Assembly (NCBI RefSeq): GCF_040687965.1
Contig: NZ_CP156084.1
Location: 324,501-388,500 of the forward strand
Length of the DNA stretch: 64,000 nt
From: Methylocystis echinoides
GTDB lineage: Bacteria > Pseudomonadota > Alphaproteobacteria > Rhizobiales > Beijerinckiaceae
Reading direction: 5' to 3'
Every line of letters starts with the position of its first letter. The first letter of the stretch is position 1. The notes beneath the pieces were generated by a model. The model was not told the DNA's origin. It saw only the letters and a list, made by a program, of their open reading frames with translations, and did no database searches. Below are positions 1 through 64,000 of the stretch, one piece after another. The translations under genes and the position numbers were made by a program.

Positions 1-121
1 TGTTGTAGACCCGTCCGAGCACATCCATCCAGCCGGACGCGGGGATCTCGGCCGGCGTGGACGCGTCTCTTCCGCGACCCGCCGCCCCCCGGCCCGATGA
101 AGAAGCCTGATCCATCGCCAT
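1..121 (-). CDS. YihY/BrkB family inner-membrane protein, N-terminal fragment
   Basis: Only the first 40 codons are in the window; the gene runs off the left edge. The frame from the ATG at 121 reads MAMDQASSSGRG, then a stretch ending PAEIPASGWMDVLGRVYN. A basic, Ser/Gly-rich head followed by an IPA-x-GW-x-D-(I/V)-L-x-R-V-Y segment is typical of the cytoplasmic N-terminus of YihY/virulence factor BrkB proteins, just before their first membrane helix. A GGAGG lies 8 bases before this ATG, which supports the start; a second ATG at 115 is possible. These are polytopic inner-membrane proteins of unclear function, once called RNase BN in error. The call rests on a short motif, so it is likely but not certain. 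Confidence 0.6.
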   Translation of the reverse strand, partial: MAMDQASSSGRGAAGRGRDASTPAEIPASGWMDVLGRVYN

Positions 122-207
122 GTGCGAAACCTCCGCAGCGCGCGGCGTCCACCGCGCTGTCACGGAAGAACTGCGTCAGGGAATGTGCGTTCCGCACGGA
201 CGCGCGA

Positions 208-861
208 TTAGAATTCGACCTCGAGCTCCTCGATCTCTTCCTTTTCGGCAAGCGCCTGGGCGACCCATTCCTGCATTGCGGGCCAGGCGAAGATGCGGTC
301 GCAATAGGCTTGCGCAACCGGGTCGAGCGGCACGTCATAGGTGCGAAAACGCGTGGCGACGGGCGCGTACATGGCGTCCGCCATGGAGAATTCGCCGAAG
401 AGATAGGGCCCGCCGTGGGCGTCGAGACAGTCGCGCCAGATCTGCGTGATCCGCGCAATGTCGCCCTGCGCCTTGGACCAGACCTTGAACTTTGGAAAAT
501 GCGCCTTGAGATTCATCGGCAGCGCCGAGCGCAGCGAATTGAAGCCTGAATGAATCTCGCCGCAGATCGAGCGGCTTCGCGCGCGGCTCAGGCGATCCGA
601 GGGCAAGAGCTGCGCCTGCGGAGCGATCTCGTGCAAGAACTCGCCGATCGCCAGCGTGTCCCAGATGCGGTAGCCGTCATAGGTGAGGCAGGGCACGAGG
701 ATCGAGGGCGAGAGCAGGAGAATTTCCTCGCGCGCGGCGGCGTCGTCCGGATCGACGACGATCTCTTCGAACGGAACGCCCGAAAGCTTCATCATCAGCC
801 AGCCGCGCAAGGACCAGGAGGAGTAGTTCCTGCTGCTGATGGTAAGCGTGACGTCCGGCAT
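208..861 (-). CDS. Glutathione S-transferase family protein
   Basis: A 217-residue cytosolic protein with the glutathione S-transferase fold. The N-terminal thioredoxin-like domain (about residues 1-80) begins with RNYSSWSLRGW near residue 11, the Ser-containing glutathione-activating motif of the zeta/YfcF-like group. It continues with a cis-proline segment LVPCL (Pro57) and WDTLAI near 67-72, where the gamma-glutamyl part of glutathione is usually bound. The rest is the helical C-terminal domain. It probably conjugates or isomerises an electrophilic substrate, which the sequence does not identify. The ATG at 861 is chosen because AAGGAG sits 5 bases upstream; a TTG at 879 would overlap that ribosome site. 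It is a single gene, divergent from phaZ. Confidence 0.85.
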   Translation of the reverse strand: MPDVTLTISSRNYSSWSLRGWLMMKLSGVPFEEIVVDPDDAAAREEILLLSPSILVPCLTYDGYRIWDTLAIGEFLHEIAPQAQLLPSDRLSRARSRSICGEIHSGFNSLRSALPMNLKAHFPKFKVWSKAQGDIARITQIWRDCLDAHGGPYLFGEFSMADAMYAPVATRFRTYDVPLDPVAQAYCDRIFAWPAMQEWVAQALAEKEEIEELEVEF

Positions 862-974
862 GGCTGCTCCTTGTTGCAACGGCGCTCAGCAAGTCATGTG
901 CCAGTGTGCGCTGCTGATGGCACAGGCCTTGCTCGCCAGCGACCAACGCAACGCGAAGGTCATTGTCACTGCGC

Positions 975-2189
975 ATGTACGACGCTTATCACGCCTACGC
1001 CCATTTGCATGATCAGATTAGACGGGCGGCCGCGCGTCATGAACGCGTAATGAGCGTCTGGGGCGCGATGCAATTTGCCCACCCCCTTCGATGCATCCAG
1101 GCCTATCATGAGTTGATCGCGCTCGCAGGCTTCACGCATCATCGTCCCGATTACGGAATTCAGGAGATCGCCACGGACGACGGCGCGATCGTCCCCGTGA
1201 CGGAAACGCCGGTTTTCACAACGCCCTTCTGCACGCTCCTGCGCTTTTCGCGACAGGGCGGCGGCGCAGAACCGCGCGTGCTTCTCGTCGCGCCCATGTC
1301 GGGCCATTTCGCCACTTTGCTGCGCGGCACGATCCGCACGTTGCTGCGCGATCACGAGGTCTATGTCACCGACTGGCGCAATCCGCGCGACGTGCCGCTC
1401 GGTCAGGGAACGTTCGGTTTCGAGGACTTCGTCCAGCATGTGATCGACTTTCTGAAGTTCATCGGACCGCATTCGCATCTTGTCGCCGTGTGCCAGCCGA
1501 CGGTTCCGGCGCTGGCCGCCGTCGCCCTCATGGCCGCCGACGACGACCCGGACCAGCCGGCGAGCCTGACGCTGATGGCCGGGCCGATCGACACGCGCGT
1601 GTCGCCCACGAAAGTCAATGAATTCGCGACGTCGAAGCCGATCGAATGGTTCCGGCAGAACATGATCAGCACGGTGCCGCGCGGACTGCCCGGCGCGGGG
1701 CGGCGCGTCTATCCCGGCTTTCTGCAGCTTTGCGCCTTCATGAGCATGAACATGGATCGGCACAGCAAGGCCTTCGCCGACCTGTTCAAGCACCGGGTCG
1801 AAGGCAACGTCGATAAGGCGGCGCAAATTCGTTCGTTCTACGAGGAATATTTCGCCATCATGGATCTCGACGCGTCGTTTTATCTGCACACGATCGAGAC
1901 GGTGTTTCAGAAATCTGCCCTCCCCGAGGGCAAACTGCTCTTTAAGGGACGCACCGTCACGCCGCGCGCCATCCGAAAAACCTTCCTTCTCACCGTCGAG
2001 GGCGAAAGGGACGACATCTGCGCCGTCGGCCAGACGCTCGCCGCGCAGGACCTGTGCAGCGGGCTACGGCCTTATATGAAGTCACATCACATGCAGGCGG
2101 GCGTCGGCCACTACGGCGTCTTCAACGGCAAGCGCTGGGATCATCAAATCTATCCGGTGCTGCGCGAACACATCCGTAACAGCCTGTGA
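975..2189 (+). CDS. phaZ: Intracellular poly(3-hydroxybutyrate) depolymerase PhaZ
   Basis: About 404 residues, the usual length for intracellular PHB depolymerases of the PhaZ1 type, which mobilise stored polyhydroxybutyrate granules. The alpha/beta-hydrolase core is visible: APMSGHFATLLRGT, then the lipase-box-like VCQPTVPALAAV in which Cys173 stands where ordinary lipases have Ser. This Cys nucleophile is normal for the family. A late acidic segment (VEGERDDICAVG) and a His segment (GVGHYGVFNG) supply the rest of the triad. No signal peptide is seen, as expected for a cytoplasmic granule enzyme. ATG at 975 matches family N-termini (MYDAYHAYAHLHDQ); a TTG at 963 has GAAGG close upstream and is an alternative. 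It implies that the organism stores PHB. Confidence 0.93.
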   Translation: MYDAYHAYAHLHDQIRRAAARHERVMSVWGAMQFAHPLRCIQAYHELIALAGFTHHRPDYGIQEIATDDGAIVPVTETPVFTTPFCTLLRFSRQGGGAEPRVLLVAPMSGHFATLLRGTIRTLLRDHEVYVTDWRNPRDVPLGQGTFGFEDFVQHVIDFLKFIGPHSHLVAVCQPTVPALAAVALMAADDDPDQPASLTLMAGPIDTRVSPTKVNEFATSKPIEWFRQNMISTVPRGLPGAGRRVYPGFLQLCAFMSMNMDRHSKAFADLFKHRVEGNVDKAAQIRSFYEEYFAIMDLDASFYLHTIETVFQKSALPEGKLLFKGRTVTPRAIRKTFLLTVEGERDDICAVGQTLAAQDLCSGLRPYMKSHHMQAGVGHYGVFNGKRWDHQIYPVLREHIRNSL

Positions 2190-2191
2190 TC

Positions 2192-2446
2192 TCACCAGTA
2201 GCGCCAGTAGGGCCCGTAGCGCGGCCCGGTCATGAGCCACAGCTCCTCGCGCTGCACGCGGCGGTCGGCGGCCCGGTCGAGGTCGACGTCGAGCAAACAT
2301 TTGGAAAATCCGTCCGTCCCGCGCCGGAAGCCATAAGAGCGGCAGCGTGCGTCGTCCATCGCGCGCTGCTGGGCGGGAGAGGTCGTCTGGCAGGCGCAAA
2401 GCAGCAGGCCCGCCGCCATCGCCGCCAGAACGCCAATCTTCGGCAT
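2192..2446 (-). CDS. Small lipoprotein, function unknown
   Basis: An 84-residue protein with a classical lipoprotein signal: MPKIGVLAAMAAGLLLCACQ, with a lipobox LCAC and lipidation probably at Cys19. The mature part contains DDARCRSYGFRRGTDGFSKCL, a two-Cys motif (Cys35 and Cys50, probably a disulfide) recurring in small alphaproteobacterial lipoproteins, and a Tyr/Trp-rich tail (GPRYGPYWRYW). GAGGG lies 7 bases before the ATG at 2446. It converges on phaZ with only two bases between the stops. I cannot assign a function; outer- or inner-membrane anchoring is an inference from the lipobox. Confidence 0.8.
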   Translation of the reverse strand: MPKIGVLAAMAAGLLLCACQTTSPAQQRAMDDARCRSYGFRRGTDGFSKCLLDVDLDRAADRRVQREELWLMTGPRYGPYWRYW

Positions 2447-2597
2447 TGCGCAACCCTCGTGAAAGCTCGAACCCAACAAAAGGTCGAGCAGGAAAATGGC
2501 CGCTTCACGGCGCCGGCGACTCTTCGTTTGACAGGCGCTGGCAGGAATGGTCACCCTGCGCAGAGAAAGAGGTCCATGGGACGCGGGAGAGGGATCA

Positions 2598-3083
2598 ATG
2601 CGTGAGATTCTCGCCCATTTCGGCGGCGTGCCGTTGCGCGCTCTCGGCGACAAGGAGACGCTGCTTTCCGAGGGCGACCGCACCGGCCATCTCTATGCCC
2701 TCGCCGAGGGGCGGCTCGAAGTGCTGCGCGGCGAAACCCAGGTCGCGCTTCTGGAGGAGCCCGGCTCGCTCATCGGAGAAATGGCCGTTCTGCTCGATTC
2801 CCCGCATACGGCGACCGTCCGCGCCCTCGGGGAGGCGAAAGTATATGTGGCGAAGGACGGCGCAGACTTTCTGAGCGGACGTCCCGAACTCGCCTGGCTG
2901 GTCTCACGCCTTTTGGCCCGCCGCCTCAACGCGGCGACGACCTATCTCGTCGACATCAAGCGGCAGTTCGCGGGCTACGGCAACCACCTCGAAATGGTCG
3001 GGGAAGTTCTCGAATCGCTGATGCATCAGCAAGGGATTTCCCGGGGCCGGCAGGCCTCTGACCGCGACGGCTATCAGGACTAA
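2598..3083 (+). CDS. Cyclic nucleotide-binding-domain protein (CRP-like sensor domain only)
   Basis: A 161-residue protein consisting almost entirely of a CRP-type cNMP-binding beta-roll (about residues 10-110) and a short helical tail, with no DNA-binding or enzyme domain. The phosphate-binding cassette is seen as GSLIGEMAVLLDSPHTATV: the Glu (E61) is kept, but the conserved Arg of the R-(S/T)-A motif is replaced by His70. That casts doubt on cyclic-nucleotide binding, so it may be a structural or degenerate sensor. The ATG at 2598 has GAGAGGG 4 bases upstream; an in-frame GTG at 2547 lacks support. Its stop overlaps the stop of the convergent phosphoesterase gene. Confidence 0.82.
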   Translation: MREILAHFGGVPLRALGDKETLLSEGDRTGHLYALAEGRLEVLRGETQVALLEEPGSLIGEMAVLLDSPHTATVRALGEAKVYVAKDGADFLSGRPELAWLVSRLLARRLNAATTYLVDIKRQFAGYGNHLEMVGEVLESLMHQQGISRGRQASDRDGYQD

Positions 3084-3877
3084 AACGCCGGGAAGGGCGG
3101 CGGCGTGAACCAGTCTGGCAAGGCGCTCAACGGCGCAATCGGCCGCACCAGCGGCTGATCGAGCCGGACGGATTGGCCGCCCATGGCGGAAAGCCATAAC
3201 GCTTCCTGCAACTCGGTATCGATGACGATATAGGCGGGCGGCGCGCCATATTGGCGCCCGGCGTTGAGCACCCATGTGTCGCCGAGGCGGTCGACCCAGG
3301 AGCCTTCGGCGACGAAGGGGGCCTGGTGGATATGCCCACAAATGACGAAATCAGGCCGATAGCGGCCGATCCAGTCGACGAGGTCGGCGTCGCCGAAACT
3401 CTGCTTGCCCGACCAGCTGGTCGGCGACTGGCGCGGCGGCGCATGATGCGCCCAGATCCAGCGCAGGCCTTCCCGCAGTTCCGCGTCCGCCGCGAGTTGT
3501 CCGACGAGCTTTTCTTTGACTTGCGGGCCGTCCCACCAGGGAAAAACCGAGAACAAGGCGTCGTCGACTTCAACGGCGTCGCCGTCGCAGGCGACGCCCA
3601 GGCGCCGCGCCTCCTCGACCCAGAGCGCAATCTTCTCGCCGCTGTCGCTGCGAGAATCGAGATCGTGATTGCCGCTGCAAAAGATCGCCCGCGTGGTCGC
3701 GGCGAGGCGCTCGAGATATTTGCGCACCACGACGATCTGGGCGCCGTAATCGACGATCGAGCCTGCATCCAGCGCGTCGCCCGCGAAAATGACGAGATCG
3801 AATTGCGGCGCCGCGCTCATCAGCCAGTCGAACTGCGGCAGCGCGTAATGGAGATCTGAAACGATGAGCCAGCGCAT
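3080..3877 (-). CDS. Calcineurin-like metallophosphoesterase
   Basis: A 265-residue protein with the complete metallophosphoesterase signature in order: D8-x-H10 (SDLH), GD at 33-34 (FAGDAL), GNHD at 69-72, a paired His at 144-145 (WAHHAPP) and GHIH at 181-184. These residues bind the two metal ions, so the protein should be an active cytosolic phosphoesterase. The substrate cannot be deduced. The start at 3877 (MRWLIVSDLH) places the first catalytic motif at the normal position; upstream in-frame codons add an unlikely Arg/Ala-rich leader. It converges with the cNMP-domain gene with a four-base overlap. Confidence 0.88.
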   Translation of the reverse strand: MRWLIVSDLHYALPQFDWLMSAAPQFDLVIFAGDALDAGSIVDYGAQIVVVRKYLERLAATTRAIFCSGNHDLDSRSDSGEKIALWVEEARRLGVACDGDAVEVDDALFSVFPWWDGPQVKEKLVGQLAADAELREGLRWIWAHHAPPRQSPTSWSGKQSFGDADLVDWIGRYRPDFVICGHIHQAPFVAEGSWVDRLGDTWVLNAGRQYGAPPAYIVIDTELQEALWLSAMGGQSVRLDQPLVRPIAPLSALPDWFTPPPFPAF

Positions 3878-4008
3878 GGGCGAGCCTACCGCGGATGCGT
3901 CGCCAGCGGCGCCTCGAGAACCGCGAAGTTTTGCATGGCGAACCCTCCCCCAAACCGCTCGCGCGGCGGCGCCAGCTACTCTGCAAAGCTCTCGCAAATT
4001 GCCCGAAA

Positions 4009-4023
4009 GGTAAAGGCTTTACC
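4009..4023. promoter_or_regulatory. Perfect 7+1+7 palindrome upstream of the redoxin gene
   Basis: GGTAAAG-G-CTTTACC forms a perfect inverted repeat with a single central base. It lies about 80 bases before the redoxin start and in the intergenic space shared with the divergent phosphoesterase gene. Its size and position fit an operator for a dimeric repressor; it is too short and not followed by T residues, so it does not look like a terminator. The regulator is unknown. Confidence 0.4.
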
Positions 4024-4101
4024 CATTTTGGGATCAGTGGCCCTTGCCAAGACTCGGCCGCGGCGCGATCTCTCGTGCAAAATCAGAGAGCAAGGATCAT
4101 C

Positions 4102-4569
4102 ATGGCTACGCTCGCGCCCGAGCTTTCCGTTTCGCGCTGGTTCAATACGCCAAAGCCCATCTCCCTCGAAGGACTGCGCGGGCGCGTCGTGCTGCTGCAC
4201 GCCTTTCAGATGCTCTGCCCCGGCTGCGTGGCGCATGGAACGCCGCAGGCGCAGCGCGCACATGAGCTTTTCCGCAACGCCGACCTGACGGTCATTGGCC
4301 TGCATACGGTTTTCGAGCATCACGCGGCGATGACCCCGGTGTCGCTCGAAGCCTTCATTCACGAGTATCGCCTGACTTTCCCCATCGGCGTGGATGCGCC
4401 TGCGGAAGACGGGCCGATCCCGGTCACCATGCGCCGGTATCAGATGCGCGGCACGCCCACCGCCATCGTCATTGCCCGTGACGGAACCATCCGCCACCAC
4501 GGCTTCGGTCAGGAGGACGATCTGGCGCTCGGCGCCATCCTCGGCGCGCTGCTGGCGGAGACGCCGTGA
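4102..4569 (+). CDS. Redoxin/TlpA-like thiol protein, cytosolic
   Basis: A 155-residue thioredoxin-fold protein. The beta-strand RGRVVLLHAFQ leads into the redox motif CPGC (Cys39, Cys42), and RGTPTAIVIARDG carries the cis-Pro typical of AhpC/TlpA-type redoxins. There is no signal peptide, so it should act in the cytosol as a reductant or peroxidase-like protein. AAGGA lies 5-6 bases before the ATG at 4102. Its stop overlaps the GTG start of the following MOSC gene (GTGA), so the two are translationally coupled. Confidence 0.85.
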   Translation: MATLAPELSVSRWFNTPKPISLEGLRGRVVLLHAFQMLCPGCVAHGTPQAQRAHELFRNADLTVIGLHTVFEHHAAMTPVSLEAFIHEYRLTFPIGVDAPAEDGPIPVTMRRYQMRGTPTAIVIARDGTIRHHGFGQEDDLALGAILGALLAETP

Positions 4570-5252
4570 CGCTTCCTTCTGTCGAGCCGCTGGTCTTGAT
4601 TGGGGCCGTCGCGCCGCTCGGCGCCGACGGGAGGGTGAGCGGAATCGACAAGAAGCCCGCGCCCAGCCCCTGGCGCATCTGCAAGACCGGCCTTGCCGGC
4701 GACGCTCAGGCCGATCTCGCCCATCACGGCGGGCCGGAGAAGGCGCTGCATCATTATCCCTTCGACCATTACGGCGCCTGGCGCGCGGATATCGGCGCGG
4801 CTGCGCCGCTCGACGCCCCCGGCGCCTTCGGCGAGAACCTCTCCACGCTGGGCTGGACCGAGGACGATGTCTGCATTGGCGACGTCGTCCGGTTCGGGAA
4901 GGCGCTGCTGCAAGTCAGCCAGGGCCGCCAGCCCTGCTGGAAGCTCAATCGGCGCTTCGGCGTCTCGGATATGGCGCTGCGCGTCCAGAGGAGCGGCCGC
5001 AGCGGCTGGTATTATCGCGTTCTCGAAGAAGGCGCAGCCGGGCCGGGCGACCTGCTCGCCCTCGTCGAACGCCCCTGCCCCGACTGGCCGCTCTCGCGGC
5101 TCACGCGCCTGCTCTATCGCGACACGGGGGACCGTGCGACTCTTGCCGCCATGGCCGCGCTCGACCCGCTCGCGGAGGGCTGGCGGCGGCTGGCGCGGCG
5201 GCGGCTGGAAAGCGGCCGGATCGAGAGCTGGGACGCGCGCCTTTTCGGCTGA
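4566..5252 (+). CDS. MOSC domain protein (YiiM type)
   Basis: A 228-residue protein with a MOSC domain and a short C-terminal helical extension, as in E. coli YiiM. Diagnostic segments are HHGGPEKALHHYPFDHY (near 53-69), GAFGENLSTLGWTE and GRQPCWKLNRRFG. Cys124 in the last one is the conserved Cys that MOSC proteins use for sulfur or molybdenum-cofactor chemistry. YiiM-type proteins act in reduction of N-hydroxylated substrates with the molybdenum cofactor. The GTG start at 4566 overlaps the redoxin stop, so expression follows that gene; a shared redox role is an inference. Confidence 0.88.
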   Translation: MTLPSVEPLVLIGAVAPLGADGRVSGIDKKPAPSPWRICKTGLAGDAQADLAHHGGPEKALHHYPFDHYGAWRADIGAAAPLDAPGAFGENLSTLGWTEDDVCIGDVVRFGKALLQVSQGRQPCWKLNRRFGVSDMALRVQRSGRSGWYYRVLEEGAAGPGDLLALVERPCPDWPLSRLTRLLYRDTGDRATLAAMAALDPLAEGWRRLARRRLESGRIESWDARLFG

Positions 5253-5330
5253 GGGCGCGATTGCCACGGCGCCGCGAACTTTCTAACATGCCGCTGAGCC
5301 TGAAGCCCTGCAATAAGCGTAAGGAACGCA

Positions 5331-6068
5331 ATGTCCGCCCGCCTGCACGAAACGCTGCAAGACAATCTCTTCGCCGGCAAGATTGGCGCGGAATATGAGC
5401 TGCTGCGGCTGATGTGCCCCAACCACGTCCTGCTTGCCAAGTCGGTTGGCGAGGCGGTCGCCGGCTTCAGGCCGGGCGTCGCGCTCAAAGGGTTCGAGAT
5501 CGGCTGCGGCACGGGAATCTGCACGCTCGCGCTCCTCGCCGCGCGCGACGACCTCACGCTCATCGCTGTCGACAGCGCCGCGAAGATGCTCGATCAGGCG
5601 CGGGCGAGTCTCGCCGATTATGTGGCGGCCGGCCGCGTCGACTTCAGAGAAGCCGATGCGCTCGCAGCGCTGAAGGCGCTGCCTGACGGGAGCGTCGACG
5701 TCGTGGCGTCGAATTACGCCATTCACAATTTCTCGCAAGGATATCGCGCGCAAACGCTCGCGGAAGTCTACCGCGTCCTGACGCCGGGCGGCCTCTTCGT
5801 CAATGGCGACCGCTACGCGATCGACGATCGCGCGGCGCATCTTGCCGATACGCAGGCGATGATGCGCCAGTGGTTCAAGCTCTTCAAGGAACTCGACCGC
5901 CTCGATCTGCTCGAAGACTGGATCGTCCATCTCTACGGCGACGAGTCGCCCGACCACATCATGTATCTCCAGCCGGCGCTCGACCAGCTTGCCGCGCTCG
6001 GCTTCGCGCCAGTGGAAGTCGCTTTCCGCGAGGGCGTCGACACGCTGGCGAAGGCCCACAAGCCGTAA
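5331..6068 (+). CDS. Class I SAM-dependent methyltransferase
   Basis: A 245-residue protein with the Rossmann methyltransferase fold. Motif I is FEIGCGTGICTLALL (56-70), followed by the acidic strand LIAVDSAAKML, DFREADAL, and the post-motif strand YRVLTPGGLFVNGDRY. These are the S-adenosylmethionine-binding elements of the UbiE/UPF0020-like group. The acceptor is not evident. AAGGA sits 8 bases before the ATG. It lies 78 bases after the MOSC gene and could share its transcript. Confidence 0.85.
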   Translation: MSARLHETLQDNLFAGKIGAEYELLRLMCPNHVLLAKSVGEAVAGFRPGVALKGFEIGCGTGICTLALLAARDDLTLIAVDSAAKMLDQARASLADYVAAGRVDFREADALAALKALPDGSVDVVASNYAIHNFSQGYRAQTLAEVYRVLTPGGLFVNGDRYAIDDRAAHLADTQAMMRQWFKLFKELDRLDLLEDWIVHLYGDESPDHIMYLQPALDQLAALGFAPVEVAFREGVDTLAKAHKP

Positions 6069-6104
6069 TTTTCCAAAGTCACACAGGCGGGCTATAGCCT
6101 GAGC

Positions 6105-7007
6105 ATGGATCTCGCGCTTCTGGCCCTCTTCGGCTCGCTCATCACGGCCCTCTGTCAAACCGTCACCGATCTCGGCACAAAGGCCGCGACGCGCGCCGCC
6201 GACGATCGCGCCATCCTCGCGGCGCAATGGACGATCTGCACGGCGCTGCTGCTGGTCGCCAGCGCCATTGCTTATCCGGGATTGCTGAGCGCGCCCGTGG
6301 AGACGCTGGACGGGCTGACGAAGCCGGGCTTCTGGACTTTGCTCGTCCTCAACGGCTCCCTCAATGTCGTCGCCTATATTTTCTTCATCCGCGCCTTCCG
6401 TCTCTCAGACGCGTCGCTCGTCGCGCCGCTCGTTCTGTTGACCCCGGTGCTGATGCTCGTCACCTCGCCGATCATGACCGGCGAAAGGGCGCCGCCGATG
6501 GGCGTTCTCGGCGTCATTTTCACCGTGCTCGGCGTCGGCCTTCTCGACGCCAATCAGGCCAACGGCAAGCGATTCAACTTCGGCGTTTTCATCCGCCACG
6601 CCGGCCCGCGCTACATGATCGCGACGGCGAGCATCTGGAGCGTCTGCGCCAATCTCGACAAGCTCGGCGTGATCGCGTCAACGCCGCTCGTCTGGATCAC
6701 GACGCTCAGCGCCTTTATCGCGGCGTGTTCGCTGGCCTACTGGCTGGCCAGCGGACGACCGGGCGCGGGCCGCAAGGCGCTGCGCCATGCCCTGATTGCA
6801 GGTTCGGCCATGTCCTTCGGGACGGCGCTGCAAATGTGGGCGCTCACGGTGCTCTTCACCCCTTACGTCATCGCCATTAAGCGCCTGTCGGCGCTGTTCA
6901 CGGTGCTCGCGAGCGGGCATGTGCTGAAAGAGGAGACCGGCGGACGGTTTCTGGGCGCGGCCGTCATGCTCGCCGGGGCGGTGATGATCGTGCTGGCGCG
7001 GGGGTGA
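6105..7007 (+). CDS. EamA/DMT-family transporter
   Basis: A 300-residue, very hydrophobic protein with about ten predicted membrane helices in two halves, the layout of drug/metabolite transporter (EamA) proteins. Typical features are the N-terminal helix with a small-residue face, the FFIRAFRLSDASLVAPL segment in the first repeat and the IKRLSALFTVLASGHVLKEE segment in the second, the usual place of the paired EamA signature. It probably exports or takes up a small metabolite. No strong ribosome site is visible before the ATG at 6105. It converges on the yoeB stop with no spacer. Confidence 0.85.
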   Translation: MDLALLALFGSLITALCQTVTDLGTKAATRAADDRAILAAQWTICTALLLVASAIAYPGLLSAPVETLDGLTKPGFWTLLVLNGSLNVVAYIFFIRAFRLSDASLVAPLVLLTPVLMLVTSPIMTGERAPPMGVLGVIFTVLGVGLLDANQANGKRFNFGVFIRHAGPRYMIATASIWSVCANLDKLGVIASTPLVWITTLSAFIAACSLAYWLASGRPGAGRKALRHALIAGSAMSFGTALQMWALTVLFTPYVIAIKRLSALFTVLASGHVLKEETGGRFLGAAVMLAGAVMIVLARG

Positions 7008-7262
7008 TCAGTAATGATATCGGCACTGCGCGATCAGCAGGCTTGCGCCTTCGACGCGATACACCAGCCGGTGCTCCAGTGTGATCCGACGGGACCACCA
7101 ACCGCGCAAGTCGCCTCGAAGAGGCTCGGGCTTCCCTGTGCCCGAAAATGGCGTTCGCACACATTCCTTGATGAGATCGTTGAGCCTCTCGAGGATCTTC
7201 GCGTCCTGTGACTGCCAATAAAGGTAATCTTCCCAGGCTTGCTCCGCGAAGATGAGCTTCAT
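7008..7262 (-). CDS. yoeB: YoeB-family toxin (ribosome-dependent mRNA endonuclease)
   Basis: An 84-residue protein, the same length as E. coli YoeB and collinear with it: MKLIFAEQAWEDYLYW at the start, WSRRITLEHRLVYRV in the middle and CRYHY at the end. The residues used for mRNA cleavage are all present: Glu46, Arg65, His83 and Tyr84. It cuts mRNA in the ribosomal A site when free of its antitoxin. The start overlaps the antitoxin stop by four bases (ATGA), the usual arrangement that keeps toxin translation dependent on the antitoxin. The toxin looks intact. Confidence 0.95.
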   Translation of the reverse strand: MKLIFAEQAWEDYLYWQSQDAKILERLNDLIKECVRTPFSGTGKPEPLRGDLRGWWSRRITLEHRLVYRVEGASLLIAQCRYHY

Positions 7263-7513
7263 TCAGAGAGCTTGCGCTCCGCGCCCTTGCCCGCGTCGAG
7301 TTCGTCGATCGCCGCCAGCAGGCGCTCGGCGTTGCGGGGGCTTTTCAACAAATATGCCGTCTCTTCATAGGATGCGAAATCCTCGAGCGAGATGAGCACC
7401 GCCGCAGGCTTCCCTCGGTCCCGTGTGATCACGACGGGCTCATGATCCTCGGTCACGCGGTCGAGCGTGGCCGCGAGGTTCTTGCGGAGGTCACTGAAGG
7501 AAGTTGTGCGCAT
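7259..7513 (-). CDS. yefM: YefM/Phd-family antitoxin
   Basis: An 84-residue protein of the Phd/YefM type. The N-terminal half (MRTTSFSDLRKNLAATLDRV, then EPVVITRDRGKPAAVLISLEDF) is the dimerising DNA-binding domain. The C-terminal half (from SYEETAYLLKSPRN) is the flexible tail that wraps and inactivates YoeB. It is first in the operon and should repress its own promoter through the TGTAC palindrome just upstream. The start at 7513 is the only plausible one for this family. Confidence 0.95.
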   Translation of the reverse strand: MRTTSFSDLRKNLAATLDRVTEDHEPVVITRDRGKPAAVLISLEDFASYEETAYLLKSPRNAERLLAAIDELDAGKGAERKLSE

Positions 7514-7523
7514 GACACAGATA

Positions 7524-7541
7524 TGTACGTAATCGAGTACA
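7524..7541 (-). promoter_or_regulatory. YefM operator palindrome
   Basis: TGTAC-N8-GTACA, an inverted repeat ending about 10 bases upstream of the yefM start. E. coli YefM-YoeB binds palindromes with TGTACA cores, so this is very probably the autoregulatory operator. On the minus strand a TTGCTT (7545-7550) and an AT-rich CATATC about 17 bases further on could be the promoter that it overlaps. Confidence 0.7.
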
Positions 7542-7559
7542 AAAGCAAGTAGCCGCCAA

Positions 7560-7600
7560 CCGGCATGGCCAAGCTTGTCCCGGCCATCCACGCGAGGCCG
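7560..7600. repeat. Dispersed intergenic repeat fragment
   Basis: The stretch around CCGGCATGGCCAAGCTTGTC and the following CCGGCCATCCACG matches, in remembered form, a short element scattered in intergenic DNA of many alphaproteobacteria; read on the minus strand it translates as VDGRDKLGHAG. It separates yefM from lepA and has no coding role I can see. Only one copy is visible in this window, so the call rests on general knowledge. Confidence 0.4.
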
Positions 7601-7635
7601 CCGGGCGATGATTGCAACATTAAGGCCGAGGAACG

Positions 7636-9444
7636 CTACTCCTCCATCTTCAGCGCCGCAATGAACGCCTCCTGCGGGATCTCCACCCGCCCGAACTGGC
7701 GCATCTTCTTTTTGCCTTCCTTCTGCTTCTCGAGCAGCTTGCGCTTGCGGGTCACGTCGCCGCCGTAACATTTGGCGGTGACGTCCTTGCGGAAGGCGCG
7801 CACCGTCTCGCGCGCGATGATCTTGCCGCCGAGCGCCGCCTGGATCGGCACCTGGAACATATGCGGCGGGATCAGCTCCTTGAGCTTCTCGCACATCTGC
7901 CGGCCGCGCCCTTCCGCGCGGGTGCGATGAACGAGCATCGACAGCGCATCCACGGGCTCCGCGTTGACCAGAATGCTCATCTTCACGAGATCGCCGACGC
8001 GGTAGTCGGTGAGCTGATAATCGAAGCTCGCGTAGCCCTTGGAGATCGACTTCAGACGGTCGTAAAAGTCGAACACCACTTCGTTGAGCGGCAGGTCATA
8101 GACCGCCATGGCGCGTTTGCCGACGTAATTGAGATCGACCTGAACGCCGCGCCGGTCCTGACAGAGCTTCAGCACCGAGCCGAGATAATCGTCGGGCGTG
8201 AGGATCGTGGCGCGAATCCAGGGTTCCTTGATCTCCTCGATCTTCACCACATCCGGCATGTCGGCCGGATTGTGCAGTTCGATCTCCTCGCCATTGGTGA
8301 GCAGGATTTTGTAGACGACCGAGGGCGCCGTCGCGATGAGGTCGAGATTGAACTCGCGCTGGAGGCGCTCCTGAATGATTTCGAGATGCAGGAGCCCGAG
8401 AAAGCCGCAGCGGAAGCCGAAGCCGAGCGCCGCGGAGGTCTCCATCTCGTAGGAGAAGCTGGCGTCGTTCAAGCGCAGCTTGCCGATCGCGGCGCGCAAG
8501 TCCTCGAAATCGGCGGCGTCGACCGGGAACAGGCCGCAGAACACGACGGGCTGCGCCGGCTTGAAGCCCGGCAGCGCCGCGTCGCAGGGCTTGCGCTCGT
8601 CGGTAATCGTGTCGCCGACGCGGGTGTCCGCCACCTGCTTGATCTGTGCGGTGATGAAACCGACCTCGCCCGGCCCGAGCGCGGCGACGTCCTGCATCTT
8701 GGGACGGAAGACGCCGATCTTGTCGACCTCGTAATGGGCCCCCGTACCCATCATCTGGATTTTCTGGCCCTTCTTCAACGTGCCGTCGAAAATGCGCACC
8801 AGCACCACGACGCCGAGATAGGCGTCGTACCAGCTGTCGACGAGCAGCGCCTTGAGGGGGGCCTTCTCGTCGCCCTGGGGCGGCGGCAGGCGGGTGACGA
8901 TCGCCTCCAGCACGTCCGGGATGCCGATGCCGGTCTTGGCGGAAATGAGCACGGCGTCCGAGGCGTCGAGGCCGATGACCTCCTCGATCTGCTCCTTGAT
9001 GCGGTCGGGCTCGGCGGCCGGCAGGTCGATCTTGTTCAAGACCGGCACGATCTCGTGCCCGGCGTCGATCGCCTGATAGACATTGGCGAGCGTCTGCGCC
9101 TCGACCCCCTGGGAGGCGTCAACGACCAGCAACGAGCCCTCGCAGGCCTTCAGCGAGCGCGACACCTCATAGGCGAAATCGACATGCCCGGGCGTGTCCA
9201 TCAAGTTGAGAATATAGTCTTTTCCATCCTTGGCGCGGTAATGCAGACGCACCGTCTGCGCCTTGATCGTAATGCCGCGCTCGCGCTCGATATCCATCGA
9301 ATCGAGCACCTGCTCGACCATCTCGCGCGCCGCGAGCGTGCCGGTTTCCTGGATCAGGCGGTCCGCAAGCGTCGACTTGCCATGGTCGATATGCGCCACG
9401 ATCGAGAAATTGCGGATGTTGTCGAATTTGTGGGGGGTGCTCAT
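7636..9444 (-). CDS. lepA: Elongation factor 4 (LepA)
   Basis: A 602-residue translational GTPase, the standard LepA length. The G domain shows [10 protein letters not shown] (G1, 18-26), DTPGHVDF (G3) and NKIDLP (G4). EF-G-like domains II, III and V follow, and the LepA-specific C-terminal domain ends [18 protein letters not shown] and FIAALK. LepA acts on ribosomes to assist translation under stress and in 30S biogenesis. The ATG at 9444 gives the canonical [20 protein letters not shown]. It is monocistronic here, with yefM-yoeB downstream on the same strand 120 bases away. Confidence 0.98.
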
Positions 9445-9681
9445 GGCGCGAGGGGATAGCAGCGCCCGCCCTCAAAGGGAAGGGCGCGATGTCCCGATTG
9501 GCGCGAGGGCCCCGAGGGCCGGCCGCGGAAAAGGCTGGGGCGTCGCCATGGTCTACCGCGTTGCAACAGAAGTCCCGTAGTTTCCACAGCTTTCTGGCGG
9601 GGGCGCGCGCCGGCATGCTGGCAAGGTTGGCGAAAGCAAAGACTGAAAAATGGCCAGCTGAATTTCGAGGGAGGAGACTCG

Positions 9682-9942
9682 ATGCGGCATTCGCAGGCCA
9701 CGATCGGCTCAGCTGGGCCGAATGACAGCGGTCGCCCGACAAAGATGCTGGCGAGCTATCTTTGCAACATGGGCCGCGGCCGCTCGACGGTTCGCGGGAT
9801 GATCGTCAATGACATCAACAGGTTCACTGAGCTCGGGGCAGAGCGATACGTCTCCGATCTGATCCGGACCCTGCACCTGTTCGACCACGCCCGCCTCGCG
9901 GCCGAGGTCCCCAGGCGGTCCTTCGGACGCGCGCCTGACTAG
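9682..9942 (+). CDS. Hypothetical protein, 86 residues
   Basis: A short frame starting at an ATG with a strong ribosome site (GGGAGGAG, 7 bases upstream). The protein is soluble and mixed charged, with a probable helical core MIVNDINRFTELGAERYVSD and LIRTLHLFDHARLAAEV. No family is recognised. It lies in the accessory-looking stretch between lepA and the DUF4838 gene, where base composition is a little less GC-rich. It may be real because of the ribosome site, but nothing else confirms it. Confidence 0.5.
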   Translation: MRHSQATIGSAGPNDSGRPTKMLASYLCNMGRGRSTVRGMIVNDINRFTELGAERYVSDLIRTLHLFDHARLAAEVPRRSFGRAPD

Positions 9943-10066
9943 CTCTGTTCGGAAATTGGCGAGAAACGAGATCGACCCGCCGAAAAAGGAGGCGCACGCT
10001 TCGTGCGTAAAGGGCGTGTCGGATCGGCCGCGGCCGTGATCGAAATCCCAGCAAGGGGAGGACAGC

Positions 10067-10147
10067 ATGGCGGGATACGGACTTTTCGTGCTCATGCTGG
10101 CGGTCGGAACCGCCACGGTCGGCTATTTTTGGCTGCGCAACGACTAG
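10067..10147 (+). CDS. 26-residue single-span membrane peptide
   Basis: A very short frame, MAGYGLFVLMLAVGTATVGY then FWLRND, that is almost entirely one transmembrane helix with a charged C-terminal tip. A near-ideal ribosome site (AGGGGAGG) lies 5 bases before the ATG, which is why I accept so short a gene. Peptides of this size and design (CydX, KdpF, CcoQ-like) often stabilise larger membrane complexes, but no partner is adjacent here. Function unknown. Confidence 0.6.
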   Translation: MAGYGLFVLMLAVGTATVGYFWLRND

Positions 10148-10160
10148 CCAATCTGGCCGA

Positions 10161-10352
10161 CTATGGCCCTGACGCGTCCATCGCGCGCTCCGCGACAGCG
10201 CTCTCGATCATCGCCTTGACCTCGGGTCGCAATTTCTTGCTGCCGGCGACGAAGAGGCCGGGCACTTTCCCGGTCTCGATGAGCTTGCGCCGCTTTGCGC
10301 GTTCATAGCGGGCGGGATCGTCTCTTTGATCTCGTTTCGACGGCTGGCTCAT
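10161..10352 (-). CDS. Hypothetical basic protein, 63 residues
   Basis: A small, highly charged protein (MSQPSKRDQRDDPARYERAK at the start, then RRKLIETGKVPGLFVAGSKK). Its Lys/Arg-rich helical start suggests nucleic-acid binding or a partner-binding tail, but no domain is recognised. No good ribosome site is visible upstream of 10352, so support is weak. It lies on the opposite strand from the 26-residue membrane peptide and 81 bases from the DUF4838 stop. Confidence 0.4.
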   Translation of the reverse strand: MSQPSKRDQRDDPARYERAKRRKLIETGKVPGLFVAGSKKLRPEVKAMIESAVAERAMDASGP

Positions 10353-10433
10353 TTTCAGTAAGATAGGTCAGCAAGCCCGTCCGGCCACATCTTCCCCTCC
10401 ACATCTTGGACCCCGAAAGCTGAGCGGCCCGTG

Positions 10434-12839
10434 TCAGTGGGCGCCGCCGTCAATGGGCGCATAGAGAAACGGACGGCGGAACATGCCGCCAAGGTGGTGT
10501 GGATTGTGGCAACGAAGCGCGATGATGTTATCTCCTACGCTTGCTTTGTTGGCGAGCGAGACGTCCCATTCGAACTTGTAATCGTTGAACCACCACGGCT
10601 CGAACTGCTGGCGTTTCGCGACCAAGGTCCCGTCGATATAGAGTTCACAGGCGTTGAAGAGCCCCGGAAAATGAATGTGGGGCTTCGCCGCCAATTGGTC
10701 CGGCGATAGCGCGATCGTCGTGCGATACCAGATGTCGCCCGTAAAGCTCCGCTGATCCGGATCGCGAACGCCTTGCGCCTGGACATACAGATCCGTTCGG
10801 ACCGTCTCCCACTTGTCGGCCGGATAATCTTTCCGCGTGTCGAGATCGTATTCTCCGCGATGCTCGCGCCAGAATGACAGATCGAGCGGGCCGTCGGCGT
10901 AGCCGCGCTCCATCCCCTTTCCTTCACGATCCCGGTGAAAACTCCACTCCAAAGGAAGCGCGGCGAGAAGACGGCCCTTTTCCCCGTTGGTCAGGGAAAG
11001 AAGGCGTCTGTATTGGTCGATTTCGCCTTTCCAAAAGGCGTCGCCGGACTCGAAGCGGGGCGTCGTGAAGGCCTTGTTCATTTCCGTGAGCGCGTCGCGC
11101 GCCCGTAGACCTTGGTCGCCGGCGACGGCGGCTTTCTCGTAATCGAGGTCGCGCGCCCCCGCCCTGGTCATTTCTACATAATGCTTGATGGTCTCGTATC
11201 CGAGACGAACGAAGCGCACCCTCTCGACGTAAAGAGCGTCGGCGGGAGCGAGGGCGCCGCCCGACGCGCGCAAGTTCTCCACCGCCCTTTCTGCTTCCTG
11301 AAGCGATGCGCCAAGGCGTTCGACGAGCCCAGAAGTGTAGATGGCGGGAATAACGAAGAATTCATGCTCGGTGACGTTCGTCTTCCTCCAGGCGTCGAAA
11401 ATCGCCGACCAATAGTCTCGCATCGGCTTTCGCGCGGGTCCGAAAAACTTCGCATAGAAGTCCTCGAGCAACTCAGAAACGTCGGAGTCCGGCTTCCACA
11501 TGAGTCGGGCGCGCAGATAGAGATTGGTGAAGGTCGTCGCCAGCGCCATCCGGCTTTCGGTCGATATCCCTAAGACGCCGGCGTCCCGATAGGCCTTCAC
11601 GTCCGCCTCGAAAGCCTGGTGACTTGGATTGGGCAGATCGCGCCAGACGAGCATGGACTGATCATAGTCATAGATCGTAAGTCGGCCTTGAGTTACTTTC
11701 ATCCACTTCTTCAGTATGTCCAGATATTCTTGCTTCTGCGGAGAGCGCGGATCGTCGACGCTGTGAATAGGGTCAATGTCGATTGGAGCGATCACGCCGT
11801 AGAGTGAAGGCTCCAGCGCGACCTTCCGTACCGGCGGAAGAAACATATTCGAGTAAATGAGAAACCCGATCTTCGACCGACTTTCGGGATGACGCTCCCG
11901 CAGTCGTCGCGCCACATTGTTCAGCAACTCCAGCATGGCGTCGGTAACGGAGGGGCGGAGCGAGTATTTATCCCACTGCAGCTTTCCAAGTTCGACGTCG
12001 CGCGGATAAGTGGAAGCGTAGAGACCATCCTCCATGCTGAGCGAGATGCCCTCGCCCGCGGCATATAGGCTGTCGACCGCATTGGCGACGTGTTCAGCGC
12101 TTTTTGGATCGGTGAGCGGGACATCGAAAACGCTCGTCCCAAGGCCTTTCATGAATTGACCGAGGCTGTGGCCGTTCGGGGGAACGGTCGTCGCGCTCAC
12201 CATCATGTTACGCAGCTGGAAATCCGTTACGCCGGTCGCGTCTCCCGACCAGGAAACCCAGAACGCGCGTATTTCGAACGGCGGTGCATAATAAACCTCG
12301 AGGTCGCCGACCGTGAGCCTGGACTCCGTCGGAACGCATTCTCCGAAATCGCCCGGCATAAACCAGCGCACGCCCCATGCGCGAAGGAGTTCCGCAACGG
12401 CGAAATAATGACTCTCGTCATTGACGCCCGCGAGAAAAATGCGGTTTCGATCTCGCAACAGCGCTATGGCGTCCGCACGAAGACGCGGCTTTGGCTTGAC
12501 CACAGACGCGAGCTTCGCCTTGATCTCCGGATTGAGCTGCAAAGCGGCGTCCCCAATTATCACCAACGGACGGCCGCTCTTGAGGGCCTTGTCGACTGCC
12601 TCCGGAGCGCTGACGAGCGGCAAGGTCACGCCGGTCATGCGCGCGATGTATTTTTGCAAATCCTGGGCGGCCTGCGCTTCAAAACGGCCGGCGCGCGGCG
12701 AGCTGATGATAAGGGCGGCGCTTCGTCCGCCGCCGACGATCTCCAGGGGTTGACCGCCCCCGCCGCCAGCCGTCGCCCCAACAGCGGGAACGCTCCATGC
12801 TGCGAAGAGAAGGAGGAATGTCAATCGCCGGATCAGCAT
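10434..12839 (-). CDS. Secreted DUF4838 protein (putative glycoside hydrolase-like)
   Basis: About 801 residues, with a signal peptide (MLIRRLTFLLLFAAWSVPAV, cleavage near Ala22) followed by a Gly-rich linker. Residues about 30-140 resemble the N-terminal beta/alpha domain found before GH20/GH67-type barrels (AAQDLQKYIARMTGVTLPLV, GRPLVIIGD). The central part (NMMVSATTVPPNGHSLGQF, RKVALEPSLYGVIAPIDIDP, LTIYDYDQSM, ALATTFTNLYLRARLMW) is the DUF4838 barrel. The last 150 residues (SFTGDIWYRTTIALS, ACELYIDGTLVAKR) look like a galactose-binding jelly roll. It probably acts on a polysaccharide outside the cytoplasm; the substrate is unknown. The start at 12839 has AGAGG 9 bases upstream; a TTG at 12860 is the alternative. 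Confidence 0.8.
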   Translation of the reverse strand: MLIRRLTFLLLFAAWSVPAVGATAGGGGGQPLEIVGGGRSAALIISSPRAGRFEAQAAQDLQKYIARMTGVTLPLVSAPEAVDKALKSGRPLVIIGDAALQLNPEIKAKLASVVKPKPRLRADAIALLRDRNRIFLAGVNDESHYFAVAELLRAWGVRWFMPGDFGECVPTESRLTVGDLEVYYAPPFEIRAFWVSWSGDATGVTDFQLRNMMVSATTVPPNGHSLGQFMKGLGTSVFDVPLTDPKSAEHVANAVDSLYAAGEGISLSMEDGLYASTYPRDVELGKLQWDKYSLRPSVTDAMLELLNNVARRLRERHPESRSKIGFLIYSNMFLPPVRKVALEPSLYGVIAPIDIDPIHSVDDPRSPQKQEYLDILKKWMKVTQGRLTIYDYDQSMLVWRDLPNPSHQAFEADVKAYRDAGVLGISTESRMALATTFTNLYLRARLMWKPDSDVSELLEDFYAKFFGPARKPMRDYWSAIFDAWRKTNVTEHEFFVIPAIYTSGLVERLGASLQEAERAVENLRASGGALAPADALYVERVRFVRLGYETIKHYVEMTRAGARDLDYEKAAVAGDQGLRARDALTEMNKAFTTPRFESGDAFWKGEIDQYRRLLSLTNGEKGRLLAALPLEWSFHRDREGKGMERGYADGPLDLSFWREHRGEYDLDTRKDYPADKWETVRTDLYVQAQGVRDPDQRSFTGDIWYRTTIALSPDQLAAKPHIHFPGLFNACELYIDGTLVAKRQQFEPWWFNDYKFEWDVSLANKASVGDNIIALRCHNPHHLGGMFRRPFLYAPIDGGAH

Positions 12840-13055
12840 TGGTTTACGCCTCTGGATCAATCGCTTGAGGATGGATGAACGCCAGGAGTGGGTCAGTCAG
12901 ACAGGTCTCGCATCTGACGCAGCTGCAGCGTCGTAGACAGTGAAGTTAGCTTTTCGTTAGCCAAGAGCGAAGCCGCCACGAAAACATCGGGCCTATTTTA
13001 AGACTCCCAATTACACTAACGCAGGCAGACAGCCGCCTCCGCAAATCCAGCCCCG

Positions 13056-14144
13056 GTGGTTGCAGTGTTTTCTCGATCTCGTCTTTTTTCCATGGCGCTT
13101 TTAGGGCTAGTCGCCGTCGGACTCGGCGCCTGCGCGTCGGACGGTCTCGACGCCTCGGATCGAGCAAGCTTCCTCGCCCTCGCGGCCGAGCCGGCGCATG
13201 TGCCGATTTTCGTGGTCTCGACGAGACGGGAAGACGGAGCCGGCGAGAGCGGCGCCCACGGGCGTTTCTCTCTGGTTTCCATCAGTGTGCCTCCCTACCA
13301 CAGGGCCGGAGTCGTCGAAGGCCCCACCTTCGGCGCGCCAAGGGCAGGTCGCAACTTCGCAGTCGAGTCGCGTCGAAACTTGAATGAGACGTTGTTTTTC
13401 GATGAGATCGCCGCTCATGTGTCGGGCCGGCCCTCCAGCAGGGACATCCTCGTCTATGTCCATGGTTACGACACGAGCCTGAATGAAGCTCAGTTTCGTA
13501 CGGCGCAACTCACGCTGGATTCCCGCTTCGAGGGAACATCGGCTCTGTTTACTTGGGACTCGATCTCCCGGCGCGGCCTCTCCGCCTATCATTCCGACAA
13601 GGAAAGCGCGACTGTGGCGAGAGACGCGCTGGAAAATCTACTGCTGGATCTCGCTCGGGTCGAAGGCGTGGGGCGGATCCATGTCCTGGCCCATTCGATG
13701 GGCGCGTGGCTGGCGATGGAGAGTTTGCGCTCGATCGCGATCTCGGGCCGTCCAGATCTGGACGGGAAACTCGGTGAAGTGATGCTGGCTGCGCCGGACA
13801 TCGATCTCAGCGTCTTCAGCCAGCAGCTTGCGCGCGTTGGCGCCGAGCATGTAACGGTTTTTGTTTCTAATACGGATCGCGTGCTGTCGATCTCGGCTCA
13901 TATCGCGGGCGACCGCCCGAGGCTGGGCGCAATGGATCCCAGCAACCCCAAGGACCGCGCCGCGCTCGAAGCTTTAGGCGTTTCGGTGCGCGACCTGTCG
14001 CGACTGAACACGGATGTCATGGGACATAACACGTTTGCTGAGGTCCCCGCCGTCGTCCGTCAGATCGGAGCCCAAATGGCGACAGCCGCCGAAGGCGACG
14101 AGAGCGGCAAAGTGGAGACGGCTGACAGCGAAGAGCGTCAATAA
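13056..14144 (+). CDS. DUF900-type alpha/beta hydrolase lipoprotein
   Basis: A 362-residue esterase/lipase-like protein. The N-terminus is a lipoprotein signal ending in LGAC (lipidation near Cys26). The hydrolase domain shows DILVYVHGYDTSLNEAQFRT (oxyanion region), TWDSISRRGLSAY, the nucleophile elbow VLAHSMGAW, and a late DVMGHNTF that supplies the His. This pattern is DUF900 (COG4782). The substrate is not known. The start is uncertain: GTG at 13056 or 13065, or ATG at 13092; the first two keep the Arg residues needed before the hydrophobic signal core. It precedes copC by 138 bases on the same strand. Confidence 0.85.
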   Translation: MVAVFSRSRLFSMALLGLVAVGLGACASDGLDASDRASFLALAAEPAHVPIFVVSTRREDGAGESGAHGRFSLVSISVPPYHRAGVVEGPTFGAPRAGRNFAVESRRNLNETLFFDEIAAHVSGRPSSRDILVYVHGYDTSLNEAQFRTAQLTLDSRFEGTSALFTWDSISRRGLSAYHSDKESATVARDALENLLLDLARVEGVGRIHVLAHSMGAWLAMESLRSIAISGRPDLDGKLGEVMLAAPDIDLSVFSQQLARVGAEHVTVFVSNTDRVLSISAHIAGDRPRLGAMDPSNPKDRAALEALGVSVRDLSRLNTDVMGHNTFAEVPAVVRQIGAQMATAAEGDESGKVETADSEERQ

Positions 14145-14282
14145 ATCCGACGACGTCCGGCAGGGGCGCCGCCTCTGCACATGCTGGGTTTCCAGCAAGC
14201 GGACCGCCCTGTGAGGCTTGTCGCGCTTGCCTAGCACGCAATTTACCTCCGAGCCTGGCGAAAGGCCGAGGAGGGCTTACTC

Positions 14283-14639
14283 ATGACCTGGCGACTGCTC
14301 ACGCTTTCGACTGTCCTTTTCATGCACGCAACGTCAAGCGCGGTTGCGCACGCTTCTCTTATTCAGGCGTCTCCCCAGCCAGGCGCAGTTGTCGCAGGCG
14401 ATCGCGTGTCGATCGAGCTTCGTTTCGATAGTCGCCTCGATGCGCGCTTTTCCGGTCTCAAGCTGTTGAGGGCGGACGACAATCAGGCGGCGCTGACGAT
14501 GGAGTCCGCGAATTCGCCGAGCGTATTGAGGGCAAGCGGAACGGGACTGACTGAAGGGCGTTACGTCCTCTATTGGCGTGTCTTGAGCGTCGATGGGCAC
14601 GCCAATCAAGGCGAGATCAAGTTCGAAGTGAGGCCATGA
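14283..14639 (+). CDS. copC: CopC/YobA-type periplasmic copper-binding protein
   Basis: A 118-residue secreted protein: signal peptide to about residue 22 (SSAVA), so that the mature protein begins HASL. The CopC beta-barrel follows, ending WRVLSVDGHANQGEIKFEV. The mature N-terminal His and the D-x-H of VDGHAN are the Cu(II) ligands of CopC proteins and are both present; the Met-rich Cu(I) loop is not. It should carry copper in the periplasm. The ribosome site is GAGGAGGG 9-10 bases before the ATG. Its stop overlaps the copD start (ATGA), so the two are translated together. Confidence 0.93.
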   Translation: MTWRLLTLSTVLFMHATSSAVAHASLIQASPQPGAVVAGDRVSIELRFDSRLDARFSGLKLLRADDNQAALTMESANSPSVLRASGTGLTEGRYVLYWRVLSVDGHANQGEIKFEVRP

Positions 14640-16264
14640 GGATGCAGGCGTTCCTGTCCATCTACAGCTTGATCGACTGGATTTTGCGAGGGGCCGCGAT
14701 GGCGGCTCAGACAGTTGCGGTCGGAGGAGCGACATATTTTCTCCTGACGCTCGCCCCTTCAAACGCAAGCGGCGGCGGACGCGCCGCACTCGATCGCTTT
14801 TGCATGCGCGTCATGTTTTGGTCAGCCACGGCGTCTTGCGTTGCGCAGCTCATGGCCGCCGCCGCGCTCACAGCGTTTCTCATCGGCTCGGCGGGCGCTG
14901 ATCTGAAGACCGCGATGAGCGCGGACGCCATTACTTTCCATGTCGTTTCTGCATGCGCGGCTTTCGCCCTCGCCTGCGTGGCCCGCTGGCCGCGGCTCTG
15001 GACGCCCTGGACGCTTGTGCTGCCGTCTTCTATCCTCATCGTCGCGCATACGGGGCTGACGCATGCCGCGAGCAGGACGGAAGTCTCCGCCGCGATGCTC
15101 GTGGCGGAGATGCTCCATCTCTTGGCCCTGGCCGCGTGGATCGGCGGCGTCCCCTACTTCGTCGCGTCGCTGCGCATGCTCGGCGACCGTGAGAGCTACA
15201 GATTTGTCGCCAGGCGTTTCTCCGCCGTCTCATTTGTGTCTGTCTTTGTCGTCGTCGCCACCGGCGTTTTCATGGCCGTTCCTTTCGCAGGCTCGCTGGG
15301 GGGGCTCTACCAAACGAATTATGGCCTGCTGATCAGCACGAAGAGCGTGTTGCTGATTATCCTTCTCTGTCTGGGGGCCATGAATTTCCTCGCGATACGA
15401 AAGCTTCAGCGCGATTCCGCTCTGACCCTTCGAAGCGCGCCAATCATCGCAGAGACGGAAGTCGGCGTCGGCCTTATTGCAATTTTTTGCGCGGCCGCCC
15501 TCGCCGCATCGCCTTTGGCGTCTGAAACGTCAGCGTCGCGACCCGACACGGCGGATATCGCAAAGCGCTTCGAGCTTGCTTGGCCACGCCTGGAGAGCCC
15601 CGCTTTTGCGCAGCCATCCGCGGTTGACTCACCCGCAATTGAGATCCCCGTCGCGCCCCGACCCTCGACGTCGCAGCCTGAGCGCAGCGCCTTCGATATT
15701 GCGTGGTCCGAAGCGCATCACCACTACGCGGCGCTCATTGTCGTCGCCGCGGGACTCGTGGCGCTCTTCTCGCAAAGCAGGCGCATCGGCCGCTTCACGC
15801 GAAACTGGCCAGCGCTCTTCCTTGTCCTTGCGGGCTATCTCTTCGTCGTGGCCGATGAAGACGCATGGCCGCTCGGCAAGATCGGTTTTTTCGAAAGTCT
15901 GGCGACGCCGCGGATTGCGCAGCATAAGTTCATGATCGCGCTGATTGCGGCCTTCGCGATATATGAATGGCGCGTGCAGCTGCAAAGATTTAAGTCGCAA
16001 TGGCCGTCTTATGTCTTTCCGCTGACGCTCGCGGCCGCCGCGGCGTTCCTGCTGACTCACTACGGCCATACCGACAGCAAGGAAGAAGTGCTGATCGAGA
16101 TCAGCCATACGCCTGTTGCGCTGATCGGCGTGATCGCGGCGATTGCCCGCTGGCTGGAGATTCGTCTGCCCGCATCGTCGCTGAGCCGGGTTGCCGGGAT
16201 CGTGTGGCCGATCGCTTTCATGGCCGGGGGCGCGTTCTTATTGCTGTATCGGGAAACTTTCTAG
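14636..16264 (+). CDS. copD: CopD-type copper transport membrane protein with long C-terminal membrane extension
   Basis: A 542-residue polytopic membrane protein. The first 300 residues fit CopD: AAQTVAVGGATYFLL in the first helix, HTGLTHAASRTEVSAAMLVA and EMLHLLALAAWIGGVPYF with the conserved His, then SLGGLYQTNYGLLISTKSVL. CopD proteins usually end near there. This one continues with a periplasmic linker (about 305-350) and at least five more helices rich in potential metal ligands: SEAHHHYAAL, VADEDAWPLGKIGFFES, HYGHTDSKEE and IEISHTPVAL. The extension may be a second permease domain. It is translationally coupled to copC, and copper import across the inner membrane is the likely role. 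Confidence 0.88.
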   Translation: MRMQAFLSIYSLIDWILRGAAMAAQTVAVGGATYFLLTLAPSNASGGGRAALDRFCMRVMFWSATASCVAQLMAAAALTAFLIGSAGADLKTAMSADAITFHVVSACAAFALACVARWPRLWTPWTLVLPSSILIVAHTGLTHAASRTEVSAAMLVAEMLHLLALAAWIGGVPYFVASLRMLGDRESYRFVARRFSAVSFVSVFVVVATGVFMAVPFAGSLGGLYQTNYGLLISTKSVLLIILLCLGAMNFLAIRKLQRDSALTLRSAPIIAETEVGVGLIAIFCAAALAASPLASETSASRPDTADIAKRFELAWPRLESPAFAQPSAVDSPAIEIPVAPRPSTSQPERSAFDIAWSEAHHHYAALIVVAAGLVALFSQSRRIGRFTRNWPALFLVLAGYLFVVADEDAWPLGKIGFFESLATPRIAQHKFMIALIAAFAIYEWRVQLQRFKSQWPSYVFPLTLAAAAAFLLTHYGHTDSKEEVLIEISHTPVALIGVIAAIARWLEIRLPASSLSRVAGIVWPIAFMAGGAFLLLYRETF

Positions 16265-16390
16265 CTTCGCGGCGCGGGCGTCGCGCACATGCAAGCGCAC
16301 GCCCGCCGCGCCCTCACAGTTTTTTGCAGCTTGACGCCCACACGCGCCCTACATCGATTGAGAGGCTGGATGACGTATGGAGTAGATGCA

Positions 16391-16636
16391 ATGGCGCATT
16401 CCAAATTAACGCTCTTGTTGGTCGCCGTTGCGCTGGCGGTATCGGCCAGCGCGGCCAGCGCGCGCCACCGTGTTGTCGTGAGCGCGCCCGCGCCTGTTTA
16501 CGACCCACAGGCTGCGGCATACGCGTATTATGGCGCGACCCCGGCTGACGGCGGCATCTTCAGCCAACTGGACACCGTCTTCAGCTGTCGCCGCACATAC
16601 GCCGCCGCCCCGCCGCCGATCGTCGCGACTTACTAG
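16391..16636 (+). CDS. Small secreted protein, function unknown
   Basis: An 81-residue protein with a clear signal peptide (MAHSKLTLLLVAVALAVSAS, cleavage near ASA/RH). The mature part is about 57 residues, rich in Ala, Pro and Tyr (DPQAAAYAYYGATPADGG) with one Cys near the end. GGAG lies 8 bases before this ATG; an ATG at 16370 with GAGAGG 4 bases upstream would add seven residues before the signal core. It follows copCD and may be co-transcribed, but no metal-binding motif is evident. No family recognised. Confidence 0.65.
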   Translation: MAHSKLTLLLVAVALAVSASAASARHRVVVSAPAPVYDPQAAAYAYYGATPADGGIFSQLDTVFSCRRTYAAAPPPIVATY

Positions 16637-16662
16637 ACAATCGGCCTTCGCGCCGATCAATT

Positions 16663-16693
16663 GAAACGCCGCGATCATGGATCGCGGCGTTTC
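16663..16693. terminator. Strong hairpin after the copCD region
   Basis: GAAACGCCGCGATC-atg-GATCGCGGCGTTTC is a perfect 14-base-pair inverted repeat with a 3-base loop, 27 bases after the preceding plus-strand stop. It is followed only by TTCTTATT rather than a full T tract, so it is a probable rather than a certain rho-independent terminator. Confidence 0.6.
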
Positions 16694-16807
16694 GGCGCTT
16701 CTTATTGCACAAACGCTGGAGGGCTTTTTCTTACTGCAGGCGCCCTCCCACTCGCTTCCCGCCGCGCTAGATCACGGCGGGTCGCCGTTTCCGATCGAGA
16801 GCTCGCC

Positions 16808-16894
16808 ATGTCGGACCAATCGATGGCCCTTGCCGTCACCCTGATGGCCTTTCTGCTCATGATCCTTGCCGTGTCTCGGATCATGGCGGTCTAA
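16808..16894 (+). CDS. 28-residue membrane peptide (putative)
   Basis: The frame reads MSDQSMALAVTLMAFLLMIL then AVSRIMAV, a single hydrophobic helix with short polar ends. GAGAG lies about 6 bases before the ATG. It is the second very short single-span peptide in this accessory region, with no sequence likeness to the one at 10067 beyond design. No function can be assigned, and a chance frame is possible. Confidence 0.4.
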   Translation: MSDQSMALAVTLMAFLLMILAVSRIMAV

Positions 16895-16980
16895 CGGGTG
16901 TCGTTCGAGAAAGCTGCCAGCTGCGTCGCCTCGGACTCGCGGAGCCGAGAGAGCTGACCGGGACCGCTCAGCCAAAAAAC

Positions 16981-17006
16981 AAGGGGGGCATGGACGGCCC
17001 CCCTTT
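16981..17006 (-). terminator. Rho-independent terminator of the 43-residue secreted peptide gene
   Basis: AAGGGGGGC-atggacg-GCCCCCCTT forms a perfect 9-base-pair stem with a 7-base loop. On the minus strand it is followed by TTGTTTTTTGG, a good U tract, and it lies 30 bases after the stop of the small gene at 17036. On the plus strand it has only TTT, so it mainly serves the minus-strand gene. Confidence 0.85.
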
Positions 17007-17035
17007 GGTCTGCTTTCCGCCCGCGCCAAATCGCC

Positions 17036-17167
17036 TTACGGGTCCATGCAGTAGCAGGCGCTGCCATCGAAGTTGTTGAAACCTTCCGGCGCCGCGGAAG
17101 CGGAGCTCGTGAAACCAATGCTCAGGGTCAGAGCGATGGCGGCGAAGATCGTGATCAGCTTAGTCAT
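17036..17167 (-). CDS. 43-residue secreted peptide
   Basis: Signal peptide MTKLITIFAAIALTLSIGFT, cleavage after SSASA, leaving a mature peptide of only about 17 residues, APEGFNNFDGSACYCMDP. The C-x-C motif (Cys38, Cys40) next to a Met could bind a metal or form a disulfide. GAGGGAG lies 6 bases before the ATG at 17167; an ATG at 17173 is too close to it. The gene has its own strong terminator, which supports it being expressed as a discrete unit. No family recognised. Confidence 0.7.
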   Translation of the reverse strand: MTKLITIFAAIALTLSIGFTSSASAAPEGFNNFDGSACYCMDP

Positions 17168-17409
17168 GGTCATCTCCCTCGGTGCGGTCCTTGTTTCGAT
17201 GATCTGACGGTAGCTCGCGCAGCCGCGCATGTAGATGCGGCGGCGCACATGACTGGCTAAGGGGAACCCGCGGGTTTCGGCTTGAGGGTCGAGCGACCGC
17301 TGGGTAGGCCGCGACCGGAGGACGGGCATTACCTGTCGGACGCCTGTGCTGGCGCCGAGGACGGAGCAGGCGACCAGCCCGTCCGCGCTTCTCTCTGCTT
17401 GTTCGGGAA

Positions 17410-17486
17410 TGGCGCGCCCGAAAGGATTCGAACCTCTGACCCCCAGATTCGTAGTCTGGTGCTCTATCCAGCTGAGCTACGGGCGC
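17410..17486 (-). tRNA. tRNA-Arg (anticodon ACG)
   Basis: A complete 77-base tRNA including encoded CCA. On the minus strand it begins GCGCCCGTAGCTCAGCTGGA (acceptor and D arm). The anticodon stem-loop is CCAGA-CTACGAA-TCTGG with anticodon ACG, the T arm is AGAGG-TTCGAAT-CCTTT, and the acceptor 3' strand CGGGCGC pairs perfectly with the 5' end. It reads CGU and, after A34-to-I editing, CGC and CGA. Confidence 0.97.
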
Positions 17487-17648
17487 CCGCCGCGTGCGCT
17501 TTGAGGGGCCCGTCGGGGCCGCGGCGCTGCGACTGGCCACCGTTTAGCGACAAGCGAGGCGAATGGCAAGTGCCGTTATTTTTGGGGCCGCGCGCCTTGC
17601 ACGGCTTGCGTGAGCCTTTAATTAAAAAGCTGTCACACAGGATTTGCG

Positions 17649-18416
17649 ATGGAAACTTTCGTCTCGAATGGCGTCGAGATAGCCTATTCGGATTTCGAGC
17701 CCCTCAGCGAAGACCGGCGTGAGCCGATCGTTCTCATTCACGGTTTCGCCTCCACGCACGCGGTCAACTGGCTTTTTACCCAATGGGTCAAGACGTTGAC
17801 CGAGGACGGCCGCCGCGTGATCGCTTTCGACAGCCGGGGTCACGGCCGGTCGCAGAAGCTTTACGATCCCGCTCAGTATACGCTCGATCTGATGGCCCAG
17901 GACGTCGCCAATCTGCTCGATCACCTCTCCATCGCCCGCGCCGACGTGATGGGCTACTCGCTGGGCGGCCGGATCGGAACCGTCTTGGCCCTCACGAGAC
18001 CCGAGCGGGTGCGCTCGCTCATTCTCGGCGGCATCGGCCAATATCTGGTCCAGGAGGCCGGCCTCCCCGGCGGCCTCGCCGAGGCCATGGAGGCCGAGCG
18101 GATCGAGGACGTCGATACGCCCATGATGAAGATTTTCCGCGGCTTCGCCGAATCGACCCGAAGCGATCTCAAGGCGCTAGCCGCCTGCGTGCGGGGCGCG
18201 CGCAAGACGATCGATCCGGCGCTGCTTGCGCGGATCGAATGCCCCGTGCTGATCTGCGTCGGCACGCGCGACGACGTCGCCGGGGACCCCGCCCCGCTCG
18301 AGCCGCTGTTTCGCAACGTCCGCCTCGTCGACATCCCCGGCCGCGACCACAACCGGGCGGTCGGGGACCGGATCTACAAACAGGCGGCGCTCGAATTCCT
18401 GGCCCAACGGCCCTGA
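17649..18416 (+). CDS. Alpha/beta-fold hydrolase
   Basis: A 255-residue cytosolic hydrolase. Visible elements are IVLIHGFAST (oxyanion-hole HG), AFDSRGHGRSQK, the nucleophile elbow GYSLGG with Ser104, an acid in VGTRDDVAG and the catalytic His in GRDHNRAVG near the C-terminus. The triad is complete. It resembles esterase/haloperoxidase-like members of the superfamily; the substrate cannot be read from sequence. It lies 48 bases upstream of cysE on the same strand and might share a transcript. Confidence 0.85.
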   Translation: METFVSNGVEIAYSDFEPLSEDRREPIVLIHGFASTHAVNWLFTQWVKTLTEDGRRVIAFDSRGHGRSQKLYDPAQYTLDLMAQDVANLLDHLSIARADVMGYSLGGRIGTVLALTRPERVRSLILGGIGQYLVQEAGLPGGLAEAMEAERIEDVDTPMMKIFRGFAESTRSDLKALAACVRGARKTIDPALLARIECPVLICVGTRDDVAGDPAPLEPLFRNVRLVDIPGRDHNRAVGDRIYKQAALEFLAQRP

Positions 18417-18463
18417 TGCGCGACGGCGGCCGAACCGCTATATAGCGGCGCAGGAGGAGCACG

Positions 18464-19312
18464 ATGGCCGCCGACCCGCGCGAGAAAACCGCGTCCGTGA
18501 TCGATTTCGACCCCTTGCTCGCCCGGCTGCGGCTCGAGGCGGAGGACGTGCTGCGGCGCGAGCCGGAGCTCGGCGGTTTTGTCCATGGAGCGATTCTGGC
18601 CCAGGATTCGGTTGCAGGGGTCGTCACGCATCGCGTCGCCCAGCGCCTCGACCGGCCCGAGGCTCCCTATGCAGCCATAAAACAGGCCTTTGACGCCTGC
18701 CTCGCCCGCTCGCCGGCGATTCTCGAGGCGTTCCGCGCCGACCTTCTCGCCGTGCTCGAACGCGATCCGGCCTGCACGCGGCTCTTGGAGCCGGCGCTCT
18801 ATTTCAAGGGCTTCCACGCCTTGCAGAGCTACCGTCTGGCCCATTGGCTGTGGATGAACGGGCGCAGCGATTTCGCCCTCACGCTGCAGAGCCTGTCCTC
18901 GCAGATTTTCCAGACCGACATTCACCCCGCTGCGCGGATCGGCAAAGGCGTCTTCATCGATCACGCCACCGGCGTCGTCATCGGCGCGACGAGCGTGATC
19001 GAGGACGACGTCTCGATGCTGCATGGCGTGACGCTCGGCGGCACCGGCAAATCGCGCGGAGACCGCCATCCGAAGGTCAGGCGCGGCGTCCTGATCGGGG
19101 CGGGGGCGAAAGTTCTCGGCAATATTGAGATCGGCCGCTGCGCCATGATTGCGGCGGGCTCGGTGGTGCTCGATTCCGTGCCCGCGAACAAGACGGTGGC
19201 GGGCGTGCCGGCGCGGATCGTCGGCGATTCGAAATGTGCGGAGCCGGCTCTGGCCATGGACCAGATGCTCGCGGTATTGGATGCGGCGTCGGACACGAGG
19301 ACGGGGCTTTAA
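18464..19312 (+). CDS. cysE: Serine O-acetyltransferase CysE
   Basis: A 282-residue protein that makes O-acetylserine from serine and acetyl-CoA, the first step of cysteine synthesis. The helical N-terminal domain (about 15-140) is followed by a left-handed beta-helix of hexapeptide repeats: TDIHPAARIGKGVFIDHATG, VVIGATSVIEDDVSMLHGVT, then LGGTGKSRGDRHPKV. His167 in IDHATG and the preceding Asp form the catalytic pair. GGAGGAG lies 8 bases before the ATG. The C-terminal tail, where cysteine feedback inhibition and cysteine synthase binding occur, is present and ends in a short hydrophobic tip (TGL). Confidence 0.96.
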   Translation: MAADPREKTASVIDFDPLLARLRLEAEDVLRREPELGGFVHGAILAQDSVAGVVTHRVAQRLDRPEAPYAAIKQAFDACLARSPAILEAFRADLLAVLERDPACTRLLEPALYFKGFHALQSYRLAHWLWMNGRSDFALTLQSLSSQIFQTDIHPAARIGKGVFIDHATGVVIGATSVIEDDVSMLHGVTLGGTGKSRGDRHPKVRRGVLIGAGAKVLGNIEIGRCAMIAAGSVVLDSVPANKTVAGVPARIVGDSKCAEPALAMDQMLAVLDAASDTRTGL

Positions 19313-19314
19313 AG

Positions 19315-19914
19315 GTGAAGAAACGACTGATCGGCTTGGCGGCTTTCGCCTTTCTTTTGGCCGCGGGCGTCGCCCCGCGCGACGCGCAGGCCGCGGGCTG
19401 GCACTATTATGATCCCGAATGTCCCATCGCGCTTGGGACGAAATCGATGAAATTCGTGGCGATGCAGCCGAAGAAAAGCGTCGATCGGGAATGCGTGGCC
19501 CTCCCCGATATCGGCGCGTCCGTCATCGTGCTGGACGCCGCCGACAATGAGCTGCGCGACATGACCTGGGACATTCGCGTGTTGCGCGCCAAGGATGAAA
19601 GCGGCGCCGCCGATCCCGAGGCCGACGCCGTCAGCCGCCTGCCCTTGCAGAAATTTCGCAACGGCATGGTGAATTTCGATCAGGACTTCCGGCAGGCGGG
19701 CAATTACGTGCTCTACGTCAAATTGACGAGCGACGACGGCGCCAGGAGCTACGAGGGGCGCCATCCGTTTTCGGTGGGTCTCATCACCGACGAGGAGTTC
19801 TACCTCTACATCGGCTTTGGCGTTTTCGCGATCGTGGGGGGCGCGGTCGCCTTCACCTTGTGGCGGCAGGGGAAGCTCGGTTTCAAGATCCCGAATTTCG
19901 CGAAACCGTCGTAG
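19315..19914 (+). CDS. Anchored periplasmic protein with Cys/Met motif, possibly PmoD/AmoD-like
   Basis: A 199-residue protein starting at a GTG two bases after the cysE stop. Signal peptide to about Ala26, a periplasmic beta-rich domain (27-155), then one C-terminal membrane helix (about 162-183) and a basic tail. The domain has Cys36, Met45, Met50 within FVAMQP, Cys60 and an IVLDAADNELRDM strand. This Cys-Met-Met-Gln-Cys spacing and the signal/domain/C-terminal-anchor layout recall the PmoD/AmoD copper proteins of methane and ammonia oxidisers, but I could not align it and treat this as a lead. Next to cysE, a sulfur role cannot be excluded. Confidence 0.6.
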   Translation: MKKRLIGLAAFAFLLAAGVAPRDAQAAGWHYYDPECPIALGTKSMKFVAMQPKKSVDRECVALPDIGASVIVLDAADNELRDMTWDIRVLRAKDESGAADPEADAVSRLPLQKFRNGMVNFDQDFRQAGNYVLYVKLTSDDGARSYEGRHPFSVGLITDEEFYLYIGFGVFAIVGGAVAFTLWRQGKLGFKIPNFAKPS

Positions 19915-20010
19915 CCCGAAGGCGCCTTACTCAACGTCGCCTCGCGTCGGTCAGCCCGAGACTAATCGACCGGTTCGAAATTCCTTGGCGTCGCTCTCGC
20001 CGCTCTCAAT

Positions 20011-20049
20011 CCCTCCCCTTTACGGGGAGGGTGGCCCCGCGTAGCGGGG
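20011..20049. repeat. Intergenic double hairpin, dispersed-repeat type
   Basis: Two adjacent hairpins lie between the convergent anchored-protein and parC genes: CCCTCCCC-tttac-GGGGAGGG (20011-20031) and CCCCGC-gta-GCGGGG (20035-20049). The CTCCCC/GGGGAG arms recur in the intergenic hairpins at 42186 and 51865, so these look like members of one dispersed palindromic family. It may also stop transcription from either side. Confidence 0.6.
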
Positions 20050-20090
20050 TCGGGTGGGGTCAAGACGAGGCGATAAGGCAAGCCCTGCGC

Positions 20091-22358
20091 TCACCCTCCA
20101 AACCTGTTATTCTTCGGGAACCCCCGCGGCGGCAGCCGCCCCGCCTCGGCGCGGTGGCCCATCCATTCGGAAAGCTCCGCCGCCGCCACGGTGAAGACGC
20201 GGCCGGCGGAGTCCGTCCATGTCAGCCCGTCGGCCAGCGCAAACACTTTCGCATCCGAGACGCCGCCGTCCTTGTAACGCTGCATGCGCACGCCCTTGCC
20301 GCGCGCCATGCGCGGCGCCTCTTCCAGCGGGAAAACCAGAAGCTTTCTGTTCTCGCCAATGATCGCGACATGGTCGCCCTCGGCCTCGGTCACGACTTTC
20401 AGCCGCGCCGGCGGATCGACGGAGAGAACGGCCCTGCCCTTCTTGGTCGACGACAGAAGATCGTCCTGCGCGACGACGAAGCCGCGCCCGTCGTCGGCGA
20501 CGATCAGCAGCGAGTCCCCGCCGCGATGCGGCATGACGCGCGCGAGCTCCGCGCCCTCGTCGACGTCGGCGTAGAGCCGGATCGGCTCGCCATGGCCGCG
20601 CCCGCCCGGCAGTTTCGACGCGTCGAGCGTATAGGCCTTGCCGTTCGTCGCGAGCGCCAGAATCTTCGAGGTCGTCTGCGCGAAAAAGGACGTGTCCAGC
20701 GCGTCGTCGCTCTTGAACTGCAGCGACGACAAATCCTGCACATGGCCTTTCAGCGCGCGAATCCAGCCCTTTTTCGAGACGACGACGGTGATCGGCTCGC
20801 GCTCGATCATCGCCTCCGCGAGATCGAGATCGACGGTCGCGGGCGCGTCTTCGAAAGTGGTGCGGCGCTTGCCGACGGGGGTCGTCGGGCCATAGAGCTT
20901 CTTGAGGTCGCGCACCTGGCTCGCGATCGCCTTCCACTGCTTGGCGTCGTCCGCGAGCAACGCCTCGAGGTCGGCGCGCTCCTTGGAGAGGTTGTCGAGC
21001 TCGCGACGCAGCTCCATCTCTTCGAGCCGGCGCAAGGAGCGCAGCCGCGTGTCGAGGATGTAATCGACCTGCAGATCGGTAAGCTTGAACGCCTTCTTCA
21101 GCTCGCCCTTGGCGTCGTCCTCCTCGCGGATGATGCGGATCACCTCGTCGAGATTGAGGAAGACGATGACCATGCCTTCCAACTGCTCGATCCTGCGCAG
21201 GATCGCCGCGAGCCGGTGGCGCGAACGGCGCTGCAAGACGGCGCGGCGGTGGTCGAGCCACTGCCGCAGCGCTTCGTCGAGCGAGACGACGCGCGGGGTC
21301 ACGCCGTCGACCAGCACATTCATATTCAGGCTGAAACGGCTCTCGAGTTCGGAGAGCTTGAAGAGCGTCTCCATCATCAGCGCCGGATCGATGGCGCGCG
21401 TGCGCGGCTCGAAGACGATGCGCACGTCCTCCGCCGATTCGTCGCGCACGTCGGCGACGAGGGGGAGCTTGCGCTCGGCGATCAGCTCGGCGAGCTTTTC
21501 GATCAGCCGCGACTTCTGCACGCCATAGGGTATCTCCGTGACGACGGCGACCCAGCCGCCGCGCGGCAGTTCTTCCCGCGTCCAGCGGGCGCGCACCCGG
21601 AAGGAGCCGCGGCCGGTGCGATAGGCCTCAACGATCTCCGCGCGCTTGTCGACGATCACGCCGCCGGTCGGAAAGTCCGGCCCCTGCACGAAGGTGAGCA
21701 ATTGCTCGCTCGTCGCGCCGCGATGCGAGATGAGATAGAGCGCGGCGTCGCAGAGCTCGGCAAGATTATGCGGCGGAATGGAGGTCGCCATGCCGACCGC
21801 GATGCCCTGCGCGCCATTGGCGAGCATATTGGGGAGCGCGGACGGCAGAACCACCGGCTCCTTTTCTTCGCCGGAGTAATTGGGCTTGAAGTCGATCGCG
21901 TCCTCGTCGATGCCCTCGAGAAGGGCGCGCGCGACGGCAGTCATGCGCGCTTCCGTGTAGCGATAGGCGGCGGCCGAATCGCCGTCGATATTGCCGAAGT
22001 TTCCTTGTCCGTCGACGAGCGGATAGCGCGACGAGAAATCCTGCGCGAGCCGCACCAGCGCGTCATAGATCGCCTGGTCGCCATGCGGGTGGTAGGAGCC
22101 CATCACGTCGCCGACGATCTTGGCGCATTTCTTGAACGGCGCGCCGGGGTCGAGCCGCAGCACATGCATCCCGTAGAGAATGCGCCGATGCACGGGCTTC
22201 AGGCCGTCGCGCGCGTCGGGCAGCGCGCGGTCGGTGATCGTCGAGAGCGCGTAGCGCAGATAGCGCTCCTCGAGCGCCTCGCGCAGATCGACGGGCGTCA
22301 CCACGCTCTCGCCGCCGCCGTCCCTGCCCTTCCCCGCCGAACCGCCTTTCTGCGCCAT
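20091..22358 (-). CDS. parC: DNA topoisomerase IV subunit A
   Basis: A 755-residue type IIA topoisomerase A subunit that decatenates daughter chromosomes with ParE. The N-terminal winged-helix/tower region shows [39 protein letters not shown] and the active-site Tyr134 in [10 protein letters not shown]. The C-terminal part is the ParC-type beta-pinwheel with fewer repeats than GyrA and no GyrA box. At the two positions linked to quinolone resistance in E. coli ParC (Ser80, Glu84) this protein has Gln95 and Asp99. The start at 22358 (MAQKGG) is chosen over an Arg/Lys-rich leader from 22418. Confidence 0.95.
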
Positions 22359-22576
22359 TCCGATCCGTTCCTGTTTCTTTCGCCTGCGTTTCCTATGGGC
22401 TGCCGGCGGCAGGCGCAAGCGCGCGCCGGCATTAACAATGTAAACAATATTTTTTGGCGCGAATTGTCGTGATTATCGCTTGCGGCGATTCACGCCGCTC
22501 CTTAAAAAGGAGGCCTCCACAGCGCCGTTCCTGCTCGCCCGAGCGCTTTCCTCTTACATTTCCTTTGGTTTCCGAC

Positions 22577-22816
22577 ATGCCATCAACCCTCAGAATTCTT
22601 GTGGTTCTTGGCGCGGCGCTCATTGCCGGCGCCGCTCTGGCGCTGGAAAACAAGAAGGTTGCAAATAACAATGCAGCCCTCCGGAGCGCCCATCAGGGGC
22701 AATCGCAGGAAGAAACCGCGATGCAGGCGATGTGTCGCGAGATCCTCGTCGATACGGATGAGGGATATGGCGTGACGAATCACGAATCACGCGTCATCTG
22801 CGACGCGCTTCGCTAA
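22577..22816 (+). CDS. Small secreted protein, 79 residues
   Basis: A signal peptide (MPSTLRILVVLGAALIAGAA, cleavage after ALA near residue 22) precedes a 57-residue mature part with two Cys (in MQAMCREIL and SRVICDALR) that could pair. It lies alone on the plus strand between divergent parC and convergent recO, and its stop overlaps the recO stop. No strong ribosome site is seen. No family recognised; the intact signal and good codon use make it likely real. Confidence 0.65.
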   Translation: MPSTLRILVVLGAALIAGAALALENKKVANNNAALRSAHQGQSQEETAMQAMCREILVDTDEGYGVTNHESRVICDALR

Positions 22817-23535
22817 GTCTTCCCGCCGAGCGCTTCGAGATAGAGCGCCCGCGAGGCTGGCATGGAGACGCTGCGCGGCGCGAGCACGTCGCGCGTCAAA
22901 AAATAGCCGGTCAGACGGAAAGCGTCGACGATCTCCGAGACTGAGGGGGCCTCTGACGCATCCTGCAGAAAGCGCGGATAAGGCAGGAGCCGCGCGCTCC
23001 ACGGCGCGCCCGCGTCGCGATTGACGGCGCGGCCCGACTTCGGCGAGACAAAGGCGAGCCCTTCGCGCGCGCCTGTCAAGGCGCAGCTCTGCAAGTCGAG
23101 ACCGAAGCCGAGCGCCGCGAGCAGAGAGAGCTCGAAGCGGGCCATCAACGGCGCCGCGGCGTCCGCCGAATCGAGCCCCGCGGCGATGGCGTTCGCCATG
23201 TCGAAGATTTCCTCCTGAGGATCGCGTTCCGGAAGCAGCCGCAGCAGCGCCGTCAGCGCGGCGACGCCATGCAGCGCTGCGCCCCGATCCAGATAACGCG
23301 CGGCCCGGCTGGCGAGCGGCTCGACGGAAAAGACGCCCAGATGATCCTCGAGCCGGGCCCGCCAATTGGCGGCCACCAGATTTCCGGGCTGCAGGACTGG
23401 ACGCATCGCCTTTGACCGGCCGCCGCGCACGACGCCGAGATGGCGGCCATGCGCGCGAGTCATCAGCTCCAGAATCACGGAGGTCTCGCCGTGCTTTCTG
23501 ACGCCGATGACGAGGCCCTCGTCCTGCCATTCCAT
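22813..23535 (-). CDS. recO: DNA repair protein RecO
   Basis: A 240-residue RecO: the N-terminal OB fold (MEWQDEGLVIGVRKHGETSV, then LELMTRAHGRHLGVVRGG) is followed by the helical C-terminal domain ending LTGYFLTRDVLAPR. RecO works with RecF and RecR to load RecA on SSB-coated gaps. It lacks the zinc-binding Cys cluster present in some RecO proteins. It follows era and DUF1737 on the same strand, the usual alphaproteobacterial order. Confidence 0.94.
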   Translation of the reverse strand: MEWQDEGLVIGVRKHGETSVILELMTRAHGRHLGVVRGGRSKAMRPVLQPGNLVAANWRARLEDHLGVFSVEPLASRAARYLDRGAALHGVAALTALLRLLPERDPQEEIFDMANAIAAGLDSADAAAPLMARFELSLLAALGFGLDLQSCALTGAREGLAFVSPKSGRAVNRDAGAPWSARLLPYPRFLQDASEAPSVSEIVDAFRLTGYFLTRDVLAPRSVSMPASRALYLEALGGKT

Positions 23536-23637
23536 GGCGCGCCCTTCAACGACGACAATCTAATCCCGTCACCCTTGCGGAGAAGGGGATAGGGGCGGGG
23601 TCGACGATCCTCGTCGTGCGCCTCGCCTCACGCGGCG

Positions 23638-23865
23638 TTACTGCTCGGACAGCTTCATCTCGGGGCTGTACTCGATCCCCTCCACGTCCTTGACGATCGC
23701 CTGACCGCAGATCACGCGATTTTGCGCCGTGTCGAAGGTCAACGTCGGTCCGCCATGGAGGCTCCAGCCCTTGCTCAGCGCCTCCGTGACGCGGTGGCAG
23801 AAGGCCGCGTCGTCGGGGCCGGTGAGATAGCGGTAGACGGTCAGAACTTTGTGCTTCTTGGCCAT
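23638..23865 (-). CDS. DUF1737 domain protein
   Basis: A 75-residue protein that is essentially one DUF1737 domain: YRYLTGPDDAAFCHRVTEAL, then SKGWSLHGGPTLTFD, in which the G-W-x-L-x-G-x-P motif is the family hallmark. Its function is unknown. It sits 8 bases after the era stop on the same strand and so should be co-transcribed with rnc-era. Conserved small proteins of this type often follow era in this lineage. Confidence 0.85.
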   Translation of the reverse strand: MAKKHKVLTVYRYLTGPDDAAFCHRVTEALSKGWSLHGGPTLTFDTAQNRVICGQAIVKDVEGIEYSPEMKLSEQ

Positions 23866-23873
23866 GGGAAAGC

Positions 23874-24797
23874 CTATTCGCCCTTGGGAAAGTCGAGCCG
23901 CATTTCGCGATAGCGCTCCGGGTCCTCCGCCCAGTTTTCCCTTACCTTGACAAAAAGGAAAAGATGCACCGGCTGCTCGGCGGCCTCGGCGATCTCGCGG
24001 CGCGCCGCCTGCCCGATCGCCTTGATGGTGCGCCCGCCCTCGCCGATGACGATCCGCTTCTGCCCGTCGCGGGCGACATAGATCGTCTGCTCGATCCGCG
24101 CCGAGCCGTCCTTCTGATTGGTCCAGGAGTCGGTCTCGACCGTGCTTTGATACGGCAGTTCGTCGTGCAGGCGCTCGTAGATCTGTTCGCGGGTGATCTC
24201 GGCTGCAAGCAGGCGCAGCGGCGCGTCGGAGAGTTGGTCTTCGGGATAGAGCCAGGGCGAGGGCTTCATCCGCCTCGCGAGCGCATGACGCAGATCGTCC
24301 ACCCCGTCGCCGGTGAGCGCCGAGACCATGAACGTTTCCTCGAATTTCTGGCGCTCGTTGAGCTTCGCCGTCAGCGCCAGCAGCTTTTCGCGGGCGACGA
24401 CGTCGATCTTGTTCAAGACGAGGATTTTGGGCGCCCTCGCCTCGGCGAGCTGCTCGAGGATCGCCTCGACTTCCTCGTCGAGGCCCTTGCGCGCGTCGAC
24501 GAGCAGCGCAATGACGTCCGCATCCGCCGCGCCGGAGAGCGCGCTCGCCACCATCGCGCGGTCGAGCCTGCGTTTTGGCTTGAAAATGCCGGGCGTGTCG
24601 ACCAGCACGATCTGCGCCGGCCCATCGACGGCGATGCCGCGCACCAGCGCGCGGGTCGTCTGCGCCTTGCGCGAGACGATGGAGACCTTGGCGCCGACGA
24701 GCTGATTGAGCAGCGTCGACTTGCCGGCGTTGGGCGCGCCGACTAGCGCCGCGAAGCCGCAGCGCGTTTCATGTTCCATGGCGTTAGCGTCGCTCAC
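23874..24797 (-). CDS. era: GTPase Era
   Basis: A 307-residue ribosome-assembly GTPase that binds 16S rRNA. G1 is GAPNAGKSTLLN, the switch region contains KAQTTRALVRGI, G3 is VDTPGIF and G4 NKIDVV. The C-terminal KH domain carries KRIVIGEGGRTIKAIGQAAR. All essential motifs are intact. The GTG at 24797 (MSDANAMEHETRCGF) has GGAAGAG just upstream and is preferred over a TTG at 24809 or ATG at 24779. It lies downstream of rnc, as in most bacteria. Confidence 0.96.
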   Translation of the reverse strand: MSDANAMEHETRCGFAALVGAPNAGKSTLLNQLVGAKVSIVSRKAQTTRALVRGIAVDGPAQIVLVDTPGIFKPKRRLDRAMVASALSGAADADVIALLVDARKGLDEEVEAILEQLAEARAPKILVLNKIDVVAREKLLALTAKLNERQKFEETFMVSALTGDGVDDLRHALARRMKPSPWLYPEDQLSDAPLRLLAAEITREQIYERLHDELPYQSTVETDSWTNQKDGSARIEQTIYVARDGQKRIVIGEGGRTIKAIGQAARREIAEAAEQPVHLFLFVKVRENWAEDPERYREMRLDFPKGE

Positions 24798-24862
24798 TGG
24801 CTCTTCCAATTCTATTACCGCAGCGTCTCCCCCTTCGCGGGCCAGCGATGGAGCGAGGAGAC

Positions 24863-25552
24863 CTACTCCTCTACGCCCTCGCGCGCCATGAAGGCCGCCG
24901 CGGCCGCCTGTTCGGCGGCGCGTTTCGACGAACCGGCCCCCGTCGCCCCCTCGAACCCCTCGATTTCAACCGCGAGTTCGAAGGACGGCGCGTGATCCGG
25001 TCCGCTGCGCGCCACCAGCCGATAGCGCGGGGGGGCAAGGCGGCGCGCCTGCGCCCATTCCTGCAACGCAGTCTTGGCGTCGCGCAGATTGCGCCCCGCC
25101 TCGCGCATTTTAGGGCCGAAAGCGGCGCGCACCACACGCTCGGCGGCCGCCGTTCCGCCGTCGAGAAACACCGCGCCGATGATCGCCTCGCAAATATCGC
25201 CGAGGATTGCGCGCTTCTTGCGCCCGCCGGTCTGCGCCTCGCCCTCGCCGAGGCGCATATAGGGGCCGACGCCCCAGAGTTCGGCGACCTCGGCGCAGGT
25301 TTCCTTGCGCACCAGCGCGGCCAGACGGCGCGAAAGTTCGCCCTCGCTCTCGGCGGGGTAGCTTTCGTAGATCATATGCGCGACGGCGAGGCCGAGCACG
25401 CGGTCGCCAAGAAACTCCAGCCGTTCGTAGGAGTCCGGCCGCCGCGGCGCGGCGCTGACATGGGTGAGCGCCCAGCGAAGCAGGTCCCTGTCCGTGAATT
25501 CATGCCCGACGCGCCCCTCGAGCGCCGCAAGATCGGGCTTGCCTCGCGCCAT
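24863..25552 (-). CDS. rnc: Ribonuclease III
   Basis: A 229-residue double-strand-specific endoribonuclease used in rRNA maturation and mRNA control. The catalytic domain shows ERLEFLGDRVLGLAVAH and GDICEAIIGAVFLDGG, which carry the Glu/Asp metal ligands. The C-terminal dsRNA-binding domain (ALQEWAQARRLAPPRYRLV, then GSSKRAAEQAAAAAFM) is complete. The ATG at 25552 fits the family; an in-frame GTG at 25606 would overlap the lepB end. The start is 12 bases after lepB, so the genes are co-transcribed. Confidence 0.96.
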   Translation of the reverse strand: MARGKPDLAALEGRVGHEFTDRDLLRWALTHVSAAPRRPDSYERLEFLGDRVLGLAVAHMIYESYPAESEGELSRRLAALVRKETCAEVAELWGVGPYMRLGEGEAQTGGRKKRAILGDICEAIIGAVFLDGGTAAAERVVRAAFGPKMREAGRNLRDAKTALQEWAQARRLAPPRYRLVARSGPDHAPSFELAVEIEGFEGATGAGSSKRAAEQAAAAAFMAREGVEE

Positions 25553-25563
25553 GGCGCGCCCGC

Positions 25564-26352
25564 TCAATGCGCCGACTTGAACAGACGGCTCCAACGCACG
25601 GACCACGGCCAGCGCCAGAAGGCGAGCGCCGACTCATCTTTCCTGACCGAGAAGAAGATGATCTCGGCCCGGCCGACGAGGTTGACGAAGGGGACGTAGC
25701 CGACGCCGCCGCTCTCCGGCGCGATGCGCGAGTCGGTCGAGTTGTCGCGGTTGTCGCCCATCATGAAATAATGGTCCGGCGGCACCACGAAGAGCCCCGT
25801 ATTGTCGTTCATCCCGTAATCGTCTTCGATCTCGATGATCGTGTGCTCGACGCCCGGATGCTGGGCGTCCCCCGGCAGCGTTTCCTTATAGGTCGCGACC
25901 GGAACCTCGCGCCCTTCCCTATTCTCCGTCTCCGCCGACGCGATCCGCTCGCGGGGCACGACGACGCCATTGATGTAAAGGCGGCCTTCGATCATCTGAA
26001 TGCGGTCGCCGGGCAAGCCGATGACGCGCTTGATGTAGTCCGTCTCATTGTCGCGCGGCAGCTTGAACACCACCACGTCGCCGCGCTTGGGCGGCGAGGC
26101 CAGCACGCGGCCGGAAAAAACATTGGGGCCGAAAGGCATCGAATAATTCGAATAGCCATAGGCGTATTTCGAAACGAAGACATAGTCGCCGATCAGCAGC
26201 GTCGGGATCATGGAGCCCGATGGGATATTGAAGGGTTGAAACAGCAGCGTGCGGATGACGAGCGCAATGGCCAGCGCCTGGATGATGACCTTGATGGTCT
26301 CGAGAACTCCGCCCTCTTCCTGCTTCTGTGCCACCGGGACGTTCCTGCTCAA
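25564..26352 (-). CDS. lepB: Signal peptidase I
   Basis: A 262-residue membrane protease that cleaves Sec and Tat signal peptides on the periplasmic side. One N-terminal helix (about 20-38) leads into PSGSMIPTLLIGD with the nucleophile Ser47. The general base is Lys108 in DYIKRVIGLPGD, and the MMGDNRDNSTDSR box lies near residue 200. It is followed at once by rnc. In many alphaproteobacteria acpS precedes lepB; here the 140 bases upstream of lepB have no room for it. Confidence 0.96.
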   Translation of the reverse strand: MSRNVPVAQKQEEGGVLETIKVIIQALAIALVIRTLLFQPFNIPSGSMIPTLLIGDYVFVSKYAYGYSNYSMPFGPNVFSGRVLASPPKRGDVVVFKLPRDNETDYIKRVIGLPGDRIQMIEGRLYINGVVVPRERIASAETENREGREVPVATYKETLPGDAQHPGVEHTIIEIEDDYGMNDNTGLFVVPPDHYFMMGDNRDNSTDSRIAPESGGVGYVPFVNLVGRAEIIFFSVRKDESALAFWRWPWSVRWSRLFKSAH

Positions 26353-26492
26353 GCCGACTGCTCCTTGACCTTGGCGGCGGCCAGAATCCGCCCCGAGACC
26401 CCGCTTAGCACGGCGTCGCCCAGATGAGAACCAGTGGCCTGGACAAGCGGTTACCGGGCAAGCCCGATCCGGGCTTCCCAGGCCCGGACCCG

Positions 26493-27248
26493 TCAGCCCG
26501 CCGCCGCCCGCCCCTCTTCCATCGCCTGGCGCATCCGACGGATCGCCTCGGCGAGGCCGACAAAGACAGCCTCGCCCACGAGGAAATGGCCGATGTTCAG
26601 CTCGACGATCTGCGGCAGCGCCGAGACCCGCCGGGCGGTGTCGTAGTCGAGGCCGTGGCCCGCGTGGACTTCGAGCCCGCGCCCCCCGGCATAGGCCGCG
26701 GCTTCTTGCACGCGCGCAAATTCACGATCCGCCAGCGCCAGATCGCCCACTTCCACGGCGTGGCACCAGGCCCCCGTATGCAACTCGACGACCGGGGCCT
26801 TGATCGAGACAGCGGCGTCGATCGACTCCGGCGACGGCTCGATGAAGAGCGACACGCGGACGCCGCCGCGCGTCAACTGGTCAACATAGGGGGCGAGATA
26901 ATCGTGGCCGCCGATCACGTCGAGGCCGCCCTCGGTCGTGCGCTCGGTGCGCTTTTCGGGCACGAGACAGACCGCATGCGGCGCGGTCGCGAGGGCGATG
27001 TCCAGCATCTGCCCGGTCGCCGCCATTTCGAAATTGAGCGGCTTTGAAATCGCCGCCTTCAGCCGCGCCATGTCGGCGTCCGTGATATGGCGGCGATCTT
27101 CCCGCAGATGCGCGGTGATCCCGTCGGCGCCCGCCTCAATGGCGAGGAGCGCCGCGCGAACGGGATCGGGACGCGGCCCGCCGCGCGCATTGCGGATGGT
27201 GGCGACGTGATCGACGTTGACGCCGAGGCGAAGGGGTTTTGTAGTCAT
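26493..27248 (-). CDS. pdxJ: Pyridoxine 5'-phosphate synthase
   Basis: A 251-residue TIM-barrel enzyme that condenses 1-deoxyxylulose 5-phosphate with 3-amino-2-oxopropyl phosphate to give pyridoxine 5'-phosphate. Diagnostic segments are [17 protein letters not shown] at the start, [26 protein letters not shown] and [16 protein letters not shown] near residue 205, which together hold the phosphate-binding and active-site His/Glu residues. It lies between rel and lepB in the conserved order. Confidence 0.96.
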
Positions 27249-27396
27249 GGCGCGTCATAGCGCAGCGAGGGGACGCTTGTCATGCCGGAGGCGCTAGCCA
27301 GACGCGCCCTGGTCCTTCGAAACGCGAGCTTCTAACAAGCGCCGCACGGAGGGGGGCGGTTCAAGCCTGTCGATCGCACTGCTCGGCTAAGGCCAA

Positions 27397-29610
27397 CTAC
27401 CCGATCACCCGCTCGACCTTGCTCACCAGCGCGCTCGCCCGCAGCTTGGCGACCACGTCGGTCAAATGCTTGAGGTCGGCGACCTCGAGATCGAAGGTCA
27501 TCTCGCGGAAATCCGGCGACTGCGCCTTGAAACGGATATTATCGATATTGGCGCGCGCTTCGCCGATCAGCGTCGCCAGGGCGCCGAGCGTGCCGGGCTC
27601 GTTGATCGCCGTGACGACGATGCGCGCCGGGAACAAAGCGGGCTTTTCCGGATCGATGTCCCAGCGTACGTCGAGCCAACGCTCGGGCTGGTCGTCGAAG
27701 GCAGTGAGCGAAGGCGACTGGATCGGATAAATGGTGATCCCCTCGCCCGGCGTGAAAATCCCGACGATGCGGTCGCCCGGCACGGCGCCGCCCTCCGGCG
27801 CGAAGCGCACCGGCGCGTCGCCGCGCAAGCCGCGAATGGGAATGGCGCCCGGGTCCCCGTCGCCCGCCGCGCCCGGCGCCTTGAAGACGACATTGGCGTT
27901 GGCCTTGACGCCGAACCAGCCCGGTTCGCCCGGCGCCATCGGCGCCTGCGCGGTTTTGCGCTCCTCCGTGAAGTCCGGGTAGACCGCCTTCACCACGTCA
28001 CCGGAATAGATTTCGCCACGTCCCACCGCGGCCAGAACGTCGTCGATCGAGGGCCGGGCGAGACGGGTAAGCGCGCCCTTGAGTCTGTCGTCGGAGTAAG
28101 CGCGGCCCGCGCGCTCGAAGGCGCGCTCGACGATCTGGCGGCCGAGCCCGGCGTATTGTTGCCGCACCGCCTCGCGCGTGGCGCGGCGGATCGCGGCGCG
28201 CGCCTTGCCGGTCGCGACAGCGGCCTCCCAGGCAGCCGGCGGCACATGGCCTTCAGCGCGGATGATCTCGACTTCGTCGCCATTCTGCAATTGAGACAAA
28301 ACCGGCGCGACGCGGCCGTTGATCTTGGCGCCCACAGCCGAATCGCCGAGCTTGGTGTGGACGGCGTAGGCGAAATCGATCGGCGTCGCGCCGCGCGGCA
28401 AGGCGATGAGGCCGCCCTTGGGCGTGAAGCAGAACACTTGATCCTGAAACAGCTCGAGCCGGGTATGCTCGAGAAACTCTTCGGGACTGTCGCCATGCGC
28501 CAGCAGATCGAGCGTCTCCTGCAGCCAGCGGAAGGCGCGGCTTTCCTTGGCGAGCTCCTCGCGCCCTTCGTCGCCCGTCGCGTCCTTGTAGAGGGCGTGG
28601 GCGGCGATGCCGAAACGGGCGATCTCATGCATCTCGGCCGTGCGGATCTGAAGCTCCACGCGCTGATGGCCGGGTCCGATCACGGTGGTGTGGATCGAGC
28701 GATAGTCGTTCTGCTTGGGCGTCGAAATATAATCCTTGAAGCGGCCCGGCACGTTCGGCCATTTGGCGTGCACGACGCCGAGCGCGCGATAGCAGTCCTC
28801 GACGGTGCCGACGATGATGCGGAAACCGAAGATATCGGAGAGCTGCTCGAAGGAGATGGATTTGCGCTCCATCTTGCGCCAGACGGAATAGGCCGTCTTC
28901 TGGCGCCCGGTCACCGCCGCCTCTATCCCGCGATCGGAGAATTCGCGCTTCAGCTCGTCCTCGATTTTCTTGATGATGCGGCCATTTTTCGTGCGCAGCT
29001 CGTGCAGGCGCTGCTCGATCGTCTGATGCGCCTCGGGCATCAGATGCCGGAAGGCGAGCCCCTCCAATTCCTCGCGCAGGCGCTGCATGCCGATGCGCCC
29101 GGCGAGCGGCGCATAAATGTCGAGCGTCTCCTGCGAGATGCGGGCGCGCTTTTCCTGCGGCACGAAATGCAGCGTGCGCATGTTGTGCAGGCGGTCGGCA
29201 AGTTTGACGAGCAGCACCCGCACGTCTTCGGCGACGGCGAGCAGCAGCTTTCGGAAATTCTCGCCCTGGCGGGCCTGTTTGGAAACGAGGTCGAGTTTCT
29301 CGATCTTGGTGAGGCCGTCCACGAGCCGGCCGATCTGCTCGCCAAACAGGCGATCGATCTCTTCTCGCGTCGTCTCCGTATCTTCGATCGTGTCGTGCAG
29401 CACGGCGGCGACGATGGTCGCGTCGTCGAGCTTGAGATCCGTCAGGATGGCGGCGACTTCGAGAGGGTGGGAAAAATAGGGGTCGCCGGAAGCGCGCGTC
29501 TGCTGGCCATGCGCCTTCATCGCGTAGACGTAAGCGCGGTTCAGCAAATCCTCGTCGACGTTCGGGTTGTATTTGCGAACGCGCTCGACAAGCTCGTATT
29601 GACGCATCAT
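27397..29610 (-). CDS. rel: Bifunctional (p)ppGpp synthetase/hydrolase
   Basis: A 737-residue Rel/SpoT homologue controlling the stringent response. The N-terminal HD hydrolase domain is intact (YFSHPLEVA with His48, VLHDTIEDT with His72-Asp73). The synthetase domain follows (FRIIVGTVEDCYRALGVVH, KDYISTPKQNDYRSIHTTV), then a TGS domain (VFCFTPKGGLIALPRGATPI) and a C-terminal ACT domain. Both activities should therefore be present, as expected for the single long RSH protein of alphaproteobacteria. The start at 29610 or 29607 fits homologues; the Arg-rich stretch to 29658 does not. It follows rpoZ. Confidence 0.95.
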   Translation of the reverse strand: MMRQYELVERVRKYNPNVDEDLLNRAYVYAMKAHGQQTRASGDPYFSHPLEVAAILTDLKLDDATIVAAVLHDTIEDTETTREEIDRLFGEQIGRLVDGLTKIEKLDLVSKQARQGENFRKLLLAVAEDVRVLLVKLADRLHNMRTLHFVPQEKRARISQETLDIYAPLAGRIGMQRLREELEGLAFRHLMPEAHQTIEQRLHELRTKNGRIIKKIEDELKREFSDRGIEAAVTGRQKTAYSVWRKMERKSISFEQLSDIFGFRIIVGTVEDCYRALGVVHAKWPNVPGRFKDYISTPKQNDYRSIHTTVIGPGHQRVELQIRTAEMHEIARFGIAAHALYKDATGDEGREELAKESRAFRWLQETLDLLAHGDSPEEFLEHTRLELFQDQVFCFTPKGGLIALPRGATPIDFAYAVHTKLGDSAVGAKINGRVAPVLSQLQNGDEVEIIRAEGHVPPAAWEAAVATGKARAAIRRATREAVRQQYAGLGRQIVERAFERAGRAYSDDRLKGALTRLARPSIDDVLAAVGRGEIYSGDVVKAVYPDFTEERKTAQAPMAPGEPGWFGVKANANVVFKAPGAAGDGDPGAIPIRGLRGDAPVRFAPEGGAVPGDRIVGIFTPGEGITIYPIQSPSLTAFDDQPERWLDVRWDIDPEKPALFPARIVVTAINEPGTLGALATLIGEARANIDNIRFKAQSPDFREMTFDLEVADLKHLTDVVAKLRASALVSKVERVIG

Positions 29611-29765
29611 GCGCTTAAACGCCACGACAGGATAGCGCGGCCGACGCGGCCCTCGCATCCGAGCGGCGCGGAGCGGGCGGGCGACGTCAGGCCGCTGGGA
29701 ATTGACCCGAATTGTAGCGCAGCTTTGCCGCGGTCTCCAAGGGGAGACCGCATCGCCAATGGCTT

Positions 29766-30152
29766 TTACTCGCCGTCTTCCTCGACCTCGGCCGGCGGCA
29801 CAAGTCCCTCGAGGCCGCGCAGAAGGTCTTCCTCGGTCATGCGGTCAAACTGCGTCTCGCCCTCGAGGTCGGCGCCGGCGGCAGGGGTAAGGGCGGGCGC
29901 AGCCTCGGCCTCCGGCTCGTCGACTTCGACGTGGCGCTGCAGAGAATGGATGAAATCCTCCGACAGATCGCCCGGCGACAGCGCCGTCTCGGCGATCTCG
30001 CGCAAGGCCACCACGGGGTTTTTGTCGCGGTCGCGATCCACGAGAATTGGCTGGCCGGAGGAGATCAGCCGGGCGCGATGAGCCGCAAGAAGAACCAGAT
30101 CGAATCGATTCTCAATTTTGTCGATACAGTCTTCGACGGTGACGCGCGCCAT
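29766..30152 (-). CDS. rpoZ: RNA polymerase omega subunit
   Basis: A 128-residue omega subunit: [32 protein letters not shown] and [12 protein letters not shown] are the conserved core that clamps the beta-prime C-terminus and helps ppGpp bind RNA polymerase. The last 45 residues are an acidic tail (rich in Glu, Asp, Ala) often seen in alphaproteobacteria. AGGAG lies 9 bases before the ATG. Its place just before rel pairs the ppGpp enzyme with a ppGpp-responsive subunit. Confidence 0.96.
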
Positions 30153-30532
30153 CTGTCCACAGCTCCTGTCCGAGGGGAAACGAAGGCAGTTATACCAATA
30201 TGGTTGACAGATCAATCGCAAACTGGGCTTTTGACGAACCCACGCCGGGTTATGGTTGCCCATATTGAGCGGTAAACCATCAACTTATCGGAAATTTAAC
30301 AAAGTATTGTCTGCTTAAAGCTCGGGTTGCTCTTGACGTTGCGGCACATCGGCGCAATCTACCGGTCGTGACGCTGCGGCGTCCGTGTTCCGACAAAGGC
30401 GCCTTTCCAAAATGAAACCGGCGATGGTTTGTCGGCAGTCAAGGCCGCTTCAACAGGGTTGAACGCGCCGGCGCCGGGCCCAAGGCCGAGAGCTCGGGCG
30501 AAGGCGACCTACATAACGAACGCGAGAATAAA
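30153..30532. other. 380-base divergent intergenic region between rpoZ and the NYN gene
   Basis: No convincing gene is seen. For rpoZ, the minus strand has an extended -10 (TGGTATAAC at 30189-30197) that would give a leader of about 30 bases. For the NYN gene, TTGACG at 30333-30338 is a fair -35, with only a weak CAATCT 16 bases on. The 170-base leader that this implies is unexplained. Confidence 0.5.
30189..30197 (-). promoter_or_regulatory. Probable rpoZ extended -10 promoter element
   Basis: On the minus strand TGG-TATAAC reads as an extended -10 box (TG-N-TATAAT type), with TTGATC 18 bases further upstream as a poor -35. Transcription would start about 30 bases before the rpoZ ribosome-binding region. 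Evidence is sequence likeness only. Confidence 0.45.
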
Positions 30533-31159
30533 ATGGCTGATATCGAACGTATTGCGTTATTTATTGACGGCGCTAATCTCTACGCCACGGCCAAGTCGCT
30601 TGGCTTCGACATCGATTACAAACGCCTCCTGCGCGAGTTTCAGGCCAAGGGGCGACTTATACGCGCGTTCTATTATACGGCCTTGATCGAGGATCAAGAG
30701 TATTCCTCGATCCGCCCGTTGATCGACTGGCTCGATTACAACGGCTACGCTGTCGTGACGAAGCCCACCAAGGAGTTCGTCGACTCGCTGGGCCGCCGCA
30801 AGGTCAAGGGCAATATGGACATCGAGCTCGCCGTCGACGCGATGGAGATGGCCGAGCATATCGACCACATGGTTCTGTTCTCGGGCGACGGCGACTTCCG
30901 TTCGCTCGTCGAGGCCGTGCAGCGCAAGGGCGTGCGCGTCTCGGTGATCTCGACGATCACCACGCAGCCTCCGATGATCGCCGACGAACTGCGGCGCCAA
31001 GCCGATGAATTCATCGACCTCATCCATCTGGTCGGAAAGATCGGACGTGATCCTGGCGAACGCGCCGAGCGTATGCAGCGCTACCAGGAGCGCCCCAGCC
31101 GTCCGCAAATGCCCGCGCCCGCCCCGGCCGGCGTGCATAGCGAAGAAGACGAAGAATAA
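30533..31159 (+). CDS. NYN domain protein (LabA/DUF88 type, putative RNase)
   Basis: A 208-residue protein with the NYN PIN-like fold: FIDGANLYATAK (Asp12, Asn15), RAFYYTALIEDQEY, KGNMDIELAVDAMEMAE and LFSGDGDFRSLVEAVQRKG. The four acidic positions that bind the catalytic metal are all kept, so RNase activity is plausible. The C-terminal 40 residues are a Pro/Arg-rich, then acidic, disordered tail. LabA-type proteins are widespread in this class with poorly known targets. A strong terminator follows its stop. Confidence 0.88.
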   Translation: MADIERIALFIDGANLYATAKSLGFDIDYKRLLREFQAKGRLIRAFYYTALIEDQEYSSIRPLIDWLDYNGYAVVTKPTKEFVDSLGRRKVKGNMDIELAVDAMEMAEHIDHMVLFSGDGDFRSLVEAVQRKGVRVSVISTITTQPPMIADELRRQADEFIDLIHLVGKIGRDPGERAERMQRYQERPSRPQMPAPAPAGVHSEEDEE

Positions 31160-31181
31160 GGCTCCTCTGCTTCGAGAGTCC

Positions 31182-31209
31182 AAAAGCCCGGCCCTCGCCG
31201 GGCTTTTTT
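31182..31209 (+). terminator. Rho-independent terminator after the NYN gene
   Basis: AAAAGCCCGGC-cctc-GCCGGGCTTTTTT: an 11-base-pair stem counting the A/T pairs, a 4-base loop and a run of six T, placed 22 bases after the NYN stop. The A run on its other side means it may also end smpB transcription from the minus strand, whose stop is 30 bases away. Confidence 0.9.
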
Positions 31210-31238
31210 GCGCTCCGAGGCGTCCTTGCCGGCCGAAA

Positions 31239-31715
31239 CTAACCTTTCTCGCGCATGAGCCGCCCCTTTTCCCGGCTCCAATCGCGTTTCTTCTCGACCT
31301 CGCGCTTGTCGTGGATCTTCTTGCCGCGCGCGAGCGCGATTTGGAGTTTCGCGCGTCCCCTGGCGTTGAAATAGAGCTTCAACGGCACGATGGTCATGCC
31401 CTCGCGCTCCACCGCCTGCGCGAGCTTCGCGATCTCGCGGGACTTCAGCAATAGTTTTCGCGGTCGCTTCGGCTCGTGGTTGAAACGGTTGCCAGAGAGA
31501 TATTCGGGAATATTGGCGTTGACGAGCCAAGCCTCGCCATGCCTGTCGACATGGGCGTAGCTCTCGGCGATTGTCGCCTTGCCGGTGCGCAGCGACTTGA
31601 CTTCCGTCCCGGTCAGGGCGAGCCCCGCCTCGAAGGTCTCGCCGATCTCATAATTGAAGCGCGCCCTCCGGTTGTCGGCGACAACCTTGTGATTCGGCTC
31701 CTGCTTAGCGGCCAC
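31239..31715 (-). CDS. smpB: SsrA-binding protein SmpB
   Basis: A 158-residue SmpB, the partner of tmRNA in ribosome rescue. The family core is clear: [50 protein letters not shown], then the basic tail [20 protein letters not shown] that enters the mRNA channel. Translation starts at a GTG (31715). It lies 60 bases downstream of dapA on the same strand, across a dispersed inverted repeat. Confidence 0.97.
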
Positions 31716-31725
31716 GGCCCGTTCC

Positions 31726-31777
31726 TAGAGCTTTCGAGCGAAGACTGATTCCCGGCGACGACGCGTCGAAAGCTCTA
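31726..31777. repeat. 12-base inverted repeat flanking a 28-base core (Rhizobiales-type intergenic element)
   Basis: TAGAGCTTTCGA at 31726-31737 and its exact reverse complement TCGAAAGCTCTA at 31766-31777 enclose a core with GCGAAGACTG and ACGACGCG. The layout and several words of the core resemble the intergenic palindromic elements repeated many times in Hyphomicrobiales genomes. It separates smpB from dapA and overlaps the last three bases of dapA. It could fold in the dapA-smpB transcript. Confidence 0.6.
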
Positions 31778-32668
31778 TGCCGGCAGCAGGCCGGCGCGGA
31801 TCATGGCGGCGCGAATGCGGTCCTTGGTGGGCTGCGTCGAGAGCACGAGCGGCAGACGCACCTCTTCGCGCGCCTTCCCGAGCAGCGACAGACCATATTT
31901 CGCGCCTGTGACGCCTGCCTCGAGGAAGGTCGCGACTTGGAGCGGCACGAGCCGGTCCTGAACTTCCAGCGCCTTGGCGTAATCGCCGGCAAGACAGGCG
32001 CTCTGCAGATCGGCGCACAGGCGCGGCGCGATATTGGAGACGACCGAAATGCAGCCATGCGCGCCCGCGGCCATGCAGGCGAGCGCCGTGAGGTCGTCGC
32101 CCGAAAGCTGGATGAAGTCCGGCCCCATCGCCTCGCGTTGCAGCGAAATGCGGCCGATATTGCCGGTCGCGTCCTTCACGCCGACGATATTCTTGAGCTC
32201 CGACAGACGCTTCATCGTCTCGACGCTCATGTCGATCACCGAGCGCGGCGGGATGTTATAAATAACGATCGGAATCGACACCGCGTCGTTGATCGCCTTG
32301 AAATGCAGATAGAGCCCTTCTTGATTGGGCTTGTTGTAATAGGGCGTGACGATCAGCAGTCCGTCCGCGCCGGCGCGCTCGGCGTGACCCGCAAGGGCGA
32401 TGGCCTCGCGCGTATTGTTCGAACCCGCGCCGGCGATGACGGGGACGCGCCCCTTGGCCGCCCGAATGGTTTCCGTGACGACGCGGCCATGTTCTTCATG
32501 GCTCAGAGTCGGGCTTTCGCCCGTCGTCCCGACGGGAACAAGCCCATGCGTTCCCTGCTCGATTTGCCAGTCGACGAGCGCGTGGAGCGCGTCGTAATCG
32601 ACCTCTCCATTGGCGAAAGGCGTGACGAGAGCCGTGATCGACCCATGAAAAATCGGCTTGTTGCTCAT
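31775..32668 (-). CDS. dapA: 4-hydroxy-tetrahydrodipicolinate synthase
   Basis: A 297-residue TIM-barrel aldolase that condenses pyruvate with aspartate semialdehyde, the first step specific to lysine and diaminopimelate synthesis. The Schiff-base Lys165 is in GVKDATGN, Tyr137 in [10 protein letters not shown], and the substrate loop is [14 protein letters not shown] near 48-60. All are canonical. The start at 32668 ([18 protein letters not shown]) matches the family; a longer frame to 32767 has no support. Only a distant AAGGA (about 12 bases) is present upstream. Confidence 0.96.
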
Positions 32669-32869
32669 AGAATCAGGAACTTCCTTACGCCTCACAGCCG
32701 CCGTATTCGCGCCCGTATCATAGACGGGTCTTTCATAGCCGCTGGGGGCTTGTGAGAAAAGCCCCACCTAGGCGAGTTGGGGCGCGTCAGGCAGGGCGCT
32801 ACGGCGACGCCTTGGTTAACGCTTCGTAAGTGAATAAGGTCCAGCCTCTGAAGACGGAAACGAAACGCG

Positions 32870-35134
32870 ATGACCTTGCCTCCACGGGTTTCGATGCGCC
32901 TCAAGCTCCTGGCCGCCGCCGCCGTGATCGCCCTGATCACGCCCGCCTTCACGGGCTTTGACGATCTGGGCGATGGGGAAGCGCGGCGCGAATACGTCAA
33001 CATCGTTCCGCATGTTCCGTTCAGCGTCGGGGCCTGGCGCGCGCGCGTCGGCAATCTCGAGGAGACGGTGCGCGGATTGGTCACCGGCGAGCCGCCCCAC
33101 ACCGAGGCGGCGCATCCGCCGCAGATCTCCCTGTTTGGGCAGGACGACGCGGGCCTGTCCCCGCTCGCGCGTTATACGCCGCCGGACGGATGGCCGCGCG
33201 CCGCTGCGCCGAACGCGACCGACCCGTCGAAACTTCTCGGGCCGGACTTCGAGAATTTCTACCCCGCTTTGGCGGCCTTCCGCGCCGGCGACTTCGCGAG
33301 CGGCGAAGAGGCGGCGGCCAATCTGCAGACCGATCTCGCGGACACGGCCGCGCGCTGGGTCGGACTCAAGCTCCATTCCCACGAGGCGGGCTTCAAACGC
33401 ATCACAGCCTTTCTCGCGGCGCATCCGGATTGGCCGGCCGCGGACTGGCTCCGTCGCCGCGCCGAAGAGGCCCTCGTCGCGGAACACCACCCGGACCGGG
33501 TCGTGAAGGGCTGGTTCGCCGAAACCAAGCCGCAGACGGCCTATGGCAAATTTGCGCTGGCCCGCGCGCTGGCGCGCGACGGCGACTTCGAGACCGCCGG
33601 CGCGCTCGCCCGAGAGGCCTGGCGCGAAGAGGATCTCGGCCAAAGTTTCGAGAACCAGTTCTACAAGGAACTCGGCGCGCTGCTTACCGCCGAGGATCAC
33701 AAATATCGCGCCGACCGTCTGCTTTACGCCGGCAAGAATGTGCTCGCCCTGCGCGCCGCCGAACTCGCCGGCAAGGATGTCGCGGCTCTCGCCCGCGCCC
33801 GCGCGGCGGCGAATAACGGAGCCGGCGGCGAGAAGCTTTTCGCTTCCGTGCCGCCGTCGCTCCAGAACGACCCGGGCCTGCTCTTTTCGCGCATCCGCAG
33901 TCTGAACGGCGCCAAGAAATTCGCCGAGGCCGGCGCGCTGTTTCGCAAGGCGCCCACCGATCCGGCGAAAGTGGTCGACGGCGACGCCTGGTGGGCCGAA
34001 CGGCGCCAGACCGCGCGCAAGCTGCTCGATACGGGCGACGCCGACACCGCCTATCTCATCGCGTCGCAACATGGCGCCGAGTCGACGAGCAACAAGGTCG
34101 AAGCCGAATTCATGGCGGGCTGGATTGCGCTGCGCTTTCTGGACGATCCGTCGCGCGCCGCAAGGCATTTCGCAGCGCTGGGTCAGGTCGCGGAGACCCC
34201 GCTGCAAAAATCGCGAGCGCTTTATTGGCGCGCCCGCGCCGCAGAGGCCTATCACACGCCGGACGATGACGCGAAGGCGCGCGATTTCTATCGTCAAGCC
34301 GCCGCCCATTCGACCACCTTCTACGGTCAGCTGGCGAGCGCCAAGCTCGGCGGCGACGACCAGCCGCTGCGCCCCGCCCCGGCCGTCGCGCGAGATCACG
34401 AGCGCCACGAAGCCGTGCGCGTCGTCGAGCTGTTGCTCGCGACGGGCGACAAGGACGTGGCCGCGCCGCTCGCCCTCGAGGCGACGAAAAACATGGCCGA
34501 CGTCCGGCAGATCGCCGCGCTCGGCGAAGCGATCGCCAGCCAGCGCGACGCGAAGATGTCGCTGATTTTCGGCAAGAGCGCGTCTTATCGCGGCATTCCG
34601 CTCGACGACGTCGCCTTTCCCTCCTATGGCGTGCCGAATTTCGACGCGCTTCCGAACTCGGCCTCGCGTTCGGTCGTCTATGCGATCGCGCGGCAGGAGA
34701 GCGCCTTCGATCCCAAGGCTGTGTCTTCCGCCGGCGCCATGGGGCTGATGCAGATGATCGCCTCGACCGCGCGGCATACGGCCTATCAGCATGGCCTCGC
34801 ATTCGACGCCGCGCGCATGGTGAAAGAGCCCGCCTTCAACGCCAGGCTCGGCGCGGCGCATCTCGGCACGCTGCTCGGCGAATACAGAGGCGCTTATCTT
34901 CTCACTTTCGCGGCCTATAACGCCGGCGGCGGGCGCGTGAAGCAGTGGATGGACGCCTATGGCGATCCCCGTAAGCCCAACGTCGATCCGATCGACTGGG
35001 TGGAGCGCATCCCGATCACCGAAACGCGCAATTACGTGCAGCGCGTGATGGAGAATTTCGTCGTCTACCGCGCGAAATTCGGCGACACCGGCACGGAGCC
35101 GCCGCAAGTGCAGCTCGCGCGCTTCGGGTCTTAA
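32870..35134 (+). CDS. slt: Soluble lytic murein transglycosylase (Slt70-like)
   Basis: A 754-residue periplasmic enzyme. After an N-terminal signal (hydrophobic run LLAAAAVIALITPAF), about 500 residues form an alpha-superhelical doughnut of tetratricopeptide-like helices. The C-terminal GH23 domain begins near residue 600: IARQESAFDPKAVSSAGAMG carries the catalytic Glu, followed by LMQMIASTAR, AAHLGTLLGEY and LTFAAYNAGGGRV. It cleaves peptidoglycan to 1,6-anhydromuropeptides. The start at 32870 or the in-frame ATG at 32894 both keep the signal. It converges with the MBL-fold gene by a four-base overlap. Confidence 0.92.
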   Translation: MTLPPRVSMRLKLLAAAAVIALITPAFTGFDDLGDGEARREYVNIVPHVPFSVGAWRARVGNLEETVRGLVTGEPPHTEAAHPPQISLFGQDDAGLSPLARYTPPDGWPRAAAPNATDPSKLLGPDFENFYPALAAFRAGDFASGEEAAANLQTDLADTAARWVGLKLHSHEAGFKRITAFLAAHPDWPAADWLRRRAEEALVAEHHPDRVVKGWFAETKPQTAYGKFALARALARDGDFETAGALAREAWREEDLGQSFENQFYKELGALLTAEDHKYRADRLLYAGKNVLALRAAELAGKDVAALARARAAANNGAGGEKLFASVPPSLQNDPGLLFSRIRSLNGAKKFAEAGALFRKAPTDPAKVVDGDAWWAERRQTARKLLDTGDADTAYLIASQHGAESTSNKVEAEFMAGWIALRFLDDPSRAARHFAALGQVAETPLQKSRALYWRARAAEAYHTPDDDAKARDFYRQAAAHSTTFYGQLASAKLGGDDQPLRPAPAVARDHERHEAVRVVELLLATGDKDVAAPLALEATKNMADVRQIAALGEAIASQRDAKMSLIFGKSASYRGIPLDDVAFPSYGVPNFDALPNSASRSVVYAIARQESAFDPKAVSSAGAMGLMQMIASTARHTAYQHGLAFDAARMVKEPAFNARLGAAHLGTLLGEYRGAYLLTFAAYNAGGGRVKQWMDAYGDPRKPNVDPIDWVERIPITETRNYVQRVMENFVVYRAKFGDTGTEPPQVQLARFGS

Positions 35135-36489
35135 GACAGCGTCGCGCGCTCGAGCTGTTCCGGCGCGACGCAGCGCCATCCAAGTTCGTCTTGTATCCGG
35201 CGCCGCAGCGTATCGGCGGCTGTCGGCTCGCCATGCGTGACGAAGGTCATGCGCGGCGGATTAGTGAAATTGCGCAGCCAGCGCAGAATGCCGTCCGCGT
35301 CTGCATGCGCCGACAACATCGTTAAATTCTCGACCTCGGCGCGCACGGGCACATATTCGCCGTGAATCTTGACGCTGTCGGCGCCAGAGACCAGCGCCGC
35401 GCCGCGCGTGCCCGCCGCTTGAAAACCGGAGAAGAGGATCGTGTTGCGCGGGTCCGGGAGGCATTTCTTCAAGTGATGCAGCACGCGGCCCCCCGTCGCC
35501 ATTCCGCTCGCCGAAATGATCACCTTGGGCGTCTCGTCATCGTTGAGCGCCTTTGACTCCTCGACTGACTGAACATATTTCGCCACCGCGCAGGCGCGTC
35601 GCCGCTGCTCGTCCGAAAGCTTCTGGTCGTCGCCATAACGCACGAACAATTCGCTCGCCTCGGCCGCCATCGGACTATTCAGATAAATTGGCACATTGGC
35701 GAGGCGGCCCGACGCTTTCAGCTGCTCGAGATAATAAAGCAGCATCTGCGCGCGCCCCACCGCAAAGGCCGGAACGATCACCGTGCCCCCGCGGCGAATT
35801 GTCTTTTCAACGACGCTCCCGAGCGCCTCCTTGGGGTCGCGTCGATCATGCAGTCGATCGCCATAGGTCGACTCGACGATGAGATAGTGCGCGCCGTCGA
35901 TCGGCTCGGGATCGACGGTCAGCGGATCGTCGTAACGGCCGAGATCGCCCGAGAAGACGATCCGCCGGCCTCTCCAGTTCACTTCGAGCGAGGCGGCGCC
36001 GAGAATATGCCCGGCGCGATGCAGTCGCAAAACCGGGCCTTCCCGAAGATCGTGACTGTCGGCGAAGGAAAGCGAGGAAAACATCCGCAGCACGCGACGG
36101 GCGTCCTGCGAATCGTAGAGCGGCAAAGCGGGATGATGTTTCGAAAAGCCGCGGCGATTGGCGTATTCGGCGTCCTGCTCCTGCAGTCGCGCGCTGTCGG
36201 CGAGCAGGATTTTGCAGAGTTCACGCGTCGCCTTCGAGCAGTAGATGGGTCCATCGAAACCGTCGCGCGCCAGCGCCGGCAGATAGCCGGAATGGTCGAG
36301 ATGCGCATGCGTCAGCAGCACCGCCGCGATGGTCTTGGGTTTCACCGGGAAAGGCGCCCAATTGCGCAGGCGAAGATTTTTCAGGCCCTGAAACAGGCCG
36401 CAATCGACGAGAAGGCGCGTGTCCTGCCTTTCGAGCAGATAGCGGGAGCCGGTGACGGTTCCCGCCGCGCCGAGGAAATGAATTTGCAC
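35131..36489 (-). CDS. MBL-fold/beta-CASP RNA-processing protein
   Basis: A 452-residue protein of the COG1236 (YSH1/CPSF-like) group. The metal-binding motif HAHLDHSG lies near residue 61, with HRAGHILGAA and VFSGDLGRYDDPL as later motifs of the MBL domain. The beta-CASP insert (PAFAVGRAQMLLYYLEQL, IISASGMATGGRVLHHL) and the terminal MLSAHADADGIL and FVTHGE motifs complete it. Such proteins act as metal-dependent RNases in the cytosol; in bacteria the RNA targets are mostly unknown. ATG at 36489 gives the standard MQIHFLGAAGTVTGS. Confidence 0.92.
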   Translation of the reverse strand: MQIHFLGAAGTVTGSRYLLERQDTRLLVDCGLFQGLKNLRLRNWAPFPVKPKTIAAVLLTHAHLDHSGYLPALARDGFDGPIYCSKATRELCKILLADSARLQEQDAEYANRRGFSKHHPALPLYDSQDARRVLRMFSSLSFADSHDLREGPVLRLHRAGHILGAASLEVNWRGRRIVFSGDLGRYDDPLTVDPEPIDGAHYLIVESTYGDRLHDRRDPKEALGSVVEKTIRRGGTVIVPAFAVGRAQMLLYYLEQLKASGRLANVPIYLNSPMAAEASELFVRYGDDQKLSDEQRRRACAVAKYVQSVEESKALNDDETPKVIISASGMATGGRVLHHLKKCLPDPRNTILFSGFQAAGTRGAALVSGADSVKIHGEYVPVRAEVENLTMLSAHADADGILRWLRNFTNPPRMTFVTHGEPTAADTLRRRIQDELGWRCVAPEQLERATLS

Positions 36490-36539
36490 TGCGGACTCTC
36501 GCTGATGTTTGCGCCTCGGTCAGCGTAGCAGCGCGGACC

Positions 36540-37694
36540 TCAAAAGAGCAACGCGCCCGCCGCCGCCGCGCCCAGCAGGCAGAGGTCGTGCAGCGCCAGC
36601 GCCGCGCGCGATGGACGCGCGCCTTCATGCAAGAGACGCAGCGCCGCGACATTCACCGCGCCCCAGCCGAGACCGATCGCAATGAGTCCGAGCGTAACGC
36701 TCGCGATCGAAAGCCCCGCGTAAACCGCGCCCGCGCCGGCGACCATGACCGCAAGGCCGGCGGCGAGCGTCGGCGCTGTTGAGAACAGGCCGGGCAGAGA
36801 AGCTGCGAGCGCCGCGGGGCCGTACATCGAAAAGAGATGCCAGCCCATGGCTCCGCCGATGAAGGCGGGCGCCGCCGCACAGACGGCGAGCGTCAACGGC
36901 CCATGCAGCATCCCGGCCGACATGACGAACCAGGCCACCGCTCCGGCGAGCGTCGCGAGCGCGAAGCGGCGCGAAATCGGCGCAGGCGCGGGCGCCGCCG
37001 AGTCAGGCGCGACAACGTGCGGCATGCGTACGGCGAGGCCCAGCGCGACGACGTGCAGGCCGGCGGCCGCGAGCAGGGTCGCGCCGGGCTCGGGCGCCAA
37101 AGAGACGACAACAGGCGCCGCCAGCGCCGCGCCGGCGCCGCCGCCAAGCACAACGAGCCCGCCCCGCGCCGACCCCTGCGCGGCGATATGGCGGTAGAAC
37201 AGGGCGAAGCCCTGCGCCAGGCCGAGCCAGAAGGCGCCCAGACACAGTCCGAAGAAATTGGATTTGGCGATGGCGAAGGCTGAGAGCGCGCCGCCCGCGA
37301 CGCCGAGACTGGCGCCGAGACTGAAGGCCGCGCGCCGCCCAAAGGCGTCGACGAGCAGCGCTGCGGGAAAACTCGCAAGGGCGGCGCCGACGAGCAGTAG
37401 CGCGAAAGGCCAGCCGATGCGCTCCACGCTCGGCGCCATCAAGCGGCTCTGTTCGGGCAGCGCCGTGAGAACCAGCGCCTGCGCCAGCACCGCCAGGCCG
37501 AAGCCGAGCGCGAGAGTCAGCCGGTTGTCGGTGACGTTGGCGCGCGTGAGCGACGCCGGACAGGCGCAATAAAGCGCGCCGACGCGCATCGCCGCGTCGG
37601 AGCCGTCGTCGACTGACGAGGCGTCGCAACTCAGCTCGCTTGGAGGGCCTGCCAGGGTGACGACATCCGAGGCGCTGTTTTCGCGAAGGTTCAT
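36540..37694 (-). CDS. ccoA: CcoA-type MFS copper importer for cbb3 oxidase assembly
   Basis: A 384-residue MFS protein with about 12 helices and a polar 50-residue head. It carries two motifs known as the copper site of Rhodobacter capsulatus CcoA: M258-SAG-M262 and H286-LFS-M290, with 28 residues between the first Met and the His, the same separation as M233xxxM237 and H261xxxM265 in that protein. Its start overlaps the ccoS stop (ATGA), so it is translated with the ccoGHIS assembly genes. CcoA brings copper into the cytoplasm for the CuB centre of CcoN. The family name rests on motif and context, and both agree. Confidence 0.88.
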   Translation of the reverse strand: MNLRENSASDVVTLAGPPSELSCDASSVDDGSDAAMRVGALYCACPASLTRANVTDNRLTLALGFGLAVLAQALVLTALPEQSRLMAPSVERIGWPFALLLVGAALASFPAALLVDAFGRRAAFSLGASLGVAGGALSAFAIAKSNFFGLCLGAFWLGLAQGFALFYRHIAAQGSARGGLVVLGGGAGAALAAPVVVSLAPEPGATLLAAAGLHVVALGLAVRMPHVVAPDSAAPAPAPISRRFALATLAGAVAWFVMSAGMLHGPLTLAVCAAAPAFIGGAMGWHLFSMYGPAALAASLPGLFSTAPTLAAGLAVMVAGAGAVYAGLSIASVTLGLIAIGLGWGAVNVAALRLLHEGARPSRAALALHDLCLLGAAAAGALLF

Positions 37695-37849
37695 TTCTTC
37701 GCCTCGTCGACGTCGTCGTCCATCAGCACACGATGCGCGGCGCCGTCGAGATCGTCGAACTGGCCGCTGCGCAACGACCACATAAAAGCCGCGAGGGCTG
37801 CGAGGCCGAGAGCCAGGGCCAGCGGGATGAGGAAAAGCAGCACGGTCAT
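37691..37849 (-). CDS. ccoS: cbb3 oxidase maturation protein CcoS
   Basis: A 52-residue protein, MTVLLFLIPLALALGLAALA then AFMWSLRSGQFDDLDGAAHR and an acidic end. One membrane helix, the F-x-W-S-(L/V)-x-S-G-Q-F/Y-D-D-L-D-x-P/G-x-A/x-R signature and the small size are diagnostic of CcoS/FixS. It is required to insert heme and copper into CcoN. It overlaps ccoI (stop 37846-37848) and ccoA by four bases each. Confidence 0.95.
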   Translation of the reverse strand: MTVLLFLIPLALALGLAALAAFMWSLRSGQFDDLDGAAHRVLMDDDVDEAKK

Positions 37850-40125
37850 TCGGCTGGCCCGATGACAGGCTCCGGCGTCCCTTTCCGAACGCTATCCGCG
37901 AGCCGCCCGCTCGCGCGCGAAGCGAGGGAGGGCTCGAGCGGGGCCGCAGCCGCACGCCCGGCGCGCAAGGCGTTGAGCGTGACGAGAATGGAGGAGCCCG
38001 ACATCGCCGCCGCGGCGATCAGCGGCGTCAGCATGCCAGCCATGGCCAGCGGCACCGCGAAGACATTGTAGATGACCGACAGCGCCAGATTTTGCCGCAT
38101 CAGGCCGCGCGCCTTGTGGGCGATGTCGAGCGTCGTCAGAACCGGCGCGAGACGCTCGCCCAGAAAGACCGCGTCCGCTGCGGCCTGGGTGATTTGCGTG
38201 GCGTCGATTGGCGAGACGGAGACGTAAGCCGCGGCAAGCGCCGGCGCATCGTTCAATCCGTCGCCGACCATCAGCACTTTGCGCCCCTGCGCGCGGAGCG
38301 CCTCGAGCCGCGCCACCTTGTCGGCCGGCTTCAGCGCGCCCGCCCACGCCGAGACGTCGAGCGCCTGCGCAATTTTCTCCACAGCCGCGACGCGGTCGCC
38401 GGAGAGGATCTCAACGGCGAAGCCCCGCGCTTGCAACGCGGCGACCGTTTCGGCGGCGTCGCTGCGCAGGGCCTGCCGAATCTGGAACAGCGCGCGCCGG
38501 TCGCCATGCCGAAAGGCCACGAGCGACACGTCCGGATCGAGCGCGCCGAGCCGCGCCGCCTCCTGCTCGAGGCCACAGAAGCGCGGCGACCCGAGGCGCG
38601 CGTCTGCGCCCTCGACGAGGGCGCAGACGCCCTGCCCATGCTCCTCCCGCGCCTCCAGCGCCGCGCCGCTTGGCCGCTCATGCGCGACCGCGCGCGCCAG
38701 CGGGTGGCTGCTCGCTCGAGCGAGTTGCGCGGCGAGGTCCAGGAGTTCGACGTCCAATTCGCTGGCGTTGACGACGCGCGGCTCGGGCGCCGTCAGCGTG
38801 CCGGTCTTGTCGAAGACGATCGTATCGGCCTCGGCCAGCCGCTCTATGGCGTCGGCGCTGTTGAGCAGGACGCCGGCGCGAAACAGCGCGCCGCTCGCCA
38901 CGACCTGCACCGCCGGCACGGCCAGCGCCAGCGCGCAAGGACAGGTGATGATGAGCACGCAAATGGCGGTGACGAGCGCGTCGTGCAGACTCGCCCCGCG
39001 CCAGAGCCAGAACAATGCGGTCGACAGCGCCGCGACATGAACCATCGGCGCATAGAGCTGCGATACGCGGTCGGCGAGACGCACATAGCGCGAGCGGGCG
39101 CTTGTCGCCTTTTCCAGCAGACGCTCGATGTCGTCGAGCAGCGTGGCGCCGCTCGCCGCCGCCACGCGCAGCGCCAGCGCGCCGTCGTAATTCATGCTGC
39201 CGGCGTAGATCTGATCGCCGGCCGTGACGGCGCGGCGCGCGGTTTCGCCCGTAATGAGGCTTTCGTCGAGCTCGGAGGCGCCGCGCTCGATGACGCCGTC
39301 GACCGGCACGCGTTCGCCGGGGCGCGTCAAAACGAGATCGCCCGGCTGGATTTTGGCGAGCGGGGTGAGAGTTTCGGCGCCGTCGGGACCGAGGCGGCAG
39401 GCGAGCGGCGCGCGCAGGGCGGCGAGATTGGCGGCGACGGCGCGCGTCTTGCGGCGCATGGCGTGATCGAGGAAGCGGCCCAGCAGCAAGAAGGTGAGCA
39501 GCATGGTCGCGCTGTCGAAATAGGCGTGCTCGGCGTGCGTGAGGGTCTCATAGACGGACATGCCGAGCGCGAGCAGCACGCCGAGCGAGATGGGAACGTC
39601 CATATTGAGCCGACCGACGCGCAAGGCGGCGAACGCGCTCCTGAAGAAGGGCTGGCCCGCGAAGGCCGCCGCGGGCAACGCGATGAGCGCGGAGACGCCA
39701 TGGAACAGATCGCGCGTCGCAGGGTCGATGTCCCCGCCGCCCTCGCCGACCCAAATGCCCGCGGAAAGCATCATGATGTTCATGGCGGCGAAGCCGGCGA
39801 TGGCCAGGCAACGCAACAGCCAGCGTGAAGTCTCGATTTCGGCGCGTTCGCTCTCCGCCAATTCGAAAGGATGCAGCGTATAACCCATGCGCCGCAGGCG
39901 CTCGAAGGCCGTCGCAAGATCGAAGGAGTCGTCGCGCCATTCGAGCTGCAAACGGCGGTTCGTGTAATTCACCCGCACCCGCTCGAGGCCCGGCAGGTCA
40001 GAAAGGCCCTGCTCGATCTCGCCGATGCAGGCGGCGCAAGTCATGCCGTCGATCGCCGCCTCGAAACGCTGCGCGCCGTCCTCGCCTGTCGTGACGAGAG
40101 CCTCATAGTCGAATGCGACGGTCAT
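37846..40125 (-). CDS. ccoI: Copper-exporting P1B-type ATPase CcoI (FixI)
   Basis: A 759-residue P-type ATPase. An N-terminal heavy-metal domain has GMTCAAC (Cys30, Cys33). The membrane copper site CPC is in IITCPCALALAVP, the phosphorylation site in FDKTGTLT, and the hinge in VGDGLNDAPALA. Eight helices are expected. CcoI moves copper out of the cytoplasm for assembly of the cbb3 CuB centre, not for detoxification; its place between ccoH and ccoS supports this over CopA. GAGGGGG lies 5 bases before the ATG at 40125. Confidence 0.95.
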   Translation of the reverse strand: MTVAFDYEALVTTGEDGAQRFEAAIDGMTCAACIGEIEQGLSDLPGLERVRVNYTNRRLQLEWRDDSFDLATAFERLRRMGYTLHPFELAESERAEIETSRWLLRCLAIAGFAAMNIMMLSAGIWVGEGGGDIDPATRDLFHGVSALIALPAAAFAGQPFFRSAFAALRVGRLNMDVPISLGVLLALGMSVYETLTHAEHAYFDSATMLLTFLLLGRFLDHAMRRKTRAVAANLAALRAPLACRLGPDGAETLTPLAKIQPGDLVLTRPGERVPVDGVIERGASELDESLITGETARRAVTAGDQIYAGSMNYDGALALRVAAASGATLLDDIERLLEKATSARSRYVRLADRVSQLYAPMVHVAALSTALFWLWRGASLHDALVTAICVLIITCPCALALAVPAVQVVASGALFRAGVLLNSADAIERLAEADTIVFDKTGTLTAPEPRVVNASELDVELLDLAAQLARASSHPLARAVAHERPSGAALEAREEHGQGVCALVEGADARLGSPRFCGLEQEAARLGALDPDVSLVAFRHGDRRALFQIRQALRSDAAETVAALQARGFAVEILSGDRVAAVEKIAQALDVSAWAGALKPADKVARLEALRAQGRKVLMVGDGLNDAPALAAAYVSVSPIDATQITQAAADAVFLGERLAPVLTTLDIAHKARGLMRQNLALSVIYNVFAVPLAMAGMLTPLIAAAAMSGSSILVTLNALRAGRAAAAPLEPSLASRASGRLADSVRKGTPEPVIGPAE

Positions 40126-40147
40126 GCGAGCCCCCTCATGCGACGCC

Positions 40148-40690
40148 CTACTCCACGTCGATCCGATTCTTGGAGCGAAAGACCTCCTCGCCCCCGCGCG
40201 CCGCCGTGAGCACGAGGTCGCGCTGGCCCTTGGGCAAGGCCGCCTTGCCAGCATAGCGGCCGGGCGCGACGGGCGCGAGCCTCACGCGCACGTCCTTTGC
40301 AAGATCCGCGGGGGCGGCGAAAAGCGCGGTCATCTCCACGCCCGACACCTCCGCGCCCGCGCTGTCGCTCGCAATGACGCGAATCTCCGTCTCGCCGGCC
40401 GGAAGGCGCGCGAGCCGCACGTCGACCTTCCAGTCGCGCGCAGCCTGCTCGCGGGCCTGCGCGATCTCCCGATTATAAGCGAGACCGCGCTCATAAGGAT
40501 GCGGAGTCACCTCGCCCGAGAAGGTCTTCACGGCCTTGTAGATCATCACCCCGTCGACGACGAAGACGAAGAGAAAGAAGCCGACGATCATCGCCAGCAC
40601 CTTCATGCCGGTGAGCGGCTTGCCGCCGGCCTCATAGTCCGAGAAGCGATCGGGCTCGAACGGAGTTTTCTTGCTCATGACCAGGCTCAT
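40148..40690 (-). CDS. ccoH: cbb3 oxidase assembly protein CcoH (FixH)
   Basis: A 180-residue protein with one N-terminal helix (about 29-52, GMKVLAMIVGFFLFVFVVDG) and a periplasmic FixH domain. Conserved features are VDGVMIYKAVKTFSGEVTPH followed by PYERGLAYN. CcoH stays bound to the oxidase subunits during assembly. GAGG 7 bases before the ATG at 40690 supports that start; an ATG four codons later is possible. It lies 9 bases after ccoG. Confidence 0.92.
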   Translation of the reverse strand: MSLVMSKKTPFEPDRFSDYEAGGKPLTGMKVLAMIVGFFLFVFVVDGVMIYKAVKTFSGEVTPHPYERGLAYNREIAQAREQAARDWKVDVRLARLPAGETEIRVIASDSAGAEVSGVEMTALFAAPADLAKDVRVRLAPVAPGRYAGKAALPKGQRDLVLTAARGGEEVFRSKNRIDVE

Positions 40691-40699
40691 CGTCGGACC

Positions 40700-42151
40700 T
40701 CACGGCGAAATGAACACGTCCTTCACCTCGACCGCGGCGCCGTCGCCGGCGTCGGTCACGGTGAAGAGGACAGGGGCCTGTCCCTTGGCGGCGGCCGGGC
40801 CGTGGGTCGAGAGGAGAACGCGCGCTTCGCGGGTTTGATCCGGCCCGACGTCGATCACGACGTTGCCCCTGGCGTCCGGAGCCACGCCGACAACCTCCGT
40901 CTGCGCCCCGGCGACGCCAGAGACGGCGAGCGTGAACCGCCGAAATTCAGGCTTCTTATTGGAAAAGCGCAGCGTATAGCCGTTGCGCACGCCGCCGTCT
41001 TTGAGCCGCACCGCAAGGGGGTTGCGATCATGCAGCACGCTGACGTGCATGTCGCCGCGCGTGACGAGCGTCGCCGACATGAAGCCGCCGATCGCCAAAA
41101 TGAGCACGGCGTAGAAAAGGGTGCGCACGCGCAGCGGCTTGAAGACCGGCTGCTCGCCGCATCCGCGCCGCTTGAGGTTCATTTCCGTGTCATAGCCGAT
41201 AAGCCGCGGCGCGCGATGGATCTTCTCCATGATGGCGTCGCAGGCGTCGATGCAAAGGCCGCACTGGATGCAGCCGAGCTGGGCGCCCTTGCGAATATCG
41301 ACGCCCGTCGGACAGACCGCGACGCATTGCCCGCAATCGACGCAATCGCCTGAAGGCGCGCCAGCGGCGCGCGCGGCAGTCGCCTGTTTCAGCGACATGC
41401 GCGGCTCGCCACGGTCATAGCGATAGGTGACGTTCAGCGCATATTCGTCGGTGAGCGCGGCCTGAATGCGCGGCCAGGGACAGGCGTGCAGGCAGAGCTT
41501 CTCGCGCATCCAGCCGGCGAAGATATAGGTCGTGAAGGTGAGGATGCCGATCCACAGATAGGCTTCGCCGGCGCCCGGCTGGAAGGTCGCGAGTCGATAG
41601 ACGAGCGACGGGGCGTCGGCGAAATAGAGCACCCAGGCGCCGCCCGTCCACCAGGCGATGAGCAGCCAGACGAAATGCTTCGAGATTTTCTTACGGACTT
41701 TGTCGACGGTAAGCGGACCATTGTCGAGCTTCATGCGGTCGCGGGCGTCGCCTTCGATCCATCGCTCCGTCGTCATATAGAAATCGGTCCACACCGTCTG
41801 CGGACACATATAGCCGCACCAGATGCGGCCGGCGACGGCGTTCATGAGAAACAATGTCAGCGCCGCAAGGATGAGCAGCCCGGTGACGTAATAGACTTCC
41901 TGCGGCCAGATCTCGATGAAGAAGAAATAAAAGCGCCGATGCGGCAAGTCGACCAGCACCGCCTGGCTGGGCGCATTCGGGCCGCGGTCCCAGCGCACGA
42001 AAGGCAGAAAATAGTAGATCGCCAGCGTCGCGAATTGAATGCCCCATTTGATCCGGCGGAAATGTCCGTCGACCTTCTTGGGATAGATGCGATGCGCCGC
42101 TTCGACGAGGGGTTCGTCCAAGAGCGAGTGCTGTGTGTCTGCGCTGGACAT
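40700..42151 (-). CDS. ccoG: cbb3 oxidase accessory iron-sulfur protein CcoG (RdxA/FixG)
   Basis: A 483-residue membrane protein with about five helices and two ferredoxin-type [4Fe-4S] motifs: Cys270-Cys273-Cys276-Cys280 (CVDCGQCVAVCP) and Cys294-Cys297-Cys300-Cys304 (CIQCGLCIDACD). It also has the conserved GRIWCGYMCPQTVWTD and CPWPRIQ segments and a C-terminal Ig-like domain facing the periplasm. CcoG is a cytoplasmic-side Cu(II) reductase feeding Cu(I) to the cbb3 assembly line. It is separated from ccoP by 128 bases holding a dispersed hairpin, but is on the same strand. Confidence 0.95.
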   Translation of the reverse strand: MSSADTQHSLLDEPLVEAAHRIYPKKVDGHFRRIKWGIQFATLAIYYFLPFVRWDRGPNAPSQAVLVDLPHRRFYFFFIEIWPQEVYYVTGLLILAALTLFLMNAVAGRIWCGYMCPQTVWTDFYMTTERWIEGDARDRMKLDNGPLTVDKVRKKISKHFVWLLIAWWTGGAWVLYFADAPSLVYRLATFQPGAGEAYLWIGILTFTTYIFAGWMREKLCLHACPWPRIQAALTDEYALNVTYRYDRGEPRMSLKQATAARAAGAPSGDCVDCGQCVAVCPTGVDIRKGAQLGCIQCGLCIDACDAIMEKIHRAPRLIGYDTEMNLKRRGCGEQPVFKPLRVRTLFYAVLILAIGGFMSATLVTRGDMHVSVLHDRNPLAVRLKDGGVRNGYTLRFSNKKPEFRRFTLAVSGVAGAQTEVVGVAPDARGNVVIDVGPDQTREARVLLSTHGPAAAKGQAPVLFTVTDAGDGAAVEVKDVFISP

Positions 42152-42185
42152 TGTCTTCTACTGTTCCTTAGCTCCCCCACCCCAA

Positions 42186-42210
42186 CCCTCCCCCGCGTCG
42201 CGGGAGAGGG
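42186..42210. repeat. Intergenic hairpin between ccoP and ccoG
   Basis: CCCTCCCCCGC and GCGGGAGAGGG form an 11-base-pair arm with one mismatch around a 3-base loop. Its CCCTC/GAGAGGG arms match the palindromes at 20011 and 51865. Lying in the only sizable gap of the cco locus, it may lower read-through from ccoNOQP into ccoGHIS. Confidence 0.6.
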
Positions 42211-42279
42211 AGTCCATGCGGGCCTTTATCCAGAGCGCTCATCGCGCCGACGGGCAGGGAGGGGCCTCATGGCCGCCCC

Positions 42280-43170
42280 CTACTGCCCGCCGCCGAGCGA
42301 GTGCACATAGACGGCAAGCGCCTTGATTGTCGTGTCGTCGAGCCTGTCCTTCCAGGCCGGCATCACGGCGCCGCCGCCATTGGCGATACGGGCGACGACG
42401 GACGGCTTGTCGGAGCCGTAGAGCCACACCTGGTCATAAAGCGCCGGCGCCCCGAGCTCCGGATTGCCCTTGCCTTCGACGCCATGGCAGGCGGCGCAAT
42501 TCTCGGCGTAAAGCTTCTCGCCTTCCGCCGTCGGCGCGTCCGAATCCGGCGTCTCCGCATAGGTGCGCACATGGTCGGCGACGACGGAGATCTGCTCCGG
42601 CGTCAGAAGCCCGTCGCGGCCGAAGGCCGGCATGGCGGAGGCGCGCGTCGCCTTGTCGGCGTCCCAGCGCACGCCATGCTCGATCGTCTGCTGGATGTCG
42701 GAGAGCTTGCCGCCCCAGATCCAGTCGTCGTCGTTCAAATTGGCGTAGCCCTTGGCGCCCTGCCCGCCGGCGCCATGGCAGGAGGCGCAATTGGCGGCGA
42801 AAGCCACCTTGCCGACAGTGCGCGCCGCGGCGAGCAGGTCGGGGTCGGACTCGATCTTGTCGAGCGGCGCGTCCTTGATCTTGTCGAGCACGGGGCCGCG
42901 CAGAGTCTGCAGATCGGCGACCTCTGCCGCAACCTGATCGCGCGAATGCCACGCGGTGACGCCCTGCGTGCCGCCGGAGAACGTCGGCCAGGCGGGATAG
43001 ACGATCGTGTAGCCGACGCCCCAGACGATGGTGATCCAGAAGGTCCACACCCACCAGCGCGGCAGCGGCGTGTTCAATTCCTCGATGCCGTCCCACTCGT
43101 GGCCGGTCGTCGGCGTGCCGCTGACTTCGTCGATTTTAATCTTGCCTTTGTCAAACGTGTCCTCAGACAT
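42280..43170 (-). CDS. ccoP: cbb3-type cytochrome c oxidase diheme subunit III
   Basis: A 296-residue membrane-anchored diheme cytochrome c. One helix (about 38-60, WWVWTFWITIVWGVGYTIVY) precedes two c-type domains with heme sites C128-AS-CH132 and C225-AA-CH229. The distal Met ligands lie in SAMPAFG and AVMPAWK. It passes electrons from soluble cytochrome c to CcoO. The start overlaps the end of ccoQ by eight bases, so the subunits are translated together. Confidence 0.96.
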   Translation of the reverse strand: MSEDTFDKGKIKIDEVSGTPTTGHEWDGIEELNTPLPRWWVWTFWITIVWGVGYTIVYPAWPTFSGGTQGVTAWHSRDQVAAEVADLQTLRGPVLDKIKDAPLDKIESDPDLLAAARTVGKVAFAANCASCHGAGGQGAKGYANLNDDDWIWGGKLSDIQQTIEHGVRWDADKATRASAMPAFGRDGLLTPEQISVVADHVRTYAETPDSDAPTAEGEKLYAENCAACHGVEGKGNPELGAPALYDQVWLYGSDKPSVVARIANGGGAVMPAWKDRLDDTTIKALAVYVHSLGGGQ

Positions 43171-43348
43171 CGTCGTCCTCCCGAAGGGGAATTTGGGCGT
43201 CTTGCTCGAACTGCTTCCGCCGCGAGGGCCAGAAGGCGTAAGCGACGACGCCGAGAAAAATGAAGCCGAAGAAGATCAGGCCCCAGGAGGCTGCGAGCGC
43301 GCGCAGATACTCATAGGTCGATAAGGCTTCGGCCGCTGAGGCGTTCAT
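43163..43348 (-). CDS. ccoQ: cbb3 oxidase small subunit CcoQ
   Basis: A 61-residue single-helix protein: AASWGLIFFGFIFLGVVAYA followed by FWPSRRKQFEQDAQIPLRED. The helix then F-W-P-x-x-(K/R)-x-x-F and acidic tail are typical of CcoQ, which stabilises CcoP in the complex. It starts 4 bases after the ccoO stop. Confidence 0.93.
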   Translation of the reverse strand: MNASAAEALSTYEYLRALAASWGLIFFGFIFLGVVAYAFWPSRRKQFEQDAQIPLREDDDV

Positions 43349-43352
43349 GGGA

Positions 43353-44108
43353 TCACCTGATGTTGGCCTTGTCTTCGTAGAGCTTGAAATCCACGGAGAC
43401 GCCGAGGTGTTGCAGATAGGCGATGAGCGCGTCCTCTTCGGTCACGCCGCCCTTGGCGGGTGAATCGTTCAGGACGGCGTTCGGATAGCGCTTCTGCATC
43501 TCGGCCGCCGCCGCCGAGTCGGCGCCGTTCTGCGCCAGAAGATCGGCCTGCGCGTTCTCGATCTGCTCGTCGCTGTAGGGAACTCCCACGACGCGCAGGA
43601 GCCGCATCTGCTCGGCGAGATGCTCGGCCTTGAGCGGCGCCGAGGCCAGGAACGGATAGCCCGGCATGATCGAGGACGGCACAACCGACTGCGGGCTGCG
43701 CATATGATCGCGCTGCCAGTCGTTGGAATATTTGCCGCCGACGCGCGCAAGGTCCGGGCCGTTGCGCTTCGAGCCCCATTGGAACGGGTGGTCATACATG
43801 CTTTCGGCCGCGAGCGAATAATGGCCGTAGCGCTCGACCTCGTCGCGCAGCGGGCGGATCATCTGCGAATGGCAGGTGTAGCAGCCCTCGCGGACATAGA
43901 TGTTGCGGCCCGCAAGCTCGAGCGGCGTGTAGGGACGAACGCCCTCGACCTTCTCAATCGTGTTCTTCAGGTAGAAGAGCGGCACGATTTCGACGATGCC
44001 CCCGACCGACACGAGCAGCAGAATGCCGACGATGAGCAGGATCGAATTGGTTTCGAGGATTTTTTGGAACCCGCCGCCGGCGGGCGCGTGTTGAGAGGAT
44101 TGCGACAT
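43353..44108 (-). CDS. ccoO: cbb3-type cytochrome c oxidase monoheme subunit II
   Basis: A 251-residue protein with one N-terminal helix (about 22-46) and a monoheme domain: [18 protein letters not shown] contains C76-YT-CH80, and MPGYPFL gives the Met ligand. Other hallmarks are [20 protein letters not shown] and [18 protein letters not shown]. It receives electrons from CcoP and passes them to heme b of CcoN. It lies 12 bases after ccoN. Confidence 0.97.
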
Positions 44109-44120
44109 GGTTTCCTATCC

Positions 44121-45770
44121 TCACTCGGCAGGCAGGGGCGACGGGGCGAGCGCGCTTTCCGCGGCTGGCGAGGCGAGCGTCCGGTAGATGTTGTAGACCA
44201 TGATCAGCGCGCCGATCACGAACAGCCCGCCGCCGATGGCGCGGATCACATATTCGGGATGCAGCGCCTCCGTGGTCTCGACGAAGGAATATTCGAGGAA
44301 GCCTTGCGGGGTGTAGGCGCGCCACATCAGACCCTGCATGATGCCCGCGACCCACATCGACGTGATGTAGAAGACGATGCCGATCGTCGAAATCCAGAAG
44401 TGCCAGTTGACGAGCTTCAGCGAATAGAGCTGCCGGTTCCAGATCCAGGGAATGAGGCAGTAGAGCGCACCGAAGGACACGAAGGCCACCCAGCCGAGAC
44501 TGCCGGAATGCACGTGGCCGATGCCCCAGTCGGTGTAATGCGACAGAGCGTTCACCGCCTTCACCGACAGGAGCGGACCCTCGAAGGTCGACATGCCGTA
44601 GAAGGCGACCGAGACGACCAGCATGCGCAGCACGGGATCGGTGCGCAGCTTGTCCCATGCGCCGGAGAGCGTCATCAGGCCGTTGATCATGCCGCCCCAG
44701 GAGGGCATCCACAGTACGACCGAGAACACCATGCCGAGGGTCTGCGCCCAATCGGGCAGCGCCGTATAGAGCAAGTGGTGCGGGCCGGCCCAGATATAGA
44801 GGAAGATCAGCGACCAGAAATGCACGATCGACAGTCGGTAGGAGTAGATGGGCCGCCCGGTGCGCTTGGGGATGAAGTAATACATGATGCCGAGAAAGCC
44901 GGTGGTGAGGAAGAAGCCCACGGCGTTATGGCCGTACCACCACTGGATCAAGGCGTCCTGCACGCCGGCCCAGACGATGACCGACTGAGGCGAGAAGATC
45001 GACACCGGGATCTCGGCGTTGTTGCCGAGCACCAGCACGGCGACCGTCACCACGAAGGACAGGTAGAACCAGTTCGCCACGTAGATATGTGGCTCCTGAC
45101 GCCGCGCGAGCGTGAAAAGATAGACGAGCAGGTAGGTGACCCAGACGACGACGAGCCACAGGATCGCGTACCATTCCGGCTCGGCGTATTCGTGCCCGCG
45201 CGTGACCCCGAGCAGATAGCCCGTGCCGGCGATGACAATGAAGAAGTTGTAGCCGAGGATGACGAACCACGGCGCGAGATCGCCCGCGATGCGCGCCCGG
45301 CTCGTCCGCTGCATGACGTAGAAGGAGGTGGCCAGCAGGACATTGCCGCCGAAAGCGAAGATCACCGCCGATGTGTGCAGCGGCCGCAGGCGGCCGAAAT
45401 TGATCCAGGGCAGGTCGAGATTGAAGGCGGGATAAGCGAGCTCCAGCGCCAGATACAGTCCGACGATGAACCCCGCGACGCCCCAGAACAGCGAGGCGAT
45501 CGACGCGAATTTGATCGGTCCGTAGTTATAGTTCGGCCGCCCATCTATTGTGAGCGGCGGCAGTTGCGGCCCGCGCGCGTGATAGCGCAGCAGGATGGCG
45601 ACGACGGCGCCGATGGAGCCCAGAGAGAACAGCGCCGCGTGGAAGGCGAAGGCCGGCGTATAGGCTTTTGTCGCGATATAGCCCGTCGCAAGCGCAAGGG
45701 CGACGAAGATCGCGCTCAGCGATTTCTCGCTGAAGGTCATTTGTTTCGCGATGAGAGGGGGACGCTCCAT
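44121..45770 (-). CDS. ccoN: cbb3-type cytochrome c oxidase catalytic subunit I
   Basis: A 549-residue, 12-helix heme-copper oxidase subunit that reduces O2 at a b3/CuB centre with high oxygen affinity. Family marks include [20 protein letters not shown] (heme b His), [20 protein letters not shown] with the CuB His and Tyr region, [20 protein letters not shown] (CuB His-His) and [12 protein letters not shown] near the heme ligands. The ATG at 45770 has AGAGGA 7 bases upstream. It heads ccoNOQP and is controlled by the FNR/FixK boxes upstream, giving induction at low oxygen. Confidence 0.97.
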
Positions 45771-45873
45771 GATTCTGTCCTCTGGAGGTTCTTTTCTTGC
45801 AGACGCGAGAATTACGCTGGCGCCGGAAAAATGTGACAAAGTCGCCCCAGCGCGACTTCGATTCACGCTTGGC

Positions 45874-45879
45874 ATTGTA
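45874..45879 (-). promoter_or_regulatory. -10 element of the ccoN promoter
   Basis: TACAAT on the minus strand, with its centre 31 bases downstream of the centre of the proximal FNR box. That spacing places the box near -41.5, the class II position at which FNR/FixK contacts RNA polymerase. It predicts a leader of about 95 bases. Confidence 0.65.
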
Positions 45880-45900
45880 CAGCGCAATAGCAACAGAAAT

Positions 45901-45914
45901 TTGACTTCGATCAA
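45901..45914 (-). promoter_or_regulatory. Proximal FNR/FixK box of ccoN
   Basis: TTGAC-TTCG-ATCAA on the plus strand (TTGATCGAAGTCAA on the minus strand) matches the FNR/FixK consensus TTGAT-N4-ATCAA at nine of ten defined bases. It lies about 131 bases before the ccoN start and at -41.5 from the predicted transcription start. It should give low-oxygen activation of ccoNOQP. Confidence 0.8.
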
Positions 45915-45946
45915 TTACACGCGCGCACTTCAGCCTCTGCGCGGAA

Positions 45947-45960
45947 TTGTCACAGATCAA
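45947..45960 (-). promoter_or_regulatory. Distal FNR/FixK-like box of ccoN
   Basis: TTGTC-ACAG-ATCAA, eight of ten defined bases of the FNR/FixK consensus, 46 bases upstream of the proximal box centre to centre (near -87). It may be a second, weaker site. The two boxes lie between four and five helical turns apart, on roughly similar faces. Confidence 0.55.
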
Positions 45961-46097
45961 GAAAATCGAACGCCGATCATCCTAGCCGCGCCGGCGTTTG
46001 CGGATAGCGCTTACGATTTGCGACAGATTTCACGCAAAGGAAGAACGCGCCTTCGCGCGTTTATGTCGCAGTCGCCAGCGGACCGACTTCGGACTTT

Positions 46098-46496
46098 TCA
46101 GCACGGATAGAAACGATGCGTTCCGAGCAGGAATCCAAGCGGTCCGTGGCGAAATTGCGCAAGCGGCCGCGCGAAGAACAGCCCGCTTCCCGAATAAGGA
46201 TAGCCATAATCACAGGTCGGGTCGGGACCGGGCGCGGGGGCTGGAGAGGCGTTCACGAGCTCCGCCCGCGACGCGAAGAAGCGTTCGCCGTTCAGCGCCA
46301 CCGGAATCCAGGTGCGGCCGTCCCCCAATATGGTGAGATCCGTATCGGCCGGGGCGATGACGGTCACCGGGCATCTGACCGTCGGCCGCGTGCGCAATTC
46401 GACAGGCGCATGGAGGGTAAGAATCTCGGCGAGGGCGGCGCCCGAAAAAGCGGCGAACGCAAGAAAGGCCAACACACATAAGAAAGACCGCCGCAT
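46098..46496 (-). CDS. Small secreted protein with SH3-like segment
   Basis: A 132-residue secreted protein: signal peptide to about residue 23 (SGAALA), then EILTLHAPVELRTRPTVRCP, DTDLTILGDGRTWIPVALNG and ERFFASRAELV. The pattern of short strands with a turn before W-I-P-V resembles bacterial SH3-like domains that bind wall peptides. The C-terminus has two Cys (PTCDYGYPYSGSG and the last residue). AGGGGGT lies 3-5 bases before the ATG at 46496. It diverges from the 13-kb macroglobulin run, sharing a 204-base promoter region, so joint regulation is possible. Function unknown. Confidence 0.65.
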   Translation of the reverse strand: MRRSFLCVLAFLAFAAFSGAALAEILTLHAPVELRTRPTVRCPVTVIAPADTDLTILGDGRTWIPVALNGERFFASRAELVNASPAPAPGPDPTCDYGYPYSGSGLFFARPLAQFRHGPLGFLLGTHRFYPC

Positions 46497-46700
46497 GGCA
46501 CCCCCTGCGCGCGGCGCGTGCGCCAGCGCAAATTCGACGAAGCGGGCGCAGTCTAAAAGAAAATTCCACGGGTGGAAATCGTCGGCAAGGAGACGCATAT
46601 GGCGATCGGGGACAAGCGGCCGAGCGCCCTCGACTCTTGCGATGAGCGCGCCCTAATGTCGATGGCAGGCTGGCGCGCCTGTCCTCTCCAGGGTGTTTTC

Positions 46701-49700
46701 ATGCGGCGACTTGCATTCTCCCTTTTGGCGGCCGGCGCGGCCTCGCTGTTTTTCCCCACTAATTCCTTCGCGAAGACCGCGGTCCCGGAGATGCAGACAA
46801 GCGCCGGGGTCGTAATCTCGCCGAAAGAGCTGGCCCTCGACCGCGACGGCGCGACGCTGCTGACCATCCCCGCCGCGGGGCGCTACGCGATCCGCGCCAA
46901 AAGCTCGACGGGCGCACGCATCGAACTGGTGGACATGATCGCGGGCCCCCTCGACTCCTCGGGGGCCGCCGGATTGCGCGACGGCCGCATCGACGCCTTG
47001 CTCGACAAGGGCGTCTACAAGCTGCGCATCGGCGCGGTGAAGGGCGCGACCGGCAAGGCGACGGTCAGCGTCGAGCCCTTTGCCGAGGTGGAGACGACGC
47101 GGCCGGCGCTGACGCCGAACGTCATTGCGCGCGGCGAGTTGGGCGACCTGCAGCAGCGCTCTTATGCGCTGGAGGTCAAAAGCGACGGCCCCGTCTATCT
47201 CGAGGCGGTCGGCCGCGCCCTTCAGGACCTGCGCCTGTGGGACGCCGACGGCGCGCTCGTCGATCTTCTCTTCGAGCGCACCACGGTTGAAACGCAGCCG
47301 GGCCATTCGATGAACCGGCTGCGGCTCGAAGGGAAAGTCGCGCCCGGCCGCTATGTCGTCACGGCCTATGGCGGCGAGAAGCTCGTCTGGTCGGACGGCG
47401 CCGGCGCGCAGCCCTTCCTGCTGCGTCTTGCCGAGCCGGCGCTGCTCGCGGCGGGCGTGGCCAAAGGCGTCATCGGTCCCTTCGGCGCCGCGCGCTACGA
47501 GGCGCCGGCACGCGACGACAGCTTCCGCCTGGAGCTGCCCGAGCAGGCGCCCGCGCGCATAGACGCGCGGCGCGGCGCGGGGCGCGACATGGCGACGATC
47601 GGCAAGGCCAGCCGCGCGCCCGTCGCCACGCTGCGTCTTGCGAACGACGGGACCGCGCCGGCGCGGATCGACGTCTCGGGCTATGAAGGCCAGGCTTATA
47701 CGCTGCGTGCGATGCGCCAATCCAATCGCGAGACTTTCGAGGCGGCGGGGCCGCATCTCGTCTCGCTCGAGGTGGCGGGAGAGGGCGGCGACGATCCGCC
47801 CGCGACGGCCCTCCTCGCGCGCATTGAAAGGGACGGCAAGACGCGCGTCATCGCCTCGGACCTGCCGCGCATCGGCGCCGGCAAGGCGTGGCGCGGCAAA
47901 TTCAATTTGCTCGGACCGGTGTCGCTGTTATTCGAGGCGACGAAAGACGGACCCGTTGCAATCGACGCCAAGGGCGTCAAGCTGCGCGCCGCAATCGAGC
48001 CGGCGCTGGGGTCGCTGGCGCCGCCGCGCGTCGGCCGGGACGCCGGCCGCTACGACCTTGCCGCGGGCTATTATCTCCTGACGCTCGAGCCCTTGGGCGA
48101 TCGGGCCGGCGTGGTCGACCTCACGCTCGGCGCGCCTGGTCTCGCGGTGTCTGCGCCGGCGCCGCTGCCGTCGCGCGCGTCCCTTTCCTTTGGCAAGCAG
48201 ACTCTCGAAGGCGACGGCGCCTATCTTATTCTCGCCAACACGGCGCCGGGGCTTCTCACCGGCCCGCGGGTCGTCGCCCTGCCGGCGACGCTCGACAAAG
48301 AGCCGCTCCCCCTGCGTCAGTCGGCCGGGCAGGAGATCGCGCTGCCTCTGCGCCTGCCGAAAGACGGCAAAGTCGCCGCGCGCGACGAGAGCGGCGCAGA
48401 TATTCCGCTCGCCTTCGCGGAAGAGAAGACGGAAAACGACCAGCGCTTCGTCACGGTGAAAATCGCGCCCCCCGCCGCAGCGCGCGCGCTGGGATTGATG
48501 TATCTGCCGCCGTCCGCCTCCGAGACGAGCCCGCAAGCCGCCGCCGCCGCCAAGGGGCCGCGCGCCTCGGCGGGCCGGCCGGCCTTTTTCGATCTGGCGC
48601 GCGACGAAACGAGGAGCCTCTCTTTCGACGTCGCCCAAGGCGGTCTCTATCGCGTCGAAACGCTTGGCCGGCTGAAGACGGCGCTGCGCGTCGGCGCGGC
48701 GGTCTCGCCGAAGCTCGGCGAGGGCGAGGCCAATGGGCCGGGCAACAACGGCCTGGTGACGGCCTATCTGCGCGCCGGCGCCTATCGCGCCGCCGTCACG
48801 GCGAAAGAGTCCGCTGGCCATCTCGGCCTTTCCGTCGCCCCGGCGACGCTGGCGTCGACCGCCAAAATCGTCGACGCGGGCGAAGCGCGCGCGACGCTCG
48901 CGCCGGGCAAGGGCGCCTTGGTTCCGATCGAGATCACGCGCGCCGGCGACTATCGGCTGGCGCTCGCGAGTTTGACGCAGGAGTGGCGCGCCCGGCTCGA
49001 GGACGCCGACGGCTGGCCGCTGACGGCGCCCGGCTCCTTCCGGCGCAAGACGCTGCATCTCGAACCGGGCGCCTATCGACTTGTGGTGAGCCCGGAAGAC
49101 GTCGAAGCGCGCATGATCGCGCGCCTCGCCCCCATCGTTCCGCCGCCGACGCTCGAAGGACATGGTCCGCATCCCCTGCCCTTCGAGGCGAGTCGGAAGC
49201 TGCAGTGGCGCGAGCCCCAGGCGAAGGACGCGCCGCGCGCGCCGGACGTCTGGCCTTTTGTGCTCGCGGGAGACTCCGACGTGGAGCTTTCGATCGGCGA
49301 AGGCATGATTGGAGAGGTGCTGAAAGGCGACGCGCTGATCGGCAAGGTCGCGGGCGACCGACCGTTCAAGAGCAGGCTCTCGGCGGGCGACTATCGCATC
49401 GAGGCGCGCAGCCTCGCTCATGACGACCGGCTCGATTACGAAATCATGCTTTCCTCGCCGCAGTTGCAGCCGGGCGCGCCGAAGCGCGTCGACCTGCCGG
49501 CGCGGCTCGACTTCAATCTCGCGCAGGAAAGCGTCGTCGACCTTTCGAGCTTCGGCGACAAGGAAACGATCGGCGTCTTGAAGACGGCGGCGGGCGACGT
49601 CGTGGAGCGGCTGGAGCCGCGCGCCAATGACTGGAATGTCGCGCTGGCGCGCCGTCTGCCGGCCGGCGCCTATCGACTGGAGCTGGAGGCGCTCGCCGCG

Positions 49701-51833
49701 ACGCGCGCGCCTGTCTCGCAGGATGCAAGCCAGGACGGCGGCCAGGAAGAAGCGGCGCGGGACAGCGAGGAAGAGACGAGCGAGGCCGCGGCCTCGGAGG
49801 AGAGCGCCGCGGCGGGCGAGTCCGAAGAAGCGGAGGCGGAAAGCGGCGTCGAGGTTCGTCTGGCGGCGCTCAGTGAGAAGGACGGACCCACGCTCGCCGC
49901 AACCGGCGCGACCGTTCTGTCCGGCGGCGAGGCGCAGCGTCTCATGTTGCCGGCGATAGCCGGCGACGCGCTGGCCCTCGTCGCCGCGCAATCGGCGAGC
50001 GAAGTCGCGCTGTCGATCGAGCGGCGCGGCGCCGACGGCGTCTGGCGCATGATCGGCGTCGAGCGCGGCCTTTCGCCCGTCGCCGCCTGGCCCGCCGCCA
50101 GCGACAAGAGCGCGTGGCGCGTAACTGTCTGGCCGCTGGGCGGCGGCCGTGAACCAATCGAGGTCGCCGCGCGCGCGATCGAGCGACGCGCCCAGCGCGC
50201 GGGCGAGATTTCATTCGACCCACAAGGAGACATCGCGCCGCCGCTCTGCGTCGCGCGGGTCGATGCGCCCAACGCCGCGCTCGTCGACGTCACCGCGCCG
50301 ACGGGCGTCCTTGCGGGCTCGGCGGCGGGCCGGCTGTTGCGCCCGGCGCGCGCCGGCGTGCTGGCGCCGCAGTCGCCGACGCTCTGGCTCGTTGCGCGCG
50401 ATTGCAAGGCGAAGGCCCATGTCGCCGCCTTCGACTGGCTCGGCGAGGCCGTCGCGCTCGATCTCGGCGAGGGCGACCGCGCCGTTCTGCCGCCGCTCGG
50501 CGCCCCGCGCGGCAAGACTCGGCTCTGGCTCGCGCGCTCGACCTTCGCGCAGCCGGCGATCGACTCGGGCGCCGGCATGGGCGTCGCCGACGGCGCCGCG
50601 CTCGCCCTGGCAGGCGATACTGCGCCACAAGTGTGGAACGCGAGCGGCCCCGCCGCCATGCGCGCGGCGCTTTCCGCCATCGACGTGGAGACGCGCGCGG
50701 CCGTCAGCGGCGGCGTCAGTTTCGCCGGCCTCGTGCCGCCGATGAGCGCGCAGCCGGTCGACATGGCGAATTCCGACGCCCCGCTCGCGCTCGACCTCGC
50801 CGGAGGGCTCGCCGCCTTTGTAGGAAAAACCGGCGTCTTCGGGGACGGCGCGGCGGTCTCGCGCGTCCTTCATGGCGCGGGATCGCGCGTGCTGCTCGTC
50901 AATATGACGGCGACGCCCCTGCCCGTCCGGATCGCACGCGCGCCCGACGCCAGTATGAAGCTCGACGCCAAGACCGCGCTCAAACGCTTCTTCGGCGCCG
51001 CCGGCCAGCTCGCGCTGCCCCTCGACGCGCAGCCCAACGACCGCCTGATCGTCATCGGCGCCGACGCGACCGTCGTCTCGACCATCGGACGCGTGCTGCG
51101 GGGACGCGACCTCGCGCTCGACGGCCCGGGAGAGGTCACTCTCGACTTCAAGCCCGGCCTCGTCGCCGCCTGGATCGAACGCGGCGGCGTCGCGCCCTGG
51201 CCGCAGGCGGCGGCGCGCGCGCTGGCGCTTCCCCAACGTGTCACGCTCGACGGCGCCGCCGCGCGCTTCGCGCTCAAACAAGGCGCGCCCGTCATGCTGA
51301 GCGTTTCGAGCGGCGCGCCGGCGCTGCTCTCCTTCACCCAGAACGGCAAGCGCGAGACGTTCGCTTTCCCCGCCGGCGTCGAATTCCGTCACTATGTGGC
51401 GGCGGGCGAGGCGACGCTCGATCTCTATGCGCCGCATGACGGCGCGCTCAGCGGGGCGCTCGACCTCGCGGCGCAGCCGGTGATCGAGGCGCATGAGGGG
51501 GTGAACGACGCCATCGCGGTCCCCTCCGGCGCCAGCGCGCTCTTCGCGTTTGAGACGAAGCGCGACGGCGAGATCGGCGTCGGCGTGCGCGCCGAACCCG
51601 ACCGCGTCAGCGCGCGTCTCATGGACGCGAGCGGCAAGACGTTGGCCGAGGGCGTCAATCAGGTCGCAAAGCTTGCGCCCGGCCGCTATTTCCTCGAAGC
51701 GCGCGCGCCGGCCGACGCCGGCGCGACGACCCTTCGCGTCGCGATCGTCGGCCTCTCGCCCCCGCCCGCCGCGCCGCCGGAAGAGGTGGTCGCCGAGCTG
51801 CTGGACAAGGCCGGGATGAAGAAGAGCAAATGA
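46701..51833 (+). CDS. Giant secreted beta-repeat protein upstream of alpha-2-macroglobulin
   Basis: A 1710-residue protein with a signal peptide (cleavage after NSFA near residue 24). I recognise no full-length family. It is made of repeated beta-rich modules: a phrase of the form (A/P/K)-G-x-Y-x-hydrophobic occurs at least ten times (PAAGRYAI, DKGVYKLRI, APGRYVVTA, AAGYYLLTL, RAGAYRAAV, RAGDYRLAL, EPGAYRLVV, SAGDYRIEA, PAGAYRLEL, APGRYFLEA), as in pre-peptidase C-terminal or MG-type sandwiches. A Glu/Ala/Ser linker at about 1005-1050 splits it in two. Only two Cys exist, about 52 residues apart (LCVAR, RDCKAK), a likely disulfide. AGGG lies 7 bases before the ATG. It leads a run with the macroglobulin and pbpC genes. 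Confidence 0.8.
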   Translation: MRRLAFSLLAAGAASLFFPTNSFAKTAVPEMQTSAGVVISPKELALDRDGATLLTIPAAGRYAIRAKSSTGARIELVDMIAGPLDSSGAAGLRDGRIDALLDKGVYKLRIGAVKGATGKATVSVEPFAEVETTRPALTPNVIARGELGDLQQRSYALEVKSDGPVYLEAVGRALQDLRLWDADGALVDLLFERTTVETQPGHSMNRLRLEGKVAPGRYVVTAYGGEKLVWSDGAGAQPFLLRLAEPALLAAGVAKGVIGPFGAARYEAPARDDSFRLELPEQAPARIDARRGAGRDMATIGKASRAPVATLRLANDGTAPARIDVSGYEGQAYTLRAMRQSNRETFEAAGPHLVSLEVAGEGGDDPPATALLARIERDGKTRVIASDLPRIGAGKAWRGKFNLLGPVSLLFEATKDGPVAIDAKGVKLRAAIEPALGSLAPPRVGRDAGRYDLAAGYYLLTLEPLGDRAGVVDLTLGAPGLAVSAPAPLPSRASLSFGKQTLEGDGAYLILANTAPGLLTGPRVVALPATLDKEPLPLRQSAGQEIALPLRLPKDGKVAARDESGADIPLAFAEEKTENDQRFVTVKIAPPAAARALGLMYLPPSASETSPQAAAAAKGPRASAGRPAFFDLARDETRSLSFDVAQGGLYRVETLGRLKTALRVGAAVSPKLGEGEANGPGNNGLVTAYLRAGAYRAAVTAKESAGHLGLSVAPATLASTAKIVDAGEARATLAPGKGALVPIEITRAGDYRLALASLTQEWRARLEDADGWPLTAPGSFRRKTLHLEPGAYRLVVSPEDVEARMIARLAPIVPPPTLEGHGPHPLPFEASRKLQWREPQAKDAPRAPDVWPFVLAGDSDVELSIGEGMIGEVLKGDALIGKVAGDRPFKSRLSAGDYRIEARSLAHDDRLDYEIMLSSPQLQPGAPKRVDLPARLDFNLAQESVVDLSSFGDKETIGVLKTAAGDVVERLEPRANDWNVALARRLPAGAYRLELEALAATRAPVSQDASQDGGQEEAARDSEEETSEAAASEESAAAGESEEAEAESGVEVRLAALSEKDGPTLAATGATVLSGGEAQRLMLPAIAGDALALVAAQSASEVALSIERRGADGVWRMIGVERGLSPVAAWPAASDKSAWRVTVWPLGGGREPIEVAARAIERRAQRAGEISFDPQGDIAPPLCVARVDAPNAALVDVTAPTGVLAGSAAGRLLRPARAGVLAPQSPTLWLVARDCKAKAHVAAFDWLGEAVALDLGEGDRAVLPPLGAPRGKTRLWLARSTFAQPAIDSGAGMGVADGAALALAGDTAPQVWNASGPAAMRAALSAIDVETRAAVSGGVSFAGLVPPMSAQPVDMANSDAPLALDLAGGLAAFVGKTGVFGDGAAVSRVLHGAGSRVLLVNMTATPLPVRIARAPDASMKLDAKTALKRFFGAAGQLALPLDAQPNDRLIVIGADATVVSTIGRVLRGRDLALDGPGEVTLDFKPGLVAAWIERGGVAPWPQAAARALALPQRVTLDGAAARFALKQGAPVMLSVSSGAPALLSFTQNGKRETFAFPAGVEFRHYVAAGEATLDLYAPHDGALSGALDLAAQPVIEAHEGVNDAIAVPSGASALFAFETKRDGEIGVGVRAEPDRVSARLMDASGKTLAEGVNQVAKLAPGRYFLEARAPADAGATTLRVAIVGLSPPPAAPPEEVVAELLDKAGMKKSK

Positions 51834-51864
51834 AAGACAGGCCTGTCGCTCGATTGCGCCATTC

Positions 51865-51894
51865 TTCCCTCTCCCCGCGCGCGGGGAGAGGGAA
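51865..51894. repeat. Perfect 30-base palindrome before the macroglobulin gene
   Basis: TTCCCTCTCCCCGCG followed directly by its exact reverse complement, with no loop spacer. It lies 31 bases after the giant protein stop and 24 bases before the macroglobulin start. It shares its arms with the hairpins at 20011 and 42186. In RNA it would fold into a strong hairpin that could trim or attenuate the transcript. Confidence 0.75.
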
Positions 51895-51918
51895 ACGCGG
51901 AAGCACGCTGGTTCACGG

Positions 51919-54900
51919 ATGAAAGTTGCTGCGATGAAGAAGACTTTGCTGCTTTGCCTGTGCGCGGCCTTTTCCTTTGCGACGCCCTCGCGCGCCGAGG
52001 CGCCGCCGGTCTTCGATCGCGCGCAGCGCGCCGATGGCGCGCGCATCGCGCCTGACCGCTTTTTGCGCGCCTATGATCCGCTTACCATCTTCTTCCCCGG
52101 CGACGTCGGCCCCAAGGCCGGCGGGCCTGAGGATGCGCCCACGAAATATGCGACGATCACCCCGCAGCCCGCGGGCGACTGGCGCTGGATCGGCCCACGC
52201 GCCTTGCAGTTTCGCCCGGCCGAGGCGTGGACGCCGCTTGCGCGCGTGAGCGTCAGGAGCGGCGGCGACGAGCGCAAGCTCGTGGCGCTGCTGCCGACGC
52301 CCTCCTCCACCAATCCGGCGGCCGACGCCGAGCCGACGCCAGAACTGACGCAGATCGCCCTCACCTTCGCACAGCCGATCGACGCGGCGGCGCTCTCGCG
52401 CCTTGTCTCCGTGGAGCTGCGCCCGGCGCCGGGCGTCTCGCCGCAGGGCGGGCAGATGCTCAGCCCTTCCGCCTATGATATTCGGCCGCTTGAACGCGGC
52501 GCGCGCGGCGACGAACAGACTTATGTCTTGCGGCTGCGCGACAGCATCGCGGACGGTCGCGTCGCCATTCTGCGTCTGAAGCTCTCCGACGAGCCCGGTC
52601 TCGACGACGAAACATACGAGCTGCGCATCCGCACCGCTCTGCCCTTCGCCGTTACGGAGGCCAGCTGCGGGCGCGGCTGGGACGATACGCATCTCGGCGG
52701 CGTGCTTCGCTGCGCGGCCAATGGATTCGCGCCGGCGCCCGAGACCGGCGAGGAGGAAGGCGGCGACGTCGCCTCGACCTATGCCGCGGCGAACAAACGC
52801 CGGCTGTCTCTTTCCTTCAACGCGCAGCCTGAAACGCTCGACATTTTGCGGGCGCGCGAAGCCTTGCGGATCACGCCGCCCGTCGACGACCTTGCCGTCG
52901 ACGCCGACGGCAATCATCTCAGGATCGGCGGCAAATTCCTCTCCGACACGGTCTACGAACTCACCGTCGCGCCCGGCGCGATGAAAGACGGTCGCGGGCG
53001 CGCATTGGCGGGAGCCTTCTCGCAGCGCTTCGCCTTCACGCGCGACATTCCCGCTTTGCAGTGGGACGCGGGCTATGGCCTCGCCGAGCGATTTGGCGCG
53101 CAGCTCCTGCCGTTGCGGGGCCGCGGCTACGACCGCGCCGACATTCGCATCCACGCCATTGATCCGCTCGCGCGAGATTTCTGGCCGTTCCCGCAACAGG
53201 GCGTCGAAACGATTGACGCCGAGGCGCCGCCGCTTCCCGGCAATGAGCCTGCGCGCTGGGCGGAGAGCGGCAATATCGAAGCCGAGGCGATCAAGGCGCG
53301 CATCAAGACATTGGGGTCGCCGGCCGTCTCGCGGCTCGTCGATCTGCCGATCAAACGCAATAGCGCCGATGCGAAATTCGGCGTCGATCTGAAGGAAGAT
53401 TTCGCGCGCATCGGCGGGCGCGAGCAGCCGGGAACCTATCTTGTCGGCCTGCGCGCGGTCGATCAGGACAAGCGCAAATGGCTGCGCGTTCAGGTCACGG
53501 ACCTTTCGCTCTCGGCGATAGAGGAGCCGACGCGCGTGCGCTTCGCCGTCACCTCGCTCGCGACGGCGCAGCCGGTGAGCGGCGCGCAAGTTCGCGTCGA
53601 GGGCGTCAAGGACGACAAATTCATCACGCTCGCGACAGGAACGACTGACGAGAACGGCTTCTTCTCCTGGTCGCCGATCAAGCGCGGCGACGGCGAGCTG
53701 CGCCGCGTCGTCGTCAGTAAAGGGCTCGATACGCTCGTCATCGATCCCGACAGCGCGCCGTCCGAATACGCCAGGGAACTCTGGTCGAAGCCGGAGGCGG
53801 CGTGGCTCTCCTGGGTCTCCGAGACCGATACGCCGCGCGAAGAGAAAGCGCGTACGCTGTGCCATGTCTTTTCCGAGCGGCCGATCTACCGGCCCGAGGA
53901 GCCGGCCCATATCAAGGGCTTCGTGCGCAGCTACAAGGGCGGCGCGCTCAGCCTCGCGAAGACCGGCGGCGCGCTCGTCGTCACGGGGCCGAACAATCAG
54001 GAATGGCGCATCCCGGTGAAGCTCGACGCGGCGGGCGGCTTCTATCACAAATTCGACGCGCAGACGCCGGCCACCGGCGACTATTCGGTCAAATTCGAGC
54101 CCGACGCCCCCAAGGCGAAGAAGGCCGAGAAGGATGAGGCCGCCGACGCCGCCGAAGGCGAAGGCGCGGAGGTGGCGCAGGATACGTCCTGCGGGACATT
54201 CACATTCAAGAAGGAAGCCTATCGTCTGCCGACCTTCGAGGTCGTGCTCAACGCGCCGCAGACGGTCGCGCTCGACACGACCTTCGACGTCGATCTGCTC
54301 GCCCGCTATTTCGCGGGCGGGCTCGCGGCGGATCGTCCGGTGAAATGGCGCGCGGCGCAATTCCCGCATGTTTTCACGCCGCCGAACCGCGAGGGGTTCC
54401 TGTTCTCGACCGATGCGCGCTTCTCCGGCGACGGCAAGTTCAAATCGACGGCCGTGCTCGAGCGCGACCAGCGTACCGACGCCGGCGGCGCCGCGCGCAT
54501 GACCTTCGACACCACGATCGAACCGACCGCGCAGCCGCGCCGCTATTCGATCGAGGCGACCGTCACCGGCGACGACGGGGTTGAAGTGCGCAATGTGCAA
54601 AACGTCATCGCCTTGCCGCCCTTCGTGCTCGGCGTGAAAACGCCGCGCTATGTCGAACGGCCTGGCGCGGTCACGCCCGAAATCATCGCTGTCGACGGCA
54701 AGGGCGAGAGCGTCACGGGCCTCGAGATGACGCTGCGCCTCATCAAGCGCAACTGGATTTCGACGTTGCAGGCGAGCGACTTCGCCCAAGGCGCGGCGAA
54801 ATATGTCACGCAGGTGCAGGACGAGACGGTCTTCGAGCAGAAGGTCGCCAGCGCCAAGGAGGCGCAGAAAATCGCGCTCGAAACAAAGAGCGCCGGCGTC

Positions 54901-57756
54901 TATCTCGTGCAGCTCGAAGCCTATGACCGCCTGAAGCGCCGGCAGCAGGTCAGCGTCGACTTCTTCGTCGGCGGCGACACGCCCGTGACATTCGCACGTC
55001 CGCCCGCGCAGTCGGCCACGATCACCACGGACAAGGAGAAATATGCGCCCGGCGAAACGGCGACGCTCGTCATTCAGTCGCCCTTCCAGAAGGCGCGCGC
55101 CCTCGCCATCGTGGAGCAGCCCAACGGCGTCTACGACTACAGCTTCGTCGACATCGACAATGGCTTCGGCCGCTTTCCGCTCACGGTGAAGAAGGAGCAA
55201 CTGCCGAAGCTCGCCATCCACTTCTTGATCATGCGCGGGCGGCTGGAGAACAGCGCCCCGCAGCCCTCCGCGAATTTCGACCAGGGCAAACCGGTCACCA
55301 TCGCGGCGACGAAATGGATCGAGGTGACGCCCGTCAAGAACATCGTCAACGTCAAACTGGAGCATCCCGGCAAGGCGCGGCCCGGCCAGGAAGTGGAAGT
55401 GGCGCTGCGCCTGACGGACGACGCCGGCAAGCCGCTTGCGGGCGAAGCGACTTTCTGGCTCGTCGACCAGGCCGTGCTGTCGCTCGCCAAGGAGCGCCCG
55501 CTCGATCCGCTGCCGGATTTCATCGTCGCGCGTGAAACGAAGATGGCGGCGCGCGACACGCGCAACATGGCCTTCGGAGTCATTCCGCTCGAAGAGATCG
55601 CCGGCGGCGACGAAGAGCTGCAGGAATGGGGCGCAGAGAATAACATTTCCGTACGCAAGAATTTCACGCCCGTGCCGATCTATCTTCCGAGCGTGAAGGT
55701 GGGCGACAACGGCGTCGCCAAGATCAAACTCACGCTTCCCGATACGCTCACTGTGTTCAAGCTGCGCGCGAAGGCGGTGAGCGGCCCGGATCGCTTCGGC
55801 GCGGCGGGCGGCGAAATGCTCATCCGACAGGACCTCGTCGCCCAGCCCGCGCTGCCGCGCTTCATCCGTCCCGGCGACGCCTTCGACATCGGCCTCGTGG
55901 CGCGCATCGTCGAGGGACCGGGCGGTGCCGGCAAGGCGGCGATCGCGGCGTCCGCGTTGAAACTCGCGGGCGAGAGCAGCCGCAAGATCGAATGGCCGCC
56001 GAACCGTCCGGTGCGCGTCGATCTAAGCGCCGACGCGCCGGCGTCCTTGCAGGACAGCGCAAAGATAAATTTCCGAATCGAGCGCGACGCCGATCACGCC
56101 CGCGACGCGGTCGAGATCGACCTTCCGGTGAAGCCCGACCGTGAGCCGGCGGCGCGCTACGAGGTCGTCGAAATCGCCCCCGGCGAGACCAAGACGCTTG
56201 CGGCCGTCGGCGCCCCGATGCGCGCGAAAACCTTTTCCCGCGACATCGTCGTCGCGGCCGATCCTGCGATCGTCAAACTCGTCGCCGGGCTCAATATGCT
56301 CGTGGATTATCCCTACGGCTGCACCGAGCAGCGGCTTGCCTTGTCGCGCGCCGCTCTGTCGCTGAATGGCTTCGCGCCAATCCTCGCAGCCGCGGGATTG
56401 CAGGACCGCGTCTCCGCGAGCGTGCGCAGCACGGCGCAGCAGATCGAGCAGTCAGTCGACAGCGACGGGCTTGTCGCCTTCTGGCCGCGGGCGCGCGGCA
56501 ATGTGCTGTTGACCGCCTGGTCCTACGCCTTCCTCGCGCGCGCCGAACGCGCCGGCGAGCCGGTGGACGCCACGCTGCGCGATCGCCTCGCCAATATTCT
56601 GCGCCTCTCCTTGCGTTCGGATTACGCGCGCCTGCTCGGCGGCGAAGAGTTGCGCGAACGCGCGGCGGCGCTCGCGGCGCTCGCGGAAGGCGGCAAGCTC
56701 GACGAATCCTATGTCGCCGAATTCGTGCGCCGCGCCGATTTCCTGCCCAATGAAAGCGTCGCCGAGCTCGCGGCGGCGGCGGCGCGGCTGCCGGACGCCG
56801 ATCAGCGCATTCTCGCCTCGCTGATGGAAACGATGTGGGGGCGCGTGAAATTTGCAAGCCGCAATGGCGCGCAGGTCTACGCCGGACAGGCGGGCGAACG
56901 CGCCTCCGAGTTGATCCTGCCCTCAGAGACGCGCAACCTCGCCGAAATGTTGCGCGCCGCCGCCCTCGCTGCGCCCGCCGACCCGCGCGCGCCGGCGCTG
57001 CGCGACGCGCTGCTGCGTCTCGGCGACGGCGACGGCTGGGGCACGACCAACGCCAACGCCAGCGCCATCGAAGCGCTCGCTGAAGGCTGGCGAAGGCCGG
57101 TGACGCCGCTCGCCGTCGCCTTCGCGCAAGGCGGCGCGCCGCAGACGATGACGATCGACGCCAATAATCCTGTCGCGCGTCACATGAGCGAGACCGACGC
57201 GCCGCTGACCATCTCCAACACGTCCAACGCGCCGCTCCTGGCGCTTGTCGAGACGCGCTACACGCCGGCGGAGCCCGGCGCCAAAGCCGAAGCCGCGAGC
57301 GAGGGCTTCGTCGTCACGCGGCAGAGCTGGCGCGTGAAGAACGGCGAGGCGCCGCAAAAGCTCGACGCCGCCGATAGCGTGATCCGCGTCGCGCAGGGCG
57401 ACGTCATCGAGGAGACGGCGGAGGTCGTGAACCCGGAAGATCGCACTTATGTTGCAATCTCTCTGCCGCTCGCGGCGGGCTATGAGCCCTTGAATCCCAA
57501 TATCGCCACGGCGCCCGCCGAAGCGCAGCCGTCGAGCGCCCCGACGCTCGCGCCGACATGGGTCTCCTATGGCGACGACCGCGTGCTCTACGCTTACGAC
57601 TTGCTGCCCAAGGGCAATTACCGCTTCGCCTTCCGCCTCAAGGCGCAAACGGCGGGCGCATACACGCAGCCGCCCGCGACGGCGGAGACGATGTATAAGA
57701 AAGGCGTTCGCGGCGCGAGCGCGGGCGCCCGGGTGGAGATCGCCAAAGCGCCATGA
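51919..57756 (+). CDS. Bacterial alpha-2-macroglobulin with thioester
   Basis: A 1945-residue periplasmic protease trap of the YfhM type. The signal peptide is MKKTLLLCLCAAFSFATPSR from an in-frame ATG at 51934; unlike E. coli YfhM there is no clear lipobox, so it may be soluble. MG domains follow, with CHVFSERPIYRPEEPAHIKG (MG3-4), the bait region around 1100-1250, and a TED domain with the thioester motif YGCTEQ (Cys1468 and Gln1471), fully intact. Proteases that cut the bait should be trapped covalently. It is coupled to pbpC by a four-base overlap, the usual pairing in which PBP1C repairs peptidoglycan while the macroglobulin blocks attack through the breach. Confidence 0.95.
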   Translation: MKVAAMKKTLLLCLCAAFSFATPSRAEAPPVFDRAQRADGARIAPDRFLRAYDPLTIFFPGDVGPKAGGPEDAPTKYATITPQPAGDWRWIGPRALQFRPAEAWTPLARVSVRSGGDERKLVALLPTPSSTNPAADAEPTPELTQIALTFAQPIDAAALSRLVSVELRPAPGVSPQGGQMLSPSAYDIRPLERGARGDEQTYVLRLRDSIADGRVAILRLKLSDEPGLDDETYELRIRTALPFAVTEASCGRGWDDTHLGGVLRCAANGFAPAPETGEEEGGDVASTYAAANKRRLSLSFNAQPETLDILRAREALRITPPVDDLAVDADGNHLRIGGKFLSDTVYELTVAPGAMKDGRGRALAGAFSQRFAFTRDIPALQWDAGYGLAERFGAQLLPLRGRGYDRADIRIHAIDPLARDFWPFPQQGVETIDAEAPPLPGNEPARWAESGNIEAEAIKARIKTLGSPAVSRLVDLPIKRNSADAKFGVDLKEDFARIGGREQPGTYLVGLRAVDQDKRKWLRVQVTDLSLSAIEEPTRVRFAVTSLATAQPVSGAQVRVEGVKDDKFITLATGTTDENGFFSWSPIKRGDGELRRVVVSKGLDTLVIDPDSAPSEYARELWSKPEAAWLSWVSETDTPREEKARTLCHVFSERPIYRPEEPAHIKGFVRSYKGGALSLAKTGGALVVTGPNNQEWRIPVKLDAAGGFYHKFDAQTPATGDYSVKFEPDAPKAKKAEKDEAADAAEGEGAEVAQDTSCGTFTFKKEAYRLPTFEVVLNAPQTVALDTTFDVDLLARYFAGGLAADRPVKWRAAQFPHVFTPPNREGFLFSTDARFSGDGKFKSTAVLERDQRTDAGGAARMTFDTTIEPTAQPRRYSIEATVTGDDGVEVRNVQNVIALPPFVLGVKTPRYVERPGAVTPEIIAVDGKGESVTGLEMTLRLIKRNWISTLQASDFAQGAAKYVTQVQDETVFEQKVASAKEAQKIALETKSAGVYLVQLEAYDRLKRRQQVSVDFFVGGDTPVTFARPPAQSATITTDKEKYAPGETATLVIQSPFQKARALAIVEQPNGVYDYSFVDIDNGFGRFPLTVKKEQLPKLAIHFLIMRGRLENSAPQPSANFDQGKPVTIAATKWIEVTPVKNIVNVKLEHPGKARPGQEVEVALRLTDDAGKPLAGEATFWLVDQAVLSLAKERPLDPLPDFIVARETKMAARDTRNMAFGVIPLEEIAGGDEELQEWGAENNISVRKNFTPVPIYLPSVKVGDNGVAKIKLTLPDTLTVFKLRAKAVSGPDRFGAAGGEMLIRQDLVAQPALPRFIRPGDAFDIGLVARIVEGPGGAGKAAIAASALKLAGESSRKIEWPPNRPVRVDLSADAPASLQDSAKINFRIERDADHARDAVEIDLPVKPDREPAARYEVVEIAPGETKTLAAVGAPMRAKTFSRDIVVAADPAIVKLVAGLNMLVDYPYGCTEQRLALSRAALSLNGFAPILAAAGLQDRVSASVRSTAQQIEQSVDSDGLVAFWPRARGNVLLTAWSYAFLARAERAGEPVDATLRDRLANILRLSLRSDYARLLGGEELRERAAALAALAEGGKLDESYVAEFVRRADFLPNESVAELAAAAARLPDADQRILASLMETMWGRVKFASRNGAQVYAGQAGERASELILPSETRNLAEMLRAAALAAPADPRAPALRDALLRLGDGDGWGTTNANASAIEALAEGWRRPVTPLAVAFAQGGAPQTMTIDANNPVARHMSETDAPLTISNTSNAPLLALVETRYTPAEPGAKAEAASEGFVVTRQSWRVKNGEAPQKLDAADSVIRVAQGDVIEETAEVVNPEDRTYVAISLPLAAGYEPLNPNIATAPAEAQPSSAPTLAPTWVSYGDDRVLYAYDLLPKGNYRFAFRLKAQTAGAYTQPPATAETMYKKGVRGASAGARVEIAKAP

Positions 57757-59990
57757 GAAAAGCGCGAATGAGCAGAGTTGCGCTCATCGCCGCCTGCGCC
57801 GCGACGGCGGCGGCGCTGTGCGGCGGAGCTCTGCTCTTCAGGGACGCCGCGGACGGCGCCGATCTTCGTGCGCCGCCGGCGACGCCGATCGTCTACGACC
57901 GCAACGGCGCCTATCTCGCGCAGATCGGACATGCGACGCATGACGCGCGGGAAGGCAAGCGCATCGATTACGGCTATTGGCCGCTCGAAAGAATCCCCGA
58001 GCGCGTCGCGCGCGCCACGCTCATTCTCGAAGACCGCCGCTTCTCCTTGCATCCGGGCGTCGATCCCCGCGCCGTGCTGCGCGCCTTGTGGAACAATCTC
58101 GCGCACGACCGACGCGCCGAAGGCGCCTCCACCATCGCCATGCAGGTCGCGCGCATGCAGGCGCCCCGTCCCCGCACGCTGCTCAACAAGTTGCGCGAGG
58201 CGGCGACCGGCCTTCTCCTCGTTGCGAGATACGGGCGGGAGGCGACGCTCGCCCATTATCTGCGGCTCGCGCCCTATGGGCTCGGCAGCCATGGCGTCGC
58301 GCATGCCGCGCGCTTTTATTTCGACAGGCCGGTCGACGATCTCTCCTGGGCGCAGACGGCGCTGCTCGCCGCCATTCCGCAATCGCCGGGCCGCATGAAC
58401 CTCACGCGCGCAAGCGGCCTGAAGCTCGCCGTGGCCCGCGCGCGCTATGCGATCGACCAGCTCGAAAAGGACGGCGCGCTCGACGCCACGCAAGGCGAAC
58501 TGGCGCGACGCGAGCTCGCCGCGATGCGCCCATTCGCGGCGAAGCGCCGTCCCGAGGCGCTGCATCTCGCCTTGCGCTACGAGCGTCTGGCGCGCGAGGG
58601 CCGCGTGCGCGCGGCCTCCCGTTACGATCCGCGCATCCACGCGACGATCGACCTCGTCGTCGAAGGCGAGACCATGCGGCTCGCGCGGCGTTATCTGTCG
58701 ATCTTCCGTCACGCGGGCGCGCGGCAGGTTGCGGTGATGGTCGCCGAGCGCGGGTCCAACGCCGTCATCGCCGACGTCGGATCCGCCGATTACGACGATC
58801 CGCGCGCCGGCGCCTTCGATTTCACGCGGGTGATGCGCTCGCCGGGTTCGACGCTGAAGCCGTTCGTCTATGCCCTCGGCCTGGAGCGGGGCGCGCTGAA
58901 GCCGACCGATCTCCTCCAGGACATGCCCGAAGGCGCCTCCGGCGTCGCCAACGCCGACGGACTTTACCTCGGTCCGATGACGCCGCGGCAGGCGCTCGCC
59001 AATTCCCGCAATGTGCCCGCGACCAACCTCCTGCGGCGGGTGGGACTCCTCGCAAATTTCGACTTCCTCCACGAACTCGGACTGCACAATCTCGATGCGC
59101 CGGCGGAGAGCTTCGGAATTTCGATGGCGATCGGCGCCCTTCCGACGCGGCTCGAGGATCTGATGCGCGCTTACGCGGCGCTTGCCGACGACGGCGTCAT
59201 GCGAGACCTTTCCTTTGCCGCGGATGAACGAAAAGCCCCGCCGCGCCGCGTGATGTCCATCGATACGGCGCGGCTCGTCACCTCGTTCCTTTCTGACCCA
59301 CAGGCGCGTCTCCCGTCCTTCCCGCGTTACGGTCCGCTGGAATATCCTTTCGCCGTCGCTGTGAAGACGGGCACCTCGCAGAATTATCGCGACGCCTGGA
59401 CCCTCGCCTTCTCCAATAGATACATCGTCGGCGTCTGGATCGGGCGCGCCGACGCCAGCGGCATGCGCGGCCTCGCCGGCGCCAATTCGGCCGCGCGTCT
59501 CGCCCATGCGGTGATGGCGGGGCTGCATGGCGCGCGGCCGGGGGAGATTGCGCCAGAGACCTTTCCGCCGCCGCCGGGGCGCGTCGCAGTCGATCTTTGC
59601 CGCGTCGACTCGGGTCCCGACTGCCCGCTTTCCTTGCGCGAATGGGTAAAGCCGGAAGAAATCGCCGCCACGCCCAATGCGTCGACGCTGGCGCATCTGG
59701 ACGATGCGGTTTCAGCAGACGCGGGCGCTCTCGTGATCGCCACGCCCGAACACAATATGCATGTGTGGCGCAACCCGGAGCAGCCGGCGGCGCTCAACAA
59801 GCTCGCGCTGAAACTCGCCAACGGCGCCGCCAATTCGCAGATCGTGTGGACCGTCGACGGCGCGCCTGTCGCGGTGGCGCAGGCGGATGAGACCGTCTTC
59901 TGGCCGATGACGCCCGGCGCGCACCGCATTCAGGCGCGGCTGCCGTTGGCGCCGGTCGCATCACGGCCGGTGCGCGTGACGGTCGAGTAA
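57753..59990 (+). CDS. pbpC: Penicillin-binding protein 1C
   Basis: A 745-residue class A-type penicillin-binding protein. One N-terminal helix is followed by the GT51 transglycosylase domain (ILEDRRFSLHPGVDPRAVLR, catalytic Glu93; GASTIAMQVARM). The transpeptidase domain has Ser366-T-L-Lys369 in SPGSTLKPFVYAL, the SRN motif in LANSRNVPATN and KTGTS in VAVKTGTSQNYRDAW. The last 90 residues are the BiPBP C-terminal sandwich (NKLALKLANGAANSQIVWTV). All catalytic residues are kept. It is translationally coupled to the macroglobulin gene. Confidence 0.96.
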   Translation: MRKARMSRVALIAACAATAAALCGGALLFRDAADGADLRAPPATPIVYDRNGAYLAQIGHATHDAREGKRIDYGYWPLERIPERVARATLILEDRRFSLHPGVDPRAVLRALWNNLAHDRRAEGASTIAMQVARMQAPRPRTLLNKLREAATGLLLVARYGREATLAHYLRLAPYGLGSHGVAHAARFYFDRPVDDLSWAQTALLAAIPQSPGRMNLTRASGLKLAVARARYAIDQLEKDGALDATQGELARRELAAMRPFAAKRRPEALHLALRYERLAREGRVRAASRYDPRIHATIDLVVEGETMRLARRYLSIFRHAGARQVAVMVAERGSNAVIADVGSADYDDPRAGAFDFTRVMRSPGSTLKPFVYALGLERGALKPTDLLQDMPEGASGVANADGLYLGPMTPRQALANSRNVPATNLLRRVGLLANFDFLHELGLHNLDAPAESFGISMAIGALPTRLEDLMRAYAALADDGVMRDLSFAADERKAPPRRVMSIDTARLVTSFLSDPQARLPSFPRYGPLEYPFAVAVKTGTSQNYRDAWTLAFSNRYIVGVWIGRADASGMRGLAGANSAARLAHAVMAGLHGARPGEIAPETFPPPPGRVAVDLCRVDSGPDCPLSLREWVKPEEIAATPNASTLAHLDDAVSADAGALVIATPEHNMHVWRNPEQPAALNKLALKLANGAANSQIVWTVDGAPVAVAQADETVFWPMTPGAHRIQARLPLAPVASRPVRVTVE

Positions 59991-60009
59991 CGCGCCCTTC
60001 TCGCCCGCC

Positions 60010-60762
60010 TTATCTTGCGACCTGTTGCCCGACCGACAAGCCCGTCTGCCCAACCGGGTTCAATTGCTGGAAGTAAGACATGCCGACTTTGAGGGCGGAA
60101 TCGCCAACAACGATCACGTCTCCGGGCGCGACTTCGGGATCGTCGGCCTGTCCACTGCGGATAGCGGCGAGATCATAGGGGATCATGCTCCTCTGGCCGT
60201 CCACATTTCTAAAAACGGTGACACTATCCGAGGCCATGTTCCGGTCGAGGCCGCCCGCCTTCGCAATCGCCTGCTCGAGCGTGTCCCGCCCACGCAGCGG
60301 GTACACGCCCGGCGTCTTCACCGCGCCCTCCACGGTGACGCGGCGGCTGTTGTATTCCGTCACGACGACGGTGACTTGCGGCGACCGCATATAACCGGCG
60401 TCGAGGCGTTTCTGGATCTCGCGCTCCAAATCCGCTGAGGTCTTGCCTGCCGCAGGAGTGGCGCCGATAAGGGGAAGATTGATCGTGCCGTCCTCTGCGA
60501 CCGGCACGGCCCTGGAAAGATCAGGCGCTTTGAAGACGGTTATCTGCACGACATCCATCGGCCCGATCATGTAGCTCGGGCCGCCGGGTTTGGAGGCGGC
60601 GACAACGCGGCTCTCGACTTTGGCGGCAGCTGTCTGTGGCTGATCCGGCGACGCCATGCTCGCCCCATCGCCGGGCATCCCATTGCAGCCGCCCAGTCCT
60701 GCGATGACCGCGCTGACGACAGCTACGGTCACGGTTCGGACTTTGTGCAGCGAAAGCTTCAT
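60010..60762 (-). CDS. Wza-type polysaccharide export lipoprotein
   Basis: A 250-residue outer-membrane lipoprotein of the polysaccharide biosynthesis/export family. The signal ends in GLGGC (lipidation near Cys26). The Poly_export domain begins SYMIGPMDVVQITVFKAPDL and is followed by one or two SLBB domains (VTVEGAVKTPGVYPLRGRDT, LEQAIAKAGGLDR). It is the short form without a long transmembrane helix barrel. No polysaccharide synthase genes are in view, so it is an orphan here. The start at 60762 is preferred (GGTGAAG just upstream) to 60780. Confidence 0.88.
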   Translation of the reverse strand: MKLSLHKVRTVTVAVVSAVIAGLGGCNGMPGDGASMASPDQPQTAAAKVESRVVAASKPGGPSYMIGPMDVVQITVFKAPDLSRAVPVAEDGTINLPLIGATPAAGKTSADLEREIQKRLDAGYMRSPQVTVVVTEYNSRRVTVEGAVKTPGVYPLRGRDTLEQAIAKAGGLDRNMASDSVTVFRNVDGQRSMIPYDLAAIRSGQADDPEVAPGDVIVVGDSALKVGMSYFQQLNPVGQTGLSVGQQVAR

Positions 60763-61112
60763 GACTTCACCCAAATACATATCTGTCCAATCGTCAGAGT
60801 ACGTCAGTTAAGGAACCCTTGAAAGCGCCTATTCTGCGGCATTTCTGATCACAATCGGCGAAGCGCGACGATCCGCCGTCGCCAGCCCCGCCACGCCGAG
60901 GCAGGAAAGTTGCATGGCGGCGGGGCGCGCGTCATCGATCAACCCGCCCGACGCTACGCGCATCTACGTACGCCAATATGGCGCCGTCCTTCACCCGCTT
61001 GGGTGACATCCGGCGAGCCAAATTGGCGCCTATCGGCGTTTGCGGCCCCGCGCTAAGACCACGCGTGGAGGCTCGCAATCGGAGCTTCTCCTTAAATCCG
61101 AAGGGATTATTC
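60763..61112. other. 350-base divergent region between the export lipoprotein and the repeat-protein gene
   Basis: No gene is seen on either strand. It holds AAGGGA 6 bases before the plus-strand gene at 61113, and GC-rich stretches around GCGGCGGGGCGCGC. A TTGAAA near 60819 is a possible -35 without a convincing -10. I see no palindrome strong enough to call an operator. Confidence 0.5.
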
Positions 61113-61412
61113 ATGAAGAAGCTGCTTCTCGTTTCGGCCGCTCTGGCCCTCTCCACCAGCTTTGCGTGCGCGCTCGACATCAGCCAGTCGCTTAAGCTGA
61201 ACCAGTCGATCGGCGACACCTCGAAGGGCGGCTTCGCCCTCAACAAGGCTTTCGTTCTGCAGGCGCAAGTTCCCGTGAACACGACGTCGGGCAACGTCAC
61301 GCAGAAGGCCGACATCGCCCAGTCGATCGGCGACACCACCAAGGGCGGCGAAGCCAAGAACAAGGCCGTGGTGATCCAGGCCCAGGTTCCGCTGAACTTC
61401 AGCGCCCCCTGA
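61113..61412 (+). CDS. Small secreted protein with two internal repeats
   Basis: A 99-residue protein with a signal peptide (cleavage after CA near residue 20). The mature part is a tandem duplication 39 residues apart: QSIGDTSKGGFALNKAFVLQ-AQVPVN and QSIGDTTKGGEAKNKAVVIQ-AQVPLN. The duplication is visible in DNA as well (an 18-base identical word at 61203 and 61320). AAGGGA lies 6 bases before the ATG. Gln/Asn-rich alternating strands suggest a beta-stacked or fibrous fold, possibly matrix related given the export gene nearby. No family recognised. Confidence 0.75.
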   Translation: MKKLLLVSAALALSTSFACALDISQSLKLNQSIGDTSKGGFALNKAFVLQAQVPVNTTSGNVTQKADIAQSIGDTTKGGEAKNKAVVIQAQVPLNFSAP

Positions 61413-61543
61413 TAATTGCCGCTCGAGCAATTAGTCCTAGCACCGAGTCGCGGCCGGCGACGGCCGCGATCTCAATGTAGGGCGCGACCGCGTCCCTGCC
61501 TGTCGTCGTCGCCGAGGCGGCGGAATAGAGAGCGGAGCGTAAA

Positions 61544-61891
61544 ATGAAGAAATTTCTGCTTATTCCAGTTCTGTTGTGCGCTGGAGCCGCTCAGGCGCAG
61601 GCGCAGGCGCTCGGAAGCTTCATCAGCGTCAGCCCGAGCTTTATCGGCGTCAACATCAACAACCCGCTGCTGAGCGCCGTCGCGGGCGTGCAGTTCGGCC
61701 AGCACAACGACCTCGACGTCAAGCAGAACAGCCTGACCAATTTTGTCGGCGTGCAGCAGGTCTCCATCGGCAAAGCCGGCAGCTCGCAGTCGAACAACGC
61801 CGGCGTCACCCAGGTCGGCAATCAAAGCTACACGGGTCTCGGCCAGCACATCGAATCCTTGCCCCCGCTGCCGGGCTTGGGCCAGCCCTGA
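61544..61891 (+). CDS. Small secreted Gln/Asn/Gly-rich protein, curlin-like in style
   Basis: A 115-residue protein with a signal peptide (cleavage after AQA near residue 18-22). The central part has Q-x(n)-N-x-x-x-V-x-Q spacing like curlin repeats: KQNSLTNFVGVQQVSIG and SSQSNNAGVTQVGNQS, ending in a Pro/Gly-rich tail. No exact curlin signature can be claimed. GGAGCG lies about 7 bases before the ATG. It follows the repeat protein by 131 bases on the same strand, and the pair may be expressed together. Confidence 0.7.
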   Translation: MKKFLLIPVLLCAGAAQAQAQALGSFISVSPSFIGVNINNPLLSAVAGVQFGQHNDLDVKQNSLTNFVGVQQVSIGKAGSSQSNNAGVTQVGNQSYTGLGQHIESLPPLPGLGQP

Positions 61892-61955
61892 TCAGTTGAA
61901 TAAGGGCGATCGACGCCACAAGAAGACAGCGTAATGGCGGCGTGTGGGATAGGCC

Positions 61956-62354
61956 GTGTTCACATCTGACTGGGGTCGTATCGATCGTGAATGGCGCAGT
62001 TCGAAACGCGCCATTTTAGCCTACCACGTTGGAGGCTGGCGCAAGGGCGAGTCGCCGCTCGACGCTCTTGCGCGCGCCCTCGGCGTCGAAGCGGAAACCA
62101 CCGTGTTGGAAGCGACCGACCGGACCGTTGAGCGCGACGAACTCCATCAGCTGTCCGCCTGTCTGGACACGGGCTGGATCGATCGGCCGGGGCTCAACAT
62201 CGAAGAGAGCGTCGCTCTCGCCATTTCGCTGCTTAGCGAAAAACTCGCGGAAGTTCCCTCCGAAGTCCGAGCGTTTTTTGACGCGCCGCGCAAGCTCGAG
62301 CTGCTGCGGAGCCCTCGCGCCGAGAGGCTGGGCGATCCTCGCCGCTTCAATTAG
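61956..62354 (+). CDS. Hypothetical soluble protein, 132 residues
   Basis: A frame beginning at a GTG with GGATAGG close upstream. The protein is mostly helical and acidic (LDALARALGVEAETTVLEAT, then DRTVERDELHQLSACLDTGW) with no signal or membrane segment. The start is not firm. It converges with dapE, 14 bases apart. No family is recognised. The codon pattern looks like that of neighbouring genes, which supports it being real. Confidence 0.55.
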   Translation: MFTSDWGRIDREWRSSKRAILAYHVGGWRKGESPLDALARALGVEAETTVLEATDRTVERDELHQLSACLDTGWIDRPGLNIEESVALAISLLSEKLAEVPSEVRAFFDAPRKLELLRSPRAERLGDPRRFN

Positions 62355-62368
62355 CGGCAACGTCGCTC

Positions 62369-63535
62369 TCAAGAACGGGGGCGCAGGAAGTAGGCTTCCA
62401 ATATTCGGTGATAAACCGCGGCCAGCGCGTCGATGTTCGCGATGGAGGCGTTTTCGTCGACCGCGTGGATTGTCTCATTCGTGAGGCCGAACTCCACCAC
62501 CGGGCACGCGCGGGTGATGAAACGGGCGTCCGACGTGCCGCCGCTCGTGGACAGTTCCGGCGTCATTCCCGTCACTTCCTCCACAGCGCGCGCCACGAGT
62601 CCGGTGAACTCGCCCGGTTGGGTGATGAAGGACACGGCGTTGCTCGGCATGAATTCGACATCGACGCGCGCCTCCCCTGCCGCTTCCCTCACGACGTCGC
62701 GAATACGGTCACGCAAAGTCTCGAGCGTCCAGGCGTCGTTGAAGCGCACGTTGAACTGCGCGCGCGCCTCGCCGGGGATCACGTTCACGGCCGGGTTGCC
62801 GACGTCAATCGAGGAAACTTCGAGATTCGTCGGATCGAAATGGGTCGTCCCGAAGTCGAAGTCATGCGCTGACAGGGCCGCGACGATCCGTGCGATCGTC
62901 GGCACGGGATTGTCGGCGCGATGCGGATAGGCGACATGGCCCTGCTTGCCGGAGACGCGAATCCTTCCATTCATCGAACCGCGCCGGCCGATCTTGATCG
63001 TATCCCCGAGGCTCGAAACATTGGTCGGCTCGCCGACGATCGCGTGGTCGAACCTCTCGCCCCGCGCAAGCGCCCAGTCGAGCATCTTGACGGTTCCGTT
63101 GATCGAGGGACCTTCCTCATCGCCCGTGATGAGGAAGGAGAGCGTTCCTTTCGGCGGGCCGTGGCGTTCGATGAAGGCGAGCGTCGCCGCGAGAAAGGCG
63201 CCGATCGCGCCCTTCATGTCGCTTGCGCCGCGACCGATGATGGCGCCGTCGACGACCTCGGCCGCGAAAGGATCGCGGCTCCAGCGCGACACGTCGCCAG
63301 TGGGCACGACGTCGGTATGGCCGGCGAAGACGAGATGCGGCGCGCCGGACCCGATCTTGGCGAAGAGATTATCGACGTCCGGCGTTCCGGGCTCGGAGAA
63401 CGTCAGCCGATGAGTCTCGAAGCCAACGGTTTGCAAAACGCGCGCCACCACATCGAGCGCGCCCGCGTCTTTGGGCGTAATCGACGGGCAGCGGATGAGA
63501 TCGCGGGTGAGCGAAACGGCGCGAGAGACTGACAT
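62369..63535 (-). CDS. dapE: Succinyl-diaminopimelate desuccinylase
   Basis: A 388-residue zinc hydrolase that removes succinate from N-succinyl-diaminopimelate in lysine and peptidoglycan-precursor synthesis. Metal ligands are in LVFAGHTDVVPTGD (His and the catalytic Asp), GRGASDMKGAIGAF, and ITGDEEGPSINGT (the catalytic Glu pair); a late His in NETIHAVDENASI completes the site. The dimerisation domain starts near residue 180. Both dapA and dapE of this pathway are in the window but far apart. Confidence 0.96.
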   Translation of the reverse strand: MSVSRAVSLTRDLIRCPSITPKDAGALDVVARVLQTVGFETHRLTFSEPGTPDVDNLFAKIGSGAPHLVFAGHTDVVPTGDVSRWSRDPFAAEVVDGAIIGRGASDMKGAIGAFLAATLAFIERHGPPKGTLSFLITGDEEGPSINGTVKMLDWALARGERFDHAIVGEPTNVSSLGDTIKIGRRGSMNGRIRVSGKQGHVAYPHRADNPVPTIARIVAALSAHDFDFGTTHFDPTNLEVSSIDVGNPAVNVIPGEARAQFNVRFNDAWTLETLRDRIRDVVREAAGEARVDVEFMPSNAVSFITQPGEFTGLVARAVEEVTGMTPELSTSGGTSDARFITRACPVVEFGLTNETIHAVDENASIANIDALAAVYHRILEAYFLRPRS

Positions 63536-63553
63536 GCGCAGAAGACCCTCTGC

Positions 63554-64000
63554 TCAGGCGTTGGCGTGGTCTTTCAATCCCAATTCGTAAAAGCTCCAGG
63601 CGACCACCGCGACAAGCGCCGCGTCCACGCCCCAGACCCAAAAGCGCGGCATTACTTCGGCGACGCGCGGCTGCAGCCAATGCGTCGCGCCGGCGATGAG
63701 CGCGACGAGCGGCGCGAGCCCCGCGAAGGCGACAGGCGCGGCGCGGCCGAGGTCACGAAAGCGCTTGGCGGAGAGATTCACATAGCTCACCGCGAGGAGC
63801 AGGATCACGAAGGAATAGAAGATGACGAAGGCGTAAGCGACAGCCGTCATCGGCATGAAGAACGGGTCTCTCGCCAGATCGTGATCCGTGTAGGGCGCAA
63901 GCGCAAGCCAGATCACAAAGAAGGGCGCGAGGATCGCCGCGAGCGCGCCCGCGCCTTTGAGCCAGGTTGCGCGGTCGATGCGCCCCTGCTCGGTGCGGTA
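63554..64000 (-). CDS. DUF805-like inner-membrane protein, C-terminal part
   Basis: The frame runs off the right edge and 149 codons are visible. It begins in-frame at YRTEQGRIDRATWLKGAG and contains at least four hydrophobic helices. The segment NLSAKRFRDLGRAAP is the (A/V)-x-R-x-(H/R)-D-x-G-R motif of DUF805 proteins, which are small polytopic membrane proteins of unknown function. The stop is 18 bases after the dapE start, so dapE may be downstream in the same transcript. The start codon lies outside the window. Confidence 0.7.
   Translation of the reverse strand, partial: YRTEQGRIDRATWLKGAGALAAILAPFFVIWLALAPYTDHDLARDPFFMPMTAVAYAFVIFYSFVILLLAVSYVNLSAKRFRDLGRAAPVAFAGLAPLVALIAGATHWLQPRVAEVMPRFWVWGVDAALVAVVAWSFYELGLKDHANA

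Follow-up and report, generated by a model that had tools for sequence, protein, structure and literature searches.

What does a very large secreted protein do at the head of a gene pair that encodes an alpha-2-macroglobulin (A2M) and a penicillin-binding protein 1C (PBP1C)? This question is raised by a three-gene envelope cassette of the methane-eating bacterium Methylocystis echinoides, found in a stretch of 64,000 nucleotides, which is called the window here. A2Ms trap proteases after bait cleavage, and PBP1C makes peptidoglycan. A first-pass annotation had described a run of three genes on one strand, with 85 bases between the first two and an overlap between the last two, and we confirmed the open reading frames (ORFs) at these places.

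46701..51833, + strand: giant secreted protein with an array of beta sandwiches, 1710 aa (ATG at 46701, stop at 51833); no LprI domain; a signal peptide is seen by eye, an acidic low-complexity linker lies at about residues 1005-1045, and there is a short helix at the C-terminus
51834..51918, no strand: gap between giant and A2M, 85 bases, with a 26-base palindrome
51919..57756, + strand: A2M, 1945 aa, with a bait-region domain and a CTEQ thioester motif; signal peptide by eye, no lipobox (rule-based)
57753..59990, + strand: PBP1C, 745 aa, with transglycosylase, transpeptidase and BiPBP_C domains

The A2M stop and the PBP1C start overlap by 4 bases. An in-frame GTG at 46572 is an alternative start of the giant, giving 1753 aa, and wide conservation starts only at 46701. 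The palindrome in the gap (51867-51892) occurs at 18 places in the genome, against none for a reversed-pattern control. It is a dispersed repeat, by which a gap that is otherwise short seems to have been widened. The spacing is smaller in most Methylocystis relatives, with about 15 bases or less from the giant match to the start of the A2M match; one locus (L043, about 125) is an exception. The outer neighbours of the trio, all on the other strand, are a cbb3 oxidase cluster, an ORF of 166 aa and a polysaccharide-export gene. The oxidase cluster (37846-45914, minus) is ordinary, with a COX1-type subunit, FixO, FixP, a FixG-like protein and a heavy-metal ATPase. Between it and the giant, the 166-aa ORF (46098-46598, minus) has a signal peptide by eye and no Pfam match, and by eye it resembles a bacterial SH3 domain. 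The polysaccharide-export protein (Poly_export and SLBB; 60010-60780, minus) lies directly past PBP1C. A pattern scan found no promoter-like sites (0.6 expected) and 23 terminator-like sites (11.7 expected, sd 3.3); the latter are scattered over both strands and also lie inside genes, and the scan was set aside as evidence.

The giant had been described in the first-pass annotation as a beta-repeat protein that matches no known family. In profile searches with the window copy, the best Pfam or NCBIfam match had an E value of 0.26 and the best PDB sequence one of 0.31, which amounts to no family match. Alignment profiles of its two halves found no PDB sequence better than E 0.7, and neither half contains a Pfam domain or a recognised enzyme domain. 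The statement on families thus holds for the window copy but not for its relatives, many of which have a recognisable N-terminal LprI domain. The beta-repeat description is borne out by AlphaFold2 models together with a profile self-comparison. The models, built with 42 of 49 aligned giants as homologues (the alignment omitted 10 of the 58 loci described below, which were broken or cut), consist of beta sandwiches with a mean pLDDT of 89.1 for residues 24-1003 and 90.0 for residues 1046-1710, and the sole helix of at least four residues lies near the C-terminus. Strand spacing in these models suggests about 15 modules of roughly 100 residues. The modules are related to one another, since 32 of 351 non-neighbouring segment pairs reached a probability of at least 50 in the self-comparison, against 0 of 351 with reversed columns, where segments overlap and pairs are therefore not independent. 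The acidic linker falls in the least conserved block of 50 residues (0.22 against a mean of 0.56 over 22 non-redundant sequences).

Foldseek matches of high probability included the collagen-binding (PPC-like) modules of ColG, CUB domains of PCPE-1, neuropilin and the SIDT1 ectodomain, but every one of these had a low TM-score; the match to 5iku had a probability of 1.00, yet its TM-score by target was just 0.29 and 0.34 over two modules. Several higher-ranked matches were set aside as long, loose alignments. The modules may therefore share a fold with bacterial pre-peptidase C-terminal/collagen-binding and CUB-type beta sandwiches, from which the window giant differs by having no Pfam domain in either half. 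The PPC profile PF04151 itself did not match the window giant, and it matched 5 of 42 giants at E <= 0.1 (best 4.1e-5). Two other identities were rejected. The giant is not a diverged A2M, since a profile-profile comparison of the giant and A2M alignments gave a probability of 0.7 percent, and Foldseek matches of its N-terminal part to complement C5 and A2Ms were discounted because of rmsd values of 35-41 A and TM-scores of 0.05-0.08. An anti-phage system was also rejected, as neither the three window proteins nor one Rhizobium giant matched PADLOC at E <= 0.01 and no match was found in phage records.

Of 36 other genomes of the same genus, 28 contain the giant, which is therefore no chance ORF; four of the 28 have it as two fragments, and one of these four has an internal stop. 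Among the eight same-genus genomes without it, five are less than 82 percent complete and three are more than 90 percent complete; in these three, either the search overlooked the cassette or the organisms do without it. None of 24 genomes from other families of the order, taken in the same draw, had the giant. A scan of named genomes with two conserved peptides, which may miss distant giants, gave 58 giant loci, mostly in Methylocystis, Methylosinus, Rhizobium and Acetobacteraceae, and further in Methylocella, Microvirga, Inquilinus and one Candidatus Eisenbacteria bin, among others; many of these loci are close relatives (Methylocystis, Rhizobium), so that locus counts are not independent events. 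In even draws, which scored at most two candidates per genome and so give lower bounds, giants were found in 2 of 397 genomes of the order, both of the window's genus, and in 5 of 398 of the phylum, namely two of the window's genus, G943 with the trio, G851 with a giant cut off on a 4 kb contig, and G1120. The G1120 match was rejected as false, because it is a 502-aa ORF matching one module kind and not the whole family. Seven Rhizobium plasmids encode the giant. On two of them, whose annotation was examined, the trio has different neighbours. One annotation names the giant ‘lysozyme inhibitor LprI family protein’ and the other ‘hypothetical protein’, followed by ‘MG2 domain-containing’ and then ‘transglycosylase domain-containing’ proteins.

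An A2M gene comes next after the giant gene, on the same strand and at most about 0.8 kb away, at 54 of the 58 loci, and at the remaining four (L059, L082, L084, L087) the contig stops within the giant. The expectation that homologues are almost always adjacent to macroglobulin genes was thus borne out, and the opposite outcome, homologues lying mostly away from such genes, was not seen in the 58-locus scan. PBP1C is next in 47 of the 49 loci with room for it, and five contigs stop before its position. At the two other loci (L042, L071) no PBP1C lies in the next 3-4 kb, and each genome has an orthologue elsewhere, so the bond between giant and A2M looks tighter than that between A2M and PbpC. 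Beyond the 58 loci, the full trio was also found at L092, L093 and L142. The last, from the phylum draw, has a shortened giant before A2M and PBP1C (L142:3764-7774, 1337 aa), in which the middle modules are absent and the N-terminal array and the last modules are kept. One further genome has the giant (L134) and A2M-PBP1C (L094) on two contigs; the giant is located at a contig end, and the L094 contig stops within the A2M.

We also surveyed the neighbourhoods of A2M genes in 385 genomes of the class. Besides the window's genome, 41 genomes had an A2M at E 0.001, and 40 of them were taken in, with G495 omitted as a weak short fragment. A profile of the giant-linked A2Ms separated three genomes at 1739-2528 bits from 37 ordinary ones at 58-218 bits. 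All three genomes of this clade have the giant, two directly upstream of the A2M and one on another contig (L134). No giant was found at the 37 ordinary A2M loci, 31 of which have at least 4 kb of readable upstream sequence, and 35 of the 37 have a PBP in the stretch examined. This survey, proposed in the first-pass annotation, therefore ties the giant to one A2M clade (3/3). An ORF of 1315 aa just upstream of one ordinary A2M (L100) was rejected as a giant, having no match to the giant profile; it has a leucine-rich-repeat match just under the cut-off.

Protein distances over 45 trios (12 listed loci and 4 without PBP1C were dropped) gave correlations of 0.981 for giant and A2M, 0.980 for giant and PBP1C, and 0.961 for A2M and PBP1C, against a maximum of 0.251 in 500 permutations. 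The trees agree in the same way at strong splits (support 0.95), with 28 common between giant and A2M (of 34 and 32; 1 conflict), 22 between giant and PBP1C (of 34 and 27; 3 conflicts) and 21 between A2M and PBP1C (of 32 and 27; 2 conflicts). Judged from these sequence comparisons, the giant is co-inherited with one A2M clade and its PBP1C, and it is apparently an obligate partner of that clade. In the A2M tree, the trio of a record named Mycobacterium sp. KBS0706 (L064) groups with the Inquilinus limosus locus L070, and the organism name is probably wrong.

The window A2M matched PF00207, PF07703, PF01835 and PF17973 (A2M, bait-region, MG2 and bMG10) above the cut-offs and PF11974 (bMG3) just under its cut-off. 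It is the only PF00207 match found in its genome, and its thioester motif is PYGCTEQ. The PBP1C matched TIGR02073 at E 5.6e-129 with 431.9 bits, below the cut-off of 494.2 bits. The thioester Cys is kept in 35 of 51 readable A2Ms of the clade, the window included, and missing in 16, where it is replaced by Ser in all eight Rhizobium loci and by Gly in eight loci with Acetobacteraceae-type names. The printed A2M tree, drawn without branch supports, requires at least three losses provided that Cys was never regained. PBP1C lies downstream in 15 of the 16 thioester-less loci, and L071 has it elsewhere. In the available part of PMC5764988, A2Ms are divided into Type I (thioester and pbpC) and Type II (no thioester, mag operon), and the thioester-less members of the clade fit neither. 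One Rhizobium genome (G812, locus L048) has two bMG10-containing A2Ms, one in a giant cassette without the thioester Cys and the second on another contig.

An N-terminal LprI domain (PF07007) was found on the giant in 23 of the 58 loci, with a profile derived from 19 of these 23, and also at L092 and L134. Pfam LprI, searched against 10 giants, gave three matches above the cut-off and two more just below it, and four cysteines are invariant among 14 aligned domains. PF07007 is not in the window giant, and no LprI was found on the Methylocystis, Methylosinus, Methylocella, Inquilinus and Microvirga giants, nor on L074 and L086. Among loci whose N-terminus can be read, it is thus absent from the window's and from 26 others (25 with and one without the thioester Cys). 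Counted against the thioester, LprI is present in 13 of 14 thioester-less loci and 8 of 33 with Cys; this association is suggestive, uncorrected for descent, and was set aside as evidence.

The same domain was found at the N-terminus of ordinary A2Ms. With the profile of the giants' LprI, two of the 37, L116 and L121, matched at E 1.6e-18 and 5.1e-16 (above and below the Pfam cut-off, respectively), and an LprI search found a third, L133; the profile of that search contained L116, L121 and L092, whose matches therefore follow from how it was built. Around L116, L121 and L133 the readable flanks contain no giant, but for L116 they reach just 2.1 kb upstream. The domain is thus borne by the giant in one lineage and by the A2M in others, which is evidence that both proteins act in one process. 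Ordinary alphaproteobacterial A2Ms beside a PBP at L108, L113 and L122 carry an N-terminal PAN domain where others have LprI, which suggests that binding domains are exchanged at the N-terminus of A2Ms. LprI was present in at least 55 of the 385 surveyed genomes, a count that missed the window genome's own LprI (one match over the cut-off, on the same contig and unlinked to the cassette), so the widespread domain alone is no marker of the cassette.

Pfam labels PF07007 as ‘lysozyme inhibitor’, after the mycobacterial protein. The N-terminal domain of many giants belongs to the same family as that of M. tuberculosis LprI and Salmonella ScwA, but in the clade it is fused to a beta array of about 1700 residues or to an A2M. 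According to the available part of PMC7933661, deletion of ScwA left lysozyme sensitivity unchanged, and ScwA affects the lytic enzyme MltD. Because of this missing lysozyme phenotype, it is doubtful, as far as that part of PMC7933661 goes, that LprI is a lysozyme inhibitor.

Two published systems may be compared with the cassette. E. coli A2M has a lipoprotein anchor. The window resembles the Type I A2M-PbpC pair of E. coli and Salmonella in the bait and MG domains, the CXEQ thioester and the pbpC gene directly downstream. It differs in that no lipobox was found in its A2M by rule, the clade has an upstream giant at every readable locus, and its A2Ms are far from the ordinary alphaproteobacterial ones, with the thioester Cys missing in the proportion given above. 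Our starting annotation called the A2M-pbpC pair a known defence module; the pair is indeed known, but its joint role as a response to envelope breach was proposed from gene adjacency and is, in the available part of PMC5764988, a published hypothesis only. The Type II or Mag system of Pseudomonas (MagA-F) likewise has an A2M beside partner proteins, and some members of our clade are likewise thioester-less. The same part of PMC5764988 states that Mag partners bind and stabilise the A2M, so that the stability and location of an A2M can hinge on proteins of its operon. The cassette differs in keeping pbpC and in having one giant instead of several small partners, and in the window the thioester is present. 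Judged by the identities of its neighbours, the window A2M is not in a six-gene mag operon.

It is very likely that the giant, A2M and PBP1C are functionally linked. With moderate confidence, we propose that the three genes form one conserved envelope-protection cassette, in which the giant is a dedicated periplasmic scaffold or partner of the A2M in the response to envelope breach. A scaffold, a bait-presenting coat and a wall tether had been put forward as possible roles in the first-pass annotation. The linkage can be read from the sequences, from which we infer binding and mechanism. The giant would be exported to the periplasm, as the signal peptide seen by eye suggests, where its modules may support the A2M as scaffold or co-inhibitor. 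On a breach of the outer membrane, invading proteases would be trapped by the A2M and the wall patched by PBP1C, and the giant would hold or concentrate the A2M. Giants that bear LprI may also bind wall-cutting muramidases (lysozyme or lytic transglycosylases), and perhaps the giant was ancestrally also aimed at them. In the Methylocystis copy, where the LprI arm is missing, the role as A2M partner alone would remain. The muramidase arm cannot be the core role, since the window giant and 26 other loci have no LprI. We put forward only tentatively, as a rather unlikely extension, that giant and A2M form a two-armed periplasmic inhibitor complex with an A2M arm against proteases and an LprI arm against muramidases. 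Peptide- and glycan-cutting attackers would then be neutralised at the same time, with wall repair by the linked PBP1C, and the clade could afford the repeated absence of the thioester because part of the holding would fall to the giant.

Another explanation, possible but doubtful in our view, is that the giant merely stabilises or tethers the A2M, as MagB does for MagD, with no inhibitor role of its own. It would keep a lipobox-less A2M at a membrane or wall site, and LprI would be a wall-binding or positioning module. The giant does adjoin the A2M, LprI can be absent without loss of the cassette, and the lipobox rule fires in only 2 of 55 A2Ms of the clade (L055, L062), so that 53 of 55 resemble MagD, which has no lipobox in the available part of PMC5764988. 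However, neither a lipobox nor a membrane anchor is seen by eye in the window giant, and the rule fires in 4 of 49 giants (L053, L055, L062, L066) without being kept in their sisters. The giant is also far larger than MagB, given as 589 residues in that part of PMC5764988. Moreover, the rule fires in none of the 37 ordinary alphaproteobacterial A2Ms, a few of which have no readable N-terminus; lipobox absence is therefore not special to the giant-linked clade, and we dropped it as the giant's raison d'être.

It is very unlikely that the giant is a surface or periplasmic decoy or bait, a cleavable array that occupies proteases or is cut first, with the A2M as executor. A large modular array would suit such a part, and a protease might cut at the acidic linker, which falls in the least conserved block, but the modules are conserved and confidently folded in the models (pLDDT about 90), and there is no sign of linker cleavage. 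That the giant is an unrelated envelope structural protein or adhesin merely sharing the operon fits module folds like those of generic binding domains (collagen-binding/PPC and CUB types). We consider this very unlikely as well, given its joint inheritance with a single A2M clade in several families as well as on plasmids, the lack of giants at all 37 ordinary A2M loci, and the exchange of LprI between giant and A2M. The reading as a dedicated partner of the A2M in envelope protection is preferred here.

The A2M-PbpC pair is already known; the literature search turned up neither the giant family nor its apparently obligate tie to one A2M clade, nor the exchange of LprI. That search was partial, with most subscription literature outside its scope, and in it no paper on LprI together with macroglobulin was found, nor, among the matches listed, a giant partner of A2M. 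The giant, as an apparently obligate third partner whose wall-hydrolase-linked domain also occurs on some A2Ms, gives a concrete handle on the A2M-PbpC idea, and the clade departs from the rule of a thioester in pbpC-linked A2Ms. The two-armed complex, if true, would make a third class of A2M, neither Type I nor Type II. Natural contrasts, with thioester kept or lost and LprI kept or lost, are at hand in culturable Rhizobium and methanotrophs.
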